This document shows positions 1 through 64,000 of a stretch of 64,000 nucleotides of DNA, piece after piece. This DNA comes from an uncultured Bacteroidales bacterium (GTDB lineage Bacteria; Bacteroidota; Bacteroidia; Bacteroidales; Paludibacteraceae), in contig CADCBP010000007.1 of NCBI GenBank assembly GCA_902799705.1, positions 124,001 to 188,000 of the forward strand, in the 5' to 3' direction. The notes below the pieces were generated by a model. The model was not told where the DNA came from. It worked only from the letters and a program-made list of their open reading frames with translations, and made no database searches. Positions within the stretch are counted from its first letter, which is position 1. Every line of letters begins with the position of its first letter. Made by a program: the position numbers and the translations under genes.

Positions 1-2228
1 CCACGGATACCGGCAAGCTGCTTGATCTGCTGCTGGTTACCACGTGCACCGGAATCCATCATCATATAGACGGAGTTGAATCCCTGGTCGGCGGACTTCA
101 TGTGATCCATAAGGATGGTCGTCATCTCGCCGTCGATCTGTTTCCATGTATCGACCGTCTGGCGATAACGCTGGTCGTCGGAAACCTCACCTTCGTTATA
201 GAGCTCGGTAATCTGATCCACGATGCCGTTACCCTTGTCGATAAGGGCTTTCTTCTCCTCGGGGATAAGGATATCGTTGAGGTTGAAGGACAGACCTCCG
301 CGGAAAGCGCGGTAGTAACCGAGGTCCTTGATATCATCGAGGAACTGAGCAGCGCGCGCCACACCGCAGGTCTTGATGACCTTGGAGATGATCGCCTTAA
401 CCGCACCTTTCTTCATCAGTACGTTCTGATAGCCGATCTCTTCGGGCACGTATTGGTTCACGATAACGCGTCCCGGAGTGGTCTCAAGGATCTCGCCGTT
501 AACACGTACTTTGACCTTCGCGTGTATATCGACACGTCCTTCGTTGAGAGCGATGATCGCCTCTTCTTCGGAATAGAAAGTGAGACCTTCTCCTTTGACA
601 CCCTCGCGTTCCTTAGTAATATAATAGAGACCGAGGATCATATCCTGCGAAGGTACGGTAATCGGGTTACCGTTGGCAGGGTCGAGGATGTTATGGGATC
701 CAAGCATGAGGAGCTGTGCCTCAAGTATCGCCTCGTTGGAGAGGGGCAAGTGAACCGCCATCTGGTCACCATCGAAGTCGGCGTTGAATCCGGCGCATGC
801 GAGCGGGTGGAGCTGGATAGCCTTACCTTCGATCATACGCGGCTGGAAAGCCAGGATACCGTGACGGTGGAGCGTCGGGGCACGGTTGAGGAGTACAGGG
901 TGTCCTTCCATGACATGCTCGAGGATCTCATAGATAACCGGTTCACGGCGGTCGATGATTTTCTTTGCGGACTTGACGGTCTTGACGATACCGCGCTCGA
1001 TGAGTTTACGGATGATAAACGGTTTATAGAGTTCCGCTGCCATCTCTTTCGGGAGACCGCACTCGTGCATCTTGAGTTCCGGACCAACGACGATAACGGA
1101 ACGGGCGGAGTAATCCACACGTTTACCGAGTAGGTTCTGACGGAAACGTCCCTGCTTACCTTTGAGGGAGTCGGAGAGCGATTTGAGCGGACGGTTTGCC
1201 TCGGACTTCATCGCCGTGGTCTTACGGCTGTTGTCGAAGAGTGCGTCCACCGCCTCCTGAAGCATACGTTTCTCATTGCGGAGGATGACATCCGGCGCCT
1301 TGATCTCGACGAGACGTTTGAGTCGGTTGTTACGGATGATGACACGACGATAGAGGTCGTTGAGGTCAGACGTAGCGAAACGTCCACCGTCGAGCGGTAC
1401 GAGCGGACGGAGTTCCGGCGGTGTAACAGGTATAGCCTGCAGAATCATCCATTCAGGACGGTTCTTACCATTGGATGCGCGGAAAGCCTCCACTACCTGA
1501 AGGCGTTTGAGAGCCTCCTGGCGGCGCTGTACGGACGACGACTTGTCGGCTGTTGCACGCAGTTCATAACTGAGTTGGTCAAGGTCGATAGCGGCGAGCA
1601 GATCATAGATTGCCTCGGCGCCCATCTTGATGATGACCTTGTTGGGATCGCTATCCTCCAACTGGTCGTTATCCTCCGGGAGGATATTGACCACCTGCTG
1701 GTACTGATCTTCGTCCAGGAGCATGCAGTTCTCGATAGGCAGACGGTTCTTGTCCGTTTCGTGCTTCTCGCCGATCTCCTGTCCCTCGAGCGCACCGGCA
1801 CGTACAACGAGGTATTTCTCGTAATAGATGACGGAGTCGAGTTTCTTGGTGGGGATGCCGAGGAGCGCTGCCATCTTGGACGGCAACGAGCGGAGGTACC
1901 ATATATGCGCAACGGGAACGACGAGTTTGATATGTCCCATACGCTCACGGCGCACTTTCTTCTCGGTGACCTCCACGCCGCATCGCTCGCAGACGATACC
2001 TTTATAACGGATGCGTTTGTATTTACCGCAATGGCACTCGAAATCCTTGGTAGGACCGAAGATGCGCTCGCAGAACAGACCATCGCGTTCCGGCTTATAG
2101 GTACGATAGTTGATTGTTTCCGGTTTGAGCACCTCACCCGAAGAGATTCGCATAATCTCATCCGGAGAAGCGAGACCGATAGAGATCTTGGTGAAACCGG
2201 TTTTCTTATTTTCTTGTTTAAAAGCCAT
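1..2228 (-). CDS. rpoC: RNA polymerase beta' subunit, 5' part (runs off left edge)
   Basis: Beta' subunit of DNA-dependent RNA polymerase. About 742 codons are visible and the 3' end lies outside the window. The start is [16 protein letters not shown], 15 bp after the rpoB stop. Near the N-terminus the zinc-site cysteines are present ([10 protein letters not shown], then CDRCGVEV). The catalytic magnesium motif NADFDGDQM is encoded at about 757-785. The last visible residues ([19 protein letters not shown]) are typical of the region before the bridge helix. The frame stays open to the window edge. It is cotranscribed with rpoB, as in most bacteria. The identification is certain. Confidence 0.98.
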
Positions 2229-2243
2229 GTTAAGTCCTCCTGA

Positions 2244-5200
2244 TTATTCCATGTTAATACTGAGTGCCAGACCTTGCAACTCGTGCAGCAGCACGTTAAG
2301 CGACTCGGGGAGTCCCGGTGTGGGGAAGGGTTCACCCTTGACGATCGCCTCGTAGGTGCGGGCACGTCCGGTTACATCATCAGACTTGATTGTTAATATC
2401 TCCTGTAGCACGTGCGCTGCGCCGTGTGCTTCGAGCGCCCATACCTCCATCTCACCGAAACGCTGTCCACCGAACTGCGCTTTACCGCCGAGCGGCTGCT
2501 GGGTGATGAGGCTGTACGGACCGATGGAACGCGCGTGCATCTTGTCATCGACCATGTGGCCGAGTTTCATGAAGTAGGTGACACCGACGGTAGCCATCTG
2601 GTCGAAAGGCTCGCCCGTCTCGCCGTCATAAAGCTGGGTCTTACCGGCGCGCGGCAGTCCGGCTTTGTCGGTCCACTCGTCGAGTTGCTCCATGGTACAG
2701 CCGTCGAAGATCGGAGTCGAGAATTTGACGCCGAGTTCCTGTCCTGCCCATCCGAGCACGGCCTCGAAGATCTGACCGATATTCATACGTGAAGGCACAC
2801 CCATCGGGTTGAGGACGATATCTACCGGCGTACCGTCCGCGAGGAACGGCATGTCCTCTACGCGGACAATCTTGGAAACGATACCTTTGTTACCGTGACG
2901 ACCGGCCATCTTGTCACCCACGCGGATCTTACGGCGCTTGGCGATATAGACCTTCGCCATCTGGATGATACCGTTAGGCAGTTCGTCGCCGATGGTGAGG
3001 TTGAATTTCTCGCGCTTGAGCTGCGCATCCATCTCCTTATATTTGGCGATGTAATTCATGATGCACTGTGCGATGAGTTCGTTTTTGTGCTCATCGACTG
3101 TCCAACCCTCCATGAGAACGGTGAAGTAATCGATCTCACGCAGACGCTCTTTGGAGAAATGCTGTCCCTTGGCGATAAGTTCGGTACCGAGGATATCCTT
3201 TACGGAAGCAGCCTGTTTGCCGTTGAGCAGCGCGTAGAGTTTGTCGATGAGCAATTCGCGCAGGGCTTCGGCTTTCTTCTGGAATTCGTCGTCCATATTC
3301 TGGAGCGTGAGTTTGTCCTCCATCTTCTGCTTGCGGTCCTTGTTGGCGCGGGCATAGAGTTTCTTATCGATGATGACACCGTCGAGCGAGGGGCTGGCCT
3401 TGAGGGAAGCATCCTTCACATCTCCGGCTTTTTCACCGAAGATAGCCTTGAGGAGTTTCTCCTCCGGCGACGGATCGGTCTCACCCTTCGGGGTAATCTT
3501 ACCGATGAGTATATCGCCCGGCTGGATGTAAGCACCGACACGGATGATACCGTTCTCATCGAGGTCTTTTGTAGCATCTTCGGATACGTTAGGAATATCT
3601 GCGGTGAACTCCTCCATACCGCGTTTGGTGTCGCGCACCTCGAGCAGTTGCTCAACGACGTGAACGGAGGTGTACATGTCCTCGCGGACGATACGCTCGC
3701 TGAGGACGATAGCATCCTCGTAGTTATAACCTTTCCAAGGGATATAAGCGACCTTGAGGTTCTTACCAAGCGCCAGTTCACCAGCCTGGGTTGCATAACC
3801 CTCGGTGAGGATCTGACCTTTTGTGACGTGGTCGCCCTTGCGGACGAGCGGATGGAGGTCGATGGTTGTATTCTGGTTGGTCTTCTCGAACTTCGGCATC
3901 TTATATTCCTTCTCGGCGGAGTCAAAGGAGATGTACTCCTCTTCTTCGGAGCGGTTATAATGTATGCGTATGACGTCAGCGTCCACGTAGGTCACTTCGC
4001 CATCGCCTTCCGCCACGATCTGGGTACGGCTGTCGGTGACGAGTTGCTCCTCGATACCGGTACCGACGATCGGCGCCTCGGAGGTGATGAGAGGCACAGC
4101 CTGGCGCATCATGTTCGATCCCATGAGGGCACGGTGTGCATCATCGTGCTCGAGGAACGGGATAAGGGAAGCCGCTACGGACGCAATCTGGCAAGGCGCC
4201 ACGTCCATGAGGTTGACCTCAGACGGCGCTACAACGGGGAAGTCGGCACCGAGACGGGTCTTGACTTTCGTACGGATGAAATGTCCGTCCTTCGTGAGCG
4301 GCGCGTTACCCTGTGCTACCACTTTATCCTCTTCGTCCTCAGCGGACAGATAGATGACATGGTCGTTGTCAAGATCGACAACACTGTCGTTTACGGGACG
4401 ATACGGTGTCTCGATAAAGCCGAGATCGTTGATCTTGGCGTATATACACATGGACGAGATAAGACCGATGTTCGGGCCTTCCGGACTCTCAATCGGGCAG
4501 AGTCGGCCATAGTGGGTATAATGTACGTCTCGCACCTCGAAACCGGCACGGTCACGACTCAGACCACCGGGTCCGAGAGCCGACATACGGCGTTTATGCG
4601 TGATCTCGGCAAGCGGGTTCTGCTGATCCATGAACTGGCTCAGGGCGTTGGTACCGAAATAGCTGTTGATGATCGACGAGATGGACTTGGCGTTGATCAG
4701 GTCGGTCGGGGTGAATACCTCGTTATCGCGTACATTCATGCGTTCACGTACAGTGCGGGCCATACGTGCGAGACCGATACCGAACTGGTTGTAGAGCTGC
4801 TCACCCACGGTACGAACACGACGATTGGAGAGGTGGTCGATATCGTCCACTTCGGCATTGCTGTTGCACAGCATGACGAGGTATTTGATAATCTCGATGA
4901 TGTCTTCCTTGGTGAGGACACGGGTGTCTTCGGGGATAGACATGTTGAGTTTGCGGTTGATACGGTAACGTCCCACCTCGCCCAGGTCATAACGTTTCTG
5001 GGAGAAGAACAGGTTCTGGATCATCTCTCGCGCAGTAGCATCATCTGCCGGTTCGGCATTACGGAGCTGGCGGTAGATATAGAGCACCGCCTCTTTCTCG
5101 GTTTTTGCCGGGTCTTTCTGGAGGGTGTTGAAGATGATGGAGAAGTCGTTCTCGCGCTCCTGGTCTTTGTGCAGGAGGACAGACTTGGAACCGGACTCGA

Positions 5201-6056
5201 GGATGATGTCGATGATCTCCGGAGTGATTTCCGCCTCGCGCTCTACGACGATCTGGTTACGCTCGATAGAGGAGACCTCACCGGTATCCTCGTCAACGAA
5301 GTCTTCGATAGTCGGTTTCATGACATATCCAGCGAGTTTTCGTCCGATGCAAGCCTCGAGCGCCTCGCGGTTGACTTTGACTTCTTCGGCGAGGTCAAAG
5401 CAGTTGAGGATGTCCTTATCGGACTCGAATCCGATGGCGCGGAGCAACGTCGTTACCGGCAATTTCTTCTTACGGTCGATGTAGGCATACATGACCTTGT
5501 TGATATCGGTAGCGAACTCTATCCACGATCCGCGGAAGGGGATGATACGCGCCGAATACAACTTCGTACCGTTGGAGTGCATAGATGTTCCGAAGAACAC
5601 ACCCGGTGAGCGGTGAAGTTGTGAGACGATGACGCGCTCTGCACCGTTGATGACAAAGGTGCCTTTGGGCGTCATGTAAGGAATAGTACCCAGATAAACA
5701 TCGGAGACCACGGTATCGAAATCCTCATGATCGGGGTCCTCGCAACTGAGTCGCAGTTTAGCCTTGAGAGGCACGCTGTATGTCAGACCACGTTTGATGC
5801 ACTCCTCGATGGTGTACCGGGGACGATCAATGGAGTAGTCCAGAAAGGCCAGCGTGAAACTGTTGCGGGTATCCTGAATGGGGAAGTTCTCCGAGAATAC
5901 CTTAAAGAGTCCCTCATTACGTCTTTGCTCAGGTGTCGAATCCATCTGCACAAAATCCGCGAAGGACTTCAGTTGAATTTCGAGAAAGTCAGGATAAGGC
6001 ATGTGTTTCTGCATGCGGCTGAAGTTGACTCTCTGCTGTTTTTTCGTTGTAGCCAT
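2244..6056 (-). CDS. rpoB: RNA polymerase beta subunit
   Basis: Full-length beta subunit of 1270 residues, the usual size in Bacteroidales. The rifampicin-pocket region is readable ([20 protein letters not shown] followed by SALGPGG) and carries the usual sensitive-type Asp, His and Ser residues. The C-terminal stretch [20 protein letters not shown] is the conserved beta clamp region. It lies between rplL and rpoC in the standard order. A 234-bp gap with a hairpin separates it from rplL, and only 15 bp separate it from rpoC. The long open frames on the opposite strand are shadows of its codon bias. Confidence 0.99.
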
Positions 6057-6217
6057 TATTTTATATGGTTGATAATTGTTTAACAGAATTAAACTGTTGG
6101 TAATGAATAATTTACATCTAAATCGTCGGGTTATATATTTAATCTATTTTAAGATAGCCCATATAATAATTACCAAATTTTTCAGTTTTTTAATCATTCT
6201 GTCCTATTGAGCAGAAA

Positions 6218-6255
6218 AGGTTTAGACCCCCTTTTTGCAATGGGGATCTAAACCT
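6218..6255 (-). terminator. Hairpin between rplL and rpoB, possible attenuator
   Basis: The arms AGGTTTAGACCCC (6218-6230) and GGGGATCTAAACCT (6242-6255) pair with a single bulged base around an 11-base loop. No long T-run follows on the minus strand, so this may be an attenuator or RNA-processing site rather than a full terminator. Partial attenuation between the L10/L12 genes and rpoBC is well known in other bacteria; its use here is inferred. The rest of the 6057-6290 gap is AT-rich and I see no TAnnTTTG promoter on the minus strand. Confidence 0.55.
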
Positions 6256-6290
6256 ATTCCACCCGATTAGAGTGGTTGGTTGAAGTGTTA

Positions 6291-6674
6291 TTACTTCAGT
6301 TCTACCTCAGCGCCTACCTCTTCGAGGGCTTTTTTGAGAGCCTCAGCAGTAGCTTTGTCAACGCCCTCTTTTACGTTAGCCGGAGCAGCGTCAACGATGT
6401 CTTTAGCCTCTTTGAGTCCGAGACCGGTTTGCTCCTTAACGGCCTTAACAACCTGGAGTTTGTTAGCACCAGCGCTCTTGAGCACTACATCGAAAGAGGT
6501 CTTCTCCTCTACAGCCTCAGCTGCAGCGGCGCCAGCAGCAGGACCAGCAGCAACAGCAACAGCTGCAGCAGCGGGCTCGATACCGTACTCCTCTTTGAGG
6601 ATAGTAGCCAGTTCATTTACTTCCTTAACAGTAAGGTTAACTAATGTTTCAGCAATAACTTTAAGATCTGCCAT
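6291..6674 (-). CDS. rplL: 50S ribosomal protein L7/L12
   Basis: Stalk protein of 127 residues that binds L10 and recruits translation GTPases. It has the N-terminal dimerisation helix ([20 protein letters not shown]), an alanine-rich hinge at about residues 35-53 and the conserved C-terminal domain ([20 protein letters not shown], then [11 protein letters not shown]). It follows rplJ on the minus strand and precedes rpoB, the standard order. Length and sequence are ordinary. Confidence 0.99.
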
Positions 6675-6720
6675 GATCGTATAAATTTTAAAAGATTAAT
6701 TTTTTCAGTTAATTGATTTG

Positions 6721-6752
6721 ACTAGTTGGCTAGAGGACTAGACGACTAGTAC
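6721..6752. repeat. Octamer array between rplL and rplJ
   Basis: CTAG recurs at 6722, 6730, 6738 and 6746, giving four 8-bp units (ACTAGTTG, GCTAGAGG, ACTAGACG, ACTAGTAC). The array ends a few bases before the 3' end of rplJ. It belongs with the other 7-8 bp arrays at gene junctions in this window. Confidence 0.75.
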
Positions 6753-6757
6753 TTTTT

Positions 6758-7285
6758 TTATCCGCGTTTCTCGAGGGTTTGGAGAACGCCGTGGATGGTA
6801 TTTTGTCCACTCTGAAGAGCAGAAACGACATTCTTCGCCGGCGATTGCAGGAGAGCAACCAGTTCTGCGATGAGTTCGTTCTTGGACTTGATAGTGCACA
6901 GGAACTCGAGATTCTGCTTGCCAACGTAAACAGTTTCCTCTACGTAAGCAGCTTTGAGTTGTGGTTTAGCCTCACCGGTCTTGTCGCCTTTGGTAAACTC
7001 TTTGATGAGTTTGGCAGGAGCGTTACCGGTATTGCTGAGCATGAGTGCAGTATTACCCTTGAGGGCTCCGAAGATGTCTGCCTCCACGCCTTTTTTCTCG
7101 AGGGCTTTTTGGAGGAGTGTATTCTTAGCAACCAAGAGTTTGATATCCTGCTTGAAGCAAGCGCGACGCAGCTCGCTGGTTTTCTCTGCATTGAGTCCCT
7201 CGATATTAACGAGGTAGAAATGCGAGAACTCAGTCAGTTGAGCGCCGAGAGCTTCAATAACGAGATTTTTATCTTCCTTTTTCAT
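6758..7285 (-). CDS. rplJ: 50S ribosomal protein L10
   Basis: L10 (175 residues) anchors the L7/L12 stalk on the large subunit. The start MKKEDKNLVIEALGAQLTEF and the motif LLVAKNTLLQKALE are typical. The C-terminal helix that binds L12 dimers is present (NELIAELVALLQSPAKNVVS). It lies 21 bp after rplA and before rplL, in the conserved order. In many bacteria L10-L12 represses its own mRNA; I see no clear leader structure in the short gap here. Confidence 0.98.
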   Translation of the reverse strand: MKKEDKNLVIEALGAQLTEFSHFYLVNIEGLNAEKTSELRRACFKQDIKLLVAKNTLLQKALEKKGVEADIFGALKGNTALMLSNTGNAPAKLIKEFTKGDKTGEAKPQLKAAYVEETVYVGKQNLEFLCTIKSKNELIAELVALLQSPAKNVVSALQSGQNTIHGVLQTLEKRG

Positions 7286-7306
7286 ACTTGTCCTTTGTTT
7301 TTAAGA

Positions 7307-7996
7307 TTAAAGCGATTTGGTATCGATCTTAATACCTTGACTCATAGTGCTGGAAAGATAAACGCTCTTAATGTACTCACCTTTGGATACAGCGGGTTTG
7401 AGGTGCTTGATGGTATCGATGAACGCGAGTGCGTTCTCAGCGATTTTCTCAGCACTGAAACTTACTTTACCGATGGAGGTGTGCACAATACCGAACTTGT
7501 CAACCTTGAAGTCGATCTTACCGCCCTTTACCTCTTTGACCGCTTTCGCTACATCCATGGTAACGGTACCGCTTTTGGGGTTCGGCATCAATCCGCGAGG
7601 ACCGAGCACGCGACCGAGAGCACCGATTTTGCCCATGATCTGAGGCTGGGTAATGATGACGTCAATGTCCGTCCATCCACTTTTGATCTTTTCGATATAC
7701 TCATCCAGACCGACGTAGTCAGCACCTGCTTCTTTAGCAGCCGCCTCCTGGTCCGGAGTACAGAGTGCAAGAACGCGAACCACTTTACCGGTACCGTTCG
7801 GGAGTGCAACGACGCCGCGAACCATTTGGTTAGCCTTACGGGGGTCAACGCCCAGGCGTACGTCAATATCTACAGAAGCATCGAACTTGGTGGTCGTGAT
7901 CTCTTTTACGAGAGCAGCAGCCTCTTCGATGGTGTAGAGCTTACCTGCTTCAATCTTCTCAGCAGCAAGCTTCTGTTTTTTTGTCAGTTTTGCCAT
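7307..7996 (-). CDS. rplA: 50S ribosomal protein L1
   Basis: L1 (229 residues) of the L1 stalk, which acts in E-site tRNA release. The family signature region is readable ([20 protein letters not shown], then SGTVTMDV). It lies between rplK and rplJ in the standard order, with a 26-bp gap to rplK. In many bacteria L1 also represses the L11 operon; no evidence for that was sought here. Nothing is unusual. Confidence 0.99.
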
Positions 7997-8022
7997 AATT
8001 GTTGAATTGATTGAAACGGTTA

Positions 8023-8445
8023 TTACTTCACAACGATACCCATACTGCGGGCGGTACCTTTGACCATTTTGAGGGCAGACTCCACGGTGAAGCAGTTGAG
8101 GTCCACCATTTTGTCTTGAGCGATTGCCTGAGCCTGTTCCTCGGTGATTGTAGCCACCTTGTTACGGTTCGGCTGGTCGCTACCGCTCTTCACCTTGGCA
8201 GCCTCGAGAAGCTGGATAGCTACAGGAGGAGTCTTAACGACGAAGTCGAAGGACTTGTCCGCGTAAACGGTAATTACTACAGGCAGCACTTTGCCTGCTT
8301 TGTCTTGCGTTCTGGCATTGAACTGTTTGCAAAACTCCATGATGTTCACGCCCTTGGAACCGAGAGCCGGACCAACGGGAGGAGCGGGGTTGGCAGCGCC
8401 ACCCTTGATTTGGAGTTTGATAAAACCAGCAATTTCTTTAGCCAT
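8023..8445 (-). CDS. rplK: 50S ribosomal protein L11
   Basis: L11 (140 residues) of the GTPase-associated centre. The N-terminal proline-rich segment ([18 protein letters not shown]) and the C-terminal RNA-binding helix region ([20 protein letters not shown]) are present. It lies 109 bp downstream of nusG; that gap shows no promoter or hairpin I can support. Confidence 0.99.
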
Positions 8446-8554
8446 AGTTTTACGATTGTTAATAGTTTTTGGCCTGATAGCGGACTTGTCGTCCTCGGCC
8501 GGTTAATAAATTTGAAACTACCGAGTAGTGACTAACGACCTGTAACGGGGTCTC

Positions 8555-9106
8555 CTACTCTTTCTCTACCTGATTGAAGCCCAACTCCATGGGAGTCTGG
8601 CGATCGAAGATAGTGACAACCACTTTGAGTTTATGTTTCTCCTGACTCACTTCCTGTACGGTTCCTTTGAATCCGCTGAACGGGCCGTCAACTACCTTGA
8701 CGCTCTCTCCGACGAGGAAGGTCACGGCGCTTGCGGCGCGTACTTCGGATTCGTTAGCCAGACCAACGAGTTTGTTGACCTCGGCTTGCGAAACCGGTTT
8801 CGGTTTGACGGTTGTTTTACCGCCGCTCAAGAAGCCCAACACATTGGGGATGTTCCGCAACAGAGGGAAGCTCTCGTCGCAGAGGTAGCACTCAACCAAC
8901 AGATATCCGGGGAGTAGATTACGCTCCTTCTCGGTACGTTTTCCATTTTTGAGAGCCACCACTTTCTCCTTGGGAACCAGGACTTGTGACACGTACTCGC
9001 GGAAGAGGGAACTGGATACGAGTGCATTATTGATATACTCCTCGACTTTATTCTCTTTGCCGCTGATAGCGCGCAGCACATACCATTGTTTTTTGTTTTC
9101 AGCCAT
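8555..9106 (-). CDS. nusG: Transcription elongation and antitermination factor NusG
   Basis: NusG (183 residues) binds the RNA polymerase clamp and links it to Rho or the ribosome. The NGN domain begins KQWYVLRAISGKENKVEEYI and contains LLPGYLLVEC. The C-terminal KOW domain is seen as KVVDGPFSGFKGTVQEVSQE. It lies between secE and rplK as usual. A heptamer array (9118-9151) fills most of the gap to secE. Confidence 0.98.
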   Translation of the reverse strand: MAENKKQWYVLRAISGKENKVEEYINNALVSSSLFREYVSQVLVPKEKVVALKNGKRTEKERNLLPGYLLVECYLCDESFPLLRNIPNVLGFLSGGKTTVKPKPVSQAEVNKLVGLANESEVRAASAVTFLVGESVKVVDGPFSGFKGTVQEVSQEKHKLKVVVTIFDRQTPMELGFNQVEKE

Positions 9107-9117
9107 CTTAAGTTCGG

Positions 9118-9151
9118 AATTAAAAATTAAGAATTACGAATTACGAATTAG
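9118..9151. repeat. Heptamer array between secE and nusG
   Basis: Five units of 7 bp in a row (AATTAAA, AATTAAG, AATTACG, AATTACG, AATTAGA). The stop codon of secE (minus strand TAA, 9148-9150) lies inside the last unit. This is one of the clearest members of the junction-array family. Confidence 0.85.
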
Positions 9152-9336
9152 AAGAGGCCGTAAACAAACGTCATGATTGACTCGAAGCACCAGTCCATAA
9201 ACCATACGATGAGCGCTAAGATGATGGAAGCGATCAATACGATCACCGCACTTTGTGCCAACTCCTTACGGGTTGGCCAGCTTACTTTGTGAACCAGTTC
9301 GTTGTACGATTCTTTTACACTTTCTACAAAAGCCAT
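9148..9336 (-). CDS. secE: Preprotein translocase subunit SecE
   Basis: A 62-residue single-span SecE of the short bacterial type. The amphipathic segment ESYNELVHKVSWPTRKELAQ carries the conserved Trp-Pro-Thr, and one hydrophobic segment follows (SAVIVLIASIILALIVWFMD). SecE clamps SecY in the inner membrane. It lies between tRNA-Trp and nusG, the conserved order. Its stop codon is provided by the adjoining heptamer array. Confidence 0.97.
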   Translation of the reverse strand: MAFVESVKESYNELVHKVSWPTRKELAQSAVIVLIASIILALIVWFMDWCFESIMTFVYGLF

Positions 9337-9427
9337 ATCAGTAGATTTTTTTAATATTCTTATCTGCGCAACACAATCCGGCTTCAGCAGGTGCTAAAGT
9401 CGAATTGGAAGCTATGTCTTGTAACAG

Positions 9428-9498
9428 CACGGAAGGCAGGAATCGAACCCACATTGACGGTTTTGGAGACCGCTCTCCTACCATTGGAGGACTTCCGT
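9428..9498 (-). tRNA. tRNA-Trp (anticodon CCA)
   Basis: The minus strand folds into a 71-nt cloverleaf. The acceptor ACGGAAG pairs with CTTCCGT, the D arm contains AATGGTA, the anticodon loop is CTCCAAA and the T loop is TTCGATT. The 3' CCA is not encoded. It lies between tuf and secE, where Bacteroidota usually carry tRNA-Trp. Confidence 0.96.
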
Positions 9499-9546
9499 AA
9501 AGCGCCCGGGCGCAAAGCCCGAGCGGTTTACTCATTTACCGACGAA

Positions 9547-10615
9547 TTAGTCGATGAGTTTGGTAATCTGACCGGAACCTACGGTACGGCCACCCTCACG
9601 GATTGCGAAACGCAGACCCTCAGAGCAAGCTACCGGATAGATCAGCTTAACCTGAATCTCGAGGTTATCACCCGGCATTACCATCTCAGTTCCTTCCGGA
9701 AGAGTGATCTCACCGGTAACATCCATGGTACGGATGTAGAACTGCGGACGATAGTGGTTGTGGAACGGAGTGTGACGGCCACCTTCCTCTTTCTTGAGGA
9801 TATAAACGGAAGCCTTGAACTCGCTGTACGGTTTTACGCAACCCGGGTGGGTCAATACCATACCACGTTTAACCTCATCTTTGTCGATACCACGGAGGAG
9901 CAGACCTACGTTATCACCAGCCTCACCTTGATCCAACAGTTTGCGGAACATCTCAACGCCGGTTACAACAGATTTCTTACCCTCTGCACCCAGACCGATC
10001 AGCTGAACCTCGTCACCAACTTTAACGACACCGGTCTCGATACGACCGGTAGCAACTGTACCACGACCGGTGATGGAGAATACGTCCTCAACCGGCATCA
10101 GGAACGGTTTATCAACGGCACGTACCGGCAACTGGATCCAGTTGTCGCAAGCGTCCATCAACTCCATGATCTTCTCTTCCCACTGCGGAACACCGTTCAG
10201 TGCACCCAGTGCAGAACCGCGGATAACCGGAGTGTTGTCACCATCGAAATCATAGAAGTTCAACAGCTCACGCATCTCCATCTCAACGAGATCCAACATC
10301 TCAGGATCGTCAACCATATCGCACTTGTTCATAAATACAACCAGGCGCGGTACGTTTACTTGGCGAGCCAACAGAATGTGCTCGCGGGTCTGAGGTAGCT
10401 GTTTGATACTCTACGTGAGCGGTGTTGATAGTAATACCACGCTCTTTCTCCTCAGGTGCGTTATCGATAGAATCGAACGAACGCTGCTCTGAAAGACCTT
10501 TCTTTGCCAATACAGTTGTAATAGCTGCGGTCAGAGTCGTTTTTCCGTGGTCTACGTGACCGATGGTACCGATGTTAACGTGCGGTTTCGAACGGTCAAA
10601 TTTTTCTTTTGCCAT
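9547..10615 (-). pseudogene. tuf: Elongation factor Tu, broken by an internal 119-bp deletion
   Basis: The first part begins [20 protein letters not shown], has the P-loop GHVDHGKT and runs to [16 protein letters not shown]. At about 10396-10402 the frame is lost. The next frame picks up at [18 protein letters not shown] and continues through NKCD to the normal C-terminus [11 protein letters not shown]. About 40 codons are missing, including the G3 motif DCPGH. Adding 119 bp restores a 395-residue protein, the normal Bacteroidota length, so the loss is 40 codons minus one extra base at the joint. EF-Tu is essential, so this is either an assembly collapse or a second, dead copy. The reading of the deletion is firm; its cause is open. 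Confidence 0.9.
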
Positions 10616-10715
10616 AGTAATTCTTTAATTTTTATTAACGTTAATAAACAAAAATTGTTTAATTGTTTCTATTTGATTTTCGACATTTCGATATTTCGAG
10701 AAATCGATTTTTAAC

Positions 10716-10748
10716 TTAAAAAGGTCGGTCAATGTTTGACCGTTGACC
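10716..10748 (-). terminator. Hairpin with T-run between tRNA-Thr(GGU) and tuf
   Basis: On the minus strand GGTCAA pairs with TTGACC around ACA, an outer GGTC/GACC pair extends the stem, and TTTTT follows. It could end or attenuate tRNA transcripts before tuf. The rest of 10620-10775 is AT-rich with no other supported feature. Confidence 0.6.
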
Positions 10749-10775
10749 AACCTTATCTATCGCGTATCGCGTGTG

Positions 10776-10847
<72 letters not shown>

Positions 10848-10851
10848 GAAG

Positions 10852-10924
10852 AGCGAAAGACGGGACTCAAACCCGCGACCCCCAGCTTGGAAGGCTAGTG
10901 CTCTATCGACTGAGCTACTTTCGC
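10852..10924 (-). tRNA. tRNA-Gly (anticodon UCC)
   Basis: A 73-nt cloverleaf. The acceptor GCGAAAG pairs with CTTTCGC, the anticodon stem CTAGC/GCTGG closes the loop CTTCCAA, and the T loop is TTTGAGT. Only 4 bp separate it from tRNA-Thr(GGU), so both must be cut from one transcript. Confidence 0.95.
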
Positions 10925-11045
10925 AGCTTGAATTGACACTCGCGTGACTGCGCGTTCCACGCTTGTATAACGGTGTCACGTTACGCTTTTAGCTCGGCAA
11001 AACAAGTTTTACCTCGCCAGGATTAACCGAGCATCTTTTTTTGTG

Positions 11046-11128
11046 TGGGTGCGGATGGATTCGAACCACCGAAGTCGAAAGACAGCAGATTTACAGTCTG
11101 CCCCATTTGGCCACTCTGGAACACACCC
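11046..11128 (-). tRNA. tRNA-Tyr (anticodon GUA)
   Basis: An 83-nt class II tRNA with a long variable arm. The acceptor GGGTGTG pairs with CGCACCC with one G-U pair. The anticodon loop CTGTAAA carries GTA and the T loop is TTCGAAT. The discriminator is A and no CCA is encoded. Confidence 0.96.
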
Positions 11129-11285
11129 TTCGTCAGAATCCGCTTGCAACGACTGCGTTACTGCGTAACTTGCATAGTTGCCGCGATTCCTCCTCTCCGA
11201 TTAAAACATCGCTCAGGCTTGCGTTTTAATCGGGTTTTCCTTCATAATATCAATGATCATACACGCTTTTATTCGTGCGTATGAG

Positions 11286-11358
11286 AGCCTCTAGTCGGAC
11301 TCGAACCAACGACCGCTGGATTACAAATCTAGTGCTCTACCAACTGAGCTATAGAGGC
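11286..11358 (-). tRNA. tRNA-Thr (anticodon UGU)
   Basis: A 73-nt cloverleaf. The acceptor GCCTCTA pairs with TAGAGGC, the anticodon loop is TTTGTAA and the T loop is TTCGAGT. The anticodon stem CTAGA/TCCAG has one A-C mismatch. It is the first gene after the promoter at 11403-11433. Confidence 0.94.
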
Positions 11359-11402
11359 AATGTCGCAAGCGTTCGTCGTTACGCTTCTGACGAAAAAGCG
11401 TG

Positions 11403-11433
11403 CAAAGGTACTGCTTTTTTTTGAATTAGCAAA
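11403..11433 (-). promoter_or_regulatory. Promoter of the tRNA-tuf transcript
   Basis: On the minus strand TTTG (11430-11433) and TACCTTTG (11403-11410) are 19 bp apart, the Bacteroidota housekeeping pattern TTTG-N19-20-TAnnTTTG. It lies 45 bp upstream of tRNA-Thr(UGU) and probably drives the tRNA cluster and perhaps tuf. Confidence 0.85.
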
Positions 11434-11458
11434 ACTTTTTTGAAAAAAAATGCATTTT

Positions 11459-12409
11459 TTAGTCTTTTTTCTTGTTTTTGCCATCTTCTTTTGTCATTGC
11501 ACGGGGGTGAGTAGCCATATAAACGCGTTTAATCTGCTCAAAGGTTGTATGCGTATAAACCTGTGTGGTACTAAGTGAAGCATGTCCCAAAAGCGTTTGG
11601 ATGGTTCTGATATCCGCACCGTGATCGAGCATGGTTGTGGCGAAGGTATGACGAAGTACGTGGGGCGAATGTTTTTTGAGTGTGCTTACTTCTCCCATAC
11701 GCGTGCGCACGATATTATATAAGGTATATTTGGTCAGGTTCGGGAAGAGCAAGTGATTGGAGATTGGAGATTGGGGATTGGGGATTTGTTCGTCGCGAGC
11801 CTGCATATAATCTTTGATCTGGGCGACGAGTGCATCTCCGATGGGCACGATACGTTCCTTGCGTCGTTTACCGAAGATTCGTATCTGCGCTTGTTGGAGG
11901 TCTATGTCTGCATCGGTAAGAGCCAACAGTTCCGCTTGTCGCATACCGGTTTGGTACAAGAGCGAGATGATGAGGTCATCGCGCATGACCGTTTCTGCGG
12001 AATTCTTCTTCGCTGCAGGATTGTTTTGCTGCGAGCCCGCTTTGTTGTCAGATAAGGCAGCATTCATTTCTTCTTCGCGGAAGAAGACGGGTAGTGGTTT
12101 GTCGGCTTTCGGCGGGATGATGCGTGCAGTAATATCCTTCTTTATTTTTCCTTGGCGCAGGAGGAACTTATAGAACGAGCGCAAGGCAGAGAGTTTGCGT
12201 TTGACGGAGCGCGGAGACTGGTGTTGTTTATCCAGGAGGTCGAGCATCCAATCCTTCACATCGGTTTCGTCCAGTGCCGTGGGGTCGAACTCCTCGGGCG
12301 ACCATGACAGGAAAGCACAGAAGTCCCTCAAGTCATCGCGGTAGGCTTCGACGGTGCGTTGCGAATACTTCCGCTCGATAGCGATATAGTTTAAGAAATG
12401 CTGTATCAC
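11459..12409 (-). CDS. xerC: Tyrosine recombinase, XerC type
   Basis: A 316-residue tyrosine recombinase that resolves chromosome dimers at dif with a partner. The N-terminal SAM-like DNA-binding domain covers about residues 1-95. The catalytic set is complete: Arg157 (TGMRQAEL), Lys181, His250 and Arg253 (HVLRHTFA), His276 (LLGHASLS) and Tyr285 (TTQVYTH). In Bacteroidota a xerC-like gene often lies upstream of the tuf region, together with a ribosome hibernation factor gene that is absent here. Residues about 208-219 (QIPNPQSPISNH) are encoded by a heptamer array and look like an insertion in an exposed loop. It is probably the housekeeping enzyme, since no mobile element surrounds it. Confidence 0.9.
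   Translation of the reverse strand: MIQHFLNYIAIERKYSQRTVEAYRDDLRDFCAFLSWSPEEFDPTALDETDVKDWMLDLLDKQHQSPRSVKRKLSALRSFYKFLLRQGKIKKDITARIIPPKADKPLPVFFREEEMNAALSDNKAGSQQNNPAAKKNSAETVMRDDLIISLLYQTGMRQAELLALTDADIDLQQAQIRIFGKRRKERIVPIGDALVAQIKDYMQARDEQIPNPQSPISNHLLFPNLTKYTLYNIVRTRMGEVSTLKKHSPHVLRHTFATTMLDHGADIRTIQTLLGHASLSTTQVYTHTTFEQIKRVYMATHPRAMTKEDGKNKKKD
11755..11788. repeat. Heptamer array inside xerC
   Basis: Units GATTGGA, GATTGGA, GATTGGG, GATTGGG and GATTTG follow one another without a gap. Neither strand of this unit contains a stop codon, so the xerC frame stays open. Confidence 0.9.
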
Positions 12410-12421
12410 GTTTTACTCTAT

Positions 12422-13648
12422 TTACTTGGGGCTCCAGAAGAAATCCGTGAGCCATAACGGCAGTTTGCTCTTTTTTATCTCGGCTACTTCGTCCTGGCGC
12501 AAGACGGTTTTGCCCAAGGCACGTTCGAGCCGGTCTCTTCCGGCACCGACCCGTACTCCGAAGTTCAGTTGCGCTTTCCACGACCAGTTAGCCAGCGAGA
12601 GCATGTTTCCCCCGGCAGCAGCGGCAGAGCGGAATCGTATATGGTCGCCGGTAGCCCATGCGCTGAGGTGTATCCACCGGTTGATCTCCCAACTGACGGC
12701 CGCTCGCACGTTGCCCGTGACATGGACGGGTACGGCAGGTTGCAACACGAACATCGGTTCGGCGGTACTCGGCAGTTCTTCTCTGAGGCTGTCGGGGACG
12801 TAATACATGATATGATTGACAGAATAGGTGACGAGCATCAATGCCGCGGAGGCATGCAACACCACCTTGCCCTTGTTGGGTGTGTAGTTGATACCATATC
12901 CGAGTCCCATCGCGACCTGTCGCGTCGTCATACCAGTCGTACCTGACATGATAGCCGGCAGCAACGCGATCGGATCCTGGCCTTCAGTGCCGATGAGTTG
13001 CAAGGTATCGTTGAAACGCACCATATGGGACATGTACGAGAGATGGAGCAGGAGCGAACCGGCTGTTTTCTTCTGGATATACGACTGTTTCACCGCTGCG
13101 TTATGCGAATAATGGGCAGCGTTGAGCGCGTACCATATATTCAGATTTGCGTTAGATACCGTCACGAGGTTTGTTCCCAATTTTCCCAAGACGTCGTTGT
13201 TATAGGCAATATTCGTTGAGAAATCTCCGCTTGTTTGGAGTGAGAAATCGAGTCCGATATACTTACTGCCGAACGAGAAATTGAGCCGTCTTGAATAGGC
13301 ATGCAGCACGTCCCACGAATAGCCGAATCCGATGCCGCGGTAGCCGGCGTAGAAACCTACGTCCAGACTCGGCATCGACGAATTGAGCAAGGACCATTGT
13401 TCATCGGGTTTGGTAGATGAGATTGAGGTATTGATGCCTGTTGATGCGACCGTAGCCGCAAAACGCCAGCTATGCTCCGGCAGATCGATATAGGTTGTAT
13501 CGATCCCCCGGCGCAGGTAGTTATCCGTCCAGTTGCCCATACGGTAAAAGAAGAGCATGCCCTTCGAGGGCGTCTTTTCTTTCGCGACAGCGCACGTACT
13601 AGCACACGCCATCACGATAGTTACTATAAAGAATACCGCACGTCGCAT
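12422..13648 (-). CDS. DUF4421 family envelope protein
   Basis: About 408 residues. I place the start at 13648 (MRRAVFFIVTIVMACASTCA) because it gives a clean signal peptide and lies just after a promoter. The mature part resembles the DUF4421 family of Bacteroidota: RMGNWTDNYLRRGIDTTYID near the N-terminus, then many alternating hydrophobic strands rich in Tyr, Gly and Ser (FYAGYRGIGFGYSWDV), as in an outer-membrane barrel. The function of the family is unknown. It lies 12 bp upstream of xerC on the same strand but has its own promoter. The protein ends in a C-terminal Phe-Phe-Trp-Ser-Pro-Lys. Confidence 0.8.
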   Translation of the reverse strand: MRRAVFFIVTIVMACASTCAVAKEKTPSKGMLFFYRMGNWTDNYLRRGIDTTYIDLPEHSWRFAATVASTGINTSISSTKPDEQWSLLNSSMPSLDVGFYAGYRGIGFGYSWDVLHAYSRRLNFSFGSKYIGLDFSLQTSGDFSTNIAYNNDVLGKLGTNLVTVSNANLNIWYALNAAHYSHNAAVKQSYIQKKTAGSLLLHLSYMSHMVRFNDTLQLIGTEGQDPIALLPAIMSGTTGMTTRQVAMGLGYGINYTPNKGKVVLHASAALMLVTYSVNHIMYYVPDSLREELPSTAEPMFVLQPAVPVHVTGNVRAAVSWEINRWIHLSAWATGDHIRFRSAAAAGGNMLSLANWSWKAQLNFGVRVGAGRDRLERALGKTVLRQDEVAEIKKSKLPLWLTDFFWSPK

Positions 13649-13656
13649 TTCCGCTG

Positions 13657-13688
13657 CAAAATTACTACTTTTTCCCCATATATGCAAA
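13657..13688 (-). promoter_or_regulatory. Promoter of the DUF4421 gene
   Basis: On the minus strand TTTG (13685-13688) and TAATTTTG (13657-13664) are 20 bp apart. The ATG follows about 9 bp later, so the mRNA is probably leaderless or nearly so. The stretch AGTAGTAATTTTGCAGC is shared with the promoters at 13871 and 16186. Confidence 0.85.
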
Positions 13689-13713
13689 TAAAAGAGAAAA
13701 AATACCTCGGGTT

Positions 13714-13768
13714 GCCTCCGAGATGCCTCCGAGATGCCTCCGAGCCGCCTCTGAGTTGCCTCCGATAT
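13714..13768. repeat. 11-bp tandem array
   Basis: Five units of 11 bp (GCCTCCGAGAT, GCCTCCGAGAT, GCCTCCGAGCC, GCCTCTGAGTT, GCCTCCGATAT), preceded by a weaker unit. It begins 26 bp upstream of the DUF4421 promoter. The period is close to one DNA helical turn. Related arrays occur at 38609 and 55466. The remainder of 13769-13870 shows no supported feature. Confidence 0.9.
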
Positions 13769-13870
13769 CTATTTTGTAACCCGTTAAAAATGTGGGAGTT
13801 ATGAAACCACAAAAAAAAGGGAAAAACTCACTTGTGCGAGCTTACATAGTACATTTTTTTGCACAAAGTC

Positions 13871-13901
13871 TTGCAAATTTGGAAAAAATGTAGTAATTTT
13901 G
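13871..13901 (+). promoter_or_regulatory. Promoter of the MFS transporter gene
   Basis: TTGC (13871-13874) and TAATTTTG (13894-13901) are 19 bp apart. The 35 bp from 13871 match the promoter at 16186 at all but one base. Confidence 0.85.
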
Positions 13902-13914
13902 CAGCCGCAACTAA

Positions 13915-13995
13915 TACATGTGAAAAGAATGATCTACATGTAAAAAGAATAATATAGATGTAAAAAGAATAATCCATATATGAAAAAGAACAATC
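13915..13995 (+). repeat. 20-bp array repeating the MFS start region
   Basis: Units begin at 13915, 13935, 13955 and 13975. The first three share the core ATG, TGA or TAA, then AAAAGAAT. The fourth contains the real start ATGAAAAAGAAC at 13980. Each upstream copy carries an ATG followed at once by a stop (ATGTGA, ATGTAA, ATGTAA). Confidence 0.85.
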
Positions 13996-15236
13996 TACAG
14001 ATTATCACTATCATCGCGATGATGTTTCTCTATGCGATGATATCGTTTGTGACGAATTTAGCTGCGCCGGTAGGCAAGATATGGGGCGACTCCTTCACGG
14101 ATCCTATTCAGGCGGAGCGTATGGGCATGTTAGGCAACCTGTTCAATTTCTTAGCCTACCTGATCATGGGTATTCCGGCGGGAAATATTTTAGCGAAGTA
14201 CGGGTACAAGAAGACGGCTCTGTTGGCTTTAGCGCTTGGTTTTGTCGGTATCGGTGTCCAATGGTTGTCGGGTGTAGCGGACAGTTTCTACGTTTATCTG
14301 ACGGGTGCGCTCATCTGCGGATTCTGCGTATGTATCCTGAATACGGTGGGCAATCCGATGCTGAACCTGTTAGGCGGCGGAGGCAACAAAGGTAACCAAT
14401 TGAACCTCATCGGCGGTACGTTCCAGTCGTTCTCCGCGGCTCTGACGCCGATGTTAGTGGGTGCGATAGTAGGTGAGAGTCTGGTGGGTAAAGAGATTGA
14501 CGATGTGAACATCGTGCTGTATATGGCGATGGCTATTTTCGCCCTTATCTTCCTCGTCATCTTCTTTACGCCTATCGCCGAGCCGTCGAAGGTGGGTGAA
14601 GCGGTGGTGTACGAGCGCAGTCCGTGGGCCTTCCGTCATTTCGTGTTAGGCGCCGTAGCTATCTTCTTCTATGTAGGCATCGAGGTGGGGGTACCGGCCA
14701 CACTGATCAGTTATCTTCACAAGGCAGCGGGCAAGGGTTACGATGACGCGACGTTCATCGCCGGCCTGTACTGGTTGCTGATGTTAGTCGGTCGGTTCAT
14801 CGGTTCGGTCATCGGCGGCAAGGTGAGCAGCCGCGCAATGGTAATCTGCGTCTCGACGCTGGCTATCGCGTTGATGGGTGCGGCGATGGCGTTAGGCAAC
14901 AGTGTGATGGTGAGTCTGCCGACCGACTGGACGTTCGACATGCAGGAGATGCCTGTTGCGGCGATGCTGATCATGCTGGTCGGTTTATGCACGTCCGTCA
15001 TGTGGGGCAGTATCTTCAACATGGCCACAGAGGGTTTGGGCAAGTACACGCCGAAGGCGTCCGGTATCTTTATGATGATGGTGGTCGGCGGCGGTATTGT
15101 ACCGTATATCCAAAGCGCCATCGCGGCACATGACTGTCTGACGAGTTACATCGTACCGATCATCGGCGCAGCGTTCATTCTCTACTATGCGATATGGGGA
15201 AGCAGGAACGTGAACAAAGATATCAAGATTGACTAA
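13980..15236 (+). CDS. MFS sugar-type transporter (FucP/GlcP-like)
   Basis: A 418-residue inner-membrane permease with about 12 hydrophobic segments. The pattern resembles the fucose and glucose/galactose:H+ symporter branch common in Bacteroidota: GNPMLNLLGGGGNKGNQLNL, then LIGGTFQSFSAALTP in the first half and YTPKASGIFMMMVVGGGIVP in the second. A short loop PSKVGEAVVYERSP lies between the halves. The substrate cannot be read from sequence; a neutral sugar is the best guess. The start is the ATG in the fourth copy of the 20-bp array. It converges with the aldo/keto reductase, leaving 3 bp. Confidence 0.85.
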   Translation: MKKNNLQIITIIAMMFLYAMISFVTNLAAPVGKIWGDSFTDPIQAERMGMLGNLFNFLAYLIMGIPAGNILAKYGYKKTALLALALGFVGIGVQWLSGVADSFYVYLTGALICGFCVCILNTVGNPMLNLLGGGGNKGNQLNLIGGTFQSFSAALTPMLVGAIVGESLVGKEIDDVNIVLYMAMAIFALIFLVIFFTPIAEPSKVGEAVVYERSPWAFRHFVLGAVAIFFYVGIEVGVPATLISYLHKAAGKGYDDATFIAGLYWLLMLVGRFIGSVIGGKVSSRAMVICVSTLAIALMGAAMALGNSVMVSLPTDWTFDMQEMPVAAMLIMLVGLCTSVMWGSIFNMATEGLGKYTPKASGIFMMMVVGGGIVPYIQSAIAAHDCLTSYIVPIIGAAFILYYAIWGSRNVNKDIKID

Positions 15237-15239
15237 ATT

Positions 15240-16085
15240 TTACAGGTCGAACATACCGATGATGCGTCGGAGGTAATCCGGATCCCCGAAGTCGCGGAAT
15301 CCCGTATCCTGCTGATTGAGGGGTTCGATTGCTTTCATGTCCTCTTGGGAGAGCGAGAAATCGAAGATCTCGAAGTTCGCTTGCATACGCTCTTTATGGG
15401 TAGATTTGGGAATCGCAACGATGCCCCGCTCTATCAGCCAGCGGAGGGCGACCTGCGCCGGTGTTTTACCGTATTTCAATCCGATGGCGGCGAGCACAGG
15501 GTTCTTGAGCAGGTCATCGGAACCTTGTCCAAGAGGTCCCCACGCCATCATTTTCGTATCATAACGCGCCATCTCCGGAAGGATGGTGCGTTGTTGTGAG
15601 AGGACGCAACACTGGAGTTGGTTCACGGCCGGTTTGACATCGACGACGGAGGCGAAGTCATAGAAGCGGCAAGCCTGGAAATTGCTGACACCGATAGCCC
15701 GTGCCTTGCCGTCCTCATACGCTTTCTCCATAGCCCTCCATGAGCCGAAGACATCTCCGTATGCCTGATGGATAAGCAGCAGGTCCACGTAGTCTGTTTG
15801 CAGTTTACGCAGGCTCTGCTCGAAGCTCCGTGCGGCTCGTTCTTCGCCGGCGTTGGTGATCCATATCTTCGTAACGATAAAGAGTTCTTCCCTCGGGATG
15901 CCGGACTGTCGGACAGCATCGCCCACCCCCTGCTCGTTGCCGTATGCCTGGGCGGTATCGATGAGCCGGTAGCCCGTTTCGAGCGCTTCGCGCGTACACC
16001 TTTCCGCCTCCCGGGGAGGCACTTGGAAGAGTCCGTAACCAAGAATCGGCATATTAATGCCGTTGTTCAGTTGAATCGTTTGCAT
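15240..16085 (-). CDS. Aldo/keto reductase (AKR5-like)
   Basis: A 281-residue NADPH-dependent oxidoreductase with a TIM-barrel fold. The catalytic tetrad is visible: Asp and Tyr in LIDTAQAYGNEQGVG, Lys in IVTKIWI and His in LLIHQAYGD. The C-terminal cofactor segment AIPKSTHKERMQANFEIFDF is typical of the diketogluconate reductase branch. The true substrate is unknown and may be a general carbonyl. It is monocistronic with its own promoter at 16108-16139 and converges with the MFS gene. Confidence 0.93.
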   Translation of the reverse strand: MQTIQLNNGINMPILGYGLFQVPPREAERCTREALETGYRLIDTAQAYGNEQGVGDAVRQSGIPREELFIVTKIWITNAGEERAARSFEQSLRKLQTDYVDLLLIHQAYGDVFGSWRAMEKAYEDGKARAIGVSNFQACRFYDFASVVDVKPAVNQLQCCVLSQQRTILPEMARYDTKMMAWGPLGQGSDDLLKNPVLAAIGLKYGKTPAQVALRWLIERGIVAIPKSTHKERMQANFEIFDFSLSQEDMKAIEPLNQQDTGFRDFGDPDYLRRIIGMFDL

Positions 16086-16107
16086 AGTGATGTCATTTTT
16101 TCAGCCG

Positions 16108-16139
16108 CAAAGGTACGTAAATTATGCGACATGTACAAA
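16108..16139 (-). promoter_or_regulatory. Promoter of the aldo/keto reductase gene
   Basis: On the minus strand TTTG (16136-16139), 20 bp, then TACCTTTG (16108-16115). The ATG is 23 bp downstream. Confidence 0.85.
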
Positions 16140-16185
16140 TAAAATCACTTTTCTTCATAATTATGTTACTTTTTTGTCAAATATT

Positions 16186-16216
16186 TTGCAAATTTGAAAA
16201 AAATGTAGTAATTTTG
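16186..16216 (+). promoter_or_regulatory. Promoter of the YtxH envelope block
   Basis: TTGC (16186-16189), 19 bp, then TAATTTTG (16209-16216). It nearly duplicates the promoter at 13871. No second promoter of this kind was seen before pnp, so it may drive the genes from 16256 to about 27557. Confidence 0.85.
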
Positions 16217-16255
16217 CAGCGCTTTTAATATGTACCAATTTAAACAACACGCATT

Positions 16256-16510
16256 ATGAGTAATTTATTTAAAGGTGCAGCCCTGTTTGTAGGTGGAGCC
16301 CTCATAGGTGCCGCTGCAGCGCTGCTGTTGACTCCCAAGACGGGAGAAGAAGTACGTAAGAACCTCGCTGATTTGGCAGAAGATGCGAAGAAGCATGCTC
16401 AGGACTACTGCGAGCGAGTAAAGAAAGAGTTGGCAGAGGCAGAAGCCGCTGTAGAGGCAGCGGAGGCACAAGCCAAAGAGCGCATCAAGAAGAACAAGAA
16501 GGAGGCCTGA
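16256..16510 (+). CDS. YtxH domain protein
   Basis: An 84-residue protein with one N-terminal hydrophobic segment (GAALFVGGALIGAAAALLLT) followed by PKTGEEVRKNLADLAEDAKK, the YtxH signature. The rest is a charged helix rich in Ala, Glu and Lys. Family members are small membrane-anchored proteins, often linked to envelope stress in other bacteria; the role here is unknown. The next gene starts 1 bp after the stop, so the two are very likely co-translated. Confidence 0.85.
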   Translation: MSNLFKGAALFVGGALIGAAAALLLTPKTGEEVRKNLADLAEDAKKHAQDYCERVKKELAEAEAAVEAAEAQAKERIKKNKKEA

Positions 16511-16511
16511 T

Positions 16512-17006
16512 ATGGAGAATGAGTTTATGGCTCAGGTCAAGCAGGAGTTGGAGGAGTATGGCAAAGCGATCGGTGAAGCAGGTCAATTGCAGTTGATTGG
16601 TCTTGTTAGCCGTGTGTTAGGCTTATTTCTGCTGATCTTCACCTTGCTGCTCTGCGCGCTGGCTGTTTTCACTTTCGCCGCAGTAGCCATCATCGATGTG
16701 CTGACGGAGTGTGTGCCTTTATGGGCGGCATCGCTGATTGTAGGCAGCCTGTATATCGTTCTGATCATCCTCGCTATCGCCTGCCGCAAGCCGCTTTTCA
16801 TTCATCCGTTCATCAAACTTCTGTCGAAACAGATCCGTAGCGAAGAGGAGTTGGCTCTCAAGATTATTGAGGCGGAGCATAAAGCGGATGTCTCGCGTGT
16901 ACGCCTGGCCAACCACGTAGAGAACGCTACTCGCGAGGTGACGTTCTATGCCAACCTGTTCTCCCGCGCATGGGACGCGTTGAAAGGACTGCTGCGCAAA
17001 AGGTGA
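16512..17006 (+). CDS. Phage-holin-family (Holin-X-like) membrane protein
   Basis: A 164-residue protein with two hydrophobic segments at about residues 35-65 and 75-97, in the pattern of the holin-X type family found next to YtxH genes in Bacteroidota. Despite the family name no phage genes are near, so a lytic role is not implied. The C-terminal third is a charged helix (EEELALKIIEAEHKADVSRV). The stop TGA (17004-17006) lies in the first unit of an octamer array. Confidence 0.75.
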   Translation: MENEFMAQVKQELEEYGKAIGEAGQLQLIGLVSRVLGLFLLIFTLLLCALAVFTFAAVAIIDVLTECVPLWAASLIVGSLYIVLIILAIACRKPLFIHPFIKLLSKQIRSEEELALKIIEAEHKADVSRVRLANHVENATREVTFYANLFSRAWDALKGLLRKR

Positions 17007-17026
17007 AAGAGTGAAAGAGTGAAAGG
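17003..17026 (+). repeat. Octamer array at a gene junction
   Basis: Three units (GTGAAAGA, GTGAAAGA, GTGAAAGG). The stop codon of the holin-like gene is the TGA of unit one. The AI-2E gene starts 10 bp after the array. Confidence 0.8.
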
Positions 17027-17036
17027 ATAGAGGTCC

Positions 17037-18107
17037 ATGCTTAGTCGTTTGTACGGGGTACTGTTGCCTTTTTTTGTCAGTTTTCTATTGGCCTGGTTGC
17101 TGGATCCGTTAGTGAGTTTTATCCAGCATACATGCCGCGTGAAGTTCCGCGGTCTGTCGGTAGCCATTACATTGATTCTGTTCATAGGATTGATGTCATT
17201 GGCTATCTATATGATCATCCCCGCAATGGGACGCGAGATACGTGCAGCGGCCGTGGGCGTAGAGCAGTATTTCGCCACTTTCGATGCGAGCAAGTACTTC
17301 ACACCCGAGCAGCAGGATAAGATCCAGCGTACGTTAGACGGGTTGAACCTTGAGTCAATGCTCTCTTATCCCGAAGTGCGCGACGGTATCAAGAGTCTGC
17401 TGCCGAAGATCGGCAGTTGGATCACCGGAGGGTTAAATTGGTTAAGCGAGCTATTAGTGATCTTCATCGGCTTGCTATACCTCATCTTTCTGATGATTGC
17501 CTTCCCTTCCATCCGCGCCAACTGGCGCAAGTACGTTCCGGCGAAATACCTGCCTCAGGTATCGACGATTGTGCATGAGATGAGCGTGAACATGAACGCT
17601 TATTTCCGCGGTCAGGGTTTGGTAGCCCTCTGCGTAGGCATCCTGTTCGCTATCGGATTCATGATCATCGGTATGCCGATGGGTTTTGCGATGGGAATCT
17701 TCATCGGTGTTCTCAACCTGGTACCGTATATGCAGGCGCTCGGCATTCCTCCGTGCATCCTGCTATGCCTCGTTCAATCGGCTCAGACGGGTCAACCGGT
17801 ATGGCTGACACTTCTGCTGATGGCTGTTGTGTTCATCGTGGTACAGACCTTGCAGGACACGGTATTGGTTCCGCACATCATGGGCAAGGTGACGGGTTTG
17901 GGTCCTGCCGCGATCTTGTTGAGTCTCAGTGTCTGGGGTGCATTGATGGGCGTCATCGGTATGATTGTTGCGTTACCGCTTACGACGCTCGGTCTGTCGT
18001 GCTACAAGCACTATGTGTTGCACGAACCCTTTGCGTCAGAAACGGAAGTGAAAAGTGAAAGGAAGAAAGTGAAAGGTGAAAGGAAGAAGGTCAAAGGGGA
18101 TGAGTAA
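17037..18107 (+). CDS. AI-2E family transporter (PerM/YdiK type)
   Basis: A 356-residue polytopic protein. Two N-terminal spans precede a long soluble segment at about residues 75-130 and then a conserved membrane core (NAYFRGQGLVALCVGILFAI, then GVLNLVPYMQALGIPPCILL and PHIMGKVTGLGPAAILLSL), which fits the AI-2 exporter-like family. The substrate is unknown for most members. The last 20 or so residues are Lys- and Glu-rich (EVKSERKKVKGERKKVKGDE) and are encoded by a repeat array, so this tail is probably not conserved. It overlaps the next gene by 8 bp. Confidence 0.88.
   Translation: MLSRLYGVLLPFFVSFLLAWLLDPLVSFIQHTCRVKFRGLSVAITLILFIGLMSLAIYMIIPAMGREIRAAAVGVEQYFATFDASKYFTPEQQDKIQRTLDGLNLESMLSYPEVRDGIKSLLPKIGSWITGGLNWLSELLVIFIGLLYLIFLMIAFPSIRANWRKYVPAKYLPQVSTIVHEMSVNMNAYFRGQGLVALCVGILFAIGFMIIGMPMGFAMGIFIGVLNLVPYMQALGIPPCILLCLVQSAQTGQPVWLTLLLMAVVFIVVQTLQDTVLVPHIMGKVTGLGPAAILLSLSVWGALMGVIGMIVALPLTTLGLSCYKHYVLHEPFASETEVKSERKKVKGERKKVKGDE
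18048..18090 (+). repeat. GTGAAAR array forming the 3' end of the AI-2E gene
   Basis: GTGAAAA, GTGAAAG, GAAGAAA, GTGAAAG and GTGAAAG follow in order. They code for the charged C-terminal tail and run up to the start of the acyltransferase. Confidence 0.75.
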
Positions 18108-19104
18108 GATACAGGATAAAGATTGGCTATATTCATTTTTGCGTCCATACGTAGATTGGATGTTCCGGCGTTCGTACCGGAGTTTCCGTTATATCGGTCG
18201 GGAGAACATCCCGGCCGATGGTGCTGTTATCTACGCGCCCAATCACGCGAACGCGCTATGCGATGCGATGGCCATCCTGGGTATTGACCGGAAGCAGAAA
18301 GTCTTTGTTGCCCGTGCGGATATCTTCCATGACCCGAAGAAGGCGAAGATTCTGAACTGGCTGAAGATCATGCCGATCAGTCGTGTCCGGGACGGGTTAG
18401 AGGAGGTGCGGCATAACGATGAGACGATCAACAGGGCCGTAGAGACGCTGCAAGACGGTGTTCCGTTCTGCATTTTACCGGAAGGCACCCATCGCCCCAA
18501 ACATTCGTTGCTGCCTCTGAGCAAAGGGATTTTCCGCATTGCACTCCAAGCGGACGAGACCTTAGGCGCAGACAAACCGGTATATATCGTTCCGGTAGGA
18601 CTGGAGTACGGCGACTATTTTCACCTGTGGGACAGTCTGACGGTCAATATCGGCAAGCCGATCAACGTGACGGCGTTTGCAAAAGCCCATGCTGACCTTG
18701 ATTATCCTCAGATGCTGATGGCGCTGCGCGAAGAGTTGACCAAGCGGATGCGTGAGTTGATTCTGTGGGTGCCGGATGACGAGCACTACGAAGAGCATAT
18801 CGCGCAGTTGCTGGCGAATCCTCCGGCTCCGTTCGATGCGGACAAGAAGAAGCCGCTGCCGCGATGGCTGGCGGTACCGCTACTGGTACTGACGGCTCCG
18901 CTGTTCGTTCTGTGCGCCGCTATGACCGTCCCGTTATGGGGCATGCGGCTGTTGATAGAGAAAAAAGTGAAAGATCCTGCCTTCCATAACTCCGTGCAGT
19001 TCGTATGGCAGCTGGTGTTCCTCACCCTCACGTTGCTGATTCCGCTGCCGTTCTGGATGGGATTTCAGGAATACCTGTACCAGGTGAAAGTTGAAAGGAT
19101 TTAA
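18100..19104 (+). CDS. 1-acylglycerol-3-phosphate O-acyltransferase-like protein (PlsC family)
   Basis: About 334 residues from MSKIQDKDWLYSFLRPYVDW; an in-frame ATG at 18076 is possible but lies within repeat sequence. The acyltransferase motifs are clear: NHANALCDAM (the NHx4D motif) and LPEGTHRPKHSLLPL (the EGTH motif). Two hydrophobic segments near the C-terminus (AVPLLVLTAPLFVLCAAMTV and WQLVFLTLTLLIPLPFWMGF) indicate membrane attachment. It probably acylates a glycerophospholipid precursor or a related lipid; the exact acceptor is unknown. Confidence 0.88.
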   Translation: MSKIQDKDWLYSFLRPYVDWMFRRSYRSFRYIGRENIPADGAVIYAPNHANALCDAMAILGIDRKQKVFVARADIFHDPKKAKILNWLKIMPISRVRDGLEEVRHNDETINRAVETLQDGVPFCILPEGTHRPKHSLLPLSKGIFRIALQADETLGADKPVYIVPVGLEYGDYFHLWDSLTVNIGKPINVTAFAKAHADLDYPQMLMALREELTKRMRELILWVPDDEHYEEHIAQLLANPPAPFDADKKKPLPRWLAVPLLVLTAPLFVLCAAMTVPLWGMRLLIEKKVKDPAFHNSVQFVWQLVFLTLTLLIPLPFWMGFQEYLYQVKVERI

Positions 19105-19109
19105 GATTT

Positions 19110-20282
19110 ATGATTAGAGCGTATATTGTAATTGCGTTGTATGTGTTGGTTCCGGTGCTGATCATTGAGTGTTTCAAGCGCTGGACATGGATGCAGAAGA
19201 TCGGTACGGTCGTAGCCGCATACGCGGTGGGTATCCTCTTCGCCCTAACGGGTTTTGTGCATTTCGATGCCGGCACGGCCGAGGCATTGTCGTTCAGCAA
19301 GATCCAGTCCACGCTGATGTCAGTAACCGTACCATTGGCTATTCCGCTGATGCTGTTCAACTGCGATTTCAAGTTATGGACCAAAGCGTTGCCGAAGACC
19401 CTCTGGTCGCTGGTAGGCGGTGTCAGCGCTGTGCTGGTGGCCGTGATAAGCGGTTATTTCATCTTCCGCACCCCGGAAGTACCGGAGTTTAACAAGGTGG
19501 CGGCGATGATGACGGGTATCTACACCGGCGGCACGATGAACTTCAACGCCCTGGGGGCTTCGTTAGGTGTGGATAAGACGGTGATGGCCATCGTGCTGGC
19601 CTTCGAGATGGTACTGACCACGCCGTATATCTTCTTCATCATCGGCGGCGGCTACAAGATCTTCCGTAAGATCCTGCCGTACGAGGATATCACCCGCAGA
19701 GGTCGCAAGGACGAAGCGGTGGAGACCAAGGATATCGAGAACTACAAGGGTATGTTCGACCGCCATAACGCAGGCGGCATGTTCATCGGTTTGGGACTGA
19801 GCATCCTCTTCCTCGCCATTGGTGCCGGACTGGCGCTGCTCATCACGGGTACGCTCAATGAGTTGGTGGTCATCCTGACGATTACGACCTTGTCCATCAT
19901 TGCGTCCTTCTTCAAGAAAGTGCGCGAGTTGCCCAAGACCTTCGAGTTGGGAATGTTCTTCATCCTCATCTTCTCGGTCATCGTGGCATCGCTCTTCGAC
20001 ATTCACAGTGTGAACGGCGGTTCGCTGATGATCGGTCTGTTCGTCGCATGGGTGATGCTCGTTGCTGCGGGACTGCATCTGCTGCTCTGCCGTATCATGC
20101 ACGTGAGCGGTGACTTGTTCTGCGTAAGCCAGATCGCCCTGCTCTGCTCTCCGCCTTTCGTCCCGCCGGTAGTGGGCGCCATGAAAAACAAGAAAGTGCT
20201 CATCTCCGGTATCGTGATCGGGCTGATCGGATACGCCATCGGCACATATTTAGGCGTGGCGATTGCATTTTTATTGAAGTGA
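19110..20282 (+). CDS. DUF819 family membrane protein (YjcL-like)
   Basis: A 390-residue protein with about 10-12 hydrophobic segments. Conserved stretches such as YTGGTMNFNALGASLGVDKT and the C-terminal LCSPPFVPPVVGAMKNKKVL fit DUF819, a transporter-like family of unknown substrate. A hydrophilic loop of about 40 residues (EDITRRGRKDEAVETKDIEN) splits the two halves. The stop codon lies in the first unit of the heptamer array at 20279. Confidence 0.85.
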   Translation: MIRAYIVIALYVLVPVLIIECFKRWTWMQKIGTVVAAYAVGILFALTGFVHFDAGTAEALSFSKIQSTLMSVTVPLAIPLMLFNCDFKLWTKALPKTLWSLVGGVSAVLVAVISGYFIFRTPEVPEFNKVAAMMTGIYTGGTMNFNALGASLGVDKTVMAIVLAFEMVLTTPYIFFIIGGGYKIFRKILPYEDITRRGRKDEAVETKDIENYKGMFDRHNAGGMFIGLGLSILFLAIGAGLALLITGTLNELVVILTITTLSIIASFFKKVRELPKTFELGMFFILIFSVIVASLFDIHSVNGGSLMIGLFVAWVMLVAAGLHLLLCRIMHVSGDLFCVSQIALLCSPPFVPPVVGAMKNKKVLISGIVIGLIGYAIGTYLGVAIAFLLK

Positions 20283-20306
20283 AAAGTGAAAAGTGAAAGG
20301 TGAAAT
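20279..20306 (+). repeat. Heptamer array from stop codon to start codon
   Basis: Four perfect 7-bp units (GTGAAAA, GTGAAAA, GTGAAAG, GTGAAAT). The stop TGA of the DUF819 gene is at 20280-20282 in unit one, and the preferred ATG of the barrel gene (20305-20307) begins in unit four. Confidence 0.9.
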
Positions 20307-21801
20307 GAGAAGATTTCTGATTATAGTATTAGCTGCGCTGTTGGCATTGCCGATGGCGGCGAAGAAGAAAGAGCCCAAACCGCAGGAAGTGGATTCGTTG
20401 GGTCGTAAGATCAAGACCGGTTGGAACTTCGGCATCCTGCCTTCTATCGCGTATGACGCCGATTACGGTTTTCAGGGCGGATTGCTGACCAACGTCTATT
20501 TCTACGGCGACGGCAAGCAGTATCCGGAGTATATCCACTCGATATACGTCGAGGCGGCTTATACCACGAAGCATCACGGTATCTTCCGCGTCAACTACGA
20601 CTCCAAATACCTCATTCCGGGGTATCGTCTGACGCTCGACGCGACCTATCTGCCGGACGCGATGTGCGACTTCTACGGATTCAACGGATACCCGTCGCGT
20701 TATAATGCCGACTGGTGCGCATGGAACAAAGACTCCACGAAGATGAACCTGGACGAATACCGTACCCGTGTCTTCTACAAGTACAAACGCGACCTGATCC
20801 GCGTAGCCGGTGACATCGAAGGTACAATCTACAAAGACCTGAAATGGAACGCCGGTGTCGGTGTGTTAGGTTATCTCGTCGGCGACTGCGATATCAACAT
20901 GCTCAACGGAAGGAACGTCTATGTCGATACGCTGCGTCACCAGAAAGCGCTCAACCCGAACGAACAGTTGCTGTACGACAAGTACAAGACCTGGGGTCTG
21001 ATTGGAGCGGATGAGATGAACGGCGGTTGGCATCCCTACGCCCGCGCCGGTATCACCTACGACACCCGCGACAAACGCCAGGGCCCGAACAAAGGTATCT
21101 ATACCGACCTTTTCTTCACCTACTCGGCGGCCTTCAATGCGGCGTACGGTCAACAGGCCGCAGCGGGTTACAACCACCTGCAGTTCAACTTCACATTCCG
21201 TCATTACGTGCCGTGTTACTACGACAAGAACGGCATCAACCGCATCACGTTCGCATACCGTCTTGGGTTGCAGAACCTCATCGCCGGCCACTCGCCGTTC
21301 TACATGAACAACTACATGAACGCGCTCTTCATCCAGCGCGTGTACTACGAAGGACTGGGAGGAGGTAACTCCGTACGCGGCATGATGGCGCATCGTATCT
21401 TAGCCAACGGCTTTGCGTTTGCGAACGTCGAGTTCCGGTTCCGCGTAGTCAATTTCGATATCGGACGCCAACATTTCTTTATCGGTTTGAACCCGTTCTT
21501 CGACCTCGGTATCGTGACGCAGCCGTATAACCTCGACGCACTTGTAGCGCGCAACACGCACGGGCTGTACCAGACGCTCGCCGAGAGTTTTGACGCACAT
21601 CATGATCCGGACGAGCAGTTCTCGGACTATTTCACCTCTGATTCCAAAGATATCTATCGTCCGCACATGACTTTTGGTGTGGGACTGAAGATCGGAATGA
21701 ACGAGAACTTCGTACTCTCCGCCGACTGGGGAATGCCGATTGACCGGCAGGACAATAACAAACTGGCCAACTTCTACGTAAAGATGGGATACCTTTTTTA
21801 A
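20305..21801 (+). CDS. BamA/TamA-like outer-membrane protein
   Basis: About 498 residues from MRRFLIIVLAALLALPMAAK, a clear signal peptide; a start four codons upstream is possible. The mature protein is rich in alternating Tyr, Phe and Gly strands. It contains YARAGITYDTRDKRQGPNKG, close to the bacterial surface-antigen (Omp85 C-terminal barrel) motif, and ends in NFYVKMGYLF with a terminal Phe. No POTRA domains precede the barrel, so this is a short barrel-only member. It precedes an RND efflux trio, which hints at an outer-membrane role linked to export; that link is inference. Confidence 0.8.
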   Translation: MRRFLIIVLAALLALPMAAKKKEPKPQEVDSLGRKIKTGWNFGILPSIAYDADYGFQGGLLTNVYFYGDGKQYPEYIHSIYVEAAYTTKHHGIFRVNYDSKYLIPGYRLTLDATYLPDAMCDFYGFNGYPSRYNADWCAWNKDSTKMNLDEYRTRVFYKYKRDLIRVAGDIEGTIYKDLKWNAGVGVLGYLVGDCDINMLNGRNVYVDTLRHQKALNPNEQLLYDKYKTWGLIGADEMNGGWHPYARAGITYDTRDKRQGPNKGIYTDLFFTYSAAFNAAYGQQAAAGYNHLQFNFTFRHYVPCYYDKNGINRITFAYRLGLQNLIAGHSPFYMNNYMNALFIQRVYYEGLGGGNSVRGMMAHRILANGFAFANVEFRFRVVNFDIGRQHFFIGLNPFFDLGIVTQPYNLDALVARNTHGLYQTLAESFDAHHDPDEQFSDYFTSDSKDIYRPHMTFGVGLKIGMNENFVLSADWGMPIDRQDNNKLANFYVKMGYLF

Positions 21802-21832
21802 AGTTTAAAGTTGAAAGATTAAAGTTTAAAGA
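21798..21832 (+). repeat. Heptamer array from stop codon to RND adaptor start
   Basis: Five perfect units (TTAAAGT, TTAAAGT, TGAAAGA, TTAAAGT, TTAAAGA). The stop TAA of the barrel gene is in unit one and the adaptor ATG lies 3 bp after the last unit. Confidence 0.92.
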
Positions 21833-21835
21833 TAT

Positions 21836-22921
21836 ATGAAGACCAAACAACTCTTTATCTATGCAGCTGCCGTGCTTTTGACGGCCTGCGGGGGGAAGGC
21901 GCCACAGATCACGCCGACTTCGTACAAGACCTTGACAATCAGCAAGAGCGACATCACGGTGCCGCTCAAGTACAGCGCAACACTCAAAGGCACGTCGGAC
22001 GTGACCATCAAACCGCAGATCAGCGGTCAGTTGATGGAGGTGTGCATCACGGAAGGCCAGCAGGTGAAGAAAGGTCAGGTGCTTTTCCGCATTGACAGCC
22101 GCGACGCGCAGTTGGAACTCGAGTCCGCCGAAGCGAACCTGCTTGCAGCACAAGCTTCGGAAAGCACCGCCAAACTGGAGTTCGAGAGTAACACGAACCT
22201 CTTCTCCAAAGGCATTGTCAGCCGGTATGTGCTGGAGAGTTCGGAGAATAGTTACAAACAGGCTCAGGCTGCGGTAGCCCAGTACAAGGCGATTGCCAAC
22301 CGCGCCCGCGTGAACCTCGGTTATTGCACGATAACCGCCCCGGTAGCAGGCGTCATCGGTTCCATTCCCGTCTTTGCAGGCGACCAGGTGAATGCCTCCA
22401 CCTATCTGACGATGGTGAGCGGTAATGCGCAGATGTATGCGGAGTTCTCGGTGAGCGAATCGGTATTGGAGGAGCGCGCCCAGGAAAGCGCAGGGAGCCA
22501 AGGTAATATGTCGGACTTCCCCGATGTAACCTTCCTGTTCAAGAACGGTACGGAGTACACCCGGAAAGGCCGTATCACGAGTATCACCGGTACAGTGGAC
22601 CGCACGACAGGTGCGCTGACCTGCAAAGCGACGTTCCCGAATCCTGACGGCGTACTCTACTCGGGTATCCAGGGTACGGTCGTTATTCCGATTGATGTGA
22701 AAGATGTGATGGTCGTTCCGCAGAACGCGGTAGTACGGCTGCAGAACAAGAACCTGGTCTATAAGGTAGGCGCCGACAGTTGTGCGTACAGCGCTATTGT
22801 GACGATAGCCGGTTTCGGTTCGGAACGCGACCTGGTTGTCACTTCCGGTCTCGAGGTAGGCGATGTGATCGTGACCGAAGGCGCTAATAACGTGTACGAA
22901 GGACAAAGAGTCTTGTTCTAA
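21836..22921 (+). CDS. RND efflux periplasmic adaptor (AcrA-like lipoprotein)
   Basis: A 361-residue membrane-fusion protein that links the inner-membrane pump to the outer-membrane channel. A lipobox (FIYAAAVLLTACGGK) predicts lipidation at Cys. The lipoyl domain halves are visible (TIKPQISGQLMEVCITEGQQ followed by VKKGQVLFRID, then YCTITAPVAGVIGSIPVFAG), with a coiled-coil hairpin between them. The membrane-proximal part ends SGLEVGDVIVTEGANNVYEG. It heads the adaptor-pump-channel operon. The substrate is unknown; drugs or bile-type compounds are usual for this family. Confidence 0.93.
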   Translation: MKTKQLFIYAAAVLLTACGGKAPQITPTSYKTLTISKSDITVPLKYSATLKGTSDVTIKPQISGQLMEVCITEGQQVKKGQVLFRIDSRDAQLELESAEANLLAAQASESTAKLEFESNTNLFSKGIVSRYVLESSENSYKQAQAAVAQYKAIANRARVNLGYCTITAPVAGVIGSIPVFAGDQVNASTYLTMVSGNAQMYAEFSVSESVLEERAQESAGSQGNMSDFPDVTFLFKNGTEYTRKGRITSITGTVDRTTGALTCKATFPNPDGVLYSGIQGTVVIPIDVKDVMVVPQNAVVRLQNKNLVYKVGADSCAYSAIVTIAGFGSERDLVVTSGLEVGDVIVTEGANNVYEGQRVLF

Positions 22922-22953
22922 TGTGCCATTTGATTATTTAGCCATTAAACTAT
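22919..22953 (+). repeat. Degenerate heptamer-like gap before the RND permease
   Basis: The 35 bp from stop to start can be cut into five 7-bp words (TAATGTG, CCATTTG, ATTATTT, AGCCATT, AAACTAT). CCATTTG and AGCCATT resemble words in the 53908 array. The periodicity is weak here and may be chance. Confidence 0.35.
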
Positions 22954-25900
22954 ATGAAGGGTAATATATTCATCTCGAGGCATGTGATGGCGTGCGCAAT
23001 CGCCATCGTGATCATGCTGGTCGGATATATCAGTCTCAATACCTTGCCCGTTGAGCAATATCCGAATATTGCGCCGCCTACGGTGGAGGTCTCTACGTCC
23101 TACTCGGGTGCGGATGCATACAACTGTATGAAATCAGTTATCCAGCCGCTTGAGGAGCAGATCAACGGTGTAGAGGACATGACGTACATGACCAGTTCGG
23201 CAACCTCGACGGGTGACGTGACAATCACCGTGTTTTTCAAACAGGGCACGGATCCGAATATCGCGACGGTGAACGTCCAGAACCGTGTCGCGCAGGCGCA
23301 ACCGCTGCTGCCGAGCGACGTGCTCAAGGTCGGCGTCACGACCACGAAGCGACAGAATAGTATCCTGCAGATCGCCGGACTCAAATCGACGGACGGCAAG
23401 TACGACGCGGATTTCATCTCAAACTATATCGACATCAATATCAAGCCCCGTCTGCTGCGTGTGACGGGTGTAGGAAACGTCACCAACCTCGGTAACACCT
23501 ATGCGCTGCGCGTATGGCTGAAGCCGGAGGTGATGGCGCAATATGGGTTGGTACCGAATGATGTAGCCGCTGCAATCGATGCGCAGAGCTTCGTGACTGC
23601 TACCGGTACACTCGGTCAGCAGTCCGAGAACGCCTATCAGTACCCGATGGAGTACAAAGGTACGCTGAAGAGTATCGAGGAGTTTGAAAACATCGTCCTG
23701 CGCACGCAGGATAACGGTACGATACTGTATCTGAAAGACGTAGCGACGATAGAGATCGGCGCCAAGTCCTATACCATGACCTCGCTTATGGACGGTGTAC
23801 CGGGTGTGTTCTTCCTTATCAACCAGGCGCCGGGAGCGAATGCGACACTGGTCAACCAGAAGATTGACGAACTATACGAGCAGTTAAAACCGACATTGCC
23901 TGCCGGACTGGAATTCGTCACGCTGCAGACGAGTAATGACTTCCTCTTCGCCGCCATTCACAACGTGGTGGAAACGCTGGTCATCGCCATCCTGCTGGTT
24001 ATTCTCGTTGTCTATTTCTTCCTGCAGGATTTCAAGGCGACGCTTATCCCGTCCATCTCGATCATCGTCTCGCTGCTGGGTACATTCACAATCGTACAGA
24101 TGGCCGGTTTCTCGCTGAACATACTCACGCTCTTCGCTTTGGTGCTCGCTATCGGTACTGTCGTCGATGATGCGATCGTCGTCGTCGAAGCGGTGATGGC
24201 GAAGCTGGAGACGGGTAAGATGCAGGGTTCTCCTAAGGAGCAAGCCGTTCAGGCTACCCGCGAGGCACTGAGTGAAGTGTCGGTAGCCGTTATCTCGTGT
24301 ACACTTGTCTTTATGGCCGTGTTCATCCCGGTGACGTTCATGAGTGGTACTTCGGGTACGTTCTTCACCCAGTTCGGTATCACGATAGCGGGTTCGGTAG
24401 GTCTGAGTTGCGTCTGCGCACTCGTGCTCTGTCCTGCGTTGTGCGCACTCCTGATGCGCCCCAACGAACCGGCGACAGAAGGGAAGCCTTCCTCCAAATG
24501 GAAAGGTATCAATTATTACACCAAGATCGCTTACGAGGCCAGCTATAATGCAATCCTCGACAAGTATAAGAAAGCCGTACAGGTCTATCTGAAACGTCCG
24601 TGGGTTTCGTTCGCCCTCTTAGGCGGCGCCGTGGTGCTGTTTGTACTCTTCATGAAGATCATGCCTTCGGGTCTCGTTCCGCAAGAAGACCAGGGTGTGA
24701 TTATCTGCGAGGTACGTATGCCCGAAGGCTCTACGCTGCATGAGAACACGGAGATCATGAAGCAGGTAGAAGAGAAAGTGAAGGCTATTCCGGAGATGGA
24801 GAGTTACGGCCTGTGTAGCGGCTATGGTATGCTCTCTTCACAAGGATCCAGTTATGCCACGCTCATCATCCGTCTCAAGAACTGGGACGACCGTCCGGGC
24901 TTCAAGCATTATATTGATGCCGTGATGGCGCGGTTCTACTACGACTGTCTGAGTATCAAGAACGCCCAGGTGATTCCGTTCCAGATGCCGCAGATACCGG
25001 GTTATGGTAACTCCAGTAATATAGACCTGCAGGTACAGGATATGAGCGACGGCGACATGACCGAGTTCTGCGAATATACCAACCGGTTCCTGAACAAACT
25101 GCAGGAACGCCCGGAGATCGAGAGCGCGATGTCCTCCTACTCGGAGCGTTTCCCGAAATTCAAAGTACATGTTGATCCGATCCAATGCGAGCGTGCCGGC
25201 ACGACGGCTAAAGAGGTGCTCAACACCCTCGGTACGTACTGCGGCGGAGCGTATGTAGGTAACTTCAACCAGTTCAGCAAGGTCTATCAGATATGGGTGA
25301 GTGCGGCGCAGGAATACCGCCTTGACCCCTCCTCGCTCAATAACATGTATATCAAGGTGAGCAACGGCAAGATGGCGCCGCTGTCCCAGTTCGTGCGCCT
25401 TGAGGAGATAGTAGGATCGTCCTCGCTGACCCATTTCAACCTATCCCAGACCATCTCCTGCTCCGTCGGAGCGGCCAATGGCTATTCGGAAGGCGAGGCG
25501 CATAAAGCCATCGCAGAAGTATTCAAAGAGGTGATGCCATCCTACTGCTCGTTCGAATACGGCTCGATGTCGCGCGAGGTAGAAGAGAACTCCAAGAGCA
25601 ACACCACCCTGATCATCTACCTCATCTGTATCATCCTGATATACCTCATCTTAGGTTCGCTCTATAACAGCTGGATCACGCCTTTCGCCGTACTGCTGTC
25701 TGTGCCGTTCGGTCTGATGGGTTCGTTCCTCTTCTCGTGGATAGGCAACAAGATGGGGCTGCCGGGTATGGAGAACAACATCTACCTGCAGACCGGTGTG
25801 ATCATGCTGATTGGTCTGTTAGCCAAGACGGCGATTCTGATTACCGAGTTCGCTTCGGAGCGCCGCAAGCAGGGTCTTTCGATCGTCGAAGCAGCACTCG

Positions 25901-26172
25901 AGGCTTGTAAAGAGCGTCTGCGTCCGATCCTGATGACCGTCATCACGATGATCGTCGGTATGATTCCGCTCGTCATCTCCGGCGGTGCCGGCGCGAACGG
26001 AAACCGCGCTTTGGCGCTCGGCGTCGTAGGAGGTATGTCAATCGGTACCCTCGCCCTGGTATTCGTCGTACCGGCCTTCTTCATCGTCTTCCAGACCCTG
26101 GAGGAGAAAATCAGCGGTCAGCCGGCAGCAATCAGCAATCAGCAATCCGAAGGAAAGGAGGAAGAGAAATGA
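22954..26172 (+). CDS. RND multidrug efflux permease (AcrB/HAE1 family)
   Basis: A 1072-residue proton-driven pump of normal length. The N-terminal span is followed by LNTLPVEQYPNIAPPTVEVS, typical of HAE1 pumps. The proton-relay motif GTVVDDAIVVVEAV carries the two conserved Asp residues in TM4. The second half repeats the fold (MLIGLLAKTAILITEFASER, then LRPILMTVITMIVGMIPLVI). The last residues [15 protein letters not shown] come from a heptamer array and look like a late addition. Its stop overlaps the next start by 4 bp (ATGA), so channel translation is coupled. Confidence 0.95.
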   Translation: MKGNIFISRHVMACAIAIVIMLVGYISLNTLPVEQYPNIAPPTVEVSTSYSGADAYNCMKSVIQPLEEQINGVEDMTYMTSSATSTGDVTITVFFKQGTDPNIATVNVQNRVAQAQPLLPSDVLKVGVTTTKRQNSILQIAGLKSTDGKYDADFISNYIDINIKPRLLRVTGVGNVTNLGNTYALRVWLKPEVMAQYGLVPNDVAAAIDAQSFVTATGTLGQQSENAYQYPMEYKGTLKSIEEFENIVLRTQDNGTILYLKDVATIEIGAKSYTMTSLMDGVPGVFFLINQAPGANATLVNQKIDELYEQLKPTLPAGLEFVTLQTSNDFLFAAIHNVVETLVIAILLVILVVYFFLQDFKATLIPSISIIVSLLGTFTIVQMAGFSLNILTLFALVLAIGTVVDDAIVVVEAVMAKLETGKMQGSPKEQAVQATREALSEVSVAVISCTLVFMAVFIPVTFMSGTSGTFFTQFGITIAGSVGLSCVCALVLCPALCALLMRPNEPATEGKPSSKWKGINYYTKIAYEASYNAILDKYKKAVQVYLKRPWVSFALLGGAVVLFVLFMKIMPSGLVPQEDQGVIICEVRMPEGSTLHENTEIMKQVEEKVKAIPEMESYGLCSGYGMLSSQGSSYATLIIRLKNWDDRPGFKHYIDAVMARFYYDCLSIKNAQVIPFQMPQIPGYGNSSNIDLQVQDMSDGDMTEFCEYTNRFLNKLQERPEIESAMSSYSERFPKFKVHVDPIQCERAGTTAKEVLNTLGTYCGGAYVGNFNQFSKVYQIWVSAAQEYRLDPSSLNNMYIKVSNGKMAPLSQFVRLEEIVGSSSLTHFNLSQTISCSVGAANGYSEGEAHKAIAEVFKEVMPSYCSFEYGSMSREVEENSKSNTTLIIYLICIILIYLILGSLYNSWITPFAVLLSVPFGLMGSFLFSWIGNKMGLPGMENNIYLQTGVIMLIGLLAKTAILITEFASERRKQGLSIVEAALEACKERLRPILMTVITMIVGMIPLVISGGAGANGNRALALGVVGGMSIGTLALVFVVPAFFIVFQTLEEKISGQPAAISNQQSEGKEEEK
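26127..26147 (+). repeat. Heptamer array in the 3' end of the RND permease gene
   Basis: Three perfect AGCAATC units encode the Ile-Ser-Asn-Gln-Gln-Ser part of the C-terminal tail. The unit has no stop codon on either strand. Confidence 0.85.
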
Positions 26173-27557
26173 AAAAGTATATATCTATCGTTTTAGCCGC
26201 TGTGGTTCTAAGTGCCTGCGGTGTATATAAGAAATACACCCCGCAGAACGAAGCGCCGGACAAACTCTTCGGTAGCGGCGACTCAATCGCGCAGGTGGCG
26301 TTGAACGACTCGTCATCCATCGCCTCTGTCTCCTGGAAGGAGTTCTTTACCGACCCGCTGTTGCAGCGTCTAATCACCACGGCGCTGGAGAACAACACCG
26401 ACCTGCAATCGGCGCGCATCGCCGTAGAGCAGGCGCAGGCGAGTCTGAAAGCGGCAAAACTGGCGTATATCCCTTCGCTCAGTCTCAACCCGCAAGCCGG
26501 TATCTACAGTACGATGGGTACCGACGGCGCAATGAGCGCGGCGAGTTATACGTATAACATCCCCTTGCAACTGGACTGGAACATCGGTATAGCGGGTTCG
26601 GTAACCGTCAACAAGCGAAAAGCCAAAGCCGTTTTAGGTCAGGCTGAAGCCTCTCTCGACGCGACGCGGGCGAACCTCATCTCCACCGTCGCGCAATATT
26701 ATTTCCAGCTGTTGCTGCGCGACATGGAACTGAAGATCCTCATCGAGACCGACAGTCTCTGGGGAGAGTCGTTGGAGACTGAGCGTGCGCTCTGGGAGAA
26801 CGGACAGGCCTATTCGACTGCTGTCAACCAGATGGAGGCGTCCTGTATGGATGTCAAGAAGCAGATCATCGACACAAAGCGAAGCATCCTCTCGGCGGAG
26901 AACAGCCTGTGCAGACTGCTGCGCACTACGCCGCAACATATCGAGCGCACCGCCTGGGGAGCCTACGACTTGCCGGAGCGCTTCGGTACGGGTGTACCGG
27001 CTGCGCTGCTGGAGAACCGTCCGGATATCAAGGCTGCCGACCAGTCGCTCGCAGAGGCGTTCTATAACACCGCTGCCGCCAAGGCGAATTTCTATCCCTC
27101 GCTCTCGCTGCAAGGTCTCTTGGGATGGACCAACAACGGCGGTATCATCGCCGACCCGGGGGCACTGCTGCTCAAGGCAGCAGCTTCGCTGATGCAACCG
27201 ATCTTCGCGCAAGGCAAACTGCAGGCGCAACTCAAGATTGCCAAACTGAACCAGGAGGACAAACTCAACAACTATGTACAGATCGTCATCAATGCCGGCA
27301 ACCAAGTGAACGAGGCACTGGCAGATTGTCAGGCGGCGAAGGACAAAGATGCATTGTATAAACACCAGCTGGAAGTGCTGCATGATGCCTACACCGGTAC
27401 GCACGAACTGATGAACAGCGGAAAAGCAACGTACCTGGAGGTACTCACGGCGCAAGAGTCGCTACTCGCCGCACAACTGAACGAAGCCGAGAACCTGTAC
27501 GACGGCGCTATCGCGTTGATTGCACTCTATATCTCCCTCGGCGGCGCAACAAAGTAA
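26169..27557 (+). CDS. Outer-membrane efflux channel (NodT/OprM-type lipoprotein)
   Basis: A 462-residue TolC-fold channel. A lipobox ([17 protein letters not shown]) gives an outer-membrane lipoprotein. Two structural repeats are visible, each starting with long helices ([20 protein letters not shown] and later [20 protein letters not shown]). The motif [14 protein letters not shown] is typical of the family. It completes the adaptor-pump-channel set started at 21836. Confidence 0.93.
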
Positions 27558-27596
27558 AGGAGTAACAGCGGTATTTCGCAGAAAAATCGTAAAATA

Positions 27597-27628
27597 TTTG
27601 TGTATTCCAAAAAATTGTAGTACCTTTG
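27597..27628 (+). promoter_or_regulatory. Promoter of pnp
   Basis: TTTG (27597-27600), 20 bp, then TACCTTTG (27621-27628). It leaves a 5' leader of about 60 nt before the ATG at 27694. Confidence 0.88.
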
Positions 27629-27693
27629 CACGACTTTTTGTGGGTCCAATAATTAACCGGACGCAAACGGCGTCCATAAATGACAAAAAACAG

Positions 27694-29964
27694 ATGAATA
27701 TTGTAAGAAAAGAAATTGCTCTACCTGATGGTCGTACGATCACCTTGGAGACCGGCAAATTAGCCAAGCAGGCTGACGGTGCGGTGATGGCCACCCTGGG
27801 CAACACGATGATTCTCGCTACCGTATGCTCGGCGAAGGATGCCGTGCCCGGTACGGATTTCATGCCCTTGACCGTAGAGTACAAAGAGAAATTTGCTTCG
27901 GCAGGACGTTTCCCAGGTGGCTTTACCCGCCGCGAAGGAAAAGCTTCGGACTATGAGATTCTTATCGCGCGTCTTATTGACCGCGCCCTCCGTCCGCTGT
28001 TCCCGTCGAACTACCACGCTGAGACCTTCGTCAATGTGACGATGTATTCGGCGGACGGTATCGACATGCCGGAGTCTATCGCCGGTCTGGCAGCAGGAGC
28101 TGCCCTCGCATGCTCGGATATTCCTTTCGAGGGTCCGGTCAGCGAAGTACGCGTAGCACGCGTGGACGGCAAAATGGTGATTAACCCTACCTTCGAGCAA
28201 TGCGAGCACGCTGACCTCGAGTTGATGGTAGCCGCCACGTATGACAACATCATGATGGTGGAGGGTGAGATGAAAGAAGTGCCGGAGAGCGTGATGCTCG
28301 AGGCTATCAAGGCTGCACACGAAGCTATCAAACCGCAATGCCTCGCTATCGACGAGATGATGAAGGCGTACGGCAAAGAGACTAAACGCGAGTACTGCCA
28401 TGAGGTGAATGATGAAGAGTTGAAGCAGGCTGTTCATGACTATTCGTATGCTCGTGCCTATGCGCAGGCTACTTCGGCGGACACCGACAAGCATCACCGC
28501 GAGGCGATGTTCAGCCAGATTTGCGAAGATTTCAAGACAGAGAAAGCAGACTATATGGCAGCCCGCGCAGAGGCGCTTGGAGTAGAGATTGATGAGGTCG
28601 CTGCCCTCGTGGACCGCTATTATCACGATGTAGAGAAAGAGGCGATGCGTCGCGCCGTCCTCGATGAGGGCAAGCGTCTCGACGGTCGTAAGACCACGGA
28701 GATTCGTCCTATCTGGTGCGAAGTAAGTCCGCTGCCGGGACCTCACGGATCCTCTATCTTCACACGCGGTGAGACCCAGTCGCTCAGTACCGTCACGCTC
28801 GGTACCAGCCGCGATGAGAAAATCGTGGATGAGGCGCTCATTCAAGGTACGGACAAGTTCCTGTTGCACTATAACTTCCCGCCGTTCTCGACGGGTGAGG
28901 CAAAGGCTCAACGCGGCGTAGGCCGTCGCGAGATCGGGCACGGTAACCTTGCTTGCCGCGCATTGAAGAACATGATTCCGGAGGACTTCCCTTACACCGT
29001 ACGCGTCGTTTCCGACATCCTCGAGTCCAACGGTTCGTCTTCCATGGCTACTGTCTGCGCCGGTACACTCGCGCTGATGGATGCCGGCGTGCCGATGAAG
29101 AAACCTGTCAGCGGTATCGCGATGGGGCTCATCTCGGAGAACCAGGGTAAGAACTACGCCATCCTGAGTGATATCCTCGGCGACGAGGACCACCTCGGCG
29201 ACATGGACTTCAAGACGACCGGTACCAAGGACGGTCTGACCGCTTGTCAGATGGATATCAAGGTGGACGGTCTGAGTTACGAGATTCTCGAGAACGCTCT
29301 CGCGCAGGCGCATGAGGCGCGCATGTATATCCTTAATAAGATATTGGAGACCATGCCTGCTCCGCGTCCTGAGCTCAAGCCGCAGGCTCCGCGTATCACC
29401 TCCTTCATCATCCCGAAGGATATGATTGGCGCTGTCATTGGCCCGGGCGGTAAGATTATCCAGGGCATCCAGGCTGAGACCGGAGCGGTCATCTCTATCG
29501 ACGAGATAGAAGAGGGCGGCAAGGTGGAAGTCGCTTCGAACAACGGCGAGTCCATGGCTGCCGCTATCGCGAAGATCAAGGCTATCGTAGCCCTGCCGGA
29601 AGTAGGTGAAGTATATGACTCCGTAGTGAAATCGATCATGCCTTACGGCTGCTTCGTGGAGTTCATGCCGGGTAAGGAAGGTCTGCTGCATATCAGCGAG
29701 ATCGACTGGAAACGCTATGAGACCATGGAAGAGACCGGTATCAAGGAAGGCGACCATATCACCATCAAGCTGTTGGAGGTTGATCCAAAGACCGGTAAGT
29801 TCCGTCTGAGCGCCAAGGCGCTGAAGGAGAAACCCGAAGGCTATACCGAGCCGGAGCGTCCTGCACGTGCACCCCGCGGTGACCGCAACAACCACGCCGA
29901 CGGAGCACGACTCGAGAGAGGGCCCCGTCCCGAACGTCGAGGACCGCGTCCCGAGAAACACTAA
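27694..29964 (+). CDS. pnp: Polyribonucleotide nucleotidyltransferase (PNPase)
   Basis: 756 residues from [21 protein letters not shown] prefer this start because it lies after the promoter and matches the family; an upstream in-frame ATG at 27520 falls inside the preceding gene. Two RNase PH domains are present (the first with [20 protein letters not shown], the second with [18 protein letters not shown]), then a KH domain ([20 protein letters not shown]) and an S1 domain ([20 protein letters not shown]). The tail after about residue 700 is rich in Arg and Pro. The enzyme degrades mRNA 3' to 5' using phosphate. Confidence 0.98.
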
Positions 29965-29999
29965 TTAAAGTTTAGAGATTAGTGTTTAGAGTTTAGAGA
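29965..29999 (+). repeat. Heptamer array after pnp
   Basis: Five perfect units (TTAAAGT, TTAGAGA, TTAGTGT, TTAGAGT, TTAGAGA) start at the base after the pnp stop codon and end where the terminator begins. Confidence 0.92.
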
Positions 30000-30029
30000 A
30001 AAAGCAACGTCAGAAATGGCGTTGCTTTT
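30000..30029. terminator. Bidirectional terminator between pnp and tamB
   Basis: AAAAGCAACG (30000-30009) pairs with CGTTGCTTTT (30020-30029). T-runs flank the stem on both strands. The tamB stop codon (30028-30030) overlaps its edge. Confidence 0.85.
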
Positions 30030-33000
30030 ATTTGATGCTGTCAGTCCGGATGCTGTCCGCATGGATGCTGTCAACGGCCTGCTGGATCTTCTGCTCGATG
30101 AACTGCTGGTCCTTGCGCTTGGTGGATGGCCAGTTGAAGTCTTTCTTCCACATGAATCCGATACCCTGGATTGTCGAAGCCTGACGGAGCGAATATTTAT
30201 CTACCGTATGGGTGTAACCTTTCAGACGCCATTGTCCGTCTTCCGTCAGCAGCACTTCCACATCGAGGTCGCCGAAGAACGGCTGGTTGGATACGTCATT
30301 ATAGCGATAGCCCACATTGCCGTTAATCACCAGACGATCCACCGGACGGAGTTGGAACTGCGCCTCGTACTCACTGCTTTCATTCGCCCCTTCGCCACCG
30401 GAACGGATGGCTACACCCAGTGTGACCACATCCGTCAGTTTGGACAGCCATGAGTTAATCTGGCTGGTGATGGTGGACGAGAGCAGAGAATAGGTAGAGT
30501 TGAGCGTCGTGGCGGACTGGCTCATCGACATATAATCGGGCGTGAAGAAACGGCCGAAGACGAGCAGATAGATGACCTGGCGCATCAGCATCTCGTCCGT
30601 GTTGATGATCTGCTTCACTTGCGCCTGTATCGACTGGTCGCTCAGCGGGAACTCCAGCGAGAACGACAGAATCGGATTGGAGAGGGGACCCGTCAGATGC
30701 AAGCACGTCAGCACGGGTATATTCGACCGCGAGGTGGCGAGTTGGTCGGCATCTTCGCCGAAGAGATCACGCAGGTTCGCCGTCACACGGTATTTGGCCG
30801 TCACGTCCAACTGGGGGTTGGAGGGGTCTCCGGAGAAGACAATGGTCGATCCTTCGCCGACGACGAACTCTTTTCTGATCACATTGGCTATGGTGTAGGA
30901 AAGGGTACCCTGCTCCATGTCATAGGTTCCGAGCAGACGCACATCGCCTGTCTCGGTATCATACGTGAGTTGGAGAGCACCGCTTCCGCGAGCCACTATA
31001 CGGTCGCCGTTCCGCTCACCCAGAACCAGCTGGAACTGCAACTGGGGATTGACCTCCAGATTCAATTTGATCAGGCAGCGTCCGGCCCGCAGGTTTTTCT
31101 GTTCGGCCTTTTCCGCCTCTTCTTCAGGCGCATTGTCTATATTGTCGAGGTCATGTTCCTCCACCCGCTGACCGGTCTTCGCGCTTGTCCGGAGCGAGTC
31201 GGCAGACGAAACGAAATGGATGAAGTTCGACTCGTAAGCCGAAGAGACATTATCCACGGAGAGACGGAAACGGCTGTTCTTCGTTGTGACGGCATCGGCG
31301 GCCACAACCAGATTATTGTCCGGACCGGTCACATCGACATGCCCGTTCGCATACACATGCCCTTGCAGCATCTGTCCTTTCTCTTCCGAATCGAAGACAA
31401 GCGCCTCATGCGCATCGACATGCAGGTCGAGATTGAAGTCCTTGAACTGGTCATGATAGATACCGCCTTCTATCTCCACGAGGTTTCCTTCCGTATCATG
31501 CAAGCGCACGTGCGGGAAGAGGATGGAGGTGGTATCCATGACGATTGTATCTTCGGGTATCGTATAGCGCGCGCCGGTCCAGGGCAGTGTGAGAGACGCA
31601 TTCTGCGCGGCTGCGCGAAGGAGCACGTACGTCAAGCCCTTGTAGCCGCCGACTACCACTTTACCCGTCGCGTTCCCGTCCAAGTCGCGCAGGACACCCG
31701 AGGTCCAATGGTTGACAAATGCCAGTGGAACAGAGTCCGCATCCATGTCCAGTTCCCATCGGCCCGAACCGTCAAAGAGCGCCTTGCCATCGAGGTTCAC
31801 CACCTTGCGCGTCGGACGATAGACGTCCGCATGGAAAGCAAGCGAATCGCGTATATTCAGATTCACATCGGCATCTCCGAAATAGCAGTTGTTCAGGCCC
31901 ATCGAGTCGATATGGATTCTGGTGTTGATGTTCGGGTGGGCGAAGACCGAGGCGATCTTGGCTTTTCCGGTCAGCAGTCCGTTGAACATGATGGTTTGCA
32001 CCGGCAGGACGAACGGCACCACGTACGAAGCGTCTATGCGTTGGAGATCCACCTCCAGCGTATCTTTTGCGCGGCGTGAGGCGATGCCGTGCGCCATCAG
32101 ATGCTGACCGCCGCCCTCAAAGAGGAAATGCTCGACCTGCAGACTTGTATCGGCCGCAGCGTAGGTCAACCGGCTGTCGCCTATCGTATAGAGACTGTCG
32201 CGAAGTACCAGCGTACTCGGCATGAAATGTACATCGACAAGCGGGGCTTTGTTGTAGCGAGAGAAATGTGTGACGGCGCGTATGTCTCCGCCGTAGTCTC
32301 CTGAGCGCTGCGCGGCAAGCAGGGCGCGCTGGCGTTCCTGGAAAGTAAGGTCGGGTGACAAGGCCCGTTGCAGCTCGCGCGGGGATAAATTGCGCCATCC
32401 TTCCGGCAGCAGCTCGTCCATGTGCGCTTCGCTGCGTAGGGTCAGATGGGTCACCACCGTATCGCGGAAAGCCAGAGTGGAGAGCACTGTCTGCATCTGC
32501 ATCGCCTCCGCTGAGACGGAGAGACCGAGGGACTCTTTGAGCGTCTTTATGTCCATCGTCAGGTCATGAACCGGTGTTCCTCCGGCGCGGATGCCCGGTG
32601 CCGTAAAGCGCATGGTGAAGGACGGCTCTTCCTCCGGGCGGATGTCCGCCTCGGCACGTAATGCAGGGTGATCGCTGAGCGTGAACGGCGCGTCGTACAG
32701 ACGCTGGATGTCACGCAGACGCTGACCGTCCATGTTGAAGGTGAACGACACGGGCTGCCAGGCTGACGAGGGTGCCTCAACGACCGCCGGCAGGTAGTAA
32801 TGCATCATCGACCGGGCCGCGGGAACCAGATCTGCATAGCGGAACGAACCCTCCAGCGTTGCATTCAGATAATCGGAACGGAGGGTGATGGATTTCGGGT
32901 TATATGCCTCTCCCGCAGGCGCATCGGCCGAGACGAGCATGGTCAACTGGCGCATCAGCAGGGAGTCGCGTTTCGTGGACAGGGACAGGGAGTCGATCAC

Positions 33001-34647
33001 CAGGTAACCGGACATACGGTCCAAATCGACGCCGTCCAGGTCGGCTGCCATCGAGAATGAAGTATGAAGCGGACCGAACGCACCGTGACGGCAACGTAGG
33101 TTGAAGTTGATCTCGGGGTGGATATCCTGCATCGACACCACGCCGTCGAAAGAAGCGGCCAGACGCGGGTCGTTGATGCTGCATCGGCCCTGATATCGTT
33201 TCGGGTCGTAGCGGCCGTTGAGATGGATATCATTGTAGGTATAGTTGTCGTACGTCAAGTCGCGGATATACGCATTGATATCTCCGCGCACAGCCCCTTC
33301 GTCGATATGTCCGGCGGATTGCACATCCAGCGTCAGCGATTGCAGCGGTTCATGTCCGACCATTCGTCCCAACCGGAATTTCTGCGCCGCTACGCGTGCG
33401 TCGTACTCCATGTGCTCGAAAAGCGAGTCGGATCGGAAGGCTCCGTCGGTGGTGACAGCCCCCAGGGCGGTGCTGAAAGCGCCATGCAACTGCAGATCCT
33501 GCAGCCTGCCCTCCGCCAGCCCGCGGTACCGTATCTGACCGAGACGATGGATGGGGTCCGGTAACTGTACAGGACGGCTGTTCAGACGCGAGAGGAAGTC
33601 CTGCAACTGCGCCGCGTTCGTACGCATGTCCGTCAGGTTCGCACGCAGATAGGGGTTCGAGAGATCGGGCAGTCCGACCACCGCCACGTCGCCGTCGAGA
33701 ACCAGCTCGTTGTTATAGCGCACCGCCACGTCGTCGAACGCAAGCGAGTCGAGCGTTCCGCCCAGGTGTCCCTGCAAGCTGACCGTACGGTCGAGGCCGG
33801 CTAACTGCGGGATGAAGAGTGCCAGGTCCGCCGGCACCAGCTCCGCCTCATGGAAATCGAGCGTGAAGGTTATCTCATGGGCCGAGCGGGAGAGATAGAG
33901 CGTGTCGCCCGCAGGGAAACTCACCTCCACGCCGCTCAGGTCCACGGATGAACGCGGCAGACGTGCTGACAGTGTCGGCAGAGCCAGGACCGTGTCGTTG
34001 AAGATCAGATGCGCCTTGAGATCTACTATCTCGAAAGTCTGATTACTGATAGCTGATTGCTGATTACTGATAGATGCCGCCAGTCCGGATATCTGCGCAT
34101 CGAGTTCCTGCTCCGAGAAGCGGTTGAGGTCCATGCGCGCGTGCGGAAGAACCAGGCGGTAGTCGTCGTATTCCAGACGGATATTGTCCAGACGGATGTC
34201 GCGTACGGACACCAGGCTTCGGAATGGAGCCTGTTCCTGCCGGGTGGTATCCCCCCGAAGGGCTTCTACCAGGAAAGTGTAGTTATAGGTACTGTCGGGC
34301 AGGCGGTAGGCCTTGGCCACCACGTCCGAGAGGCGGACATGCGAGAACGATATCTCGTTCCGGCTCAGCGCGAGCGGGCGGAAATGGGCATAAGCCTCGC
34401 CTATATATGCGAGGGTGTCTCGTTGTTGGTCCTCCACCAGCACATCGCGCAACCTCAGCCGCGCGGGGAAGCGGTATTCGACGGCGCCCACCTGCGAATG
34501 TGTACCGAGCGCGCGCGACAGCTCCGCCGTCACCAGTCGGACGGCTGCGGTCTCTACGCGGTCGGACATCAGCACGGCAGAGATCATCCCTACGACGAGC
34601 AGGAGACTGACCGACAGCACTGCCAATATGTACAGAAACCGTTTCAT
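30028..34647 (-). CDS. tamB: TamB-like translocation/assembly module protein
   Basis: A 1539-residue envelope protein of the AsmA/TamB superfamily, thought to bridge inner and outer membranes and carry phospholipid. It has an N-terminal hydrophobic anchor (FLYILAVLSVSLLLVVGMIS) and a very long beta-rich region. The C-terminal TamB domain is seen as FVVGEGSTIVFSGDPSNPQL followed by DVTAKYRVTANLRD and, near the end, RVIRSGGEG-like glycine strands and NGNVGYRYNDVSNQPFFGDL. Residues about 192-203 (ISNQQSAISNQ) come from a heptamer array. Its ATG overlaps the Maf stop by 4 bp. Confidence 0.88.
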   Translation of the reverse strand: MKRFLYILAVLSVSLLLVVGMISAVLMSDRVETAAVRLVTAELSRALGTHSQVGAVEYRFPARLRLRDVLVEDQQRDTLAYIGEAYAHFRPLALSRNEISFSHVRLSDVVAKAYRLPDSTYNYTFLVEALRGDTTRQEQAPFRSLVSVRDIRLDNIRLEYDDYRLVLPHARMDLNRFSEQELDAQISGLAASISNQQSAISNQTFEIVDLKAHLIFNDTVLALPTLSARLPRSSVDLSGVEVSFPAGDTLYLSRSAHEITFTLDFHEAELVPADLALFIPQLAGLDRTVSLQGHLGGTLDSLAFDDVAVRYNNELVLDGDVAVVGLPDLSNPYLRANLTDMRTNAAQLQDFLSRLNSRPVQLPDPIHRLGQIRYRGLAEGRLQDLQLHGAFSTALGAVTTDGAFRSDSLFEHMEYDARVAAQKFRLGRMVGHEPLQSLTLDVQSAGHIDEGAVRGDINAYIRDLTYDNYTYNDIHLNGRYDPKRYQGRCSINDPRLAASFDGVVSMQDIHPEINFNLRCRHGAFGPLHTSFSMAADLDGVDLDRMSGYLVIDSLSLSTKRDSLLMRQLTMLVSADAPAGEAYNPKSITLRSDYLNATLEGSFRYADLVPAARSMMHYYLPAVVEAPSSAWQPVSFTFNMDGQRLRDIQRLYDAPFTLSDHPALRAEADIRPEEEPSFTMRFTAPGIRAGGTPVHDLTMDIKTLKESLGLSVSAEAMQMQTVLSTLAFRDTVVTHLTLRSEAHMDELLPEGWRNLSPRELQRALSPDLTFQERQRALLAAQRSGDYGGDIRAVTHFSRYNKAPLVDVHFMPSTLVLRDSLYTIGDSRLTYAAADTSLQVEHFLFEGGGQHLMAHGIASRRAKDTLEVDLQRIDASYVVPFVLPVQTIMFNGLLTGKAKIASVFAHPNINTRIHIDSMGLNNCYFGDADVNLNIRDSLAFHADVYRPTRKVVNLDGKALFDGSGRWELDMDADSVPLAFVNHWTSGVLRDLDGNATGKVVVGGYKGLTYVLLRAAAQNASLTLPWTGARYTIPEDTIVMDTTSILFPHVRLHDTEGNLVEIEGGIYHDQFKDFNLDLHVDAHEALVFDSEEKGQMLQGHVYANGHVDVTGPDNNLVVAADAVTTKNSRFRLSVDNVSSAYESNFIHFVSSADSLRTSAKTGQRVEEHDLDNIDNAPEEEAEKAEQKNLRAGRCLIKLNLEVNPQLQFQLVLGERNGDRIVARGSGALQLTYDTETGDVRLLGTYDMEQGTLSYTIANVIRKEFVVGEGSTIVFSGDPSNPQLDVTAKYRVTANLRDLFGEDADQLATSRSNIPVLTCLHLTGPLSNPILSFSLEFPLSDQSIQAQVKQIINTDEMLMRQVIYLLVFGRFFTPDYMSMSQSATTLNSTYSLLSSTITSQINSWLSKLTDVVTLGVAIRSGGEGANESSEYEAQFQLRPVDRLVINGNVGYRYNDVSNQPFFGDLDVEVLLTEDGQWRLKGYTHTVDKYSLRQASTIQGIGFMWKKDFNWPSTKRKDQQFIEQKIQQAVDSIHADSIRTDSIK
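34039..34073. repeat. Heptamer array inside tamB
   Basis: Five perfect units (CTGATTA, CTGATAG, CTGATTG, CTGATTA, CTGATAG). On the coding strand the frame used by tamB reads Ile, Ser, Asn, Gln and Ala codons only, although other frames contain TAA. Confidence 0.92.
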
Positions 34648-35210
34648 TGCATGCGGCGCATGATAGCAGGATAAACGAGGTGAGTCGGGAAGCCCATGAC
34701 GTTAAAATACGAACCGTTCATGGCGGTGCAGGCTATATAGCCTATCCACTCCTGTACGCCGTACGAGCCGGCTTTGTCGAGGGGGTGGTATTTGGTGACG
34801 TAATGCCGTATCTCTTCGTCCGTGAGGATGGCGAAGGTCACGTCCGTGCAGTCCACGAAAGTCTCCAACTCGCGTCCCTGCTGGGCGAGCGTGACGGCGG
34901 TATAGACCTGGTGCGTACGACCCGACAGACGGTGCAACATCGCGACCGCTTCCTCTTCGTCATGCGGCTTACCGAGCATCTGCCCGTCCAGCCACACGAT
35001 GGTGTCCGCCGTAACAAGCAGTTGGTCCGTCTTCAGTTGCGGCAAGTACGCCTGCGCTTTCGCGCGGGAGATGAAACGCGGGATATCACCTGCCTGAAGG
35101 TTCGGAGGATACGATTCATCGGCATCGATGGTGACAGCGATGAAAGGGATATCCAGACCGGCCATCAATTCGCGGCGTCTGGGAGACTGACTACCGAGAA
35201 TGACGTCCAT
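34644..35210 (-). CDS. maf: Maf family nucleoside triphosphate pyrophosphatase
   Basis: A 188-residue house-cleaning enzyme that hydrolyses dTTP/UTP or modified nucleotides. Motifs are MDVILGSQSPRRRELMAGLD at the N-terminus, ADTIVWLDGQMLGKPHDEEE and SGRTHQVYTAV in the middle, and DKAGSYGVQEWIGYI near the end. It sits between parC (1 bp gap) and tamB (4 bp overlap), so all three are probably one transcript. Which nucleotide it prefers cannot be decided here. Confidence 0.95.
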   Translation of the reverse strand: MDVILGSQSPRRRELMAGLDIPFIAVTIDADESYPPNLQAGDIPRFISRAKAQAYLPQLKTDQLLVTADTIVWLDGQMLGKPHDEEEAVAMLHRLSGRTHQVYTAVTLAQQGRELETFVDCTDVTFAILTDEEIRHYVTKYHPLDKAGSYGVQEWIGYIACTAMNGSYFNVMGFPTHLVYPAIMRRMQ

Positions 35211-35211
35211 G

Positions 35212-37860
35212 TTAAAACAAGTCTAATTGGGTATCAACGGGCTTCTCAAAGGTCATCGTCACGCCTTCGACATCTATCGACTCCGGTGCTTCCGTCTCTT
35301 CTGACGGATGACTACTGACATCTGACGGTTCCAAACTCTCTTCCTCCGGGGTTTCTCCCGTTTCATCGGAAGCCACCTCAGGCTCGGGCTCGGGAGTGAT
35401 ATCCTCAAAGCCTTTGATCTCGAGGGTGGAGATACGTTTACCTTTGGCTTTCGCGGATTTCTCGTCGATGAAGTCGGGCATGTATATATCCATCGGTGCT
35501 TTGTTCTCGTCGGCAAAGAGCACGCGGAAGGTAGCCTCGGGGCTGTCGGAGAGGAGTGCGATACGCGAGTCCTTGTCGTCGCCTAACATCGACTGCACTT
35601 TCGCGTTCGCGTCGTCCAACCGGAAGCGCTTGCCGTAGTAGAACTTCAGTTCCTCGTTCCATTGGATCAGGCTCCATACCTTGTCCGGGTCGAGTTTCTC
35701 GATGCGCAGGATATTGTCTTCGAAGTGGGCGGTGAGGTCGAAGGAGGTGGTGTAATAGGTACCGTCGTGCTGAATAACAAGAATACGGTCTTCGTCGTAG
35801 AACTCGCCCAGATAGATGCCGTGCTCGTCGTAGTTGACGCGCAGCACGTCGGGGTCGAACCATACCTTGCGCCCGCCGAGGGTCGAATGGCCTTTCTGCT
35901 TGAGGGTGACGGACTTCACCTCGAATTTCGTCAGGACGTTTCCGCGCGCCGTGCGGGACTTGACGGCCAACTCCGAGAGGTCTTTGCATACCTCGAGTTT
36001 CTTGAGGTGCAGCTGCGGTTTGAGGGTCACTTTGATGACCTCCGCTTCGCCGTTCGGGTTCGCCGTGAAATAGACGATCTTCGAGCCGGGCTTGCCTTGC
36101 GTCAGGTCGTACTCCTTGTCCTTCGCCACGCCCGTGACGTTGAAGCGCTTCATGAAGTACGTGCCTTTCTTGCCGTCGCGATAGACGACGTTATAGACCG
36201 TGCGGTCGTCGCCGCGCTGGAACACGGCGATATGGAGAATGTCCGTGCCGACGAACAGCTTGTCCGCCACTTTCATCACTTTGTATTTCCCGTCTTTATG
36301 GAAGACGATGATATCGTCGATGTCGGAGCAGTCAAACAGGTACTCGTCTTTCTTGAGCGCCGTGCCGATAAAGCCTTCCTCGCGGTTGATATAGAGTTTC
36401 TCGTTGTTCTCCACGACGGCTTTGACGTTAATGGCGCCGAAGTTACGAACCTCCGTGCGGCGCGGATACGCCTCGCCGTATTTCTTCTTCAGCATCTCGA
36501 ACCACTCGATGGTGTAGTCTGTCAGGTGGTTGAGGTTCTTCACGCAGGCTTTGATCTTCTTCTCCAGGTCTTTCATCAACTCGTCCGCTTTTTTGGAGTC
36601 GAACTTGGTGATGCGGAGCATCTTGATCTCGAACAGTTTCTCGATATCCTCGGTGCGCACCTCGCGGATGAGTTGCGGCTTGAACGGCGTGAGGGCGTCA
36701 TCCACGAAGGCAATCAACTTCTCCTTGCTCGGCGCGTCCTCGTAGCCTTTCTCCTTATAGATGCGGTTCTCGATGAAGATCTTCTCTAACGAGGTATAGA
36801 AATACTTCTCTTCCAGCTCAGCTTTCTCGATCTCCAGTTCCCATTTGAGCAGCGCCTTTGTGTTGTCGCACGACAGTTTGAGGAGGTTGGTTACGGAGGT
36901 GAAGATCGGTTTTCTGTCCTGTACCACGCAGCAGTTAGGGCTGATGTTCACCTCGCAGTCCGTGAACGCATAGAGGGCGTCGATGGCTTTGTCGGATGAC
37001 GAACCCGGCGCCAGCTGTACAACGATACGCGCCTTGTCGGCGGTGAAGTCGTCGATCTTCTTGATCTTGATCTTGCCTTTCTGGTTGGCTTTGAGGATGG
37101 TCTCGATGATCTTCGAGGTGGTGGTGCCGAACGGTATCTCGGTGATGACGAGCGTCTTGTTGTCGTCGGCTTTCGTGATGCGCGCGCGTATCTTGACCGT
37201 ACCGCCCCGCTCGCCGTCGTTGTAGCGGGTCACATCGATGATACCGCCCGTCGGGAAGTCGGGGTATAAGGAAAACTCCTGATTGCGCAGATAAGCCAGC
37301 GAAGCGTCGCACAGCTCGTTGAAGTTATGCGGCAGGATCTTCGAGTTCAGACCGACGGCGATACCCTCCACGCCCTGCGCGAGCAGCAGCGGGAACTTGA
37401 CGGGAAGATGGATCGGCTCGTTCTTGCGGCCGTCGTAACTCTTCATCCACTCCGTCGTCTTGGGGTTGAAGACCGCCTCGAGGGCGAACTTGCTCAGACG
37501 CGCCTCGATATAACGCGGAGCCGCCGCACCGTCGCCGGTGAGGATATTGCCCCAGTTTCCCTGACAATCAATCAGCAGGTCTTTCTGTCCCAACTGCACG
37601 AGCGCGTCGCCGATGGACGCATCGCCGTGCGGGTGGTACTGCATCGTCTGACCGACGATATTGGCTACTTTGTTGAACTTGCCGTCGTCCACGCATTTCA
37701 TCGCGTGCAATATACGACGTTGTACCGGCTTGAGTCCATCCTCTATAGCCGGCACTGCACGCTCCAATATCACATACGACGCATAGTCCAGGAACCAGTC
37801 CTGGTACATGCCCGTCAGGTGATATTTTATCGCATCATTAAAACCGCCTTGGGCAGCCAT
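35212..37860 (-). CDS. parC: DNA topoisomerase IV subunit A
   Basis: An 882-residue type IIA topoisomerase A subunit. The breakage-reunion domain begins GLKPVQRRILHAM. It carries YHPHGDASIGDALVQLGQKD in the quinolone-determining region and the catalytic Tyr in GAAAPRYIEARL. The stretch NPKTTEWMKSYDGRKNEPIH is characteristic of Bacteroidota ParC rather than GyrA. The C-terminal part has beta-pinwheel-like blades. The final 70 or so residues are acidic (EDITPEPEPEVASDETGETP) and of low complexity. The partner parE is not in the window. Confidence 0.93.
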   Translation of the reverse strand: MAAQGGFNDAIKYHLTGMYQDWFLDYASYVILERAVPAIEDGLKPVQRRILHAMKCVDDGKFNKVANIVGQTMQYHPHGDASIGDALVQLGQKDLLIDCQGNWGNILTGDGAAAPRYIEARLSKFALEAVFNPKTTEWMKSYDGRKNEPIHLPVKFPLLLAQGVEGIAVGLNSKILPHNFNELCDASLAYLRNQEFSLYPDFPTGGIIDVTRYNDGERGGTVKIRARITKADDNKTLVITEIPFGTTTSKIIETILKANQKGKIKIKKIDDFTADKARIVVQLAPGSSSDKAIDALYAFTDCEVNISPNCCVVQDRKPIFTSVTNLLKLSCDNTKALLKWELEIEKAELEEKYFYTSLEKIFIENRIYKEKGYEDAPSKEKLIAFVDDALTPFKPQLIREVRTEDIEKLFEIKMLRITKFDSKKADELMKDLEKKIKACVKNLNHLTDYTIEWFEMLKKKYGEAYPRRTEVRNFGAINVKAVVENNEKLYINREEGFIGTALKKDEYLFDCSDIDDIIVFHKDGKYKVMKVADKLFVGTDILHIAVFQRGDDRTVYNVVYRDGKKGTYFMKRFNVTGVAKDKEYDLTQGKPGSKIVYFTANPNGEAEVIKVTLKPQLHLKKLEVCKDLSELAVKSRTARGNVLTKFEVKSVTLKQKGHSTLGGRKVWFDPDVLRVNYDEHGIYLGEFYDEDRILVIQHDGTYYTTSFDLTAHFEDNILRIEKLDPDKVWSLIQWNEELKFYYGKRFRLDDANAKVQSMLGDDKDSRIALLSDSPEATFRVLFADENKAPMDIYMPDFIDEKSAKAKGKRISTLEIKGFEDITPEPEPEVASDETGETPEEESLEPSDVSSHPSEETEAPESIDVEGVTMTFEKPVDTQLDLF

Positions 37861-37863
37861 GCG

Positions 37864-38031
37864 TTAGTTCAACTTTTTATTGATGAAGATATACGCCAAT
37901 ATTCCGCCTACCTCCAGTACCATCGACAGGACGAGCAGGATATTATGCGGCAAAGCGTACTTGTAAATCACCAGGCACAACACACCCAAAACAAGGAGTA
38001 CCACTCCCAAATACTTCAAATTGGAATTCAT
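37864..38031 (-). CDS. Small two-span membrane protein
   Basis: A 55-residue protein starting MNSNLKYLGVVLLVLGVLCL. Two hydrophobic segments (about residues 7-23 and 30-50) are separated by IYKYALPHN, and it ends NKKLN. It lies directly downstream of the promoter at 38060-38091 and 3 bp upstream of parC, so it heads the parC-maf-tamB transcript. I know similar tiny proteins in Bacteroidota but no function. Confidence 0.75.
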   Translation of the reverse strand: MNSNLKYLGVVLLVLGVLCLVIYKYALPHNILLVLSMVLEVGGILAYIFINKKLN

Positions 38032-38059
38032 ATATAACGCGTTATTTTAAATTACGCTG

Positions 38060-38091
38060 CAAAGGTACAACTTTTTTTTGAATTATGCAAA
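38060..38091 (-). promoter_or_regulatory. Promoter of the small membrane protein-parC-maf-tamB transcript
   Basis: On the minus strand TTTG (38088-38091), 20 bp, then TACCTTTG (38060-38067). The small gene starts 29 bp downstream. Confidence 0.88.
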
Positions 38092-38108
38092 TCTTTTTGT
38101 ATATTTAC

Positions 38109-38133
38109 AAAAAAAGAACACCCCGAAGGGTGT
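38109..38133 (-). terminator. Minus-strand terminator-like hairpin
   Basis: ACACCC (38118-38123) pairs with GGGTGT (38128-38133) around CGAA. On the minus strand the stem is followed by TTCTTTTTTT. It would end a minus-strand transcript coming from the gene-free stretch to the right. Confidence 0.6.
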
Positions 38134-38518
38134 GTAGGTTTATTTTAAATCAAAAATGCGTTCCCTGCGGTCACTCTCAAAAATCCATGCGGGCAGTAGT
38201 ATAATTTACATCCGACCGATAGTAATTGTATTTTGTTTATTGTGCCGGATGCTATCCGGCTTCCCCTGCCTTTACGGATGAAGGGCTTTGCCCGATCGGA
38301 CTGCCGGTGGCCGTCCGTAGAACAATGTTAGGGGTAGGCTTCTTCTTCTCCCCCTCCAGGAGGTTAGGCTTTGTCTATTGTGCCGGATAGTATCCGGCCT
38401 TATTTTTGTTATTTTTGTAAGGGCAAAGCCCGCATTTTTGTAAGCATTCAACGTGCTGCTATCAAGCAGCGAGTTGGGAGTGTAGGCTTTTACGAGCGCT
38501 GCAAGCTTGCCACAAAAG

Positions 38519-38546
38519 AAAGGGCGACCTTGTAGGGTCGTCCTTT
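38519..38546. terminator. Hairpin, possible terminator
   Basis: AAAGGGCGACC (38519-38529) pairs with GGTCGTCCTTT (38536-38546) with one G-T pair. T-runs are short on both sides, so termination strength is uncertain. Confidence 0.5.
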
Positions 38547-38547
38547 C

Positions 38548-38579
38548 CATCAATTCATCATTCCATCAATCCATCATTT
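38548..38579. repeat. Octamer array
   Basis: Four units (CATCAATT, CATCATTC, CATCAATC, CATCATTT). Two similar units recur at 38791-38806, and the reverse complement words ATGATGGA appear at 42671 and 44936. Confidence 0.75.
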
Positions 38580-38608
38580 AGAAAGTTGCTCCGCTGCATT
38601 ACCCTTAT

Positions 38609-38652
38609 CGCTTCAGGGGCGCTTCAGGGGCGCTTCAGAGGCGCTTCGGAGG
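38609..38652. repeat. 11-bp tandem array
   Basis: Four units (CGCTTCAGGGG, CGCTTCAGGGG, CGCTTCAGAGG, CGCTTCGGAGG). Read on the minus strand they begin CCTCCGA or CCCCTGA, which relates them to the arrays at 13714 and 55466. Confidence 0.88.
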
Positions 38653-38847
38653 CATCCTAGACTTTGTTAAAAATTCTTTCTTGTAAATTACACATTATCA
38701 GCATATTACAATGCATGTCAAGACACATGAAAAATAACGATTTTGACCGTTTGAAATCCGCTATATTTTCTTTCTCTTGTAACTATAACCCATCAATCCA
38801 TCATTTGTTTGCGTGCCATAGCTATCGCGGCGCTACTCACAAAAACA

Positions 38848-38871
38848 CCAAAAAAGCACCCCGGAGGGTGC
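38848..38871 (-). terminator. Terminator of the lipoprotein gene
   Basis: GCACCC (38856-38861) pairs with GGGTGC (38866-38871) around CGGA. On the minus strand six T residues follow. It lies 33 bp after the stop of the gene at 38904. Confidence 0.82.
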
Positions 38872-38903
38872 CTTTGGGGCAGTGTATTGGAGCTACGCTT
38901 ACG

Positions 38904-39326
38904 TTATAGTTCCTTCATGTTATAGGTCAACTTCTCTCCGCGGAACCCGCCGGTCAAGCTCACCGTTTTGGTCTTAGCATCATAGGTTCCTGAAAGGAAG
39001 ATTTTTCCGGAGAGCGACTCACCTGTCTCCGTGTCGTAAGCGCCTTGAGCATAGCGTATAGTCACCTCCGTGTCGTTCGGAGCCATGTACCACTCGAAAT
39101 TCGAGTTACGCGTAGGAGAAAGACCCGGTTGCTTTGCCTCCAGTGTACATTTGTAATTCATGTGGAACGTCAGCTGGGAATAGCTGTCTGCGGTCACCGT
39201 TTCACGATAGGTCTTACCGGCAATCGGTTGGGTCGTCGGGTCGGCTGTGTATAGGTTGTTATCACAAGACGAGAAACCCATACTTACCATAGTCAGCGCC
39301 ATCAGCGCAAGAAGAATTTTTTTCAT
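38904..39326 (-). CDS. Predicted small lipoprotein of unknown function
   Basis: A 140-residue protein with a lipoprotein signal (LLALMALTMVSMGFSSCDNN). The mature part has pattern elements of a small beta-barrel or lipocalin-like fold: TYRETVTADSYSQLTFHMNY, then SGTYDAKTKTVSLTGGFRGE. This resembles secreted Bacteroidales lipoproteins that model a drug- or sugar-binding beta sheet, but I do not recognise the family. It lies 45 bp after dprA on the same strand and ends at a good terminator. Confidence 0.75.
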   Translation of the reverse strand: MKKILLALMALTMVSMGFSSCDNNLYTADPTTQPIAGKTYRETVTADSYSQLTFHMNYKCTLEAKQPGLSPTRNSNFEWYMAPNDTEVTIRYAQGAYDTETGESLSGKIFLSGTYDAKTKTVSLTGGFRGEKLTYNMKEL

Positions 39327-39371
39327 AATGAATCGATTTTAAATAGTTAATATTTTTTTGCATACGTGTTG

Positions 39372-40274
39372 TTATTGCCGGAAGCGGTAGATACCGCCGG
39401 GGAGGGAGCGGACGAGTCCTTGGAGCTCGAGCATCGTGAGGTCGGACGACACCTCGGAATAGGGTCTCCCTGTCTGCGTGACGAGGAGGTTGATATGAAG
39501 TCCGTCTTCGGCAGTCTGAAGTTGGTTGAGCAATTCGCGTTGGGGTTCCGTGAGGTCGTCCATGAGTTCGATGAGTTGCATCTGGACAGGTTGTTTCTTC
39601 GCGTTCTTCGTAGTCCACGCCATCGATTCGATGAGGTCATCGGCGTTATGGATGAGTTGGGCTTTCTGGCGGCGGATGAGGAGGTTGCATCCGAGCGAAG
39701 TGATGTCCGTAGGTCTTCCGGGGAAGGCGAACAGTTCACGGTTATAGTCGAGTGCGCATCGCGCGGTACAGAGGCTTCCTCCTTTCTCTTTACTCTCAAC
39801 GATGACGACAGCGTCCGCCAGTCCGGCGATGATGCGGTTGCGCTGGAGGAAATTGCCGGCAAAGGGTTCAGTCCCCTCGGGGTATTCGGAGAGGAGTCCA
39901 CCGTTCTGCATAGCCGCCTTGGCTTCGTTGATATGCTGGTAGGGGTACATCCTGTCCAATCCGTGAGCGAGGACCATGAGTGTCGGCACTCCGTACTCTA
40001 TCGCAGCTCTGTGCGCAGTGATGTCGATGCCGTAAGCGCCGCCGGAGATGACGGTGAGCGAATCGAGTTGCGCGGCGAGATCCCGCACGAGGTTACGGGT
40101 GAGTTCCTTTCCGCGCTCGGTAGGCTGGCGAGTGCCGACAACAGCGACGACAGGTCCCTGCATCGAAGGGATTTGTCCCCTTACGAACAGCTGTGCGGGC
40201 TTGTCATAACACTCTCTAAGACGGTAAGGATAGTCCTCATCGTCCGGTCTCCAAACACGGATGGGACAGGTCAT
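39372..40274 (-). CDS. dprA: DNA-processing protein DprA without the N-terminal helical domain
   Basis: A 300-residue DprA that loads RecA on incoming single-stranded DNA in natural transformation. The Rossmann core is complete: VVAVVGTRQPTERGKELT, ISGGAYGIDITAHRAA, SEYPEGT and FLQRNRIIAGLADAVVIVES followed by KEKGGSLCTA. A C-terminal winged-helix domain is present (residues about 235-300). The usual N-terminal SAM/HhH domain of about 70 residues is missing. The ATG overlaps the upp stop (ATGA), and upstream sequence belongs to upp, so the shortness is real unless the assembly is wrong. Confidence 0.92.
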   Translation of the reverse strand: MTCPIRVWRPDDEDYPYRLRECYDKPAQLFVRGQIPSMQGPVVAVVGTRQPTERGKELTRNLVRDLAAQLDSLTVISGGAYGIDITAHRAAIEYGVPTLMVLAHGLDRMYPYQHINEAKAAMQNGGLLSEYPEGTEPFAGNFLQRNRIIAGLADAVVIVESKEKGGSLCTARCALDYNRELFAFPGRPTDITSLGCNLLIRRQKAQLIHNADDLIESMAWTTKNAKKQPVQMQLIELMDDLTEPQRELLNQLQTAEDGLHINLLVTQTGRPYSEVSSDLTMLELQGLVRSLPGGIYRFRQ

Positions 40275-40927
40275 AGTTTGTCACCGAAGCAAAGGTCACC
40301 GGCGTCTCCCAGTCCCGGCACGATATATTTCTTCTCGTTGAGGACGGGGTCAATGGCAGCACACCAGACAGTGACCTTCGGGTCATCGTGGAAAGCGTCT
40401 CGCAGGAAGTCGATGGCTTGCGGTGTAGCGATGGTACAGCATATATGTATCTGCCGTGCGTCGCCGTGCTTGCGCAGGGATACGCAGGCGGCCTCCATGG
40501 ACATGCCGGTAGCCAGCATCGGATCGGCGATGATGAGCGTCTTTCCTTCTATCGAAGGCGCCGCCATATACTCCGCGACGATCTCCAGTTCACCATTCCC
40601 GTTCAGGCGTCTGAAGGCACTGAGGAAGGCGTTCTCCGCATGGTCGAAGACGCGGAGCATACCTTGATAGAGCGGCAGTCCGGCGCGAAGGATGGTAGCC
40701 AGGACGATGGGGTCGGAGATGATATTGACTTTCGCCACGCCGAGGGGCGTCTGTACATCCACCGGCTCATAACGGAGCGTCTTGCTCACCTCGACAGCCA
40801 TGAACTCCCCTATCCGTTCGATATTCTGCCGGAAACGGAGGCTGTCTTTCTGAATCGTGACATCGCGTATCTCGCGCAAATACATATTGAGCACACTGTT
40901 ATGCTCGGAGAGGTTGATGACTTTCAT
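40271..40927 (-). CDS. upp: Uracil phosphoribosyltransferase
   Basis: A 218-residue enzyme that makes UMP from uracil and PRPP. The PRPP-binding loop is LIIADPMLATGMSMEAA and the uracil-binding C-terminus is PGLGDAGDLCFGDK. It lies between a coiled-coil secreted protein (12 bp gap) and dprA (4 bp overlap). The pairing with dprA has no evident functional reason. Confidence 0.95.
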   Translation of the reverse strand: MKVINLSEHNSVLNMYLREIRDVTIQKDSLRFRQNIERIGEFMAVEVSKTLRYEPVDVQTPLGVAKVNIISDPIVLATILRAGLPLYQGMLRVFDHAENAFLSAFRRLNGNGELEIVAEYMAAPSIEGKTLIIADPMLATGMSMEAACVSLRKHGDARQIHICCTIATPQAIDFLRDAFHDDPKVTVWCAAIDPVLNEKKYIVPGLGDAGDLCFGDKL

Positions 40928-40939
40928 AGCCGGTAGGTC

Positions 40940-41581
40940 TTATTTCATCGATTTGGTAGCCTTGAGCTCGTTTTTCAGCGTTGCGGAATGCTGCTTGTAG
41001 ATTGTCTCAAGGCGAATCAGTTCATTCTCTTTCTGCACCGTTTCCTGAACATAGTTCTGCTGGAGCGTCTGCCAGTTCTGGATAGAAGTCTCGAGGTCGG
41101 AAACAGAGTGCTGACGCTCGGCTACTTCACGCAGCGCGTACCCCAACTCTTTCTGCTGTTTCTCGAGCATCTGTGAGTAGTTTTCGCGTGCATCCTGGTT
41201 TAGACGGCGGTTAGCATTCAGTTTGCGCTGCTGCTTCTCGATTGTTTTCTGCATGGACTTGAGCGCACTTTCCTCTTTGAGATAGACTTTCTTCAGTTCG
41301 GCAGTCATCTTGAGCGCCTCTTTAAGCGAACCGTCCATCTCCTTGGCATGGGCTTTCTCATCCTTGAGTTCCGCCTTGGCCGCCTTGATCTGGTCGGCAT
41401 TCTTGTCCAAGTCAACAGCGAGGGCATTGAGAGCTGCGCGGTACATGGTCGGTTCCGCGAAATACTGCGCGCGCAGGGTGTCAATCTGCACTTCAGCAAT
41501 CTCAATAGCGAGCGGGGTAACATGTTGCGCCATAACGCTTAATCCAAGAGCCATAAAGGCCAGTACAAAAATTTTTCTCAT
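40940..41581 (-). CDS. Secreted coiled-coil protein of unknown function
   Basis: A 213-residue protein with a signal peptide (MRKIFVLAFMALGLSVMAQ). The rest, from about residue 50, is almost all charged helix with heptad spacing (KAAKAELKDEKAHAKEMDGS, then LNQDARENYSQMLEKQQKEL), so a periplasmic coiled coil is likely. I do not recognise a family. It is the first gene after the minus-strand promoter at 41624-41655 and is followed by upp and dprA. Confidence 0.8.
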   Translation of the reverse strand: MRKIFVLAFMALGLSVMAQHVTPLAIEIAEVQIDTLRAQYFAEPTMYRAALNALAVDLDKNADQIKAAKAELKDEKAHAKEMDGSLKEALKMTAELKKVYLKEESALKSMQKTIEKQQRKLNANRRLNQDARENYSQMLEKQQKELGYALREVAERQHSVSDLETSIQNWQTLQQNYVQETVQKENELIRLETIYKQHSATLKNELKATKSMK

Positions 41582-41623
41582 TGTTTCAGTATTTTAATTT
41601 GTGATAAACTTTATTTTTCGCTG

Positions 41624-41655
41624 CAAAGATACTACAAAATTTGCATATGTGCAAA
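41624..41655 (-). promoter_or_regulatory. Promoter of the coiled-coil gene, upp and dprA
   Basis: On the minus strand TTTG (41652-41655), 20 bp, then TATCTTTG (41624-41631). Its -33 element lies within the spacer of the divergent promoter at 41640-41671. Confidence 0.87.
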
Positions 41656-41671
41656 AAAAAGTGTAACTTTG
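41640..41671 (+). promoter_or_regulatory. Divergent plus-strand promoter
   Basis: TTTG (41640-41643), 20 bp, then TAACTTTG (41664-41671). The two -33 boxes face each other across TTGCATATGTGCAA. The next plus-strand gene starts about 500 bp downstream. Confidence 0.85.
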
Positions 41672-42175
41672 CGCTGTTTTTTGAATTGTAGAAAAGAAAT
41701 TACATGCCCGAAGGGCAATAAACGCCATACATGCCGCATTTTTGATTTAACAACAAATCACCCGGGAAAGAAAAGAAAAATGCGGCTGAACGGCTATCGA
41801 TGTAGCCTAATGGATAGCAACTTTTAAGCCCTTGTGAGCAAGCTCCCAGTGCTCAAAATCCGCTAACCATCTCGACCGACTTGGATAAGTCGTTCGACAG
41901 CCTTACAAAAATATCCCTACGGGATTAAAAAATACCGAAAATGAATCAGTAATCCCTATACACGCCGCATGGATTTTTGTTATTTTTGTAAGCATTAGCG
42001 CATTTTTGTAAGGCGGTAGTACGGCATCAAGCCGGGCTGAGAGGGGACTACGATGCGTCAGGGCGAGGAGCTCGCTCATCGAACGGACGTATTGCAGGCA
42101 CATCAAGGCGCATCAAGCGCCGCACCGCCGCATTTTTGATTTAATAACAAATCACCCGGGAAAGTTAAATAAGTT
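41672..42175 (+). other. Long untranslated leader or small-RNA region
   Basis: No credible gene is present, yet a good promoter points into it. It holds a 38-bp direct repeat with one mismatch (41733-41770 and 42127-42164) that ends CACCCGGGAAAG. Hairpins are at 41835-41855 (TGAGCA/TGCTCA), 41872-41897 (CGACTT/AAGTCG with outer TCGA pairs) and 41913-41925 (ATCCC-TAC-GGGAT). The second direct-repeat copy lies 11 bp before the DUF5063 start. The stretch could be a cis-regulatory leader, a small RNA gene, or both. Confidence 0.6.
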
Positions 42176-42691
42176 ATGAAAAAATTCGTATATGACGAGT
42201 CCACTATCGCCTTTGTGACGGCCGCTGCCCAGACCTGTCTGCTAATCGAGAAGAGCAGCGAGCATGAGCGTGAGGAGTGGAGAGAACAGATGCTTCGCCT
42301 TCTTCCGGTGCTGTACCTCCGTGCGCGCTTGCTGGATCAGGAGGAAGAGTTGGCCGGCGAAGAACCTCAGCGGTTTGTGACAGAAGAGGATTATAACTAC
42401 GCGCTGGTCGGCATCCGCGAACTGCTGGGATCGGACGACGCGTACCTCGATGTGTTCGTGGACCAGGGCATCTATACCGACGAGGTACAGACCGCATATA
42501 TCTCCGAGCAGTTAGCGGACATCTATCAGGAGTTGAAGGACCTGGCGGCAGGTTTTCAGACGGGCGACGAGACGATCATGCACGATGCGGCAGTCGTATG
42601 CCGCGAGGCGTTCAAGGAGCACTGGGGCCAGAAAGTGCTGGCAGTGATGAGGGCGCTGCATGCCTTTAGGAATGATGGAATGATGGAATGA
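42176..42691 (+). CDS. DUF5063 family protein
   Basis: A 171-residue, mostly helical, acidic protein without signal peptide or membrane segment. MKKFVYDESTIAFVTAAAQT at the start and REQMLRLLPVLYLRARLLDQ fit DUF5063, found in Bacteroidota next to a 3'-5' exonuclease gene as here. The function is unknown. The last codons and stop lie in AATGATGG repeats, and the stop overlaps the next start (ATGA). Confidence 0.75.
   Translation: MKKFVYDESTIAFVTAAAQTCLLIEKSSEHEREEWREQMLRLLPVLYLRARLLDQEEELAGEEPQRFVTEEDYNYALVGIRELLGSDDAYLDVFVDQGIYTDEVQTAYISEQLADIYQELKDLAAGFQTGDETIMHDAAVVCREAFKEHWGQKVLAVMRALHAFRNDGMME
42671..42691 (+). repeat. Octamer array at the DUF5063-exonuclease junction
   Basis: AATGATGG, AATGATGG, then AATGA. 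The start codon of the exonuclease and the stop codon of DUF5063 overlap inside the last partial unit. Confidence 0.7.
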
Positions 42692-43515
42692 AAGAGAATA
42701 CATACATACATCATATCAGCAAGGAGTTGTTGCAGTGGATGCCTTTGGCGGCATTCGAGGGCGAAGTGATTGTCGTGGATCAGGAAGATCAAATCGCCGA
42801 TGCCGTATCGTACCTGAGCCGGCAGCGGACGATAGGCGTCGATACGGAAGCACGTCCGAGTTTCCAGCGCGGCATACACTACCCTACCGCACTGGTACAG
42901 ATCGCGACGCATGAGCGCTGCTACCTCTTCCGTCTTACGCATATAGGCATGCCGCAGGCCCTGGCGGATATCTTCGCCAACCCGGATATATGCAAGGTGG
43001 GACTGGCATTCAAAGACGACATCAATGGTCTTCGTCGCCGCCGGAACTTCGTTCCCGCCAACTGCGTGGATGTCCAATCATTAGTGGCACGATACGGCAT
43101 CCTGGATCTGGGATTGCAGAAGATCTTCGCTATCTGTTTCGGCAAGAAGATATCCAAGACGCAGCAGTTGACGAACTGGGAGAACAGCCATCTGACGCCC
43201 GAACAGGCCCGCTATGCGAGTACGGACGCATGGGCGACGTTGCTTATCTACGAAGACCTGCTGAGCCATGAGCCCCTGGCAGACAAAGAAGTGGCGGCTC
43301 TGATACGTGCGGACAAAGAGCGTATGATCGAGCATCAACAGGATATCCAGGACCAGCGCCTGCGCGAACAGGGTATCGAACCTCCTCCCCACATGACGCT
43401 CGAAGAGCGCGAAGCACACCAGGCGGAGAAAAGGCGGGAGGCACGCAAGCGCAAACGCCAACGGCAGAGTGCGAAGAAAGCGGAACAGCGCGCGAAAAAG
43501 AAAAACTCCGAATAA
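42688..43515 (+). CDS. 3'-5' exonuclease (DEDDy, RNase D-like)
   Basis: A 275-residue protein. The exonuclease fold shows the metal-binding residues Asp and Glu in TIGVDTEARPSF, Asp in VGLAFKDDINGL and Tyr plus Asp in YASTDAWATLLI. No HRDC domain follows. Instead the last 50 residues are strongly basic (EKRREARKRKRQRQSAKKAE) and probably bind nucleic acid. Members of this branch are often called exonuclease domain-containing protein 2; the substrate is unknown. It is coupled to DUF5063 by a 4-bp overlap. Confidence 0.88.
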   Translation: MKENTYIHHISKELLQWMPLAAFEGEVIVVDQEDQIADAVSYLSRQRTIGVDTEARPSFQRGIHYPTALVQIATHERCYLFRLTHIGMPQALADIFANPDICKVGLAFKDDINGLRRRRNFVPANCVDVQSLVARYGILDLGLQKIFAICFGKKISKTQQLTNWENSHLTPEQARYASTDAWATLLIYEDLLSHEPLADKEVAALIRADKERMIEHQQDIQDQRLREQGIEPPPHMTLEEREAHQAEKRREARKRKRQRQSAKKAEQRAKKKNSE

Positions 43516-43533
43516 TCCGAATAATCTGAACAA
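43507..43533 (+). repeat. 9-bp array at the exonuclease-phosphatase junction
   Basis: Units TCCGAATAA, TCCGAATAA and TCTGAACAA. The exonuclease stop TAA is at the end of unit one and the phosphatase ATG lies 2 bp after the array. Confidence 0.65.
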
Positions 43534-43535
43534 TA

Positions 43536-44900
43536 ATGAAACGCTATCTCTTATCTATTGTCTTAGCGCTCTGCGCTTTGTGCGCCTTTGGCGAAATCAA
43601 GTATGTCTTCTATTTCATCGGCGACGGCATGGGAGCCAACCAGGTCTTGGGTGCAGAGATGTACCGTTCGGCGCTGGAGGGCGAGCCTTTAGGTCGCGTA
43701 CAGACGCTGATGACGAGTTTTCCGTATTCGGGCAGCGCCGGTACATTCTCGGCGAGTAATGGTATCACGGACAGTGCCGCCGCTGGTACGTGTCTTGCCA
43801 CAGGCAAGAAGACGAAGAACGGCATGTTAGGTCTCGGTCCTGACAGCACCCGGCTGACCACTATCGCCGAGGAGTTGAAGGCAGAGGGTTGGGGTATCGG
43901 CATCATGACGACCGTAGCTATCGACCACGCCACACCGGCGGCGTTCTACGCGCACGTGACGAAACGCAACAAGTATTACGAGATAGGTCAACAGTTGAGC
44001 GAGAGCGGTTTTGACTTCTTCGGCGGCGCGGGTTTTCATCACCCGCAGGGCAAGAAAGACGACGAGCCGGTCAACCTGTACCGCTTGGCGGAAGAACGCG
44101 GCTATACGGTTGTACACGGCATGGAGGAATTTTCCGAGATACCGGAATCCCGATATACCGACATTTCGAAGATGATTCTCGTGCAGAAGGATGACGACCA
44201 GGGCGCGAAGCATGGCAGCAACCTGCCCTACGCGATAGACCGAAAAGAGGGTGACTTGAGCTTGCAGCAGATCGTGCGCACCGCTATCCCGTTCCTCGCG
44301 GCACGTCACGAGCGTTTCTTCATGATGGTAGAAGGCGGGATGATCGACTATGCGTGTCACAGTGACGATGCGGCGACCGCGTTCGGCGAGGTATGGGACA
44401 TGGACGAGGCGATGCGGGAGGCATACGCTTTCTACGAGCAGCATCCCGACGAAACGCTGATCATCGTGACTGCCGACCATGAGACAGGCGGTCTCGCTCT
44501 CGGCAACAGCGATTACACCCTGCACTTGGACGTGCTACAAAACCAGCAATGCTCAGGATGGATGCTACAAGAGATGCTCCTCAAAGACAAGAAGAAACCG
44601 AGTTGGAAGGAAGTGAAACAGCTCTACCGCGAGCAGTTGGGATTCTGGGACAAGGTAGAGATCCGTGCGTCCGAGGAGCGGGAGCTGAAGACCTTATATA
44701 AAAACACGCGCGCGGAGGAGAGCGCCGATGCCGGCATCGCGCTGCTGAACAAGAAAGCGCATATCGGATGGACCACCCACGCACACTCGGCGCACGTCGT
44801 GCCGATCTTCGCTATCGGCGCCGGCGCAGAGCACTTCAGCGGATGGCACGACAACACGGAGATCGCTCCGCTGATAAGAAAAGTGAAAGGTGAAAGGTGA
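43536..44900 (+). CDS. Alkaline phosphatase
   Basis: A 454-residue secreted phosphomonoesterase with a signal peptide (MKRYLLSIVLALCALCAFGE). Metal and catalytic residues are visible: Asp30 in YFIGDGMGANQ, the nucleophile Ser80 in GITDSAAAGT, VEGGMIDYACHSDDA and TADHETGG, and the late His in GWTTHAHSAHVVP. The phosphorylated-Ser context TDSAAAGT is standard. The final residues KVKGER and the stop codon are encoded by a GTGAAAG array. It probably supplies phosphate from organic esters in the periplasm. Confidence 0.93.
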   Translation: MKRYLLSIVLALCALCAFGEIKYVFYFIGDGMGANQVLGAEMYRSALEGEPLGRVQTLMTSFPYSGSAGTFSASNGITDSAAAGTCLATGKKTKNGMLGLGPDSTRLTTIAEELKAEGWGIGIMTTVAIDHATPAAFYAHVTKRNKYYEIGQQLSESGFDFFGGAGFHHPQGKKDDEPVNLYRLAEERGYTVVHGMEEFSEIPESRYTDISKMILVQKDDDQGAKHGSNLPYAIDRKEGDLSLQQIVRTAIPFLAARHERFFMMVEGGMIDYACHSDDAATAFGEVWDMDEAMREAYAFYEQHPDETLIIVTADHETGGLALGNSDYTLHLDVLQNQQCSGWMLQEMLLKDKKKPSWKEVKQLYREQLGFWDKVEIRASEERELKTLYKNTRAEESADAGIALLNKKAHIGWTTHAHSAHVVPIFAIGAGAEHFSGWHDNTEIAPLIRKVKGER

Positions 44901-44910
44901 AAGGTGAAAT
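44883..44910 (+). repeat. Heptamer array at the 3' end of the alkaline phosphatase gene
   Basis: GTGAAAG, GTGAAAG, GTGAAAG, GTGAAAT. The stop TGA (44898-44900) lies within unit three. A second array of ATGATGGA-type words follows at 44931-44964. Confidence 0.9.
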
Positions 44911-44965
44911 GAGCGCGACTACGTCGCTCAATGATGAATTGATGGAATGATGGAATGATGAAATT

Positions 44966-45079
44966 GTGCCTACGGCACGTGTATGCGGCAAAGCCGCGTG
45001 TAAACTGCCGAAGGCAATACACTTTTAAACTGCCGTCAGGCAATACACGGAGCGAAGCTCCACTAAACGCCCGAAGGGC
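44966..45079. repeat. Cluster of six mini-hairpins
   Basis: In order: GTGCC-TAC-GGCAC (44966), GCGGC-AAA-GCCGC (44985), TGCC-GAA-GGCA (45006), TGCC-GTCA-GGCA (45031), GGAGC-GAA-GCTCC (45049) and GCCC-GAA-GGGC (45069). Spacers repeat the words GTGTA, AATACAC and TAAAC. No gene lies in 44901-45169. Confidence 0.85.
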
Positions 45080-45105
45080 AATACACTTTTAATGATTGAT
45101 GGAAT

Positions 45106-45142
45106 ACAAAAGAGACGTCCTCGATGAGGGCGTCTCTTTTGT
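45106..45142. terminator. Strong bidirectional terminator
   Basis: A 17-bp stem from ACAAAAGAGACG (45106) to CGTCTCTTTTGT (45142) with a GAT loop and one T-G pair. It separates the converging alkaline phosphatase gene and the secreted-protein gene at 45170. Confidence 0.92.
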
Positions 45143-45169
45143 AGAGATTCTATAGAATCGTATGAAAGG

Positions 45170-47599
45170 TTATTTCACTATCTGACCCATTGCGTTGTAT
45201 GCCTTGTCACCCTTCAGGATGATAAGGTTACCCTCACGGATCACCTTCACAGCCTTGCCCTCGGAAAGGATCTCTTCGATACCCTCCGAGCCGGTCGGAA
45301 CGATGTAGAAATAGCCACCAAATGCAGCCCACTCCTCATTGTAGCTCGGACGGAAATACATGGTGGTAGCGCCGGAATGGTTCGCATCAACGATATAGTT
45401 ACCTTCTTCCGGGAACCACTCTGTCGGCACATCAGCTACTACGTAAGCCACCTTGATCTCATCGCCTGCAGTGAGGTTAATATCGAGTTGATACTCTCCC
45501 TCGGCATCAGGATTAGCCACAAGGAGGTTCTCAGCAGCGGGTTTCCAATCGTTGAAAGAGCCCATGAGGTAGTAACCATCGGTGAGAACAGGTTCCGGTT
45601 TAGCCGGGAAGGTGATAGCAAGAGTGCTGTCTGCGTAAGTCCAAGTGAAAATATAGTCACCGGCTACGTCAGCTGTTAACTTGAAGTTACGGCCATCGAT
45701 TACGTTTACATGCGAAACGGTGGTCCAGTCACGATGGAAGGTATAGAGGCCATCCGGATCTTCGCCATTAAGGCTGAGCCACTTACCATCGGAAACAATC
45801 TTGAACTCTACATCGCCAGCCTCGAGAGCAACCTTTACGCTTGCGGAAAGGCTATCCTTAGCAGCAACAAGGATGTTCGCATCAGCGCTCCATCCGTTCA
45901 TGCCGCCAGCCAGAGCTACAACCGGGAGAGTTACAGGAGTCGGAGGAGTCGGGGATGTCTTAGCATACACGGTAATATAGCGTAGATAGATACGCTCGCT
46001 ACCGGTTTGAGCAATCGTAATAGCAGATACTTTGCCTTCCGGAGTAATCTTGCAATCCGTCGGAACTTTATTGCCTGCGGTCAAGTCGAACTTCGTTCCA
46101 TTAACGGTAACCTCAGCAGCGTTTTTGCCATATTGAGCAGCATTCACGATGATGGAATCCACCTCCACCGGAGTAGCCAATGTAAACTGAAGATAGCCCT
46201 TTACAGAAGAAGTACCAAATTTCAAGTTGGAGGTATTCTCGTCAATTATACGGGCAGCATATACTTTACTGATTGTATCTACGCTTGCGATGTAAGCTTT
46301 GCACTCATCCGTGAAGATGTCACCATCTTTCTTAAATTCAGAAGAATTATCACTGTCGGTACCAGTACCTTTAAATGTCAGCATATATGCGCCGGCAGGA
46401 AGAACCTCTTGTTTCTTCGGATATGTAACTGCGAGGCCTTCGGTAGCGAAGGTATAAGTGAACACATAGTCGCCAGCCTGATCAGCCGTGATTTTCATGT
46501 TGCCGTCGCCCTCAGCAAGCGATGTAGTCGGATTCTCACGGGTGAGTTGGGCTCCATTCGCCTTCCATGCACCGTCGAACTTGAATCCAAAATCATAAGC
46601 ACCCTCAGCCAATGTAAGCTTCAGTTCAGCCGTCAGTTTGTCCTCAGCAGCCGTGAACGGATCGGTGTCTTTCCAGTCACCGAAGAAGTTACCATGGAGA
46701 ACAACCGTCGGGAGTACAACAGCCTCACCGGTCTTGGTTGCGACTGCACTTACCGTATTCTCGTTCTCAGGCTCGAAGGTGATGGTGATGGTATAGATAC
46801 CAGCCTCAGCGATCGGGAGTTTATAATCCGAAGCAGGATAAGCTTCCGTCCATGCGTGATCTTTGCAGACTTTGAAAGCAATCTCACCTGCAGCGAGTTC
46901 GAGCTCGGTCTTCTCCCACTTGTAGGAGCCGTCCCCTTGCTTTACCATGTCGTTGGCTTTGTTAGCCGGATCCCAAGCAGTACCGAAAAGAGTTGCAGAA
47001 CTGCCGGCTACGGTCCAATAGGTCTTGGCTACATCTGAATAGGAATAGAACTCAATTTTGTTCAGGACAAAAGCGTAGTTGGAACTATTGCTATTGGAAA
47101 CATTGAATTCAAACTTGTAGTATGCATCCTTAGCCCAGAAGTCTGCATCCTTCGGGGTAAATTCAATTGTTCCTTCCGTATTTTTTGCAATCGTATAATC
47201 AACACCGGCAACAGCTACAGTGTCAACTACATCCTGCGTAAAATCAGCATCCGACGCAACTACAACTTTAACGGAATTGAGCTTTAAATTATCGGATGTA
47301 ACTCCAGCATGCGTAATTACGATTTTAGCGATTGCATCGCCCATAGCGGTCTTACCGGCAATGATACGATCTACTGCGTCAATGCTCTTACCACCGATGC
47401 GGAGTGCGCCCGTAGCATACCAGTTACCCGGTACGTTCCAGACCATGTCATCCACTGTTTGGTCACCGGTCTTTGTGTAGTCAGTCACATTACCACTGGA
47501 AAGTTTCTGTGGAACGAATGTGTAGAAAACATCTCCAACCGCCGCCATCATGCTACCTGCAAATAGAATTGCAGCAAAGAAAGAAAAGATTTTCTTCAT
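45170..47599 (-). CDS. Large secreted modular protein with a short C-terminal sorting-type motif
   Basis: An 809-residue protein with signal peptide MKKIFSFFAAILFAGSMMA. The body contains several beta-sandwich-like modules. At least three share the pattern of an early-set carbohydrate-binding unit: LHGNFFGDWKDTDPFTAAED, LAGGMNGWSADANILVAAKD and LMGSFNDWKPAAENLLVANP, each followed by an ADQAGDYVFTYTFA-like strand. It ends GIEEILSEGKAVKVIREGNL, then a strand and YNAMGQIVK, which resembles the last part of a type IX secretion C-terminal domain. It is likely surface-exposed or secreted and may bind glycans; no catalytic domain was recognised. The neighbour at 47808 has nearly the same two ends. 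Confidence 0.8.
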   Translation of the reverse strand: MKKIFSFFAAILFAGSMMAAVGDVFYTFVPQKLSSGNVTDYTKTGDQTVDDMVWNVPGNWYATGALRIGGKSIDAVDRIIAGKTAMGDAIAKIVITHAGVTSDNLKLNSVKVVVASDADFTQDVVDTVAVAGVDYTIAKNTEGTIEFTPKDADFWAKDAYYKFEFNVSNSNSSNYAFVLNKIEFYSYSDVAKTYWTVAGSSATLFGTAWDPANKANDMVKQGDGSYKWEKTELELAAGEIAFKVCKDHAWTEAYPASDYKLPIAEAGIYTITITFEPENENTVSAVATKTGEAVVLPTVVLHGNFFGDWKDTDPFTAAEDKLTAELKLTLAEGAYDFGFKFDGAWKANGAQLTRENPTTSLAEGDGNMKITADQAGDYVFTYTFATEGLAVTYPKKQEVLPAGAYMLTFKGTGTDSDNSSEFKKDGDIFTDECKAYIASVDTISKVYAARIIDENTSNLKFGTSSVKGYLQFTLATPVEVDSIIVNAAQYGKNAAEVTVNGTKFDLTAGNKVPTDCKITPEGKVSAITIAQTGSERIYLRYITVYAKTSPTPPTPVTLPVVALAGGMNGWSADANILVAAKDSLSASVKVALEAGDVEFKIVSDGKWLSLNGEDPDGLYTFHRDWTTVSHVNVIDGRNFKLTADVAGDYIFTWTYADSTLAITFPAKPEPVLTDGYYLMGSFNDWKPAAENLLVANPDAEGEYQLDINLTAGDEIKVAYVVADVPTEWFPEEGNYIVDANHSGATTMYFRPSYNEEWAAFGGYFYIVPTGSEGIEEILSEGKAVKVIREGNLIILKGDKAYNAMGQIVK

Positions 47600-47732
47600 A
47601 ATTTAAATGTTTTTAATGATTTTAAATTCTGGAGCTTCGGCGTCGTCGAGTTGCGTAAGCGAGCTTACACTCGACTAACACGAACCTTCAACTTAAGTTA
47701 AATAAAAAGAGGTCCTAAAACCTTTGCGGACG

Positions 47733-47763
47733 CAAAGGTACAACAAAAAAATGACATACGCAA
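47733..47763 (-). promoter_or_regulatory. Promoter of the 809-residue secreted protein gene
   Basis: On the minus strand TTGC (47760-47763), 19 bp, then TACCTTTG (47733-47740). The upstream half lies inside the terminator of the preceding gene. The -7 box is one arm of a perfect palindrome (47720-47739). Confidence 0.83.
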
Positions 47764-47782
47764 GAACGCATGTCATTTTTTT
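47745..47782 (-). terminator. Terminator of the 503-residue secreted protein gene
   Basis: AAAAAAATGACAT (47745-47757) pairs with ATGTCATTTTTTT (47770-47782), with three further inner pairs after one mismatch. It follows the stop at 47808 on the minus strand. Confidence 0.82.
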
Positions 47783-47807
47783 TGATTTTTTATTTTAAAA
47801 AATCCTC

Positions 47808-49319
47808 TTATTTCACGATTTGGCCCATTGCATTGTAAGTCTTGTCGCCCTTCATAATGAGGATGTTACCTTCGCGAATCACCTTCACAGCCTTACCCTC
47901 GGAAAGGATCTCTTCGATACCTTGCTCTCCATCGAGCGTTACACGGATAATACGAGCCTGAAGCTGCTTGGTGCATGAGATTGTTACGCTGGTAGCGCCG
48001 ATTTCCTCAATCTTAATCAGCGGATCCTCGATATCGCTCTTTGTGGTCTCCGCATCGAATTTCTCGCCGCCTACAGTGATCGTTCCGTGATTTACGCTTA
48101 CTTCCTGATCTTTCTTTGCCAGACCTGCTATCTCTACCTTAACGATGTTTGCGCCCGCAGTAAGTGTCATTGTCTTGTTTGCATATACACGGAAATCGTT
48201 GTTGCTTGCTTTAGCAGTTCCGTTATAGTAAGCGCCTTCCCACTCAATCTGGATACCGTCCACTACTTTCTTGAACGAACCAGCGCCCTCTGCTTCGCCT
48301 GTTACGCCAGCCGGAGTCAGGGTGTGGATGCCTTCGGTAGCGAGATCTTCAGGAGTCGGAGGGATAATACCGCCGCCGTCTTCATCGAGCTCGATATCTG
48401 CATACGTTTCCGAGTCATAAGCAGGTGTTGCCGCAATAGCGTCCAATTTATATGTTTTTCCATCATCTCCGACGAAGGTAAGTTCATAATGATATACACC
48501 TTCACCAAGATGAGCTACGATCAAATCGGAACTGCTGGTTGCCTCCACGGTTTTGCCTTCTGCAACATCCACCTCGATAAATGCGATTTCTGCCTCTGCG
48601 GAATATGTACCGGCAAGTGCCGTTGCGCTCTTTGCACTCACTCCGATATAGAGATCGGGATAAGTTACTTCTTCTGTATCCTCGTTATAGTCTTTGTAGA
48701 GGTTGAACTGCCAAGCTTCATCTTCAGCCAAATAAGCAGCCTCTGCGTACACTACATCCAGCACGACTTCGTCGCCGCCTTCTCCGCCGCCACTGCCGCC
48801 GGCAGCATCATCTTCTACCTTCACGGTCTTGATCTCCCAAGTCGGGCAGAGCTCTGTAGTAGAAACATACACGAATGCGACCTTCACATTCTCTTCACCT
48901 GCAAATGCGCTGAGGTCAGCTGTTGCATCCTCGAAGGTCCAAGAGCTACCGGCAGGCCAAGCAGAGAGCGCCAGGTCCGTCCAGTTCGTACCGTCAGCAG
49001 ATGCTTTTACCTTGAAGTTAGTCGGCGCACCGTTGTTAACTGCATGGTTGATGGTCAGAGTAGCCGTAGAAGCCTCGCCCAGGCTGAAAGCCGGAGAAAC
49101 CAGCCAGCTCTCTGCAGCGTGAGCGGCCTTGCTAACGTAAGCACTGGCCTTCATGCCGTACTTGCTGTCTTGTTTCCAAACATAGGAAATACCGCCGAGA
49201 TCAACATCATTGATCGTCCACGCGCCCTGACTTTGGGTAAAGTCTGCGCTCAGCGGAGTGCTTGCCATCATACTGCCTGCGAAAAGCACAGCAGCAAAAA
49301 GAGATAAAATTTTTCTCAT
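47808..49319 (-). CDS. Secreted protein with a choice-of-anchor-J-like domain and the same C-terminal motif
   Basis: A 503-residue protein with signal peptide MRKILSLFAAVLFAGSMMAS. Residues about 20-165 resemble a choice-of-anchor J or cleaved-adhesin domain (HAAESWLVSPAFSLGEASTA, then VKVAFVYVSTTELCPTWEIK). A glycine linker GGSGGGEGGDE follows, then a beta-rich middle and a last module with GIHTLTPAGVTGEAEGAGSF. It ends GIEEILSEGKAVKVIREGNI and YNAMGQIVK, nearly identical to the protein at 45170. Many Ala, Asp and Glu residues and no catalytic motif suggest a surface adhesin or binding protein. Confidence 0.78.
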   Translation of the reverse strand: MRKILSLFAAVLFAGSMMASTPLSADFTQSQGAWTINDVDLGGISYVWKQDSKYGMKASAYVSKAAHAAESWLVSPAFSLGEASTATLTINHAVNNGAPTNFKVKASADGTNWTDLALSAWPAGSSWTFEDATADLSAFAGEENVKVAFVYVSTTELCPTWEIKTVKVEDDAAGGSGGGEGGDEVVLDVVYAEAAYLAEDEAWQFNLYKDYNEDTEEVTYPDLYIGVSAKSATALAGTYSAEAEIAFIEVDVAEGKTVEATSSSDLIVAHLGEGVYHYELTFVGDDGKTYKLDAIAATPAYDSETYADIELDEDGGGIIPPTPEDLATEGIHTLTPAGVTGEAEGAGSFKKVVDGIQIEWEGAYYNGTAKASNNDFRVYANKTMTLTAGANIVKVEIAGLAKKDQEVSVNHGTITVGGEKFDAETTKSDIEDPLIKIEEIGATSVTISCTKQLQARIIRVTLDGEQGIEEILSEGKAVKVIREGNILIMKGDKTYNAMGQIVK

Positions 49320-49396
49320 ACGAATGATTGATTTAAGTTAAATAAAAAGTTGATTGTATATAAAGTTATAAACTTTAGTTTTCTCAAAAAACCGAG

Positions 49397-49428
49397 CAAA
49401 GGTACTGCTTTTTTTTGACCCGACCAAA
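49397..49428 (-). promoter_or_regulatory. Promoter of the 503-residue secreted protein gene
   Basis: On the minus strand TTTG (49425-49428), 20 bp, then TACCTTTG (49397-49404). It leaves a leader of about 70 nt. Confidence 0.87.
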
Positions 49429-49455
49429 TATTTTGCTGCAAAACATAAAAATTTA

Positions 49456-50487
49456 CTATTTTTTATGCGCTACGACCATCAATTGCACAGAATTAAAAAC
49501 ATTCTGCCAAATGATATACGCAGCTGCTCCGAGCGAAGCCATCGGGTCCAGATAGGTATTCGCCATCCAGACTCCGAGAGAGGTGTTTTTCTGTCCGAAT
49601 GCCTGCCCGGCAGTGATGGAACTGACGCCCTCCATGGTCTTCGGCGCAGCCGCGGGATTAATGAGTACATCCTGATAGTCGCGTCCCTTACTCGGCGCGG
49701 GCAGATAATAGCCGATGAGTTTGCCAAGTCCGAACTGCAGCAGGCAAGCGAAGAAAGATAATACTAATAAAATTAGTATATTGGCGATTTGAGATTGGAA
49801 ATTGAGTATGGTTGTATTCGTCACGACGGCTGAGAGGACAACGATAGAGGCAACCCAGAGATAGAAAGGAATCTGCGCCGCCGTACGAGACAACACAAAC
49901 TCCTTTTTTGTCCACCTCTGATACACTATCCGGAGAAGCCAGGCGGAGAAGAAGGGTCCGAGGAGGAGCGGAGCGATACGGGAGAGGAGGAGCGAGAAAT
50001 GAAAAATGAAAGGTGAAAATTGAAAGGATTCCGGCACGATACTCAAATCAGGGTTGATGAGCGGGAAAGTAGCCGGAACGATGATGGCCGTGGCGAAATT
50101 GGATAGCAAAGTAAACGTCGTCAGATTCTGTATGGAACCTCCCATTTTTCCTGCGATGATGGGTGCCGCCGTAGCGGTAGGCATGATAAAACACATGAGT
50201 ATTCCCTGCGCAAGCACCTTGTCTCCCGTAAAATACATCAATCCCGCATAGGTAGCAAAGGAGAATAAGAACTGTGTAAAAAGCACAACCCAGTGCCATT
50301 TATGGAGACGCAGATCCAGCGGATTGATTTTACAGAAAGTAAAAAAGAGCATGAAGAAAATCAACCACGGGAGTATCGGCGCGAGGGGAAGGAATAGTTT
50401 ATAGCCGAGCGCACCGATGAGCATCGAGAGCCAGAGGGCATGGGAATCAAAAAGTTTTTTTATATTTACCATTTTGTCATGTACCAA
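49456..50487 (-). CDS. Bile acid:sodium symporter family transporter
   Basis: A 343-residue polytopic membrane protein with about nine or ten hydrophobic segments. IMPTATAAPIIAGKMGGSIQ and QNLTTFTLLSNFATAIIVPA are close to the core of the BASS family. Despite the name, bacterial members carry many organic anions. The start may be the ATG at 50487 or that at 50472; both lie in ATGG/TCATT-type repeats. Residues about 155-166 (FQFSPFIFHFSL) come from the heptamer array at 49994 and sit in a loop. It is cotranscribed with dusB, 8 bp downstream of it. Confidence 0.8.
   Translation of the reverse strand: MVHDKMVNIKKLFDSHALWLSMLIGALGYKLFLPLAPILPWLIFFMLFFTFCKINPLDLRLHKWHWVVLFTQFLFSFATYAGLMYFTGDKVLAQGILMCFIMPTATAAPIIAGKMGGSIQNLTTFTLLSNFATAIIVPATFPLINPDLSIVPESFQFSPFIFHFSLLLSRIAPLLLGPFFSAWLLRIVYQRWTKKEFVLSRTAAQIPFYLWVASIVVLSAVVTNTTILNFQSQIANILILLVLSFFACLLQFGLGKLIGYYLPAPSKGRDYQDVLINPAAAPKTMEGVSSITAGQAFGQKNTSLGVWMANTYLDPMASLGAAAYIIWQNVFNSVQLMVVAHKK
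49994..50028. repeat. Heptamer array inside the BASS transporter gene
   Basis: Five units (GAGAAAT, GAAAAAT, GAAAGGT, GAAAATT, GAAAGGA). On the coding strand they read as Phe, Ser, Pro, Ile and His codons. A shorter set (GATTTGA, GATTGGA, AATTGAG) occurs at 49786-49806 in the same gene. Confidence 0.88.
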
Positions 50488-50495
50488 TTGGTCAT

Positions 50496-51530
50496 TTATC
50501 GGGTCATTGGGTCATTTCCCCATTTCAAGACAATCTCGTCCATGATAGCGAAGACCTCATCGACTGTCTCGGCGCGGAGGAGGGCGATGCGTGTCTGCTT
50601 GAAGTTATCGAGTCCTTTGAACACAGGGGAAGCCGCAAAATGACGCCGCGAATGGACTATTCCTTTGCGTTCGTCATTGCCGCACCAGGCGATGGAGGCA
50701 AGGACATGTTCTTTGAGCACCGCGACTTTGTCTTCCATCGACTGCGGCGCAGGAAGTCCTTTCATCTCTGCGAAGAGCCAGGGTGCACCGAAGGTAGCAC
50801 GGCCGATCATAACCGCGTCGACGCCGTAGCGGTCGAAGCACTCTTTTGCGCGCTCAGGCGTACACACGTCTCCATTACCTATTACAGGTATGCGCATACG
50901 CGAGTTGTTCTTCACCTCACCGATGAGAGTCCAGTCCGCTTCGCCGCGATACATCTGCGAACGCGTACGGCCGTGTATGGCAAGTTCGGCGATGCCGCAG
51001 TCCTGGAGGGCAAGAGCCAAATCAACGATAAACGTTGAAGGGGTTAGGAGGTTAGAGGTTAGATGGTTAGGGGTTATTCCTAAAGGATTCACTCTTGGAA
51101 TGAGGTCTTTCTCATCCCATCCGAGACGGGTCTTGACGGTGACGGGTGTATGGACGGCATTGACGACGGCGCGGGTGATATCCAGCATCTTCGGCACATC
51201 GCGCAGGAGTCCGGCTCCGGCACCTTTGCCTGCCACTTTTTTCACAGGGCAGCCGAAATTGATGTCGATGAAGTCAGGATGCGCCTGTTCGACGATCCGC
51301 GCAGCGTCTGCCATCGATTCGGGATCACGACCGTATATCTGGATAGCCACCGGCCGCTCCTCATCATGGATGGTGAGTTTGCGCGTCGTAGAAGCGATGT
51401 CGCGTACGAGTGCGTCGGCATTGACGAATTCGGTATATACACGATCCGCTCCGTAGCGTTTGCACAACGCACGGAAGGCCGGGTCGGTGACATCCTCCAT
51501 CGGCGCCAAATATAGGGGATGATTTATCAT
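50496..51530 (-). CDS. dusB: tRNA-dihydrouridine synthase (DusB-like)
   Basis: A 344-residue FMN enzyme that reduces uridine in the tRNA D-loop. MINHPLYLAPMEDVTDPAFR is the usual start, NFGCPVKKVAGKGAGAGLLR holds the catalytic Cys, and HGRTRSQMYRGEADW is conserved. A segment of about 15 residues at positions 149-163 (NPLGITPNHLTSNLL) is partly encoded by the array at 51042 and is likely an extra loop. The start lies next to the array at 51536. Confidence 0.95.
   Translation of the reverse strand: MINHPLYLAPMEDVTDPAFRALCKRYGADRVYTEFVNADALVRDIASTTRKLTIHDEERPVAIQIYGRDPESMADAARIVEQAHPDFIDINFGCPVKKVAGKGAGAGLLRDVPKMLDITRAVVNAVHTPVTVKTRLGWDEKDLIPRVNPLGITPNHLTSNLLTPSTFIVDLALALQDCGIAELAIHGRTRSQMYRGEADWTLIGEVKNNSRMRIPVIGNGDVCTPERAKECFDRYGVDAVMIGRATFGAPWLFAEMKGLPAPQSMEDKVAVLKEHVLASIAWCGNDERKGIVHSRRHFAASPVFKGLDNFKQTRIALLRAETVDEVFAIMDEIVLKWGNDPMTR
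51042..51078. repeat. Heptamer/octamer array inside dusB
   Basis: Units GGTTAGGA, GGTTAGA, GGTTAGAT, GGTTAGG and GGTTATT. The plus strand contains TAG repeatedly, but dusB is read on the minus strand, where the frame stays open. Confidence 0.85.
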
Positions 51531-51535
51531 TTTCT

Positions 51536-51567
51536 CGTAATCACGTAATTACGTAATGACGTAATGA
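51536..51567. repeat. Octamer array between dusB and the HD-domain gene
   Basis: Four units (CGTAATCA, CGTAATTA, CGTAATGA, CGTAATGA). It fills most of the 41-bp gap between dusB and the HD-domain gene. Confidence 0.88.
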
Positions 51568-51571
51568 CGAA

Positions 51572-53473
51572 CTATTTTTTGTTTAATGTCGGGTATGATA
51601 TACGATGATGGTTCATGGCGGTGATGCGTGCCACGAAGACCCGGCGTATATCCTCGACATCCTTGAAACTGAGCGGTGTCTCCGCGAACTGGCCGTCCGC
51701 TATCTGGCAGTCTATCATCTGGTTCACGGCCGCGGTCACCGATGCTTCGGAGAAGTCCTCCAAGCTGCGCGAACGCGCTTCGATAGCGTCCGCCATCATG
51801 AGGATAGCCGCTTCTTTCGTACTGGGTTTAGCCCCCGGGTAGCGGAAGAGCGACTCATCCACTTTCTCTTTTGGATGGGCGTTGCAATAAGTATTATAGA
51901 AATATCGCACGAGCGACGTTCCGTGGTGGGTGGTGATGAAATTGATCACCACTTCGGGCAGATGGTTTCTGCGGGCGATCTTCTCGCCCTCCGCCACGTG
52001 TGCAATCACCACTTGCGCCGCGTCACGCGGGTCCATCTTCAACAGCGGGTTATCGACACCTGTCTGGTTCTCTACATAGTAGAGCGGGTCGGTTATCTTC
52101 CCTATATCATGATAGAGCGCACCCGTACGTACGAGCAGTGCATTCGCGCCGATAGTCTTGGCGGCTTCCGCAGCGAGATTGGACACCTGCATCGAGTGCT
52201 GGAACGTACCGGGTGCACGTTCCGCGAGGGTGTGCAGCAGTTCGGAATTGATATCCGTCAGTTCGACGAGAGTGATGGACGAGATGAAGTGGAACATCTT
52301 CTCAAACATGTATATCAGTCCGTAACAGCCGACGGTAAGGAGTGCGCAGATGAAGAAATAGAGATACATCCACGGATCAACAGCCGTGAAAGCGCCTGTC
52401 TGGGCGAAGGTGATCGCCGTGTATGCCATTACCTGCGCAAGGAAGATCCACGCTGCCGTTTGCACGAGTTGTGCGCGTCGCGTCATATCACTCAAGGAGG
52501 ACACCGCCACCATACCCACGACTATCTGGATGAAGAAGAACTCCACCGGTGCAGGCACGACTATCGACGTGATGAGGATGGTCGTGAAATGCAGGAAGAG
52601 AGCAGTGCGGGAGTCGAAGAAGACACGCGTCAGGATGGGCACCCATGCGAACGGGATGAGATACACTGTGAGGTTGAACCGCAAGGCGAGGCATGCCAAA
52701 CCAATGACGATAAACATCTGCAGACAGAAGAAGAGTACCGTCGGTATCGCACGCAGGTAGGTGATGCGGAAGACATAGAGATAGATGACAAACAACAGCA
52801 GGAACAGGCACACCAACATCGACTCGCCGAGGATAGAGAGCGTACGCTGTTTGTTTCCCAGCGACTCGTCGTCGTAGGCACGGCGCAACGACTGCAATAT
52901 CTGATAGTTACGCTCCGTGACAAGATCACCGTTGTCGATGATTTTCTCCCCTTTCTGCACCATTCCCTGGGTAGGTGAAACGGTCGAAAGGAGTTTGGTC
53001 TGGAACTCCTCCGTTTTCGCAGTGTCGAGCACGAGGTTGGTAGCGCAGTCATAACCGAATTTCTTGTGCGCAGTCATAGGTGTGTACACTTCGGACAGCG
53101 GATATTTATGCTGCTGTATATCAATGCGGGTGTAGCCCTCAGCCTGCAGCCACTCCATCGTCTCGAGCGACACCACTTTCACGTCACGCTGCACGCTCGG
53201 GATATATCTGAAGAAAGGCGCGAAGGTGGACAGCAGTTGTTTCCGGTCTTTCTCCAGTTGCTCGTCTGTCTTATAGATAGGGAAGTCAAAATCCGCCGTG
53301 AGCGTCGAGTAACCCCATGGTTTGCCTATCTCGTAATGATACCGGAAGGAGTTATTGTAGCGCGGGAACATCAGCACGATGACTGCCGCCAATACCACAA
53401 ATATGCTCAGCCGAAAGATCGTCTGCGCATATTTGAAATTTGTGATTTTAGATTGGAGATTGGAGAAATTCAT
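51572..53473 (-). CDS. 7TM receptor with HDIG phosphodiesterase domain (PgpH-like)
   Basis: A 633-residue membrane protein. After an N-terminal span, an extracytoplasmic domain (about residues 50-205) is followed by seven hydrophobic segments and a cytoplasmic HD domain with RTGALYHDIGKITDPLYYVE, VIAHVAEGEKIARRNHLPEV and FITTHHGTSLVRYFYN. In Firmicutes this architecture hydrolyses c-di-AMP; the same substrate is likely here but not shown. The first codons (MNFSNLQSKITNF) are encoded by the heptamer array at 53444. It overlaps the fusion gene stop by 1 bp (TAATG). Confidence 0.9.
   Translation of the reverse strand: MNFSNLQSKITNFKYAQTIFRLSIFVVLAAVIVLMFPRYNNSFRYHYEIGKPWGYSTLTADFDFPIYKTDEQLEKDRKQLLSTFAPFFRYIPSVQRDVKVVSLETMEWLQAEGYTRIDIQQHKYPLSEVYTPMTAHKKFGYDCATNLVLDTAKTEEFQTKLLSTVSPTQGMVQKGEKIIDNGDLVTERNYQILQSLRRAYDDESLGNKQRTLSILGESMLVCLFLLLFVIYLYVFRITYLRAIPTVLFFCLQMFIVIGLACLALRFNLTVYLIPFAWVPILTRVFFDSRTALFLHFTTILITSIVVPAPVEFFFIQIVVGMVAVSSLSDMTRRAQLVQTAAWIFLAQVMAYTAITFAQTGAFTAVDPWMYLYFFICALLTVGCYGLIYMFEKMFHFISSITLVELTDINSELLHTLAERAPGTFQHSMQVSNLAAEAAKTIGANALLVRTGALYHDIGKITDPLYYVENQTGVDNPLLKMDPRDAAQVVIAHVAEGEKIARRNHLPEVVINFITTHHGTSLVRYFYNTYCNAHPKEKVDESLFRYPGAKPSTKEAAILMMADAIEARSRSLEDFSEASVTAAVNQMIDCQIADGQFAETPLSFKDVEDIRRVFVARITAMNHHRISYPTLNKK
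53444..53471. repeat. Heptamer array at the start of the HD-domain gene
   Basis: GATTTTA, GATTGGA, GATTGGA, GAAATTC. It encodes part of the N-terminus before the first membrane span. Confidence 0.8.
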
Positions 53474-54657
53474 TATCGTTTGTTCTTAAAAAATGCTTGT
53501 ATGAGTTCACGACATTCTGTTTCGAGCACTCCCGCCGTAACAGTAGCTTTAGGGTGGAAGGTGCGTGGTGCGTAGATGGTGTATCCTCGTTTTGGGTCGG
53601 GTGCGCCGTACACGATACGGCTTATCTGCGCCCATCCGATAGCGCCCGCGCACATCGGGCAGGGTTCGACGGTGACATAGAGCGTGGCATCCGGAAGGTA
53701 CTTCCCACCGAGCGTCTGTGAAGCGGCTGTGATGGCCTGTATCTCTGCGTGCGCTGTGACGTCTGCGAGGGTCTCCGTGAGGTTATGTCCGCGCCCGATA
53801 ATTTGGTTCTGACTGACGATGACGCAGCCGATAGGTATCTCGTCCGCCGCCAGGGCTTTCTCTGCCTCGCAGAGGGCGAGACGCATGAAGCGCTCGTCCG
53901 CTCCATTTACCATTTTATCATTTACCATTTGGTCATTTATTTGACCATTTGGAGATTTAGCCATTTGACAGAAATGGGCGATTTCATCGGGATGGGTCTC
54001 GAAATGGTTGCCGATGACTACGACATCCGCGCCTGCATCGTACGCGACCTTCATCGCTTCCGGTGTTCGTATTCCTCCGCCGACGATGAGGGTGACGGAA
54101 GTCTTTGCGCGGACCGCCCGGATGATTTTTGCCGAGACGGGTTTCTCCGCTCCGCTTCCCGCTTCCAGATAGACCGCTTTCTTACCCATCAACTCCGCCG
54201 CGATACAGGTGTCCACGATGGTATCTAAGTCTGCCGGATTGAGCGGTTGAGTATGAGAAACACGCATCGTAGAAGTGAACACTCCGCCATCGATGAGGAT
54301 ATAAGCCGTTGGGACGAAATCCATCTGTGATTCAAGGATGGCACGCGCCGCCTTAACTTGCTGATCCACAAGAAATTCCGGATTACGACCGGAGAGCAGA
54401 GAGAGGAACAAGATACCGTCTGCTTCTGGGGTAAACTGGGACGAATTTCCAGGGAAAAGAATGACGGGTATTTTGTATTTTTGATTTTTGATTTTTGATT
54501 TTAGTTCTTGGACAAACTCCGTTGTATCGCCGCCGGTTGAACCGCCAACAAAGAGGTAGTCGGGATGGCACTCGTCGGTAAAGGTAAGGCGCGAAAGGTC
54601 GGCCTTTTCCGGATCGAGCAATACGGCTAAACTTCTATGTTTGAGTGTCATTTCCAT
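53473..54657 (-). CDS. Fusion of GGGP synthase and tRNA adenosine deaminase TadA
   Basis: A 394-residue protein with two unrelated enzymes in one frame. Residues 1 to about 230 are a geranylgeranylglyceryl-phosphate synthase of the Bacteroidota type (SLAVLLDPEKADLS, DYLFVGGSTGG, ILFPGNSSQF, YLEAGSGAEKP, IVGGGIRTPEAM, VVVIGNHFE). Residues about 253-394 are TadA, which makes inosine at the wobble position of tRNA-Arg: HAEIQAI (303) and PCPMCAGAIGWAQ (332). The linker, residues 231-252 (SPNGQINDQMVNDKMVNG is its core), is encoded by a 7-8 bp array. Internal ATG codons in the linker could also start a separate TadA. Each half has full normal length. Array residues also occur inside the synthase (about 53-62). 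Confidence 0.9.
   Translation of the reverse strand: MEMTLKHRSLAVLLDPEKADLSRLTFTDECHPDYLFVGGSTGGDTTEFVQELKSKIKNQKYKIPVILFPGNSSQFTPEADGILFLSLLSGRNPEFLVDQQVKAARAILESQMDFVPTAYILIDGGVFTSTMRVSHTQPLNPADLDTIVDTCIAAELMGKKAVYLEAGSGAEKPVSAKIIRAVRAKTSVTLIVGGGIRTPEAMKVAYDAGADVVVIGNHFETHPDEIAHFCQMAKSPNGQINDQMVNDKMVNGADERFMRLALCEAEKALAADEIPIGCVIVSQNQIIGRGHNLTETLADVTAHAEIQAITAASQTLGGKYLPDATLYVTVEPCPMCAGAIGWAQISRIVYGAPDPKRGYTIYAPRTFHPKATVTAGVLETECRELIQAFFKNKR
53908..53966. repeat. 7-8 bp array encoding the GGGPS-TadA linker
   Basis: On the plus strand ACCATTT recurs at about 53908, 53923 and 53945, alternating with TATCATTT, GGTCATTT, GGAGATTT and AGCCATTT. On the coding strand the words begin AAATGG and the frame is open from synthase to TadA. 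Confidence 0.82.
54471..54505. repeat. Heptamer array inside the GGGP synthase part
   Basis: TTTTGTA, TTTTTGA, TTTTTGA, TTTTTGA, TTTTAGT without gaps. On the coding strand the frame reads ELKSKIKNQKYK, a lysine-rich loop. Confidence 0.9.
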
Positions 54658-55223
54658 TCGAAAGTTTCTACCATGCGGATTACATCTTTTCTCAAGTAGC
54701 TATATACCGGAGCGAGGGAGTCGGCATTCGGCGGACAGTTGCAATAAACCGAAGCACGGAAAAAGTTTCTCGTGGAGTCGGTGATAAAGAACTGGCAGGA
54801 GGACGCGGTGTTTCCTTCGAGGTCGAAGAGCACGCCGTACACCTGCGCCTCGGGATGGGAATATTCGCGTTCGGGTATTGCATTCGCGAAGGAGGCGTTG
54901 CGGTACACGAACTCGAGGGCATCGTTGGTGAGTTCGCGCAAGTTATGCTGCACGGGTTTGTAGGAACAATGAATCGTGGCATCCAGCGCAGGGTAATAAA
55001 TATTGATCCAATAGGGTTCGTCTGCGCGGGGTTGTACCTGCGCGTTTTGCGAGAGTGCGAAAGAGTACGGATAACGCGGATATAGGGCCGCGAAATCCGT
55101 GTATGCGGTGTCCGGCACCGTGATACGGTAATAGCCGTAAGGCTTGGGGGCGGTTGCCCGTCCGCACGAAACCATCGCCATAACAAGCAGCAAAACAGGT
55201 ACTATTTTTTGTCCAAAGTGCAT
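54648..55223 (-). CDS. gldD: Gliding motility lipoprotein GldD
   Basis: About 191 residues from MHFGQKIVPVLLLVMAMVSC, a lipoprotein signal just downstream of a promoter; an in-frame ATG at 55316 would add residues encoded by a repeat array and is not preferred. PKPYGYYRITVPDTAYTDF, FNIYYPALDATIHCSYK-like sequence, GVLFDLEGNTASSCQFFITD and the C-terminal RKDVIRMVETFEWK match GldD. GldD is needed for gliding in flavobacteria but is kept in many non-motile Bacteroidota. The 3' end overlaps the fusion gene by 10 bp. Confidence 0.9.
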   Translation of the reverse strand: MHFGQKIVPVLLLVMAMVSCGRATAPKPYGYYRITVPDTAYTDFAALYPRYPYSFALSQNAQVQPRADEPYWINIYYPALDATIHCSYKPVQHNLRELTNDALEFVYRNASFANAIPEREYSHPEAQVYGVLFDLEGNTASSCQFFITDSTRNFFRASVYCNCPPNADSLAPVYSYLRKDVIRMVETFEWK

Positions 55224-55242
55224 TTTACTCCAAATTACGGCA

Positions 55243-55250
55243 CAAAGGTA
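55243..55250 (-). promoter_or_regulatory. -7 element of gldD; upstream element unclear
   Basis: On the minus strand TACCTTTG lies 20 bp before the gldD ATG. At the expected -33 position there is no TTTG box; the GTGAAAG array (55261-55288) occupies that place. Confidence 0.65.
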
Positions 55251-55260
55251 GTAAAAAAAG

Positions 55261-55288
55261 GTGAAAGGTGAAAGGTGAAAGGTGAAAG
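55261..55288. repeat. Heptamer array upstream of gldD
   Basis: Four perfect GTGAAAG units in the divergent gap between gldD and manC. The rest of the gap (55289-55343) shows nothing supported. Confidence 0.92.
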
Positions 55289-55343
55289 GAGTGTGATTTT
55301 TAGGATAAAAAAGCACTTTTTCTTAGAAAAACTTCACGCGCGC

Positions 55344-55374
55344 TTGCATGAATAAAAAAAATGTTGTATATTTG
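55344..55374 (+). promoter_or_regulatory. Promoter of manC
   Basis: TTGC (55344-55347), 19 bp, then TATATTTG (55367-55374). The preferred ATG at 55560 leaves a leader of about 180 nt that contains an 11-bp array. Confidence 0.85.
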
Positions 55375-55465
55375 CACGATTTTTGAAGTAGTGTGTCCGT
55401 GACAAAAAATCAAAATCACGGGATAATATATATAATATATTATAGGGATTGGTAGGATACGACAT

Positions 55466-55520
55466 TACCCCGAGATTACCCCGTAACGATCCCGAGACGA
55501 CCCCGAGACGATCCCGAGAC
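55466..55520. repeat. 11-bp tandem array in the manC leader
   Basis: Five units (TACCCCGAGAT, TACCCCGTAAC, GATCCCGAGAC, GACCCCGAGAC, GATCCCGAGAC). The core CCCGAGA relates it to the CCTCCGAGA core at 13714. The array is open in the manC frame. Confidence 0.88.
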
Positions 55521-55559
55521 GATAAGGTAAGTACCATCAAAAAACACAAAGCAGATAAT

Positions 55560-56780
55560 ATGGAGAACAAGAACAACAACAGCAACAATTATTGCGTGAT
55601 TATGGCGGGCGGCGTAGGAAGCCGTTTTTGGCCGTACAGTAGAGCAGATAAACCGAAGCAGTTTCTGGACTTCTTCGGCACGGGTCGCAGTTTGCTGCAG
55701 ATGACCGTGGATCGTTTTCGTCCGATCGTTCCGATCGAGAACGTGTTTATCGTGACAAACGTGGCATACAAGGACTTGATTTTGAAGCAGATTCCGGATT
55801 TGAGTGAGAAGCAGATATTGTGCGAGCCTGCGCGCCGGAATACGGCGCCTTGTATCGCGTACGCGACTGCTCATATACGCGCGCTATGCATCCAGCGAGC
55901 ATACGGGTACACGGAAGAGTACCAGGGATTCACGAAAGACGGAAAAGTCAAAGGCGGTCCTTCCAAATCCTCCCTTCCGAACTATCAGGACATAGACTGG
56001 AGCAAACCGGAAATGCGGGCCAATATTGTGGTGGCGGCAAGTGACCACTTGATCTTGGAAGAAGAGAAATTCCGTCAGGTGATTCTGAAGGCCTTTGATT
56101 TTGTGAGCCAGCACAAAGCGATTGCGACGCTTGGCATGTCCCCCACCCGTCCGGAGACCGGATATGGCTATATTCAGCGCCAGCCGGAAGCTTTTGCCGA
56201 CGGGATTTATCCGGTGAAGACGTTTACGGAGAAGCCAAATCTGGAGATGGCGAAAGTGTTCTTGCAGAGCGGTGATTTCCTTTGGAACAGCGGTATCTTC
56301 ATTTGGAACCTGCAGACCATCAGTGAGGCATTCCGATATCTGTTGCCGGAAGTGGCAGACCGTTTCCGCGAAGGCGAGTTGCTGATGGGCACCGACAAAG
56401 AGGAGGAGTTCATCGAGCATATCTTCCCCAAATGCCCGAACATCTCCATCGACTACGGCATTATGGAGAAGGCGGACAATGTCTTCGTACTGCCGAGCAG
56501 TTTCGGTTGGAGTGACTTAGGCACCTGGGGCAGCCTGTACGAGTTGAGCGAAAAAGACGAGAACGGGAACGTGAGGTTACATTCGGACGCGCTGTTCTAC
56601 GAGGCGAATGGAAATATCGTAACTCTGGAACCGGGCAAGCTGGCTGTAGTGCAAGGCGTAGACGACATGATCATCGCCGAACAGAAAGGGGTCTTGTTAG
56701 TTTGCAAGAAATGCGAGGAGCAGCGTATCAAGCAATTTGTGGCCGACGCGCAAACAGAGTTTGAAGGCAAATACAATTAA
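55560..56780 (+). CDS. manC: Mannose-1-phosphate guanylyltransferase
   Basis: About 406 residues from MENKNNNSNNYCVIMAGGVG. An in-frame ATG at 55449 would add 37 residues translated from the 11-bp array and is less likely. The nucleotide-binding motif is GGVGSRFWPYSRADKPKQFL and the sugar-phosphate part has KTFTEKPNLEMAKVFL and FLWNSGIFIWNL. There is no C-terminal isomerase domain. It makes GDP-mannose for surface glycans. It precedes the glycogen set, but the product serves a different pathway. Confidence 0.94.
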   Translation: MENKNNNSNNYCVIMAGGVGSRFWPYSRADKPKQFLDFFGTGRSLLQMTVDRFRPIVPIENVFIVTNVAYKDLILKQIPDLSEKQILCEPARRNTAPCIAYATAHIRALCIQRAYGYTEEYQGFTKDGKVKGGPSKSSLPNYQDIDWSKPEMRANIVVAASDHLILEEEKFRQVILKAFDFVSQHKAIATLGMSPTRPETGYGYIQRQPEAFADGIYPVKTFTEKPNLEMAKVFLQSGDFLWNSGIFIWNLQTISEAFRYLLPEVADRFREGELLMGTDKEEEFIEHIFPKCPNISIDYGIMEKADNVFVLPSSFGWSDLGTWGSLYELSEKDENGNVRLHSDALFYEANGNIVTLEPGKLAVVQGVDDMIIAEQKGVLLVCKKCEEQRIKQFVADAQTEFEGKYN

Positions 56781-56803
56781 TCATACACATTAAATCTTAC
56801 ATC

Positions 56804-58792
56804 ATGAGTTATCTTAATTTTGACAAGACAGTACTTGTTAATCTGGAGCGGTCGCTTCAGAAAGAGATGATTCGAACCAACCGTGCGGGCGTGTATAACT
56901 CGACCACTCTGGTCGATTGCAACACGCGCAAGTATCATGGTCAACTGGTGATGCCGTTGCCTCATATCAGCGATGACAACTTCGTGTTGCTCAGTTCGCT
57001 GGATGAGACAGTGATCCAGCACGGTGCAGAGTTCAACCTGGGTCTGCACGAGTACGGCGAGAACCATTTCAGCCCGAACGGACACAAGTACATCCGCGAG
57101 TTTGACTGCGATGTCATCTCTCGCACGACCTACCGTGTAGGAGCGATGGTGCTTCAGAAGGAGCGCATGCTCGTCAGTTTCGAGCCGCGCGTGCTAATTC
57201 GCTACACGCTGTTAGAGAGCGGTAGTCCGACGACGCTTCGTTTCCGTCCTTTCCTTGCGTTCCGCAGCGTGAATGAGTTGACGCATGAGAATCCGCTGGC
57301 CAACGCGGATATGAACGACTGCGAGAACGGTCGATTCAACCGCATGTATCCGGGTTTCCCGAACCTGTACATGCAGTTCAGCAAGGCGGTTGAGTATCAT
57401 CACGACCCTCAGTGGTACAAGGATATCGAGTATCGCAAGGAGCGCGAACGCGGATATGCTTACAAAGAGGATCTGCTGGTTCCCGGTTATTTCGAGTTGC
57501 CGATGAAGAAGGGCGAGAGTGTTATTTTCGCAGGCGGCGTGACGGAATGCAAGACCGCTCAACTGAAAGTTGTATGGAAGAAAGAGTTGGAGCGCCGCAT
57601 CCGTCGCGAGGACATGTTCTCCACGCTGAAAAACAGCGCGAGTCAGTTCTACAAGCGCGAAGGTGACAAGTGTTATCTTTTAGCCGGTTTCCCATGGTTC
57701 GGTCCCGATGCACGCTCCACTTTCTTCAGCGTCGCCAGCTGTACGCTTGACATCGACCGTCCGGAATATTGGGATGCGATCATCAACAAGACGGCCATCG
57801 AAGAGATACTGAACTTCATGAACGGCCGCATCCATGACCTGAAGATGACGGGAATGGACGAGCCGGATGTGCTGTTGTGGTTCATTCGCGCATGCCAGAA
57901 ATACGCGCATAAATATACGGTTCGTGAGGCAGCCGACCTGTACGGTCAACTCTGTCTGGATATCATCAACTGGTACCGCAAGCAGAACCATCCGCGCGCG
58001 AAGTTGCACCAGAACGGTTTGTTATGGGTGGACGGTACACAGCGTCCCGCAACGTGGATGAACGCCACGGAAAACGGATGGCCTATCACCCCGCGTACAG
58101 GTTATGTCGTTGAGATCAACGCACTTTGGTACAACGCGATGCGCTTCACGGCCGAGATGCTGCGCGAGATGGGCAAAGAGACGAGCGCCGACCTGATGGA
58201 GTATCAGGCGGAGATCAGCAAAGACGCGTTTGTGAAGACGTTCTGGAACGGGTTGTATCTGAATGACTACGTGATTGACAATTACCAGAACCGCGAGGTA
58301 CGTCCGAACATGATCTGGGCGGTCGGTCTGCCTTACAGTCCGTTGGACCGCAAGCAGCAGAAGGCGGTAGTGGATATATGTACGAAAGAGTTGCTGACGC
58401 CGAAGGGTCTGCGCAGTCTGAGTCCGAAGAGCGGCAGTTACCGTCCGACCTGTTACGGCGGAGCGATAGAGCGCGACAGGAGTCTTCATAACGGTGTCGT
58501 ATGGCCCTCGACCATCACAGCTTATTCGCGCGCATACATGAATATCTACAAGTACAGCGGCGCCAGCTTCATGGAGCGGCTGCTGATCGGTTTTGAGGCA
58601 GAGATGGACGAACTGACTATCGGTACCCTGAACGAGTGCTATGACGGCAACCCGCCCTACAAAGGACACGGCGGCATGAGTAGTGCGCCGAGTGTAGCGG
58701 CGGTCATCAGTCTGATAGATACCTTGAAAAGATATCAGAAGGAAGAAGTTGAAAGAAAGTCGAAAGTTGAAAGCGAGGAGGCAGAATTATGA
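56804..58792 (+). CDS. Glycogen debranching enzyme (amylo-alpha-1,6-glucosidase family)
   Basis: A 662-residue protein without signal peptide. The N-terminal beta domain (about residues 1-270) includes NRAGVYNSTTLVDCNTRKYH and the C-terminal alpha/alpha barrel includes GLLWVDGTQRPATWMNATEN and SYRPTCYGGAIERDRSLHNG, the substrate-binding region of GH133-like debranching enzymes. It trims alpha-1,6 branches of glycogen in the cytoplasm. The last 15 residues (VERKSKVESEEAEL) come from a GAAAGTT repeat. The stop overlaps the GT4 start by 4 bp (ATGA), matching the conserved Bacteroidota cluster debranching enzyme-GT4-GH57. Confidence 0.93.
   Translation: MSYLNFDKTVLVNLERSLQKEMIRTNRAGVYNSTTLVDCNTRKYHGQLVMPLPHISDDNFVLLSSLDETVIQHGAEFNLGLHEYGENHFSPNGHKYIREFDCDVISRTTYRVGAMVLQKERMLVSFEPRVLIRYTLLESGSPTTLRFRPFLAFRSVNELTHENPLANADMNDCENGRFNRMYPGFPNLYMQFSKAVEYHHDPQWYKDIEYRKERERGYAYKEDLLVPGYFELPMKKGESVIFAGGVTECKTAQLKVVWKKELERRIRREDMFSTLKNSASQFYKREGDKCYLLAGFPWFGPDARSTFFSVASCTLDIDRPEYWDAIINKTAIEEILNFMNGRIHDLKMTGMDEPDVLLWFIRACQKYAHKYTVREAADLYGQLCLDIINWYRKQNHPRAKLHQNGLLWVDGTQRPATWMNATENGWPITPRTGYVVEINALWYNAMRFTAEMLREMGKETSADLMEYQAEISKDAFVKTFWNGLYLNDYVIDNYQNREVRPNMIWAVGLPYSPLDRKQQKAVVDICTKELLTPKGLRSLSPKSGSYRPTCYGGAIERDRSLHNGVVWPSTITAYSRAYMNIYKYSGASFMERLLIGFEAEMDELTIGTLNECYDGNPPYKGHGGMSSAPSVAAVISLIDTLKRYQKEEVERKSKVESEEAEL
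58745..58775 (+). repeat. Degenerate GAAAGTT array at the 3' end of the debranching gene
   Basis: GAAGAAGTT, GAAAGAAAGTC, GAAAGTT and GAAAGCG. The units are irregular, but the words match those in the 60048 and 63335 arrays. Confidence 0.6.
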
Positions 58793-60051
58793 AAGCGTTA
58801 ATGTTCGGTTGGGAGTTTCCCCCTCATATCTTAGGCGGTTTGGGTACCGCGAGTTACGGATTGACCCGCGGCATGGCAGAGCAGCCTGACATGGATATCA
58901 CGTTCGTCATTCCGAAGCCATGGGGTGACGAGGATCAATCGTTCCTCCGCATCATCGGCGCGAACAGCGTGCCTATCGTATGGAAGGACGTGAACTACGA
59001 TTACGTCAAGTCGCGTATGGAAGGCAAGATGAGTCCGGAGGAGTATTATCACCTGCGTGACGGCATTCATTACGACTACCGCCGTATCGGCACGGACGAC
59101 CTCGGTTGCGTCGGTTTCTCGGGCCGCTATCCTGATAACCTGATCGAGGAGATCGGCAACTACGAAGCGGTAGCCAGTGTACTGGCGCACAGTCTGGATT
59201 TCGACATCATTCACAGTCACGACTGGCTGACCTACCCGGCGGGTGTGTTTGCGAAACATATCAGCGGCAAGCCGCTGGTTATCCACGTCCATGCGACGGA
59301 TTTCGACCGGAGCCGCGGCAACGTGAACCCAACGGTATATGCCATCGAGAAACGCGGTATGGACGAAGCCGATCATATCATATGCGTAAGTAACCTGACG
59401 CGCAACACGGTGATCGAGAAATACGGTCAGGACCCGCGCAAAGTGAGCACGGTACACAACGCGGTGGAGCCGCTGGCCCATCCGGAGGAGTTCAAGAAAC
59501 CCGAGCGCAAAGACAAGCTGGTTACATTCCTCGGCCGTATCACGATGCAGAAAGGTCCGGAGTATTTCGTAGAGGCCGCAGCACGCGTGCTGAGCAAGAC
59601 GGACGGCGTTCGTTTTGTGATGGCAGGCAGCGGAGACAAGATGACGGAGATGATCGATCTGGTTGCCAAACGCGGCATAGCGGACAAGTTCCACTTCCCC
59701 GGTTTCATGCGCGGCAAGCAGGTTCAGGAGATGCTCGCGATGAGCGACGTCTATATCATGCCGTCCGTGAGCGAGCCGTTCGGTATCAGTCCGCTGGAGG
59801 CGATGCAGGTAGGTTGTCCGTCGATCATCAGTCATCAGTCGGGTTGCGCAGAGATCCTGCAGCACGCCATCAAGACCGACTACTGGGATATCGATGCGAT
59901 GGCCGATGCCATCTACGCGATTGTCAAGTATCCGGCGCTGTACAAGAGTCTGCATGAACTCGGCATGGCGGAAGTCAACAACATCAAGTGGTCGGACGCC
60001 GGACTGAAAGTGCGCGCAATTTACGACGGTGTGATAAATCACACGTTGTAA
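58789..60051 (+). CDS. Glycosyltransferase family 4, glycogen-synthase-like
   Basis: A 420-residue GT-B enzyme. The N-terminal domain begins MKALMFGWEFPPHILGGLGT, with the Gly-rich acceptor loop, and has IIHSHDWLTYPAGVFAKHIS. The C-terminal domain has FLGRITMQKGPEYFVEAA and the EX7E motif in SEPFGISPLEAMQVGCPSII. Its place between a debranching enzyme and a GH57 protein suggests synthesis of an alpha-glucan from a nucleotide-glucose; the donor is not certain. The stop TAA is in the first unit of the next array. Confidence 0.9.
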   Translation: MKALMFGWEFPPHILGGLGTASYGLTRGMAEQPDMDITFVIPKPWGDEDQSFLRIIGANSVPIVWKDVNYDYVKSRMEGKMSPEEYYHLRDGIHYDYRRIGTDDLGCVGFSGRYPDNLIEEIGNYEAVASVLAHSLDFDIIHSHDWLTYPAGVFAKHISGKPLVIHVHATDFDRSRGNVNPTVYAIEKRGMDEADHIICVSNLTRNTVIEKYGQDPRKVSTVHNAVEPLAHPEEFKKPERKDKLVTFLGRITMQKGPEYFVEAAARVLSKTDGVRFVMAGSGDKMTEMIDLVAKRGIADKFHFPGFMRGKQVQEMLAMSDVYIMPSVSEPFGISPLEAMQVGCPSIISHQSGCAEILQHAIKTDYWDIDAMADAIYAIVKYPALYKSLHELGMAEVNNIKWSDAGLKVRAIYDGVINHTL

Positions 60052-60082
60052 AGTTGAAAGTTGAAAGTTTAAAGTTTAAAGA
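60048..60082 (+). repeat. Heptamer array between GT4 and GH57 genes
   Basis: Five perfect units (GTAAAGT, TGAAAGT, TGAAAGT, TTAAAGT, TTAAAGA). The GT4 stop TAA (60049-60051) is in unit one and the GH57 ATG is 15 bp after the array. Confidence 0.92.
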
Positions 60083-60097
60083 AATTCTTTAATAATT

Positions 60098-61363
60098 ATG
60101 AAAAATATATGTTTTTGCTTCCAGATGCATGTTCCCTACCGTCTGAAGCGTTATCGTTTCTTTGAGATTGGTCATGATCACTATTACTACGATGACATGG
60201 CTACCGAAGAGCATGTCAACTGGTTGGTTCAAACGTCCTATCTGCCGTTGTGCACGACGATCAAGGACATGATCAACCTGAGTAAGGGCAAGTTCCATTG
60301 CGCGCTGAGCGTAAGCGGCACAATGATAGAGATGTTCGAGCAGTTCAATCCTGAGATGATCGATATTCTCAAGGAGTTGGCAGCCACCAAATGCGTGGAG
60401 TTCCTCGCTACGCCGTATGCCTATTCTCTGGCCTCGGAGTATAACGAGGCGGAGTTCAAGAAACAGCTGAAGTTCCAAGGCAGTCTGCTGGAGAACATCC
60501 TCGGTGTGAAGGCCCAGACGGTATGGAATACGGAGTTACTGTACACGGACGAGACAGCTTATCAGTTGAGCAAGATGGGTTACAAGATTATTCTGACGGA
60601 GGGCGCCAAGCACGTGATCAGTTGGAAGAGTCCGAACCATATCTATCAGTCTGCCGGTGCTCCGAAGATGAAAGTGTTGCTGCGCAATGCGAACCTCAGC
60701 GACGAGTTGAGTTTCCACTTCTCCGATCCGAGCTGGCCTAATTTCCCGATTGATGCAGAGAAATATGCGGACCAGTTGAAGTCGCTGCCGGAAGGCGATG
60801 ACCTGATTAACATCTGGGTAGGCGCCGAGACGTTCGGTATCCGCCAGAACGCCGGTTCAGGTATCTTCGACTTCCTGAAAGCATTGCCGTATTTTGCGCT
60901 GGAGCGCGAGATGGGTTTTGTTACGCCGTCCGAGGCTGCCAAGAAATTAACGGCTAACGACGTGCTGTCAAGTCCGTACCCGTTGACATGGAGCGGCGAG
61001 GCGAAGGACCTGAGTATCTACGCAGGCAACGACTTGCAGCAAGAGGCTATCCACAAGTTATACGCCGTGGCAGAGCGTGTTCACCTGTGCCAGGACAAGA
61101 ATCTGAAAACGAACTGGTTGCGTCTGCAGGATGTGAACTACCTGCATAACATGAACCATATCGACCAGGGCGAGACGCAGTACGAGTCGGCATACGATGC
61201 GTTCATCAACTACATGAATATCCTGTCCGACTTCCTGCAGAGCGTTGAGGAGCAATACCCGACGACGATTGAGAACGAGGAGTTGAATGAGTTGTTGAAG
61301 ACCATCCGCAACCAGGAAGAGGAGATTCAACTTCTTCAGGCAAAGCTCAAGAAGAAAAGCTGA
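60098..61363 (+). CDS. GH57 alpha-amylase-like protein lacking the usual acid/base Asp
   Basis: A 421-residue protein without signal peptide, so cytoplasmic. The GH57 N-terminal motif HQP reads HVP here (residues 11-13). The nucleophile region WNTELLYTDE keeps Glu146. In the second catalytic region the usual FMDYETFG reads WVGAETFG (about residues 240-247), so the expected Asp is Gly242. GH57 alpha-amylase-like homologues missing one or both catalytic residues are known in Bacteroidota. The last 40 residues form a coiled coil (LNELLKTIRNQEEEIQLLQA). It may bind glucan or assist the neighbours rather than cleave. Confidence 0.88.
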   Translation: MKNICFCFQMHVPYRLKRYRFFEIGHDHYYYDDMATEEHVNWLVQTSYLPLCTTIKDMINLSKGKFHCALSVSGTMIEMFEQFNPEMIDILKELAATKCVEFLATPYAYSLASEYNEAEFKKQLKFQGSLLENILGVKAQTVWNTELLYTDETAYQLSKMGYKIILTEGAKHVISWKSPNHIYQSAGAPKMKVLLRNANLSDELSFHFSDPSWPNFPIDAEKYADQLKSLPEGDDLINIWVGAETFGIRQNAGSGIFDFLKALPYFALEREMGFVTPSEAAKKLTANDVLSSPYPLTWSGEAKDLSIYAGNDLQQEAIHKLYAVAERVHLCQDKNLKTNWLRLQDVNYLHNMNHIDQGETQYESAYDAFINYMNILSDFLQSVEEQYPTTIENEELNELLKTIRNQEEEIQLLQAKLKKKS

Positions 61364-61387
61364 GAGTTTAGTGTTTAGTGTTTAGAG
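61364..61387 (+). repeat. Heptamer array between GH57 and the porin gene
   Basis: GAGTTTA, GTGTTTA, GTGTTTA and a partial GAG unit. It starts at the base after the GH57 stop; the porin TTG start is 8 bp downstream. Confidence 0.85.
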
Positions 61388-61394
61388 AACAGAT

Positions 61395-63338
61395 TTGCGA
61401 TTAAAGCGGAGTTTTATAGTATTAGTGCTGTTGGCAGCGACCCTTGTGGCCGCTGCCAAGCCGCCGCGTATCAAGACGGTAGTGCGCACATGGCAGATGC
61501 CGTCCTACAGCGCGGTAGCCGATACTATTCCTTTCCGCGACACTACGATGCTCAACTATCACGACATCGACATCCAGCAACGGTATTCGTTGAGCAGTGC
61601 ATTCAACGGCAATATCCTGGTGTCTCCTATCGAGTCGCGCGTAGTGCAGCACCGTCTGACGACGATAGACGATCCGTTTGCCGTCAGTCTGACGCCGTAC
61701 GTGGTAACGCCGCAGCAGCAACGTTTCTTTAACACGACGACCCCCTACTCGTCCATCGCCTACAAGAAAGGTTTTGTTACAGGGCACGAAGAGAACGACC
61801 TCAGTTTTCTTTTCACCGGTAACTTAGGTCGCGAGACGAATCTGGGTGTAGAGATGGAGTATCTGAATTCGGTAGGTCACTACGCCAACACGGCCGGCAA
61901 ACTGTTCCGCGGCAGTGTATGGGGCAGTTACACCGGCGCGCATTACAGCATGCATGGCGCGTTCGGATGGAGCTCGCTCAGTTCGTTCGACAACGGCGGG
62001 TTGGTGAATGTAGAAGATCTGCGAAGCAGCCTGCGTCCCGGGGATATCCCTGTCCAGTTGAACGCCATGACCGGCTACCGATATTTGAGCGGTTACCTGC
62101 ATAACCAGTACGCGATCACCAAAGAGCGCGAGTACCACGACTCGATCGAGGTGGTAGAAGACGGTCAGCGCGTTAAGCGCGACACGGTGAAGGTGGAGTA
62201 CATCCCTCTGATCACGTTCAGTCATATCTTCGAGACGAACAACTCGAACAGGCGCTATATAGAGCAGGTCTCGGACCAGGGATTCTATGATCATATCTAC
62301 TACGACTCGCTGGCGACAGATGACCACACGGACGTACTGACAATCCGCAACACTCTGGCTGTGACATTCTGCGAGGCATACAACAGGAAGTTGAAGTTCG
62401 GCGCAACGGTTTTTGCAATGAACGAGTTCCAGCGGCATCTCTTTGACAGCGTGCCGTACGACAGCATCTTCGACTACCGCTGGACCAACAACACGTATGT
62501 CGGCGGAGCTATCCATAAGCATCGCGGCGCGAACGTACATTATACCGTAGAGGGTCAAGTATGCGTGGTGGGCTACAAGATCGGCGAGTTTGACGTCCAC
62601 GGCAAGTTGGAGACGGCGTTCCGCGTAGGGGACACGACCTTGCTGGTAAGTGCGCGAGCTTATGCGAAGAGCGTCACGCCGAGTCCGTACCTGCAGCGTT
62701 TCCGCTCGAACCACCTGATATGGGACAACGCGTTCGGGTTCACATACCGTTTCCTCGGCGGCGCATCGGTTGCCTATCCCTATAAATGGGTGAAGCCGCG
62801 GATTGATTTCAGTTTTGAGAACCAGACGAACCCCATCTATGTCTCCGCATTGGACTGGAAGCCTCGTCAGTTCCGCGGCAACGTACAGATCATCACGGGC
62901 GATATAGGGCTGGACATCACCACGCCGTGGGTGAATTTAGAGAATCGCCTGGTGGTTCAACATTCGACCAATGACAGCGTGATGCCGGTTCCGCTGCTCA
63001 TTTTACAACACCGGCTATACTATCACGGCACATGGTGGAGAGCGTTGGACGCGCAGATGGGTGTGGACGTACGTTATTTCACGCGCTACCATGCGCCGAT
63101 ACTGTGTCCCGAGACGGGTATGTTCGGTACACAAAGCGACATTAACGTCGGTAACTATCCATGGATGAGTGCATACGCGAGTTTTTATGTGAGGTCGATC
63201 CGCTTGCGGTTCTTCTTCCATTACCAGCATTTGAACCATCTGTTTATGAAGAATAACATTGACTACCTGGCCATGCCCGGTTATCCGACCAACCGCGACA
63301 CATTCCGCGCCGGTCTTGCATGGCATTTCTATAATTAA
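61395..63338 (+). CDS. Putative porin (Porin_10-like outer-membrane barrel)
   Basis: A 647-residue protein. I choose the TTG at 61395 as start because it gives a good signal peptide (RLKRSFIVLVLLAATLVAAA); the first ATG lies beyond it. The body alternates hydrophobic and polar residues, rich in Tyr, Phe and Asn (LFTGNLGRETNLGVEMEYLN, then GSVWGSYTGAHYSMHGAFGW) and fits the Bacteroidota putative-porin family. The C-terminus is FRAGLAWHFYN, an outer-membrane-type last strand. What passes through it is unknown. The stop lies in unit one of the 63335 array. Confidence 0.82.
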   Translation: MRLKRSFIVLVLLAATLVAAAKPPRIKTVVRTWQMPSYSAVADTIPFRDTTMLNYHDIDIQQRYSLSSAFNGNILVSPIESRVVQHRLTTIDDPFAVSLTPYVVTPQQQRFFNTTTPYSSIAYKKGFVTGHEENDLSFLFTGNLGRETNLGVEMEYLNSVGHYANTAGKLFRGSVWGSYTGAHYSMHGAFGWSSLSSFDNGGLVNVEDLRSSLRPGDIPVQLNAMTGYRYLSGYLHNQYAITKEREYHDSIEVVEDGQRVKRDTVKVEYIPLITFSHIFETNNSNRRYIEQVSDQGFYDHIYYDSLATDDHTDVLTIRNTLAVTFCEAYNRKLKFGATVFAMNEFQRHLFDSVPYDSIFDYRWTNNTYVGGAIHKHRGANVHYTVEGQVCVVGYKIGEFDVHGKLETAFRVGDTTLLVSARAYAKSVTPSPYLQRFRSNHLIWDNAFGFTYRFLGGASVAYPYKWVKPRIDFSFENQTNPIYVSALDWKPRQFRGNVQIITGDIGLDITTPWVNLENRLVVQHSTNDSVMPVPLLILQHRLYYHGTWWRALDAQMGVDVRYFTRYHAPILCPETGMFGTQSDINVGNYPWMSAYASFYVRSIRLRFFFHYQHLNHLFMKNNIDYLAMPGYPTNRDTFRAGLAWHFYN

Positions 63339-63383
63339 AGTTGAAAGTTTATAGTTGAAAGTTTACAGTTTAAAGTATAGAGA
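63335..63383 (+). repeat. Seven-unit heptamer array from porin stop to clpC start
   Basis: TTAAAGT, TGAAAGT, TTATAGT, TGAAAGT, TTACAGT, TTAAAGT, ATAGAGA. The stop TAA (63336-63338) is in unit one and the clpC ATG (63384) follows unit seven directly. It is the longest exact example in the window. Confidence 0.95.
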
Positions 63384-64000
63384 ATGCAAGTTACACAGCA
63401 TTTAAATCAGATTCTCGTTTATGCGCATGATGAGGCGGAGCGTCTCTGGAGTGCTCATGTAGAGCCGGAACATTTGTTACTGGCCATCATGCGTCTGGGT
63501 GAGGGTTCGGCATACGAGTTATTGCTTCGCGCGTCCTTCCGTCCGGAGGAAGCGAAGATGCAACTCGAGGCGTTTATCCGCGGTAATCAGGGTACCGGCG
63601 AAGCGATAGAGCGCAGTTCTCAAACCAACCGTATCCTTCGCATCGCAGAGGCTATCAGCCGCGAGTACAAGTCCGAGCAGATAGGTTCGGTCCATCTGCT
63701 GTTAGCCATTCTGCGCGAACAAATTAACCGCGCAGCGGTATATTTGGAGGAGACCTGGGGTATCAGTTATATGCAGTTAGTTGATCTGTATGGTCAGCCT
63801 CATTACAACGCAGAGACTCCAACGGCGGGTAACAACCAGATGGGCGGTTTGAACGAAGGTCCATGGGAGCCGGACCAGCCGAAACAGTCCAAGAACAAGA
63901 AGAGCGCCACGACGGCGCTGGACAAGTACGGCCGCGACCTGACCAAGCAGGCAGAGGAGGGGAAGTTAGACCCTGTCGTAGGCCGCGAGGTGGAGATTGA
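63384..64000 (+). CDS. clpC: ATP-dependent Clp protease ATP-binding subunit ClpC, 5' part
   Basis: About 205 residues are visible before the window ends. The two Clp_N repeats are present (LNQILVYAHDEAERLWSAHV followed by EPEHLLLAIMRLGEGSAYEL, and ILRIAEAISREYKSEQIGSV followed by HLLLAILREQ). A linker then leads to TALDKYGRDLTKQAEEGKLD and PVVGREVEI, the usual entry to the first AAA+ domain. ClpC unfolds substrates for ClpP. The start ATG directly abuts a heptamer array. Confidence 0.95.
   Translation, partial: MQVTQHLNQILVYAHDEAERLWSAHVEPEHLLLAIMRLGEGSAYELLLRASFRPEEAKMQLEAFIRGNQGTGEAIERSSQTNRILRIAEAISREYKSEQIGSVHLLLAILREQINRAAVYLEETWGISYMQLVDLYGQPHYNAETPTAGNNQMGGLNEGPWEPDQPKQSKNKKSATTALDKYGRDLTKQAEEGKLDPVVGREVEI

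Follow-up and report, generated by a model that had tools for sequence, protein, structure and literature searches.

Stop-anchored tandem arrays with a 7- to 8-bp period at gene junctions of a Bacteroidales genome and their turnover among relatives

Tandem arrays with a period of 7 or 8 bp at gene junctions of an uncultured Bacteroidales bacterium are real features, far above chance expectation, are anchored at the stop codon of the upstream gene, and undergo fast turnover between close relatives. An earlier note had described such arrays as running from stop codon to start codon; anchoring at the stop replaces that description. Here, we propose that they are probably near-neutral minisatellites that arise by replication slippage or short-homology template switching and are seeded at gene ends.

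The window (the whole stretch of DNA analyzed, 64,000 nucleotides) is part of contig C7 of a 2.3-Mb draft genome, of which 464 of 2,325 kb were sampled (the window plus 400 kb more). Genes were called with a home-made finder using a simple codon model, and tandem periods of 3 to 20 were scanned (at least 14 matched bases). The named relatives (G171 and the like) are Bacteroidales metagenome-assembled genomes (MAGs), some of them Paludibacteraceae, and several come from goat, sheep, or cattle forestomach or abomasum; RUG in their names presumably stands for rumen.

In the 464-kb sample, 32 of the genome’s 110 same-strand gaps of 18 to 150 nt held a period-7 or period-8 array (shuffled gaps: mean, 0.15; maximum, 1). 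Intergenic arrays numbered 26 at period 7, 13 each at periods 8 and 11, 10 at period 14, 1 at period 4, and 0 at periods 5, 6, 10, 12, and 13, and a resampled null gave 0 at every period except 3. The periods that stand out are 7, 8, and 14 to 16, plus a separate 11-bp class. Some arrays (16 of 42 at period 7, 6 of 19 at period 8, and 5 at period 9) lay mostly within predicted coding sequence. Most sampled sister genomes, which are not independent of one another and are included in the array counts below, had a similar period spectrum; the exceptions were G011 (no period-7 array in 80 kb, but 4 of period 8 and 11 of period 11) and G004 and G007 (one period-7 array each). Sampled stretches from eight other families (244 kb) held one period-7 array and two period-15 arrays.

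The junction first flagged separates a Porin_10 gene from one with a Clp_N domain (clpC). Read directly, its gap contains a period-7 array at 63335-63376, TTAAAGT TGAAAGT TTATAGT TGAAAGT TTACAGT TTAAAGT, which includes the porin stop; the clpC ATG stands at 63384, 7 leader bases after the array end. Seven contiguous units from stop to ATG (63335-63383) had been claimed. The array to 63376 holds up, but ATAGAGA at 63377-63383, the supposed seventh unit, matches the array units poorly, and because TAGAGA-ATG also precedes clpC in G171 and G143, relatives with a different array unit, it reads as leader. Three further sites reported as exact spans (20279-20306, 21798-21832, and 60048-60082) do carry period-7 arrays, at 20277-20305, 21797-21831, and 60050-60081; exact spanning from stop to start fails, with 4 nt (21797) and 16 nt (60050) between array and ATG. 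Arrays are also present at the sites described as looser links between gene pairs, but those at 29965 and 44883 lie between convergent genes, where no start codon follows. The features in the window were as follows.

6675-6757, minus strand: rplJ-rplL gap, in which the stop is followed by degenerate CTAGTCNN octamers (seen by eye, under the array threshold) and then by a conserved leader.
17003-17025, plus strand: period-8 array GTGAAAGA, over the stop at 17004-17006.
18046-18095, plus strand: mixed GTGAAAG/AAGTGAAA array at the 3′ end of open reading frame (ORF) 17037-18107.
20277-20305, plus strand: period-7 array AAGTGAA, from the stop at 20280-20282 to the first base of the ATG at 20305 (a home-made gene call; GTG at 20293 is also open).
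21797-21831, plus strand: period-7 array TTTAAAG, over the stop at 21799-21801, before the ATG at 21836.
26126-26147, plus strand: period-7 array CAGCAAT, free of stops in sense, inside the part of 22954-26172 that encodes the C-terminal tail.
29965-29998, plus strand: period-7 array directly after a stop, convergent genes.
42669-42691, plus strand: period-8 array GGAATGAT, spanning an ATGA at which stop and start overlap.
44878-44909, plus strand: period-7 array GAAAGGT, in a convergent gap and overlapping 43536-44900 at its 3′ end.
44932-44964, plus strand: period-8 array in the same convergent gap as 44878-44909.
51536-51569, minus strand: period-8 array reading GTCATTAC in the sense direction, flanked by a stop (51572) and a start (51530).
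60050-60081, plus strand: period-7 array at the GT4-GH57 junction (stop, 60049-60051; ATG, 60098).
61366-61385, plus strand: period-7 array GTTTAGT between the GH57 and porin genes, 2 nt past the stop.
63335-63376, plus strand: period-7 array of the AAAGTTG/AAAGTTT family, beginning one base before the porin stop.
63336-63338, plus strand: stop TAA of the porin (Porin_10), within the first repeat unit.
63377-63383, plus strand: clpC leader, the claimed seventh unit, with TAGAGA common to G171 and G143.

By our own gene calls, 10 of the 19 window arrays lay at most 22 nt from a stop, 2 more at 32 and 46 nt, and 7 not near one. At the 51572 junction, G171 has other units, and G119 has overlapping genes and no array. 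The gene that ends at 19104 has an array-like C-terminal tail, which varies in length and unit between species (L092, L097, L101, L104, and the window).

Edges were analyzed for 135 same-strand junction arrays (own and sister genomes, gaps up to 400 nt). The 5′ edge fell within −10 to +5 of the stop in 81, and the 3′ edge fell within −10 to +5 of the start in 50, the latter because many gaps are short. Both edges are close in a short gap, so gaps with slack are decisive. With slack of at least 40 nt, 17 of 35 arrays started no more than 5 nt from the stop (null, 4.8 ± 2.0; maximum, 13 in 2,000 draws), whereas 6 of 35 ended no more than 5 nt from the start, no excess over the null (4.8 ± 2.0). 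Anchoring at both codons had been expected, and only the stop half of that expectation was borne out. Between convergent genes, 12 of 22 arrays lay within 5 nt of a stop (null, 6.0 ± 1.6; maximum, 12 in 2,000); between divergent genes, near-start arrays (2 of 48) were not in excess of the null (2.9). The stop anchoring in gaps with slack and the convergent and divergent placements together indicate that the arrays belong to gene 3′ ends. Units were diverse (64 period-7 classes among 147 arrays, own and sister genomes), and some were biased toward the sense orientation (AAAGGTG, 10:1; GATAATT, 8:0).

Two junctions were compared across the genus, GT4-GH57 (J42, window 60051) and porin-clpC (J44, window 63338), in the named relatives and other congeners. 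The input of 103 loci (60 fetched places, 23 named loci, and 20 earlier stretches, some genomes occurring twice) over-represents nearer relatives, the 60 places having been picked by hand, mostly the best-scoring ones and near kin. The junction was located in 88 (J42) and 85 (J44) loci; with our own added, and N-containing, identical, and near-identical gaps collapsed, 89 gaps were reduced to 46 and 86 to 58. A period-7 or period-8 array was present in 18 of the 46 distinct J42 gaps (period 7 in 17, period 8 in 1) and 26 of the 58 distinct J44 gaps (22 and 4), against a shuffled mean of 0.1 (maximum, 2); the other scoring periods (of 4 to 20) were 14 to 16, and 13 once. Gap lengths ranged from 12 to 173 nt at J42 and from 1 to 162 nt at J44. 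All 26 J44 arrays started at −8 to +7 of the stop, as did 14 of the 18 J42 arrays at −3 to +7, with the rest at +10, +12, +30, and +43. At least a dozen units were distinguished by eye at J44 (AATTGAT, AATTGAG, AATTCAC, AAAGTTG, GGTGAAA, AAGATTTG, AGAGTCA, AAAGTCG, TTTGAAA, ACTGATT, and others). In dozens of relatives, one gap thus shows one period, differing letters, and one fixed edge, which makes the question of why simple repeats in bacteria favor seven bases testable by sequence comparison and by mutation accumulation. The remaining species had short array-free gaps or other repeated elements in place.

GACCGC-based modules with CTGACAGA, CTGTAAGA, or CTCAAAGA parts follow the stop at the 60051-type junction in L062, L063, L070, and L078. 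Such modules also occur in the gap of the 51572-type junction in L063, L065, and L072. At both junctions, they stand where other species have heptamer arrays. Elements with a palindromic CCCTCCC-loop-GGGAGGG part occupy post-stop sites in L056, L064, L067, and L171.

The arrays are in register with the genes that they follow. With arrays scored from gap sequence alone, the last 6 bases of the upstream gene equaled the base one period on at a frequency of 0.562, compared with 0.417 ± 0.019 when gene ends were shuffled among 65 loci (0 of 3,000 shuffles) and 0.28 to 0.32 at wrong offsets (one or two bases off). J44 alone gave 0.594 versus 0.496 ± 0.023 (1 of 3,000 shuffles), and the register at J42 alone was weak (132 of 3,000 shuffles reached the observed value). 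The gene’s stop triplet was repeated one period on in 13 of 37 cases at J42 and J44 combined (expected, 6.4 ± 1.8; 2 of 5,000). This register ties the first unit to the local gene end.

Units also recur across the genome. Among 51 own period-7 arrays, 39 pairs shared a unit class, against 3.4 ± 2.1 expected from composition and 4.9 ± 2.0 from permuted units; the largest class held 5 arrays, as did the simulated maximum. The degenerate 20-mer CATTTACSATTTGGNCATTT, from the 15-bp family CATTTACC/GATTTGGTC (window 53904-53939), had 25 matches in the genome (control, 0). The pattern AAAGKTK, whose reversed control was not independent because it also matches AAAGTTG arrays, occurred in 141 of 178 congeners (0 to 148 matches), in 33 of 150 genomes of the family, and in 63 of 295 of the order; this unit family is therefore not restricted to the genus. 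Local birth alone falls short of explaining the genome-wide recurrence. At 4 places of 12 fetched 20-mer loci (L183, L186, L187/L188, and L190), a complementary stretch was seen further on by eye; arms with AAATGGTAC-like or AAATGGCTAAA-like parts at L183, L186, L187, and L190 could form a long imperfect hairpin.

Comparison with relatives, as the earlier note had advised, showed that array presence, unit sequence, and length all vary. Own and G171 sequences (91 to 93% identical over the region) were compared, leaving aside genes that overlap and the porin-clpC junction, because the window ends inside clpC. Of the 8 junctions where one or both genomes had an array, 0 kept their gap length, compared with 9 of 14 without a called array (length changed at the other 5), and median gap identity was 0.54 at array junctions and 0.95 at the others; an above-threshold array was present in both genomes at 4 of the 8. 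Even the rplJ-rplL gap (Ribosomal_L10, Ribosomal_L12) of a ribosomal operon was rewritten, with the CTAGTCNN octamers replaced by CCCGTAAT octamers in G171 and the leader unchanged. Between G171 and G143 (97.5% identical), J44 differed by exactly 14 nt, the single clear case of a whole-unit change. A 43-nt J42 array gap is identical in G171, G143, G127, G075 (L125, L178, L179, L180), and L065, but G119 and G061, near kin of G127, have a 12-nt gap with no array, which points to recombination between species as well.

We infer the following sequence of events. Replication slippage or short-homology template switching would favor 7- to 8-bp steps, and the last bases of the gene, including the stop, would supply the first repeat, so that an array starts at or just after the stop. 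Such DNA may be tolerated downstream of the stop, up to where the next leader (or a neighboring gene end) begins. Later gain and loss of whole units would change array length, and replacement would be frequent; copying between arrays across the genome probably also contributes, giving rise to the recurring unit families. The suggestion in the earlier note that a mutational process expands junction sequence fits these data, unlike its other proposal, a modular junction. The weak register at J42, the sense-orientation bias, and the 7 of 19 window arrays away from stops count against near-neutral minisatellites, as do the genome-wide recurrence of units, the 50 array ends near starts, the arrays lying mostly in predicted coding sequence, and the altered length of 5 of 14 junctions without a called array; the strong sense bias could also come from selection on mRNA. 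The arrays call for caution before such repeats are taken for regulatory elements.

A different and unlikely reading, although the best placed of the alternatives, is that an active DNA-copying process rather than ordinary slippage writes 7- to 8-bp arrays at gene ends in this genus and swaps them between junctions genome-wide: a strand ending at the stop would pair with any array sharing a few bases, copy units, and return. If so, J44, with its 58 distinct gaps, would be a natural record of the process.

Less likely again is the insertion of ready-made, dispersed mobile arrays as units at post-stop sites by a dedicated enzyme. The recurring unit families and the 25-fold 20-mer are as expected for such elements, as is the richer genome-wide complement of AAAGKTK in genomes whose J42 or J44 gap has an AAAG-family array (n = 15; median, 42 matches, versus 22.5 in 46 genomes without one; P = 0.012, with classes assigned by eye and no kinship correction). 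However, neither fixed ends nor fixed lengths were seen, and register with each gene’s own end suggests local birth or microhomology capture. A reverse transcriptase (PF00078) was rejected as the array writer, since none was found in our array-rich genome and it was present in only 35 of 178 congeners.

The arrays might instead be selected fail-safe terminators, in which stop-bearing units with a period not divisible by 3 place stops in every frame and prevent read-through; to this, one half of the modular junction of the earlier note, we give lower odds still. Three-frame stops were present in 85 of 135 sense arrays, compared with 36 of 135 in antisense and 66.5 ± 4.7 after sense columns were permuted. 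Among arrays beginning after the stop (n = 54), 31 had three-frame stops (expected, 20.3 ± 3.0), and the stop triplet recurred one period on in 23 of 81 (12.2 ± 2.6). Stop-free arrays can be absorbed into ORFs, so the excess of 85 in 135 is open to ascertainment. At J42 and J44, defined by homology, three-frame stops (23 of 40, versus 26.1 ± 2.4 with unit columns permuted) were not in excess; base composition and period therefore explain them, and three-frame stops as a selected feature were rejected. In addition, by eye, neither CAGCAAT nor the core unit of the CATTTACC 15-bp family contains a stop in sense, yet both lie at gene ends, and 28 of 46 J42 gaps and 32 of 58 J44 gaps lack a period-7 or period-8 array.

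Doubtful to a greater degree are translation modules: unstructured leaders or spacers, poor in C and rich in A, by which re-initiation or ribosome loading at the downstream gene would be set, as proposed for TAACTGA repeats. Sense arrays are indeed rich in A (0.41) and poor in C (0.09) relative to other gap sequence (0.33 and 0.20), and the majority of array gaps show little structure (median z, −0.15; 31 gaps). The spacing for re-initiation that had been suggested is nevertheless opposed by the range of J44 gap lengths and the missing start anchoring where there is slack, the grounds on which such a module was rejected, by the arrays at convergent gene ends, and by 6674-6758, where the ATG-adjacent leader is conserved and the array is not. 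RNA hairpins were rejected on the same median z; 6 of the 31 array gaps fell below −2, including palindromic CGTAATTA, CTAGT, and CATTTACC types.

An assembly or binning artifact is highly improbable: these are draft MAGs, and two loci (L059 and L071) have runs of N at such junctions, but the same arrays occur in separately published MAGs, the 43-nt array gap at 60051 is identical in G171 and G143, and most sampled sister genomes have a similar period spectrum.

The claim that no described element forms gene junctions in this way was too strong, two known heptamer families being comparable. In PMC4679880, TAACTGA heptamers in Beggiatoaceae, cyanobacteria, and some Bacteroidetes adjoin starts, with a number of them overlapping the stop of the gene before; its author notes that they give stops in every frame, indels between two Cyanothece are mostly in 7-nt steps, and other heptamers are reported in a few Bacteroidetes gaps. 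Our arrays resemble these in being intergenic heptamers at gene junctions that overlap the upstream stop, but the TAACTGA repeats as described there have one unit, mostly just upstream of starts, whereas ours have many units and are stop anchored. Two copies of TAACTGA were found 0 times in the window and in 0 of 193 fetched loci, and membership in that family was rejected on the absent unit and the lack of start anchoring of array ends.

According to PMC4692102, GGGAATC heptamers (Xanthomonas, Nostoc), a G-quadruplex-forming unit, lie close to the upstream gene; where they follow a gene and share its coding strand, most are 0 to 50 nt from the stop and some overlap it. Their length varies between species, 83% of sites are kept between two species, and paired inverted arrays are frequent. 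Ours are likewise near the upstream gene, stop proximal (the 81 of 135 above), and variable in length; the GGGAATC repeats of that account have one G-rich unit at retained sites, whereas ours differ in unit and turn over. Two copies of GGGAATC occurred 0 times in the window and in 0 of 193 loci, and membership was rejected on the absent unit and on site retention (0 of 8 array junctions keep their length in G171).

Both papers credit Mrazek 2007 with the excess of 7-bp-period repeats and the idea of polymerase slippage and footprint. The long simple sequence repeats (LSSR) cited there, tandem units of 5 to 11 nt that exceed chance length and are most often of 7 nt, have a similar heptamer peak, and our arrays fit that class (26 intergenic at period 7 and 13 at period 8; null, 0); change in copy number by whole units was seen in the G171/G143 J44 case alone. 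The stop register and per-species replacement did not feature in the passages on that work consulted in the two papers. No description of multi-unit stop-anchored arrays in Bacteroidales was found in the literature covered, which included few subscription papers. Heptamer arrays themselves are already known elsewhere; the unit diversity, stop register, and rapid turnover look new.

The 11-bp tandem arrays form a class separate from periods 7 and 8, with 14 in the 464-kb sample. Those in the window, of TGCCTCCGAGA, CGCTTCAGGGG, and CCCGAGACGAT types (13713-13762, 38609-38653, and 55486-55523), lie in gaps of 331 to 872 nt.
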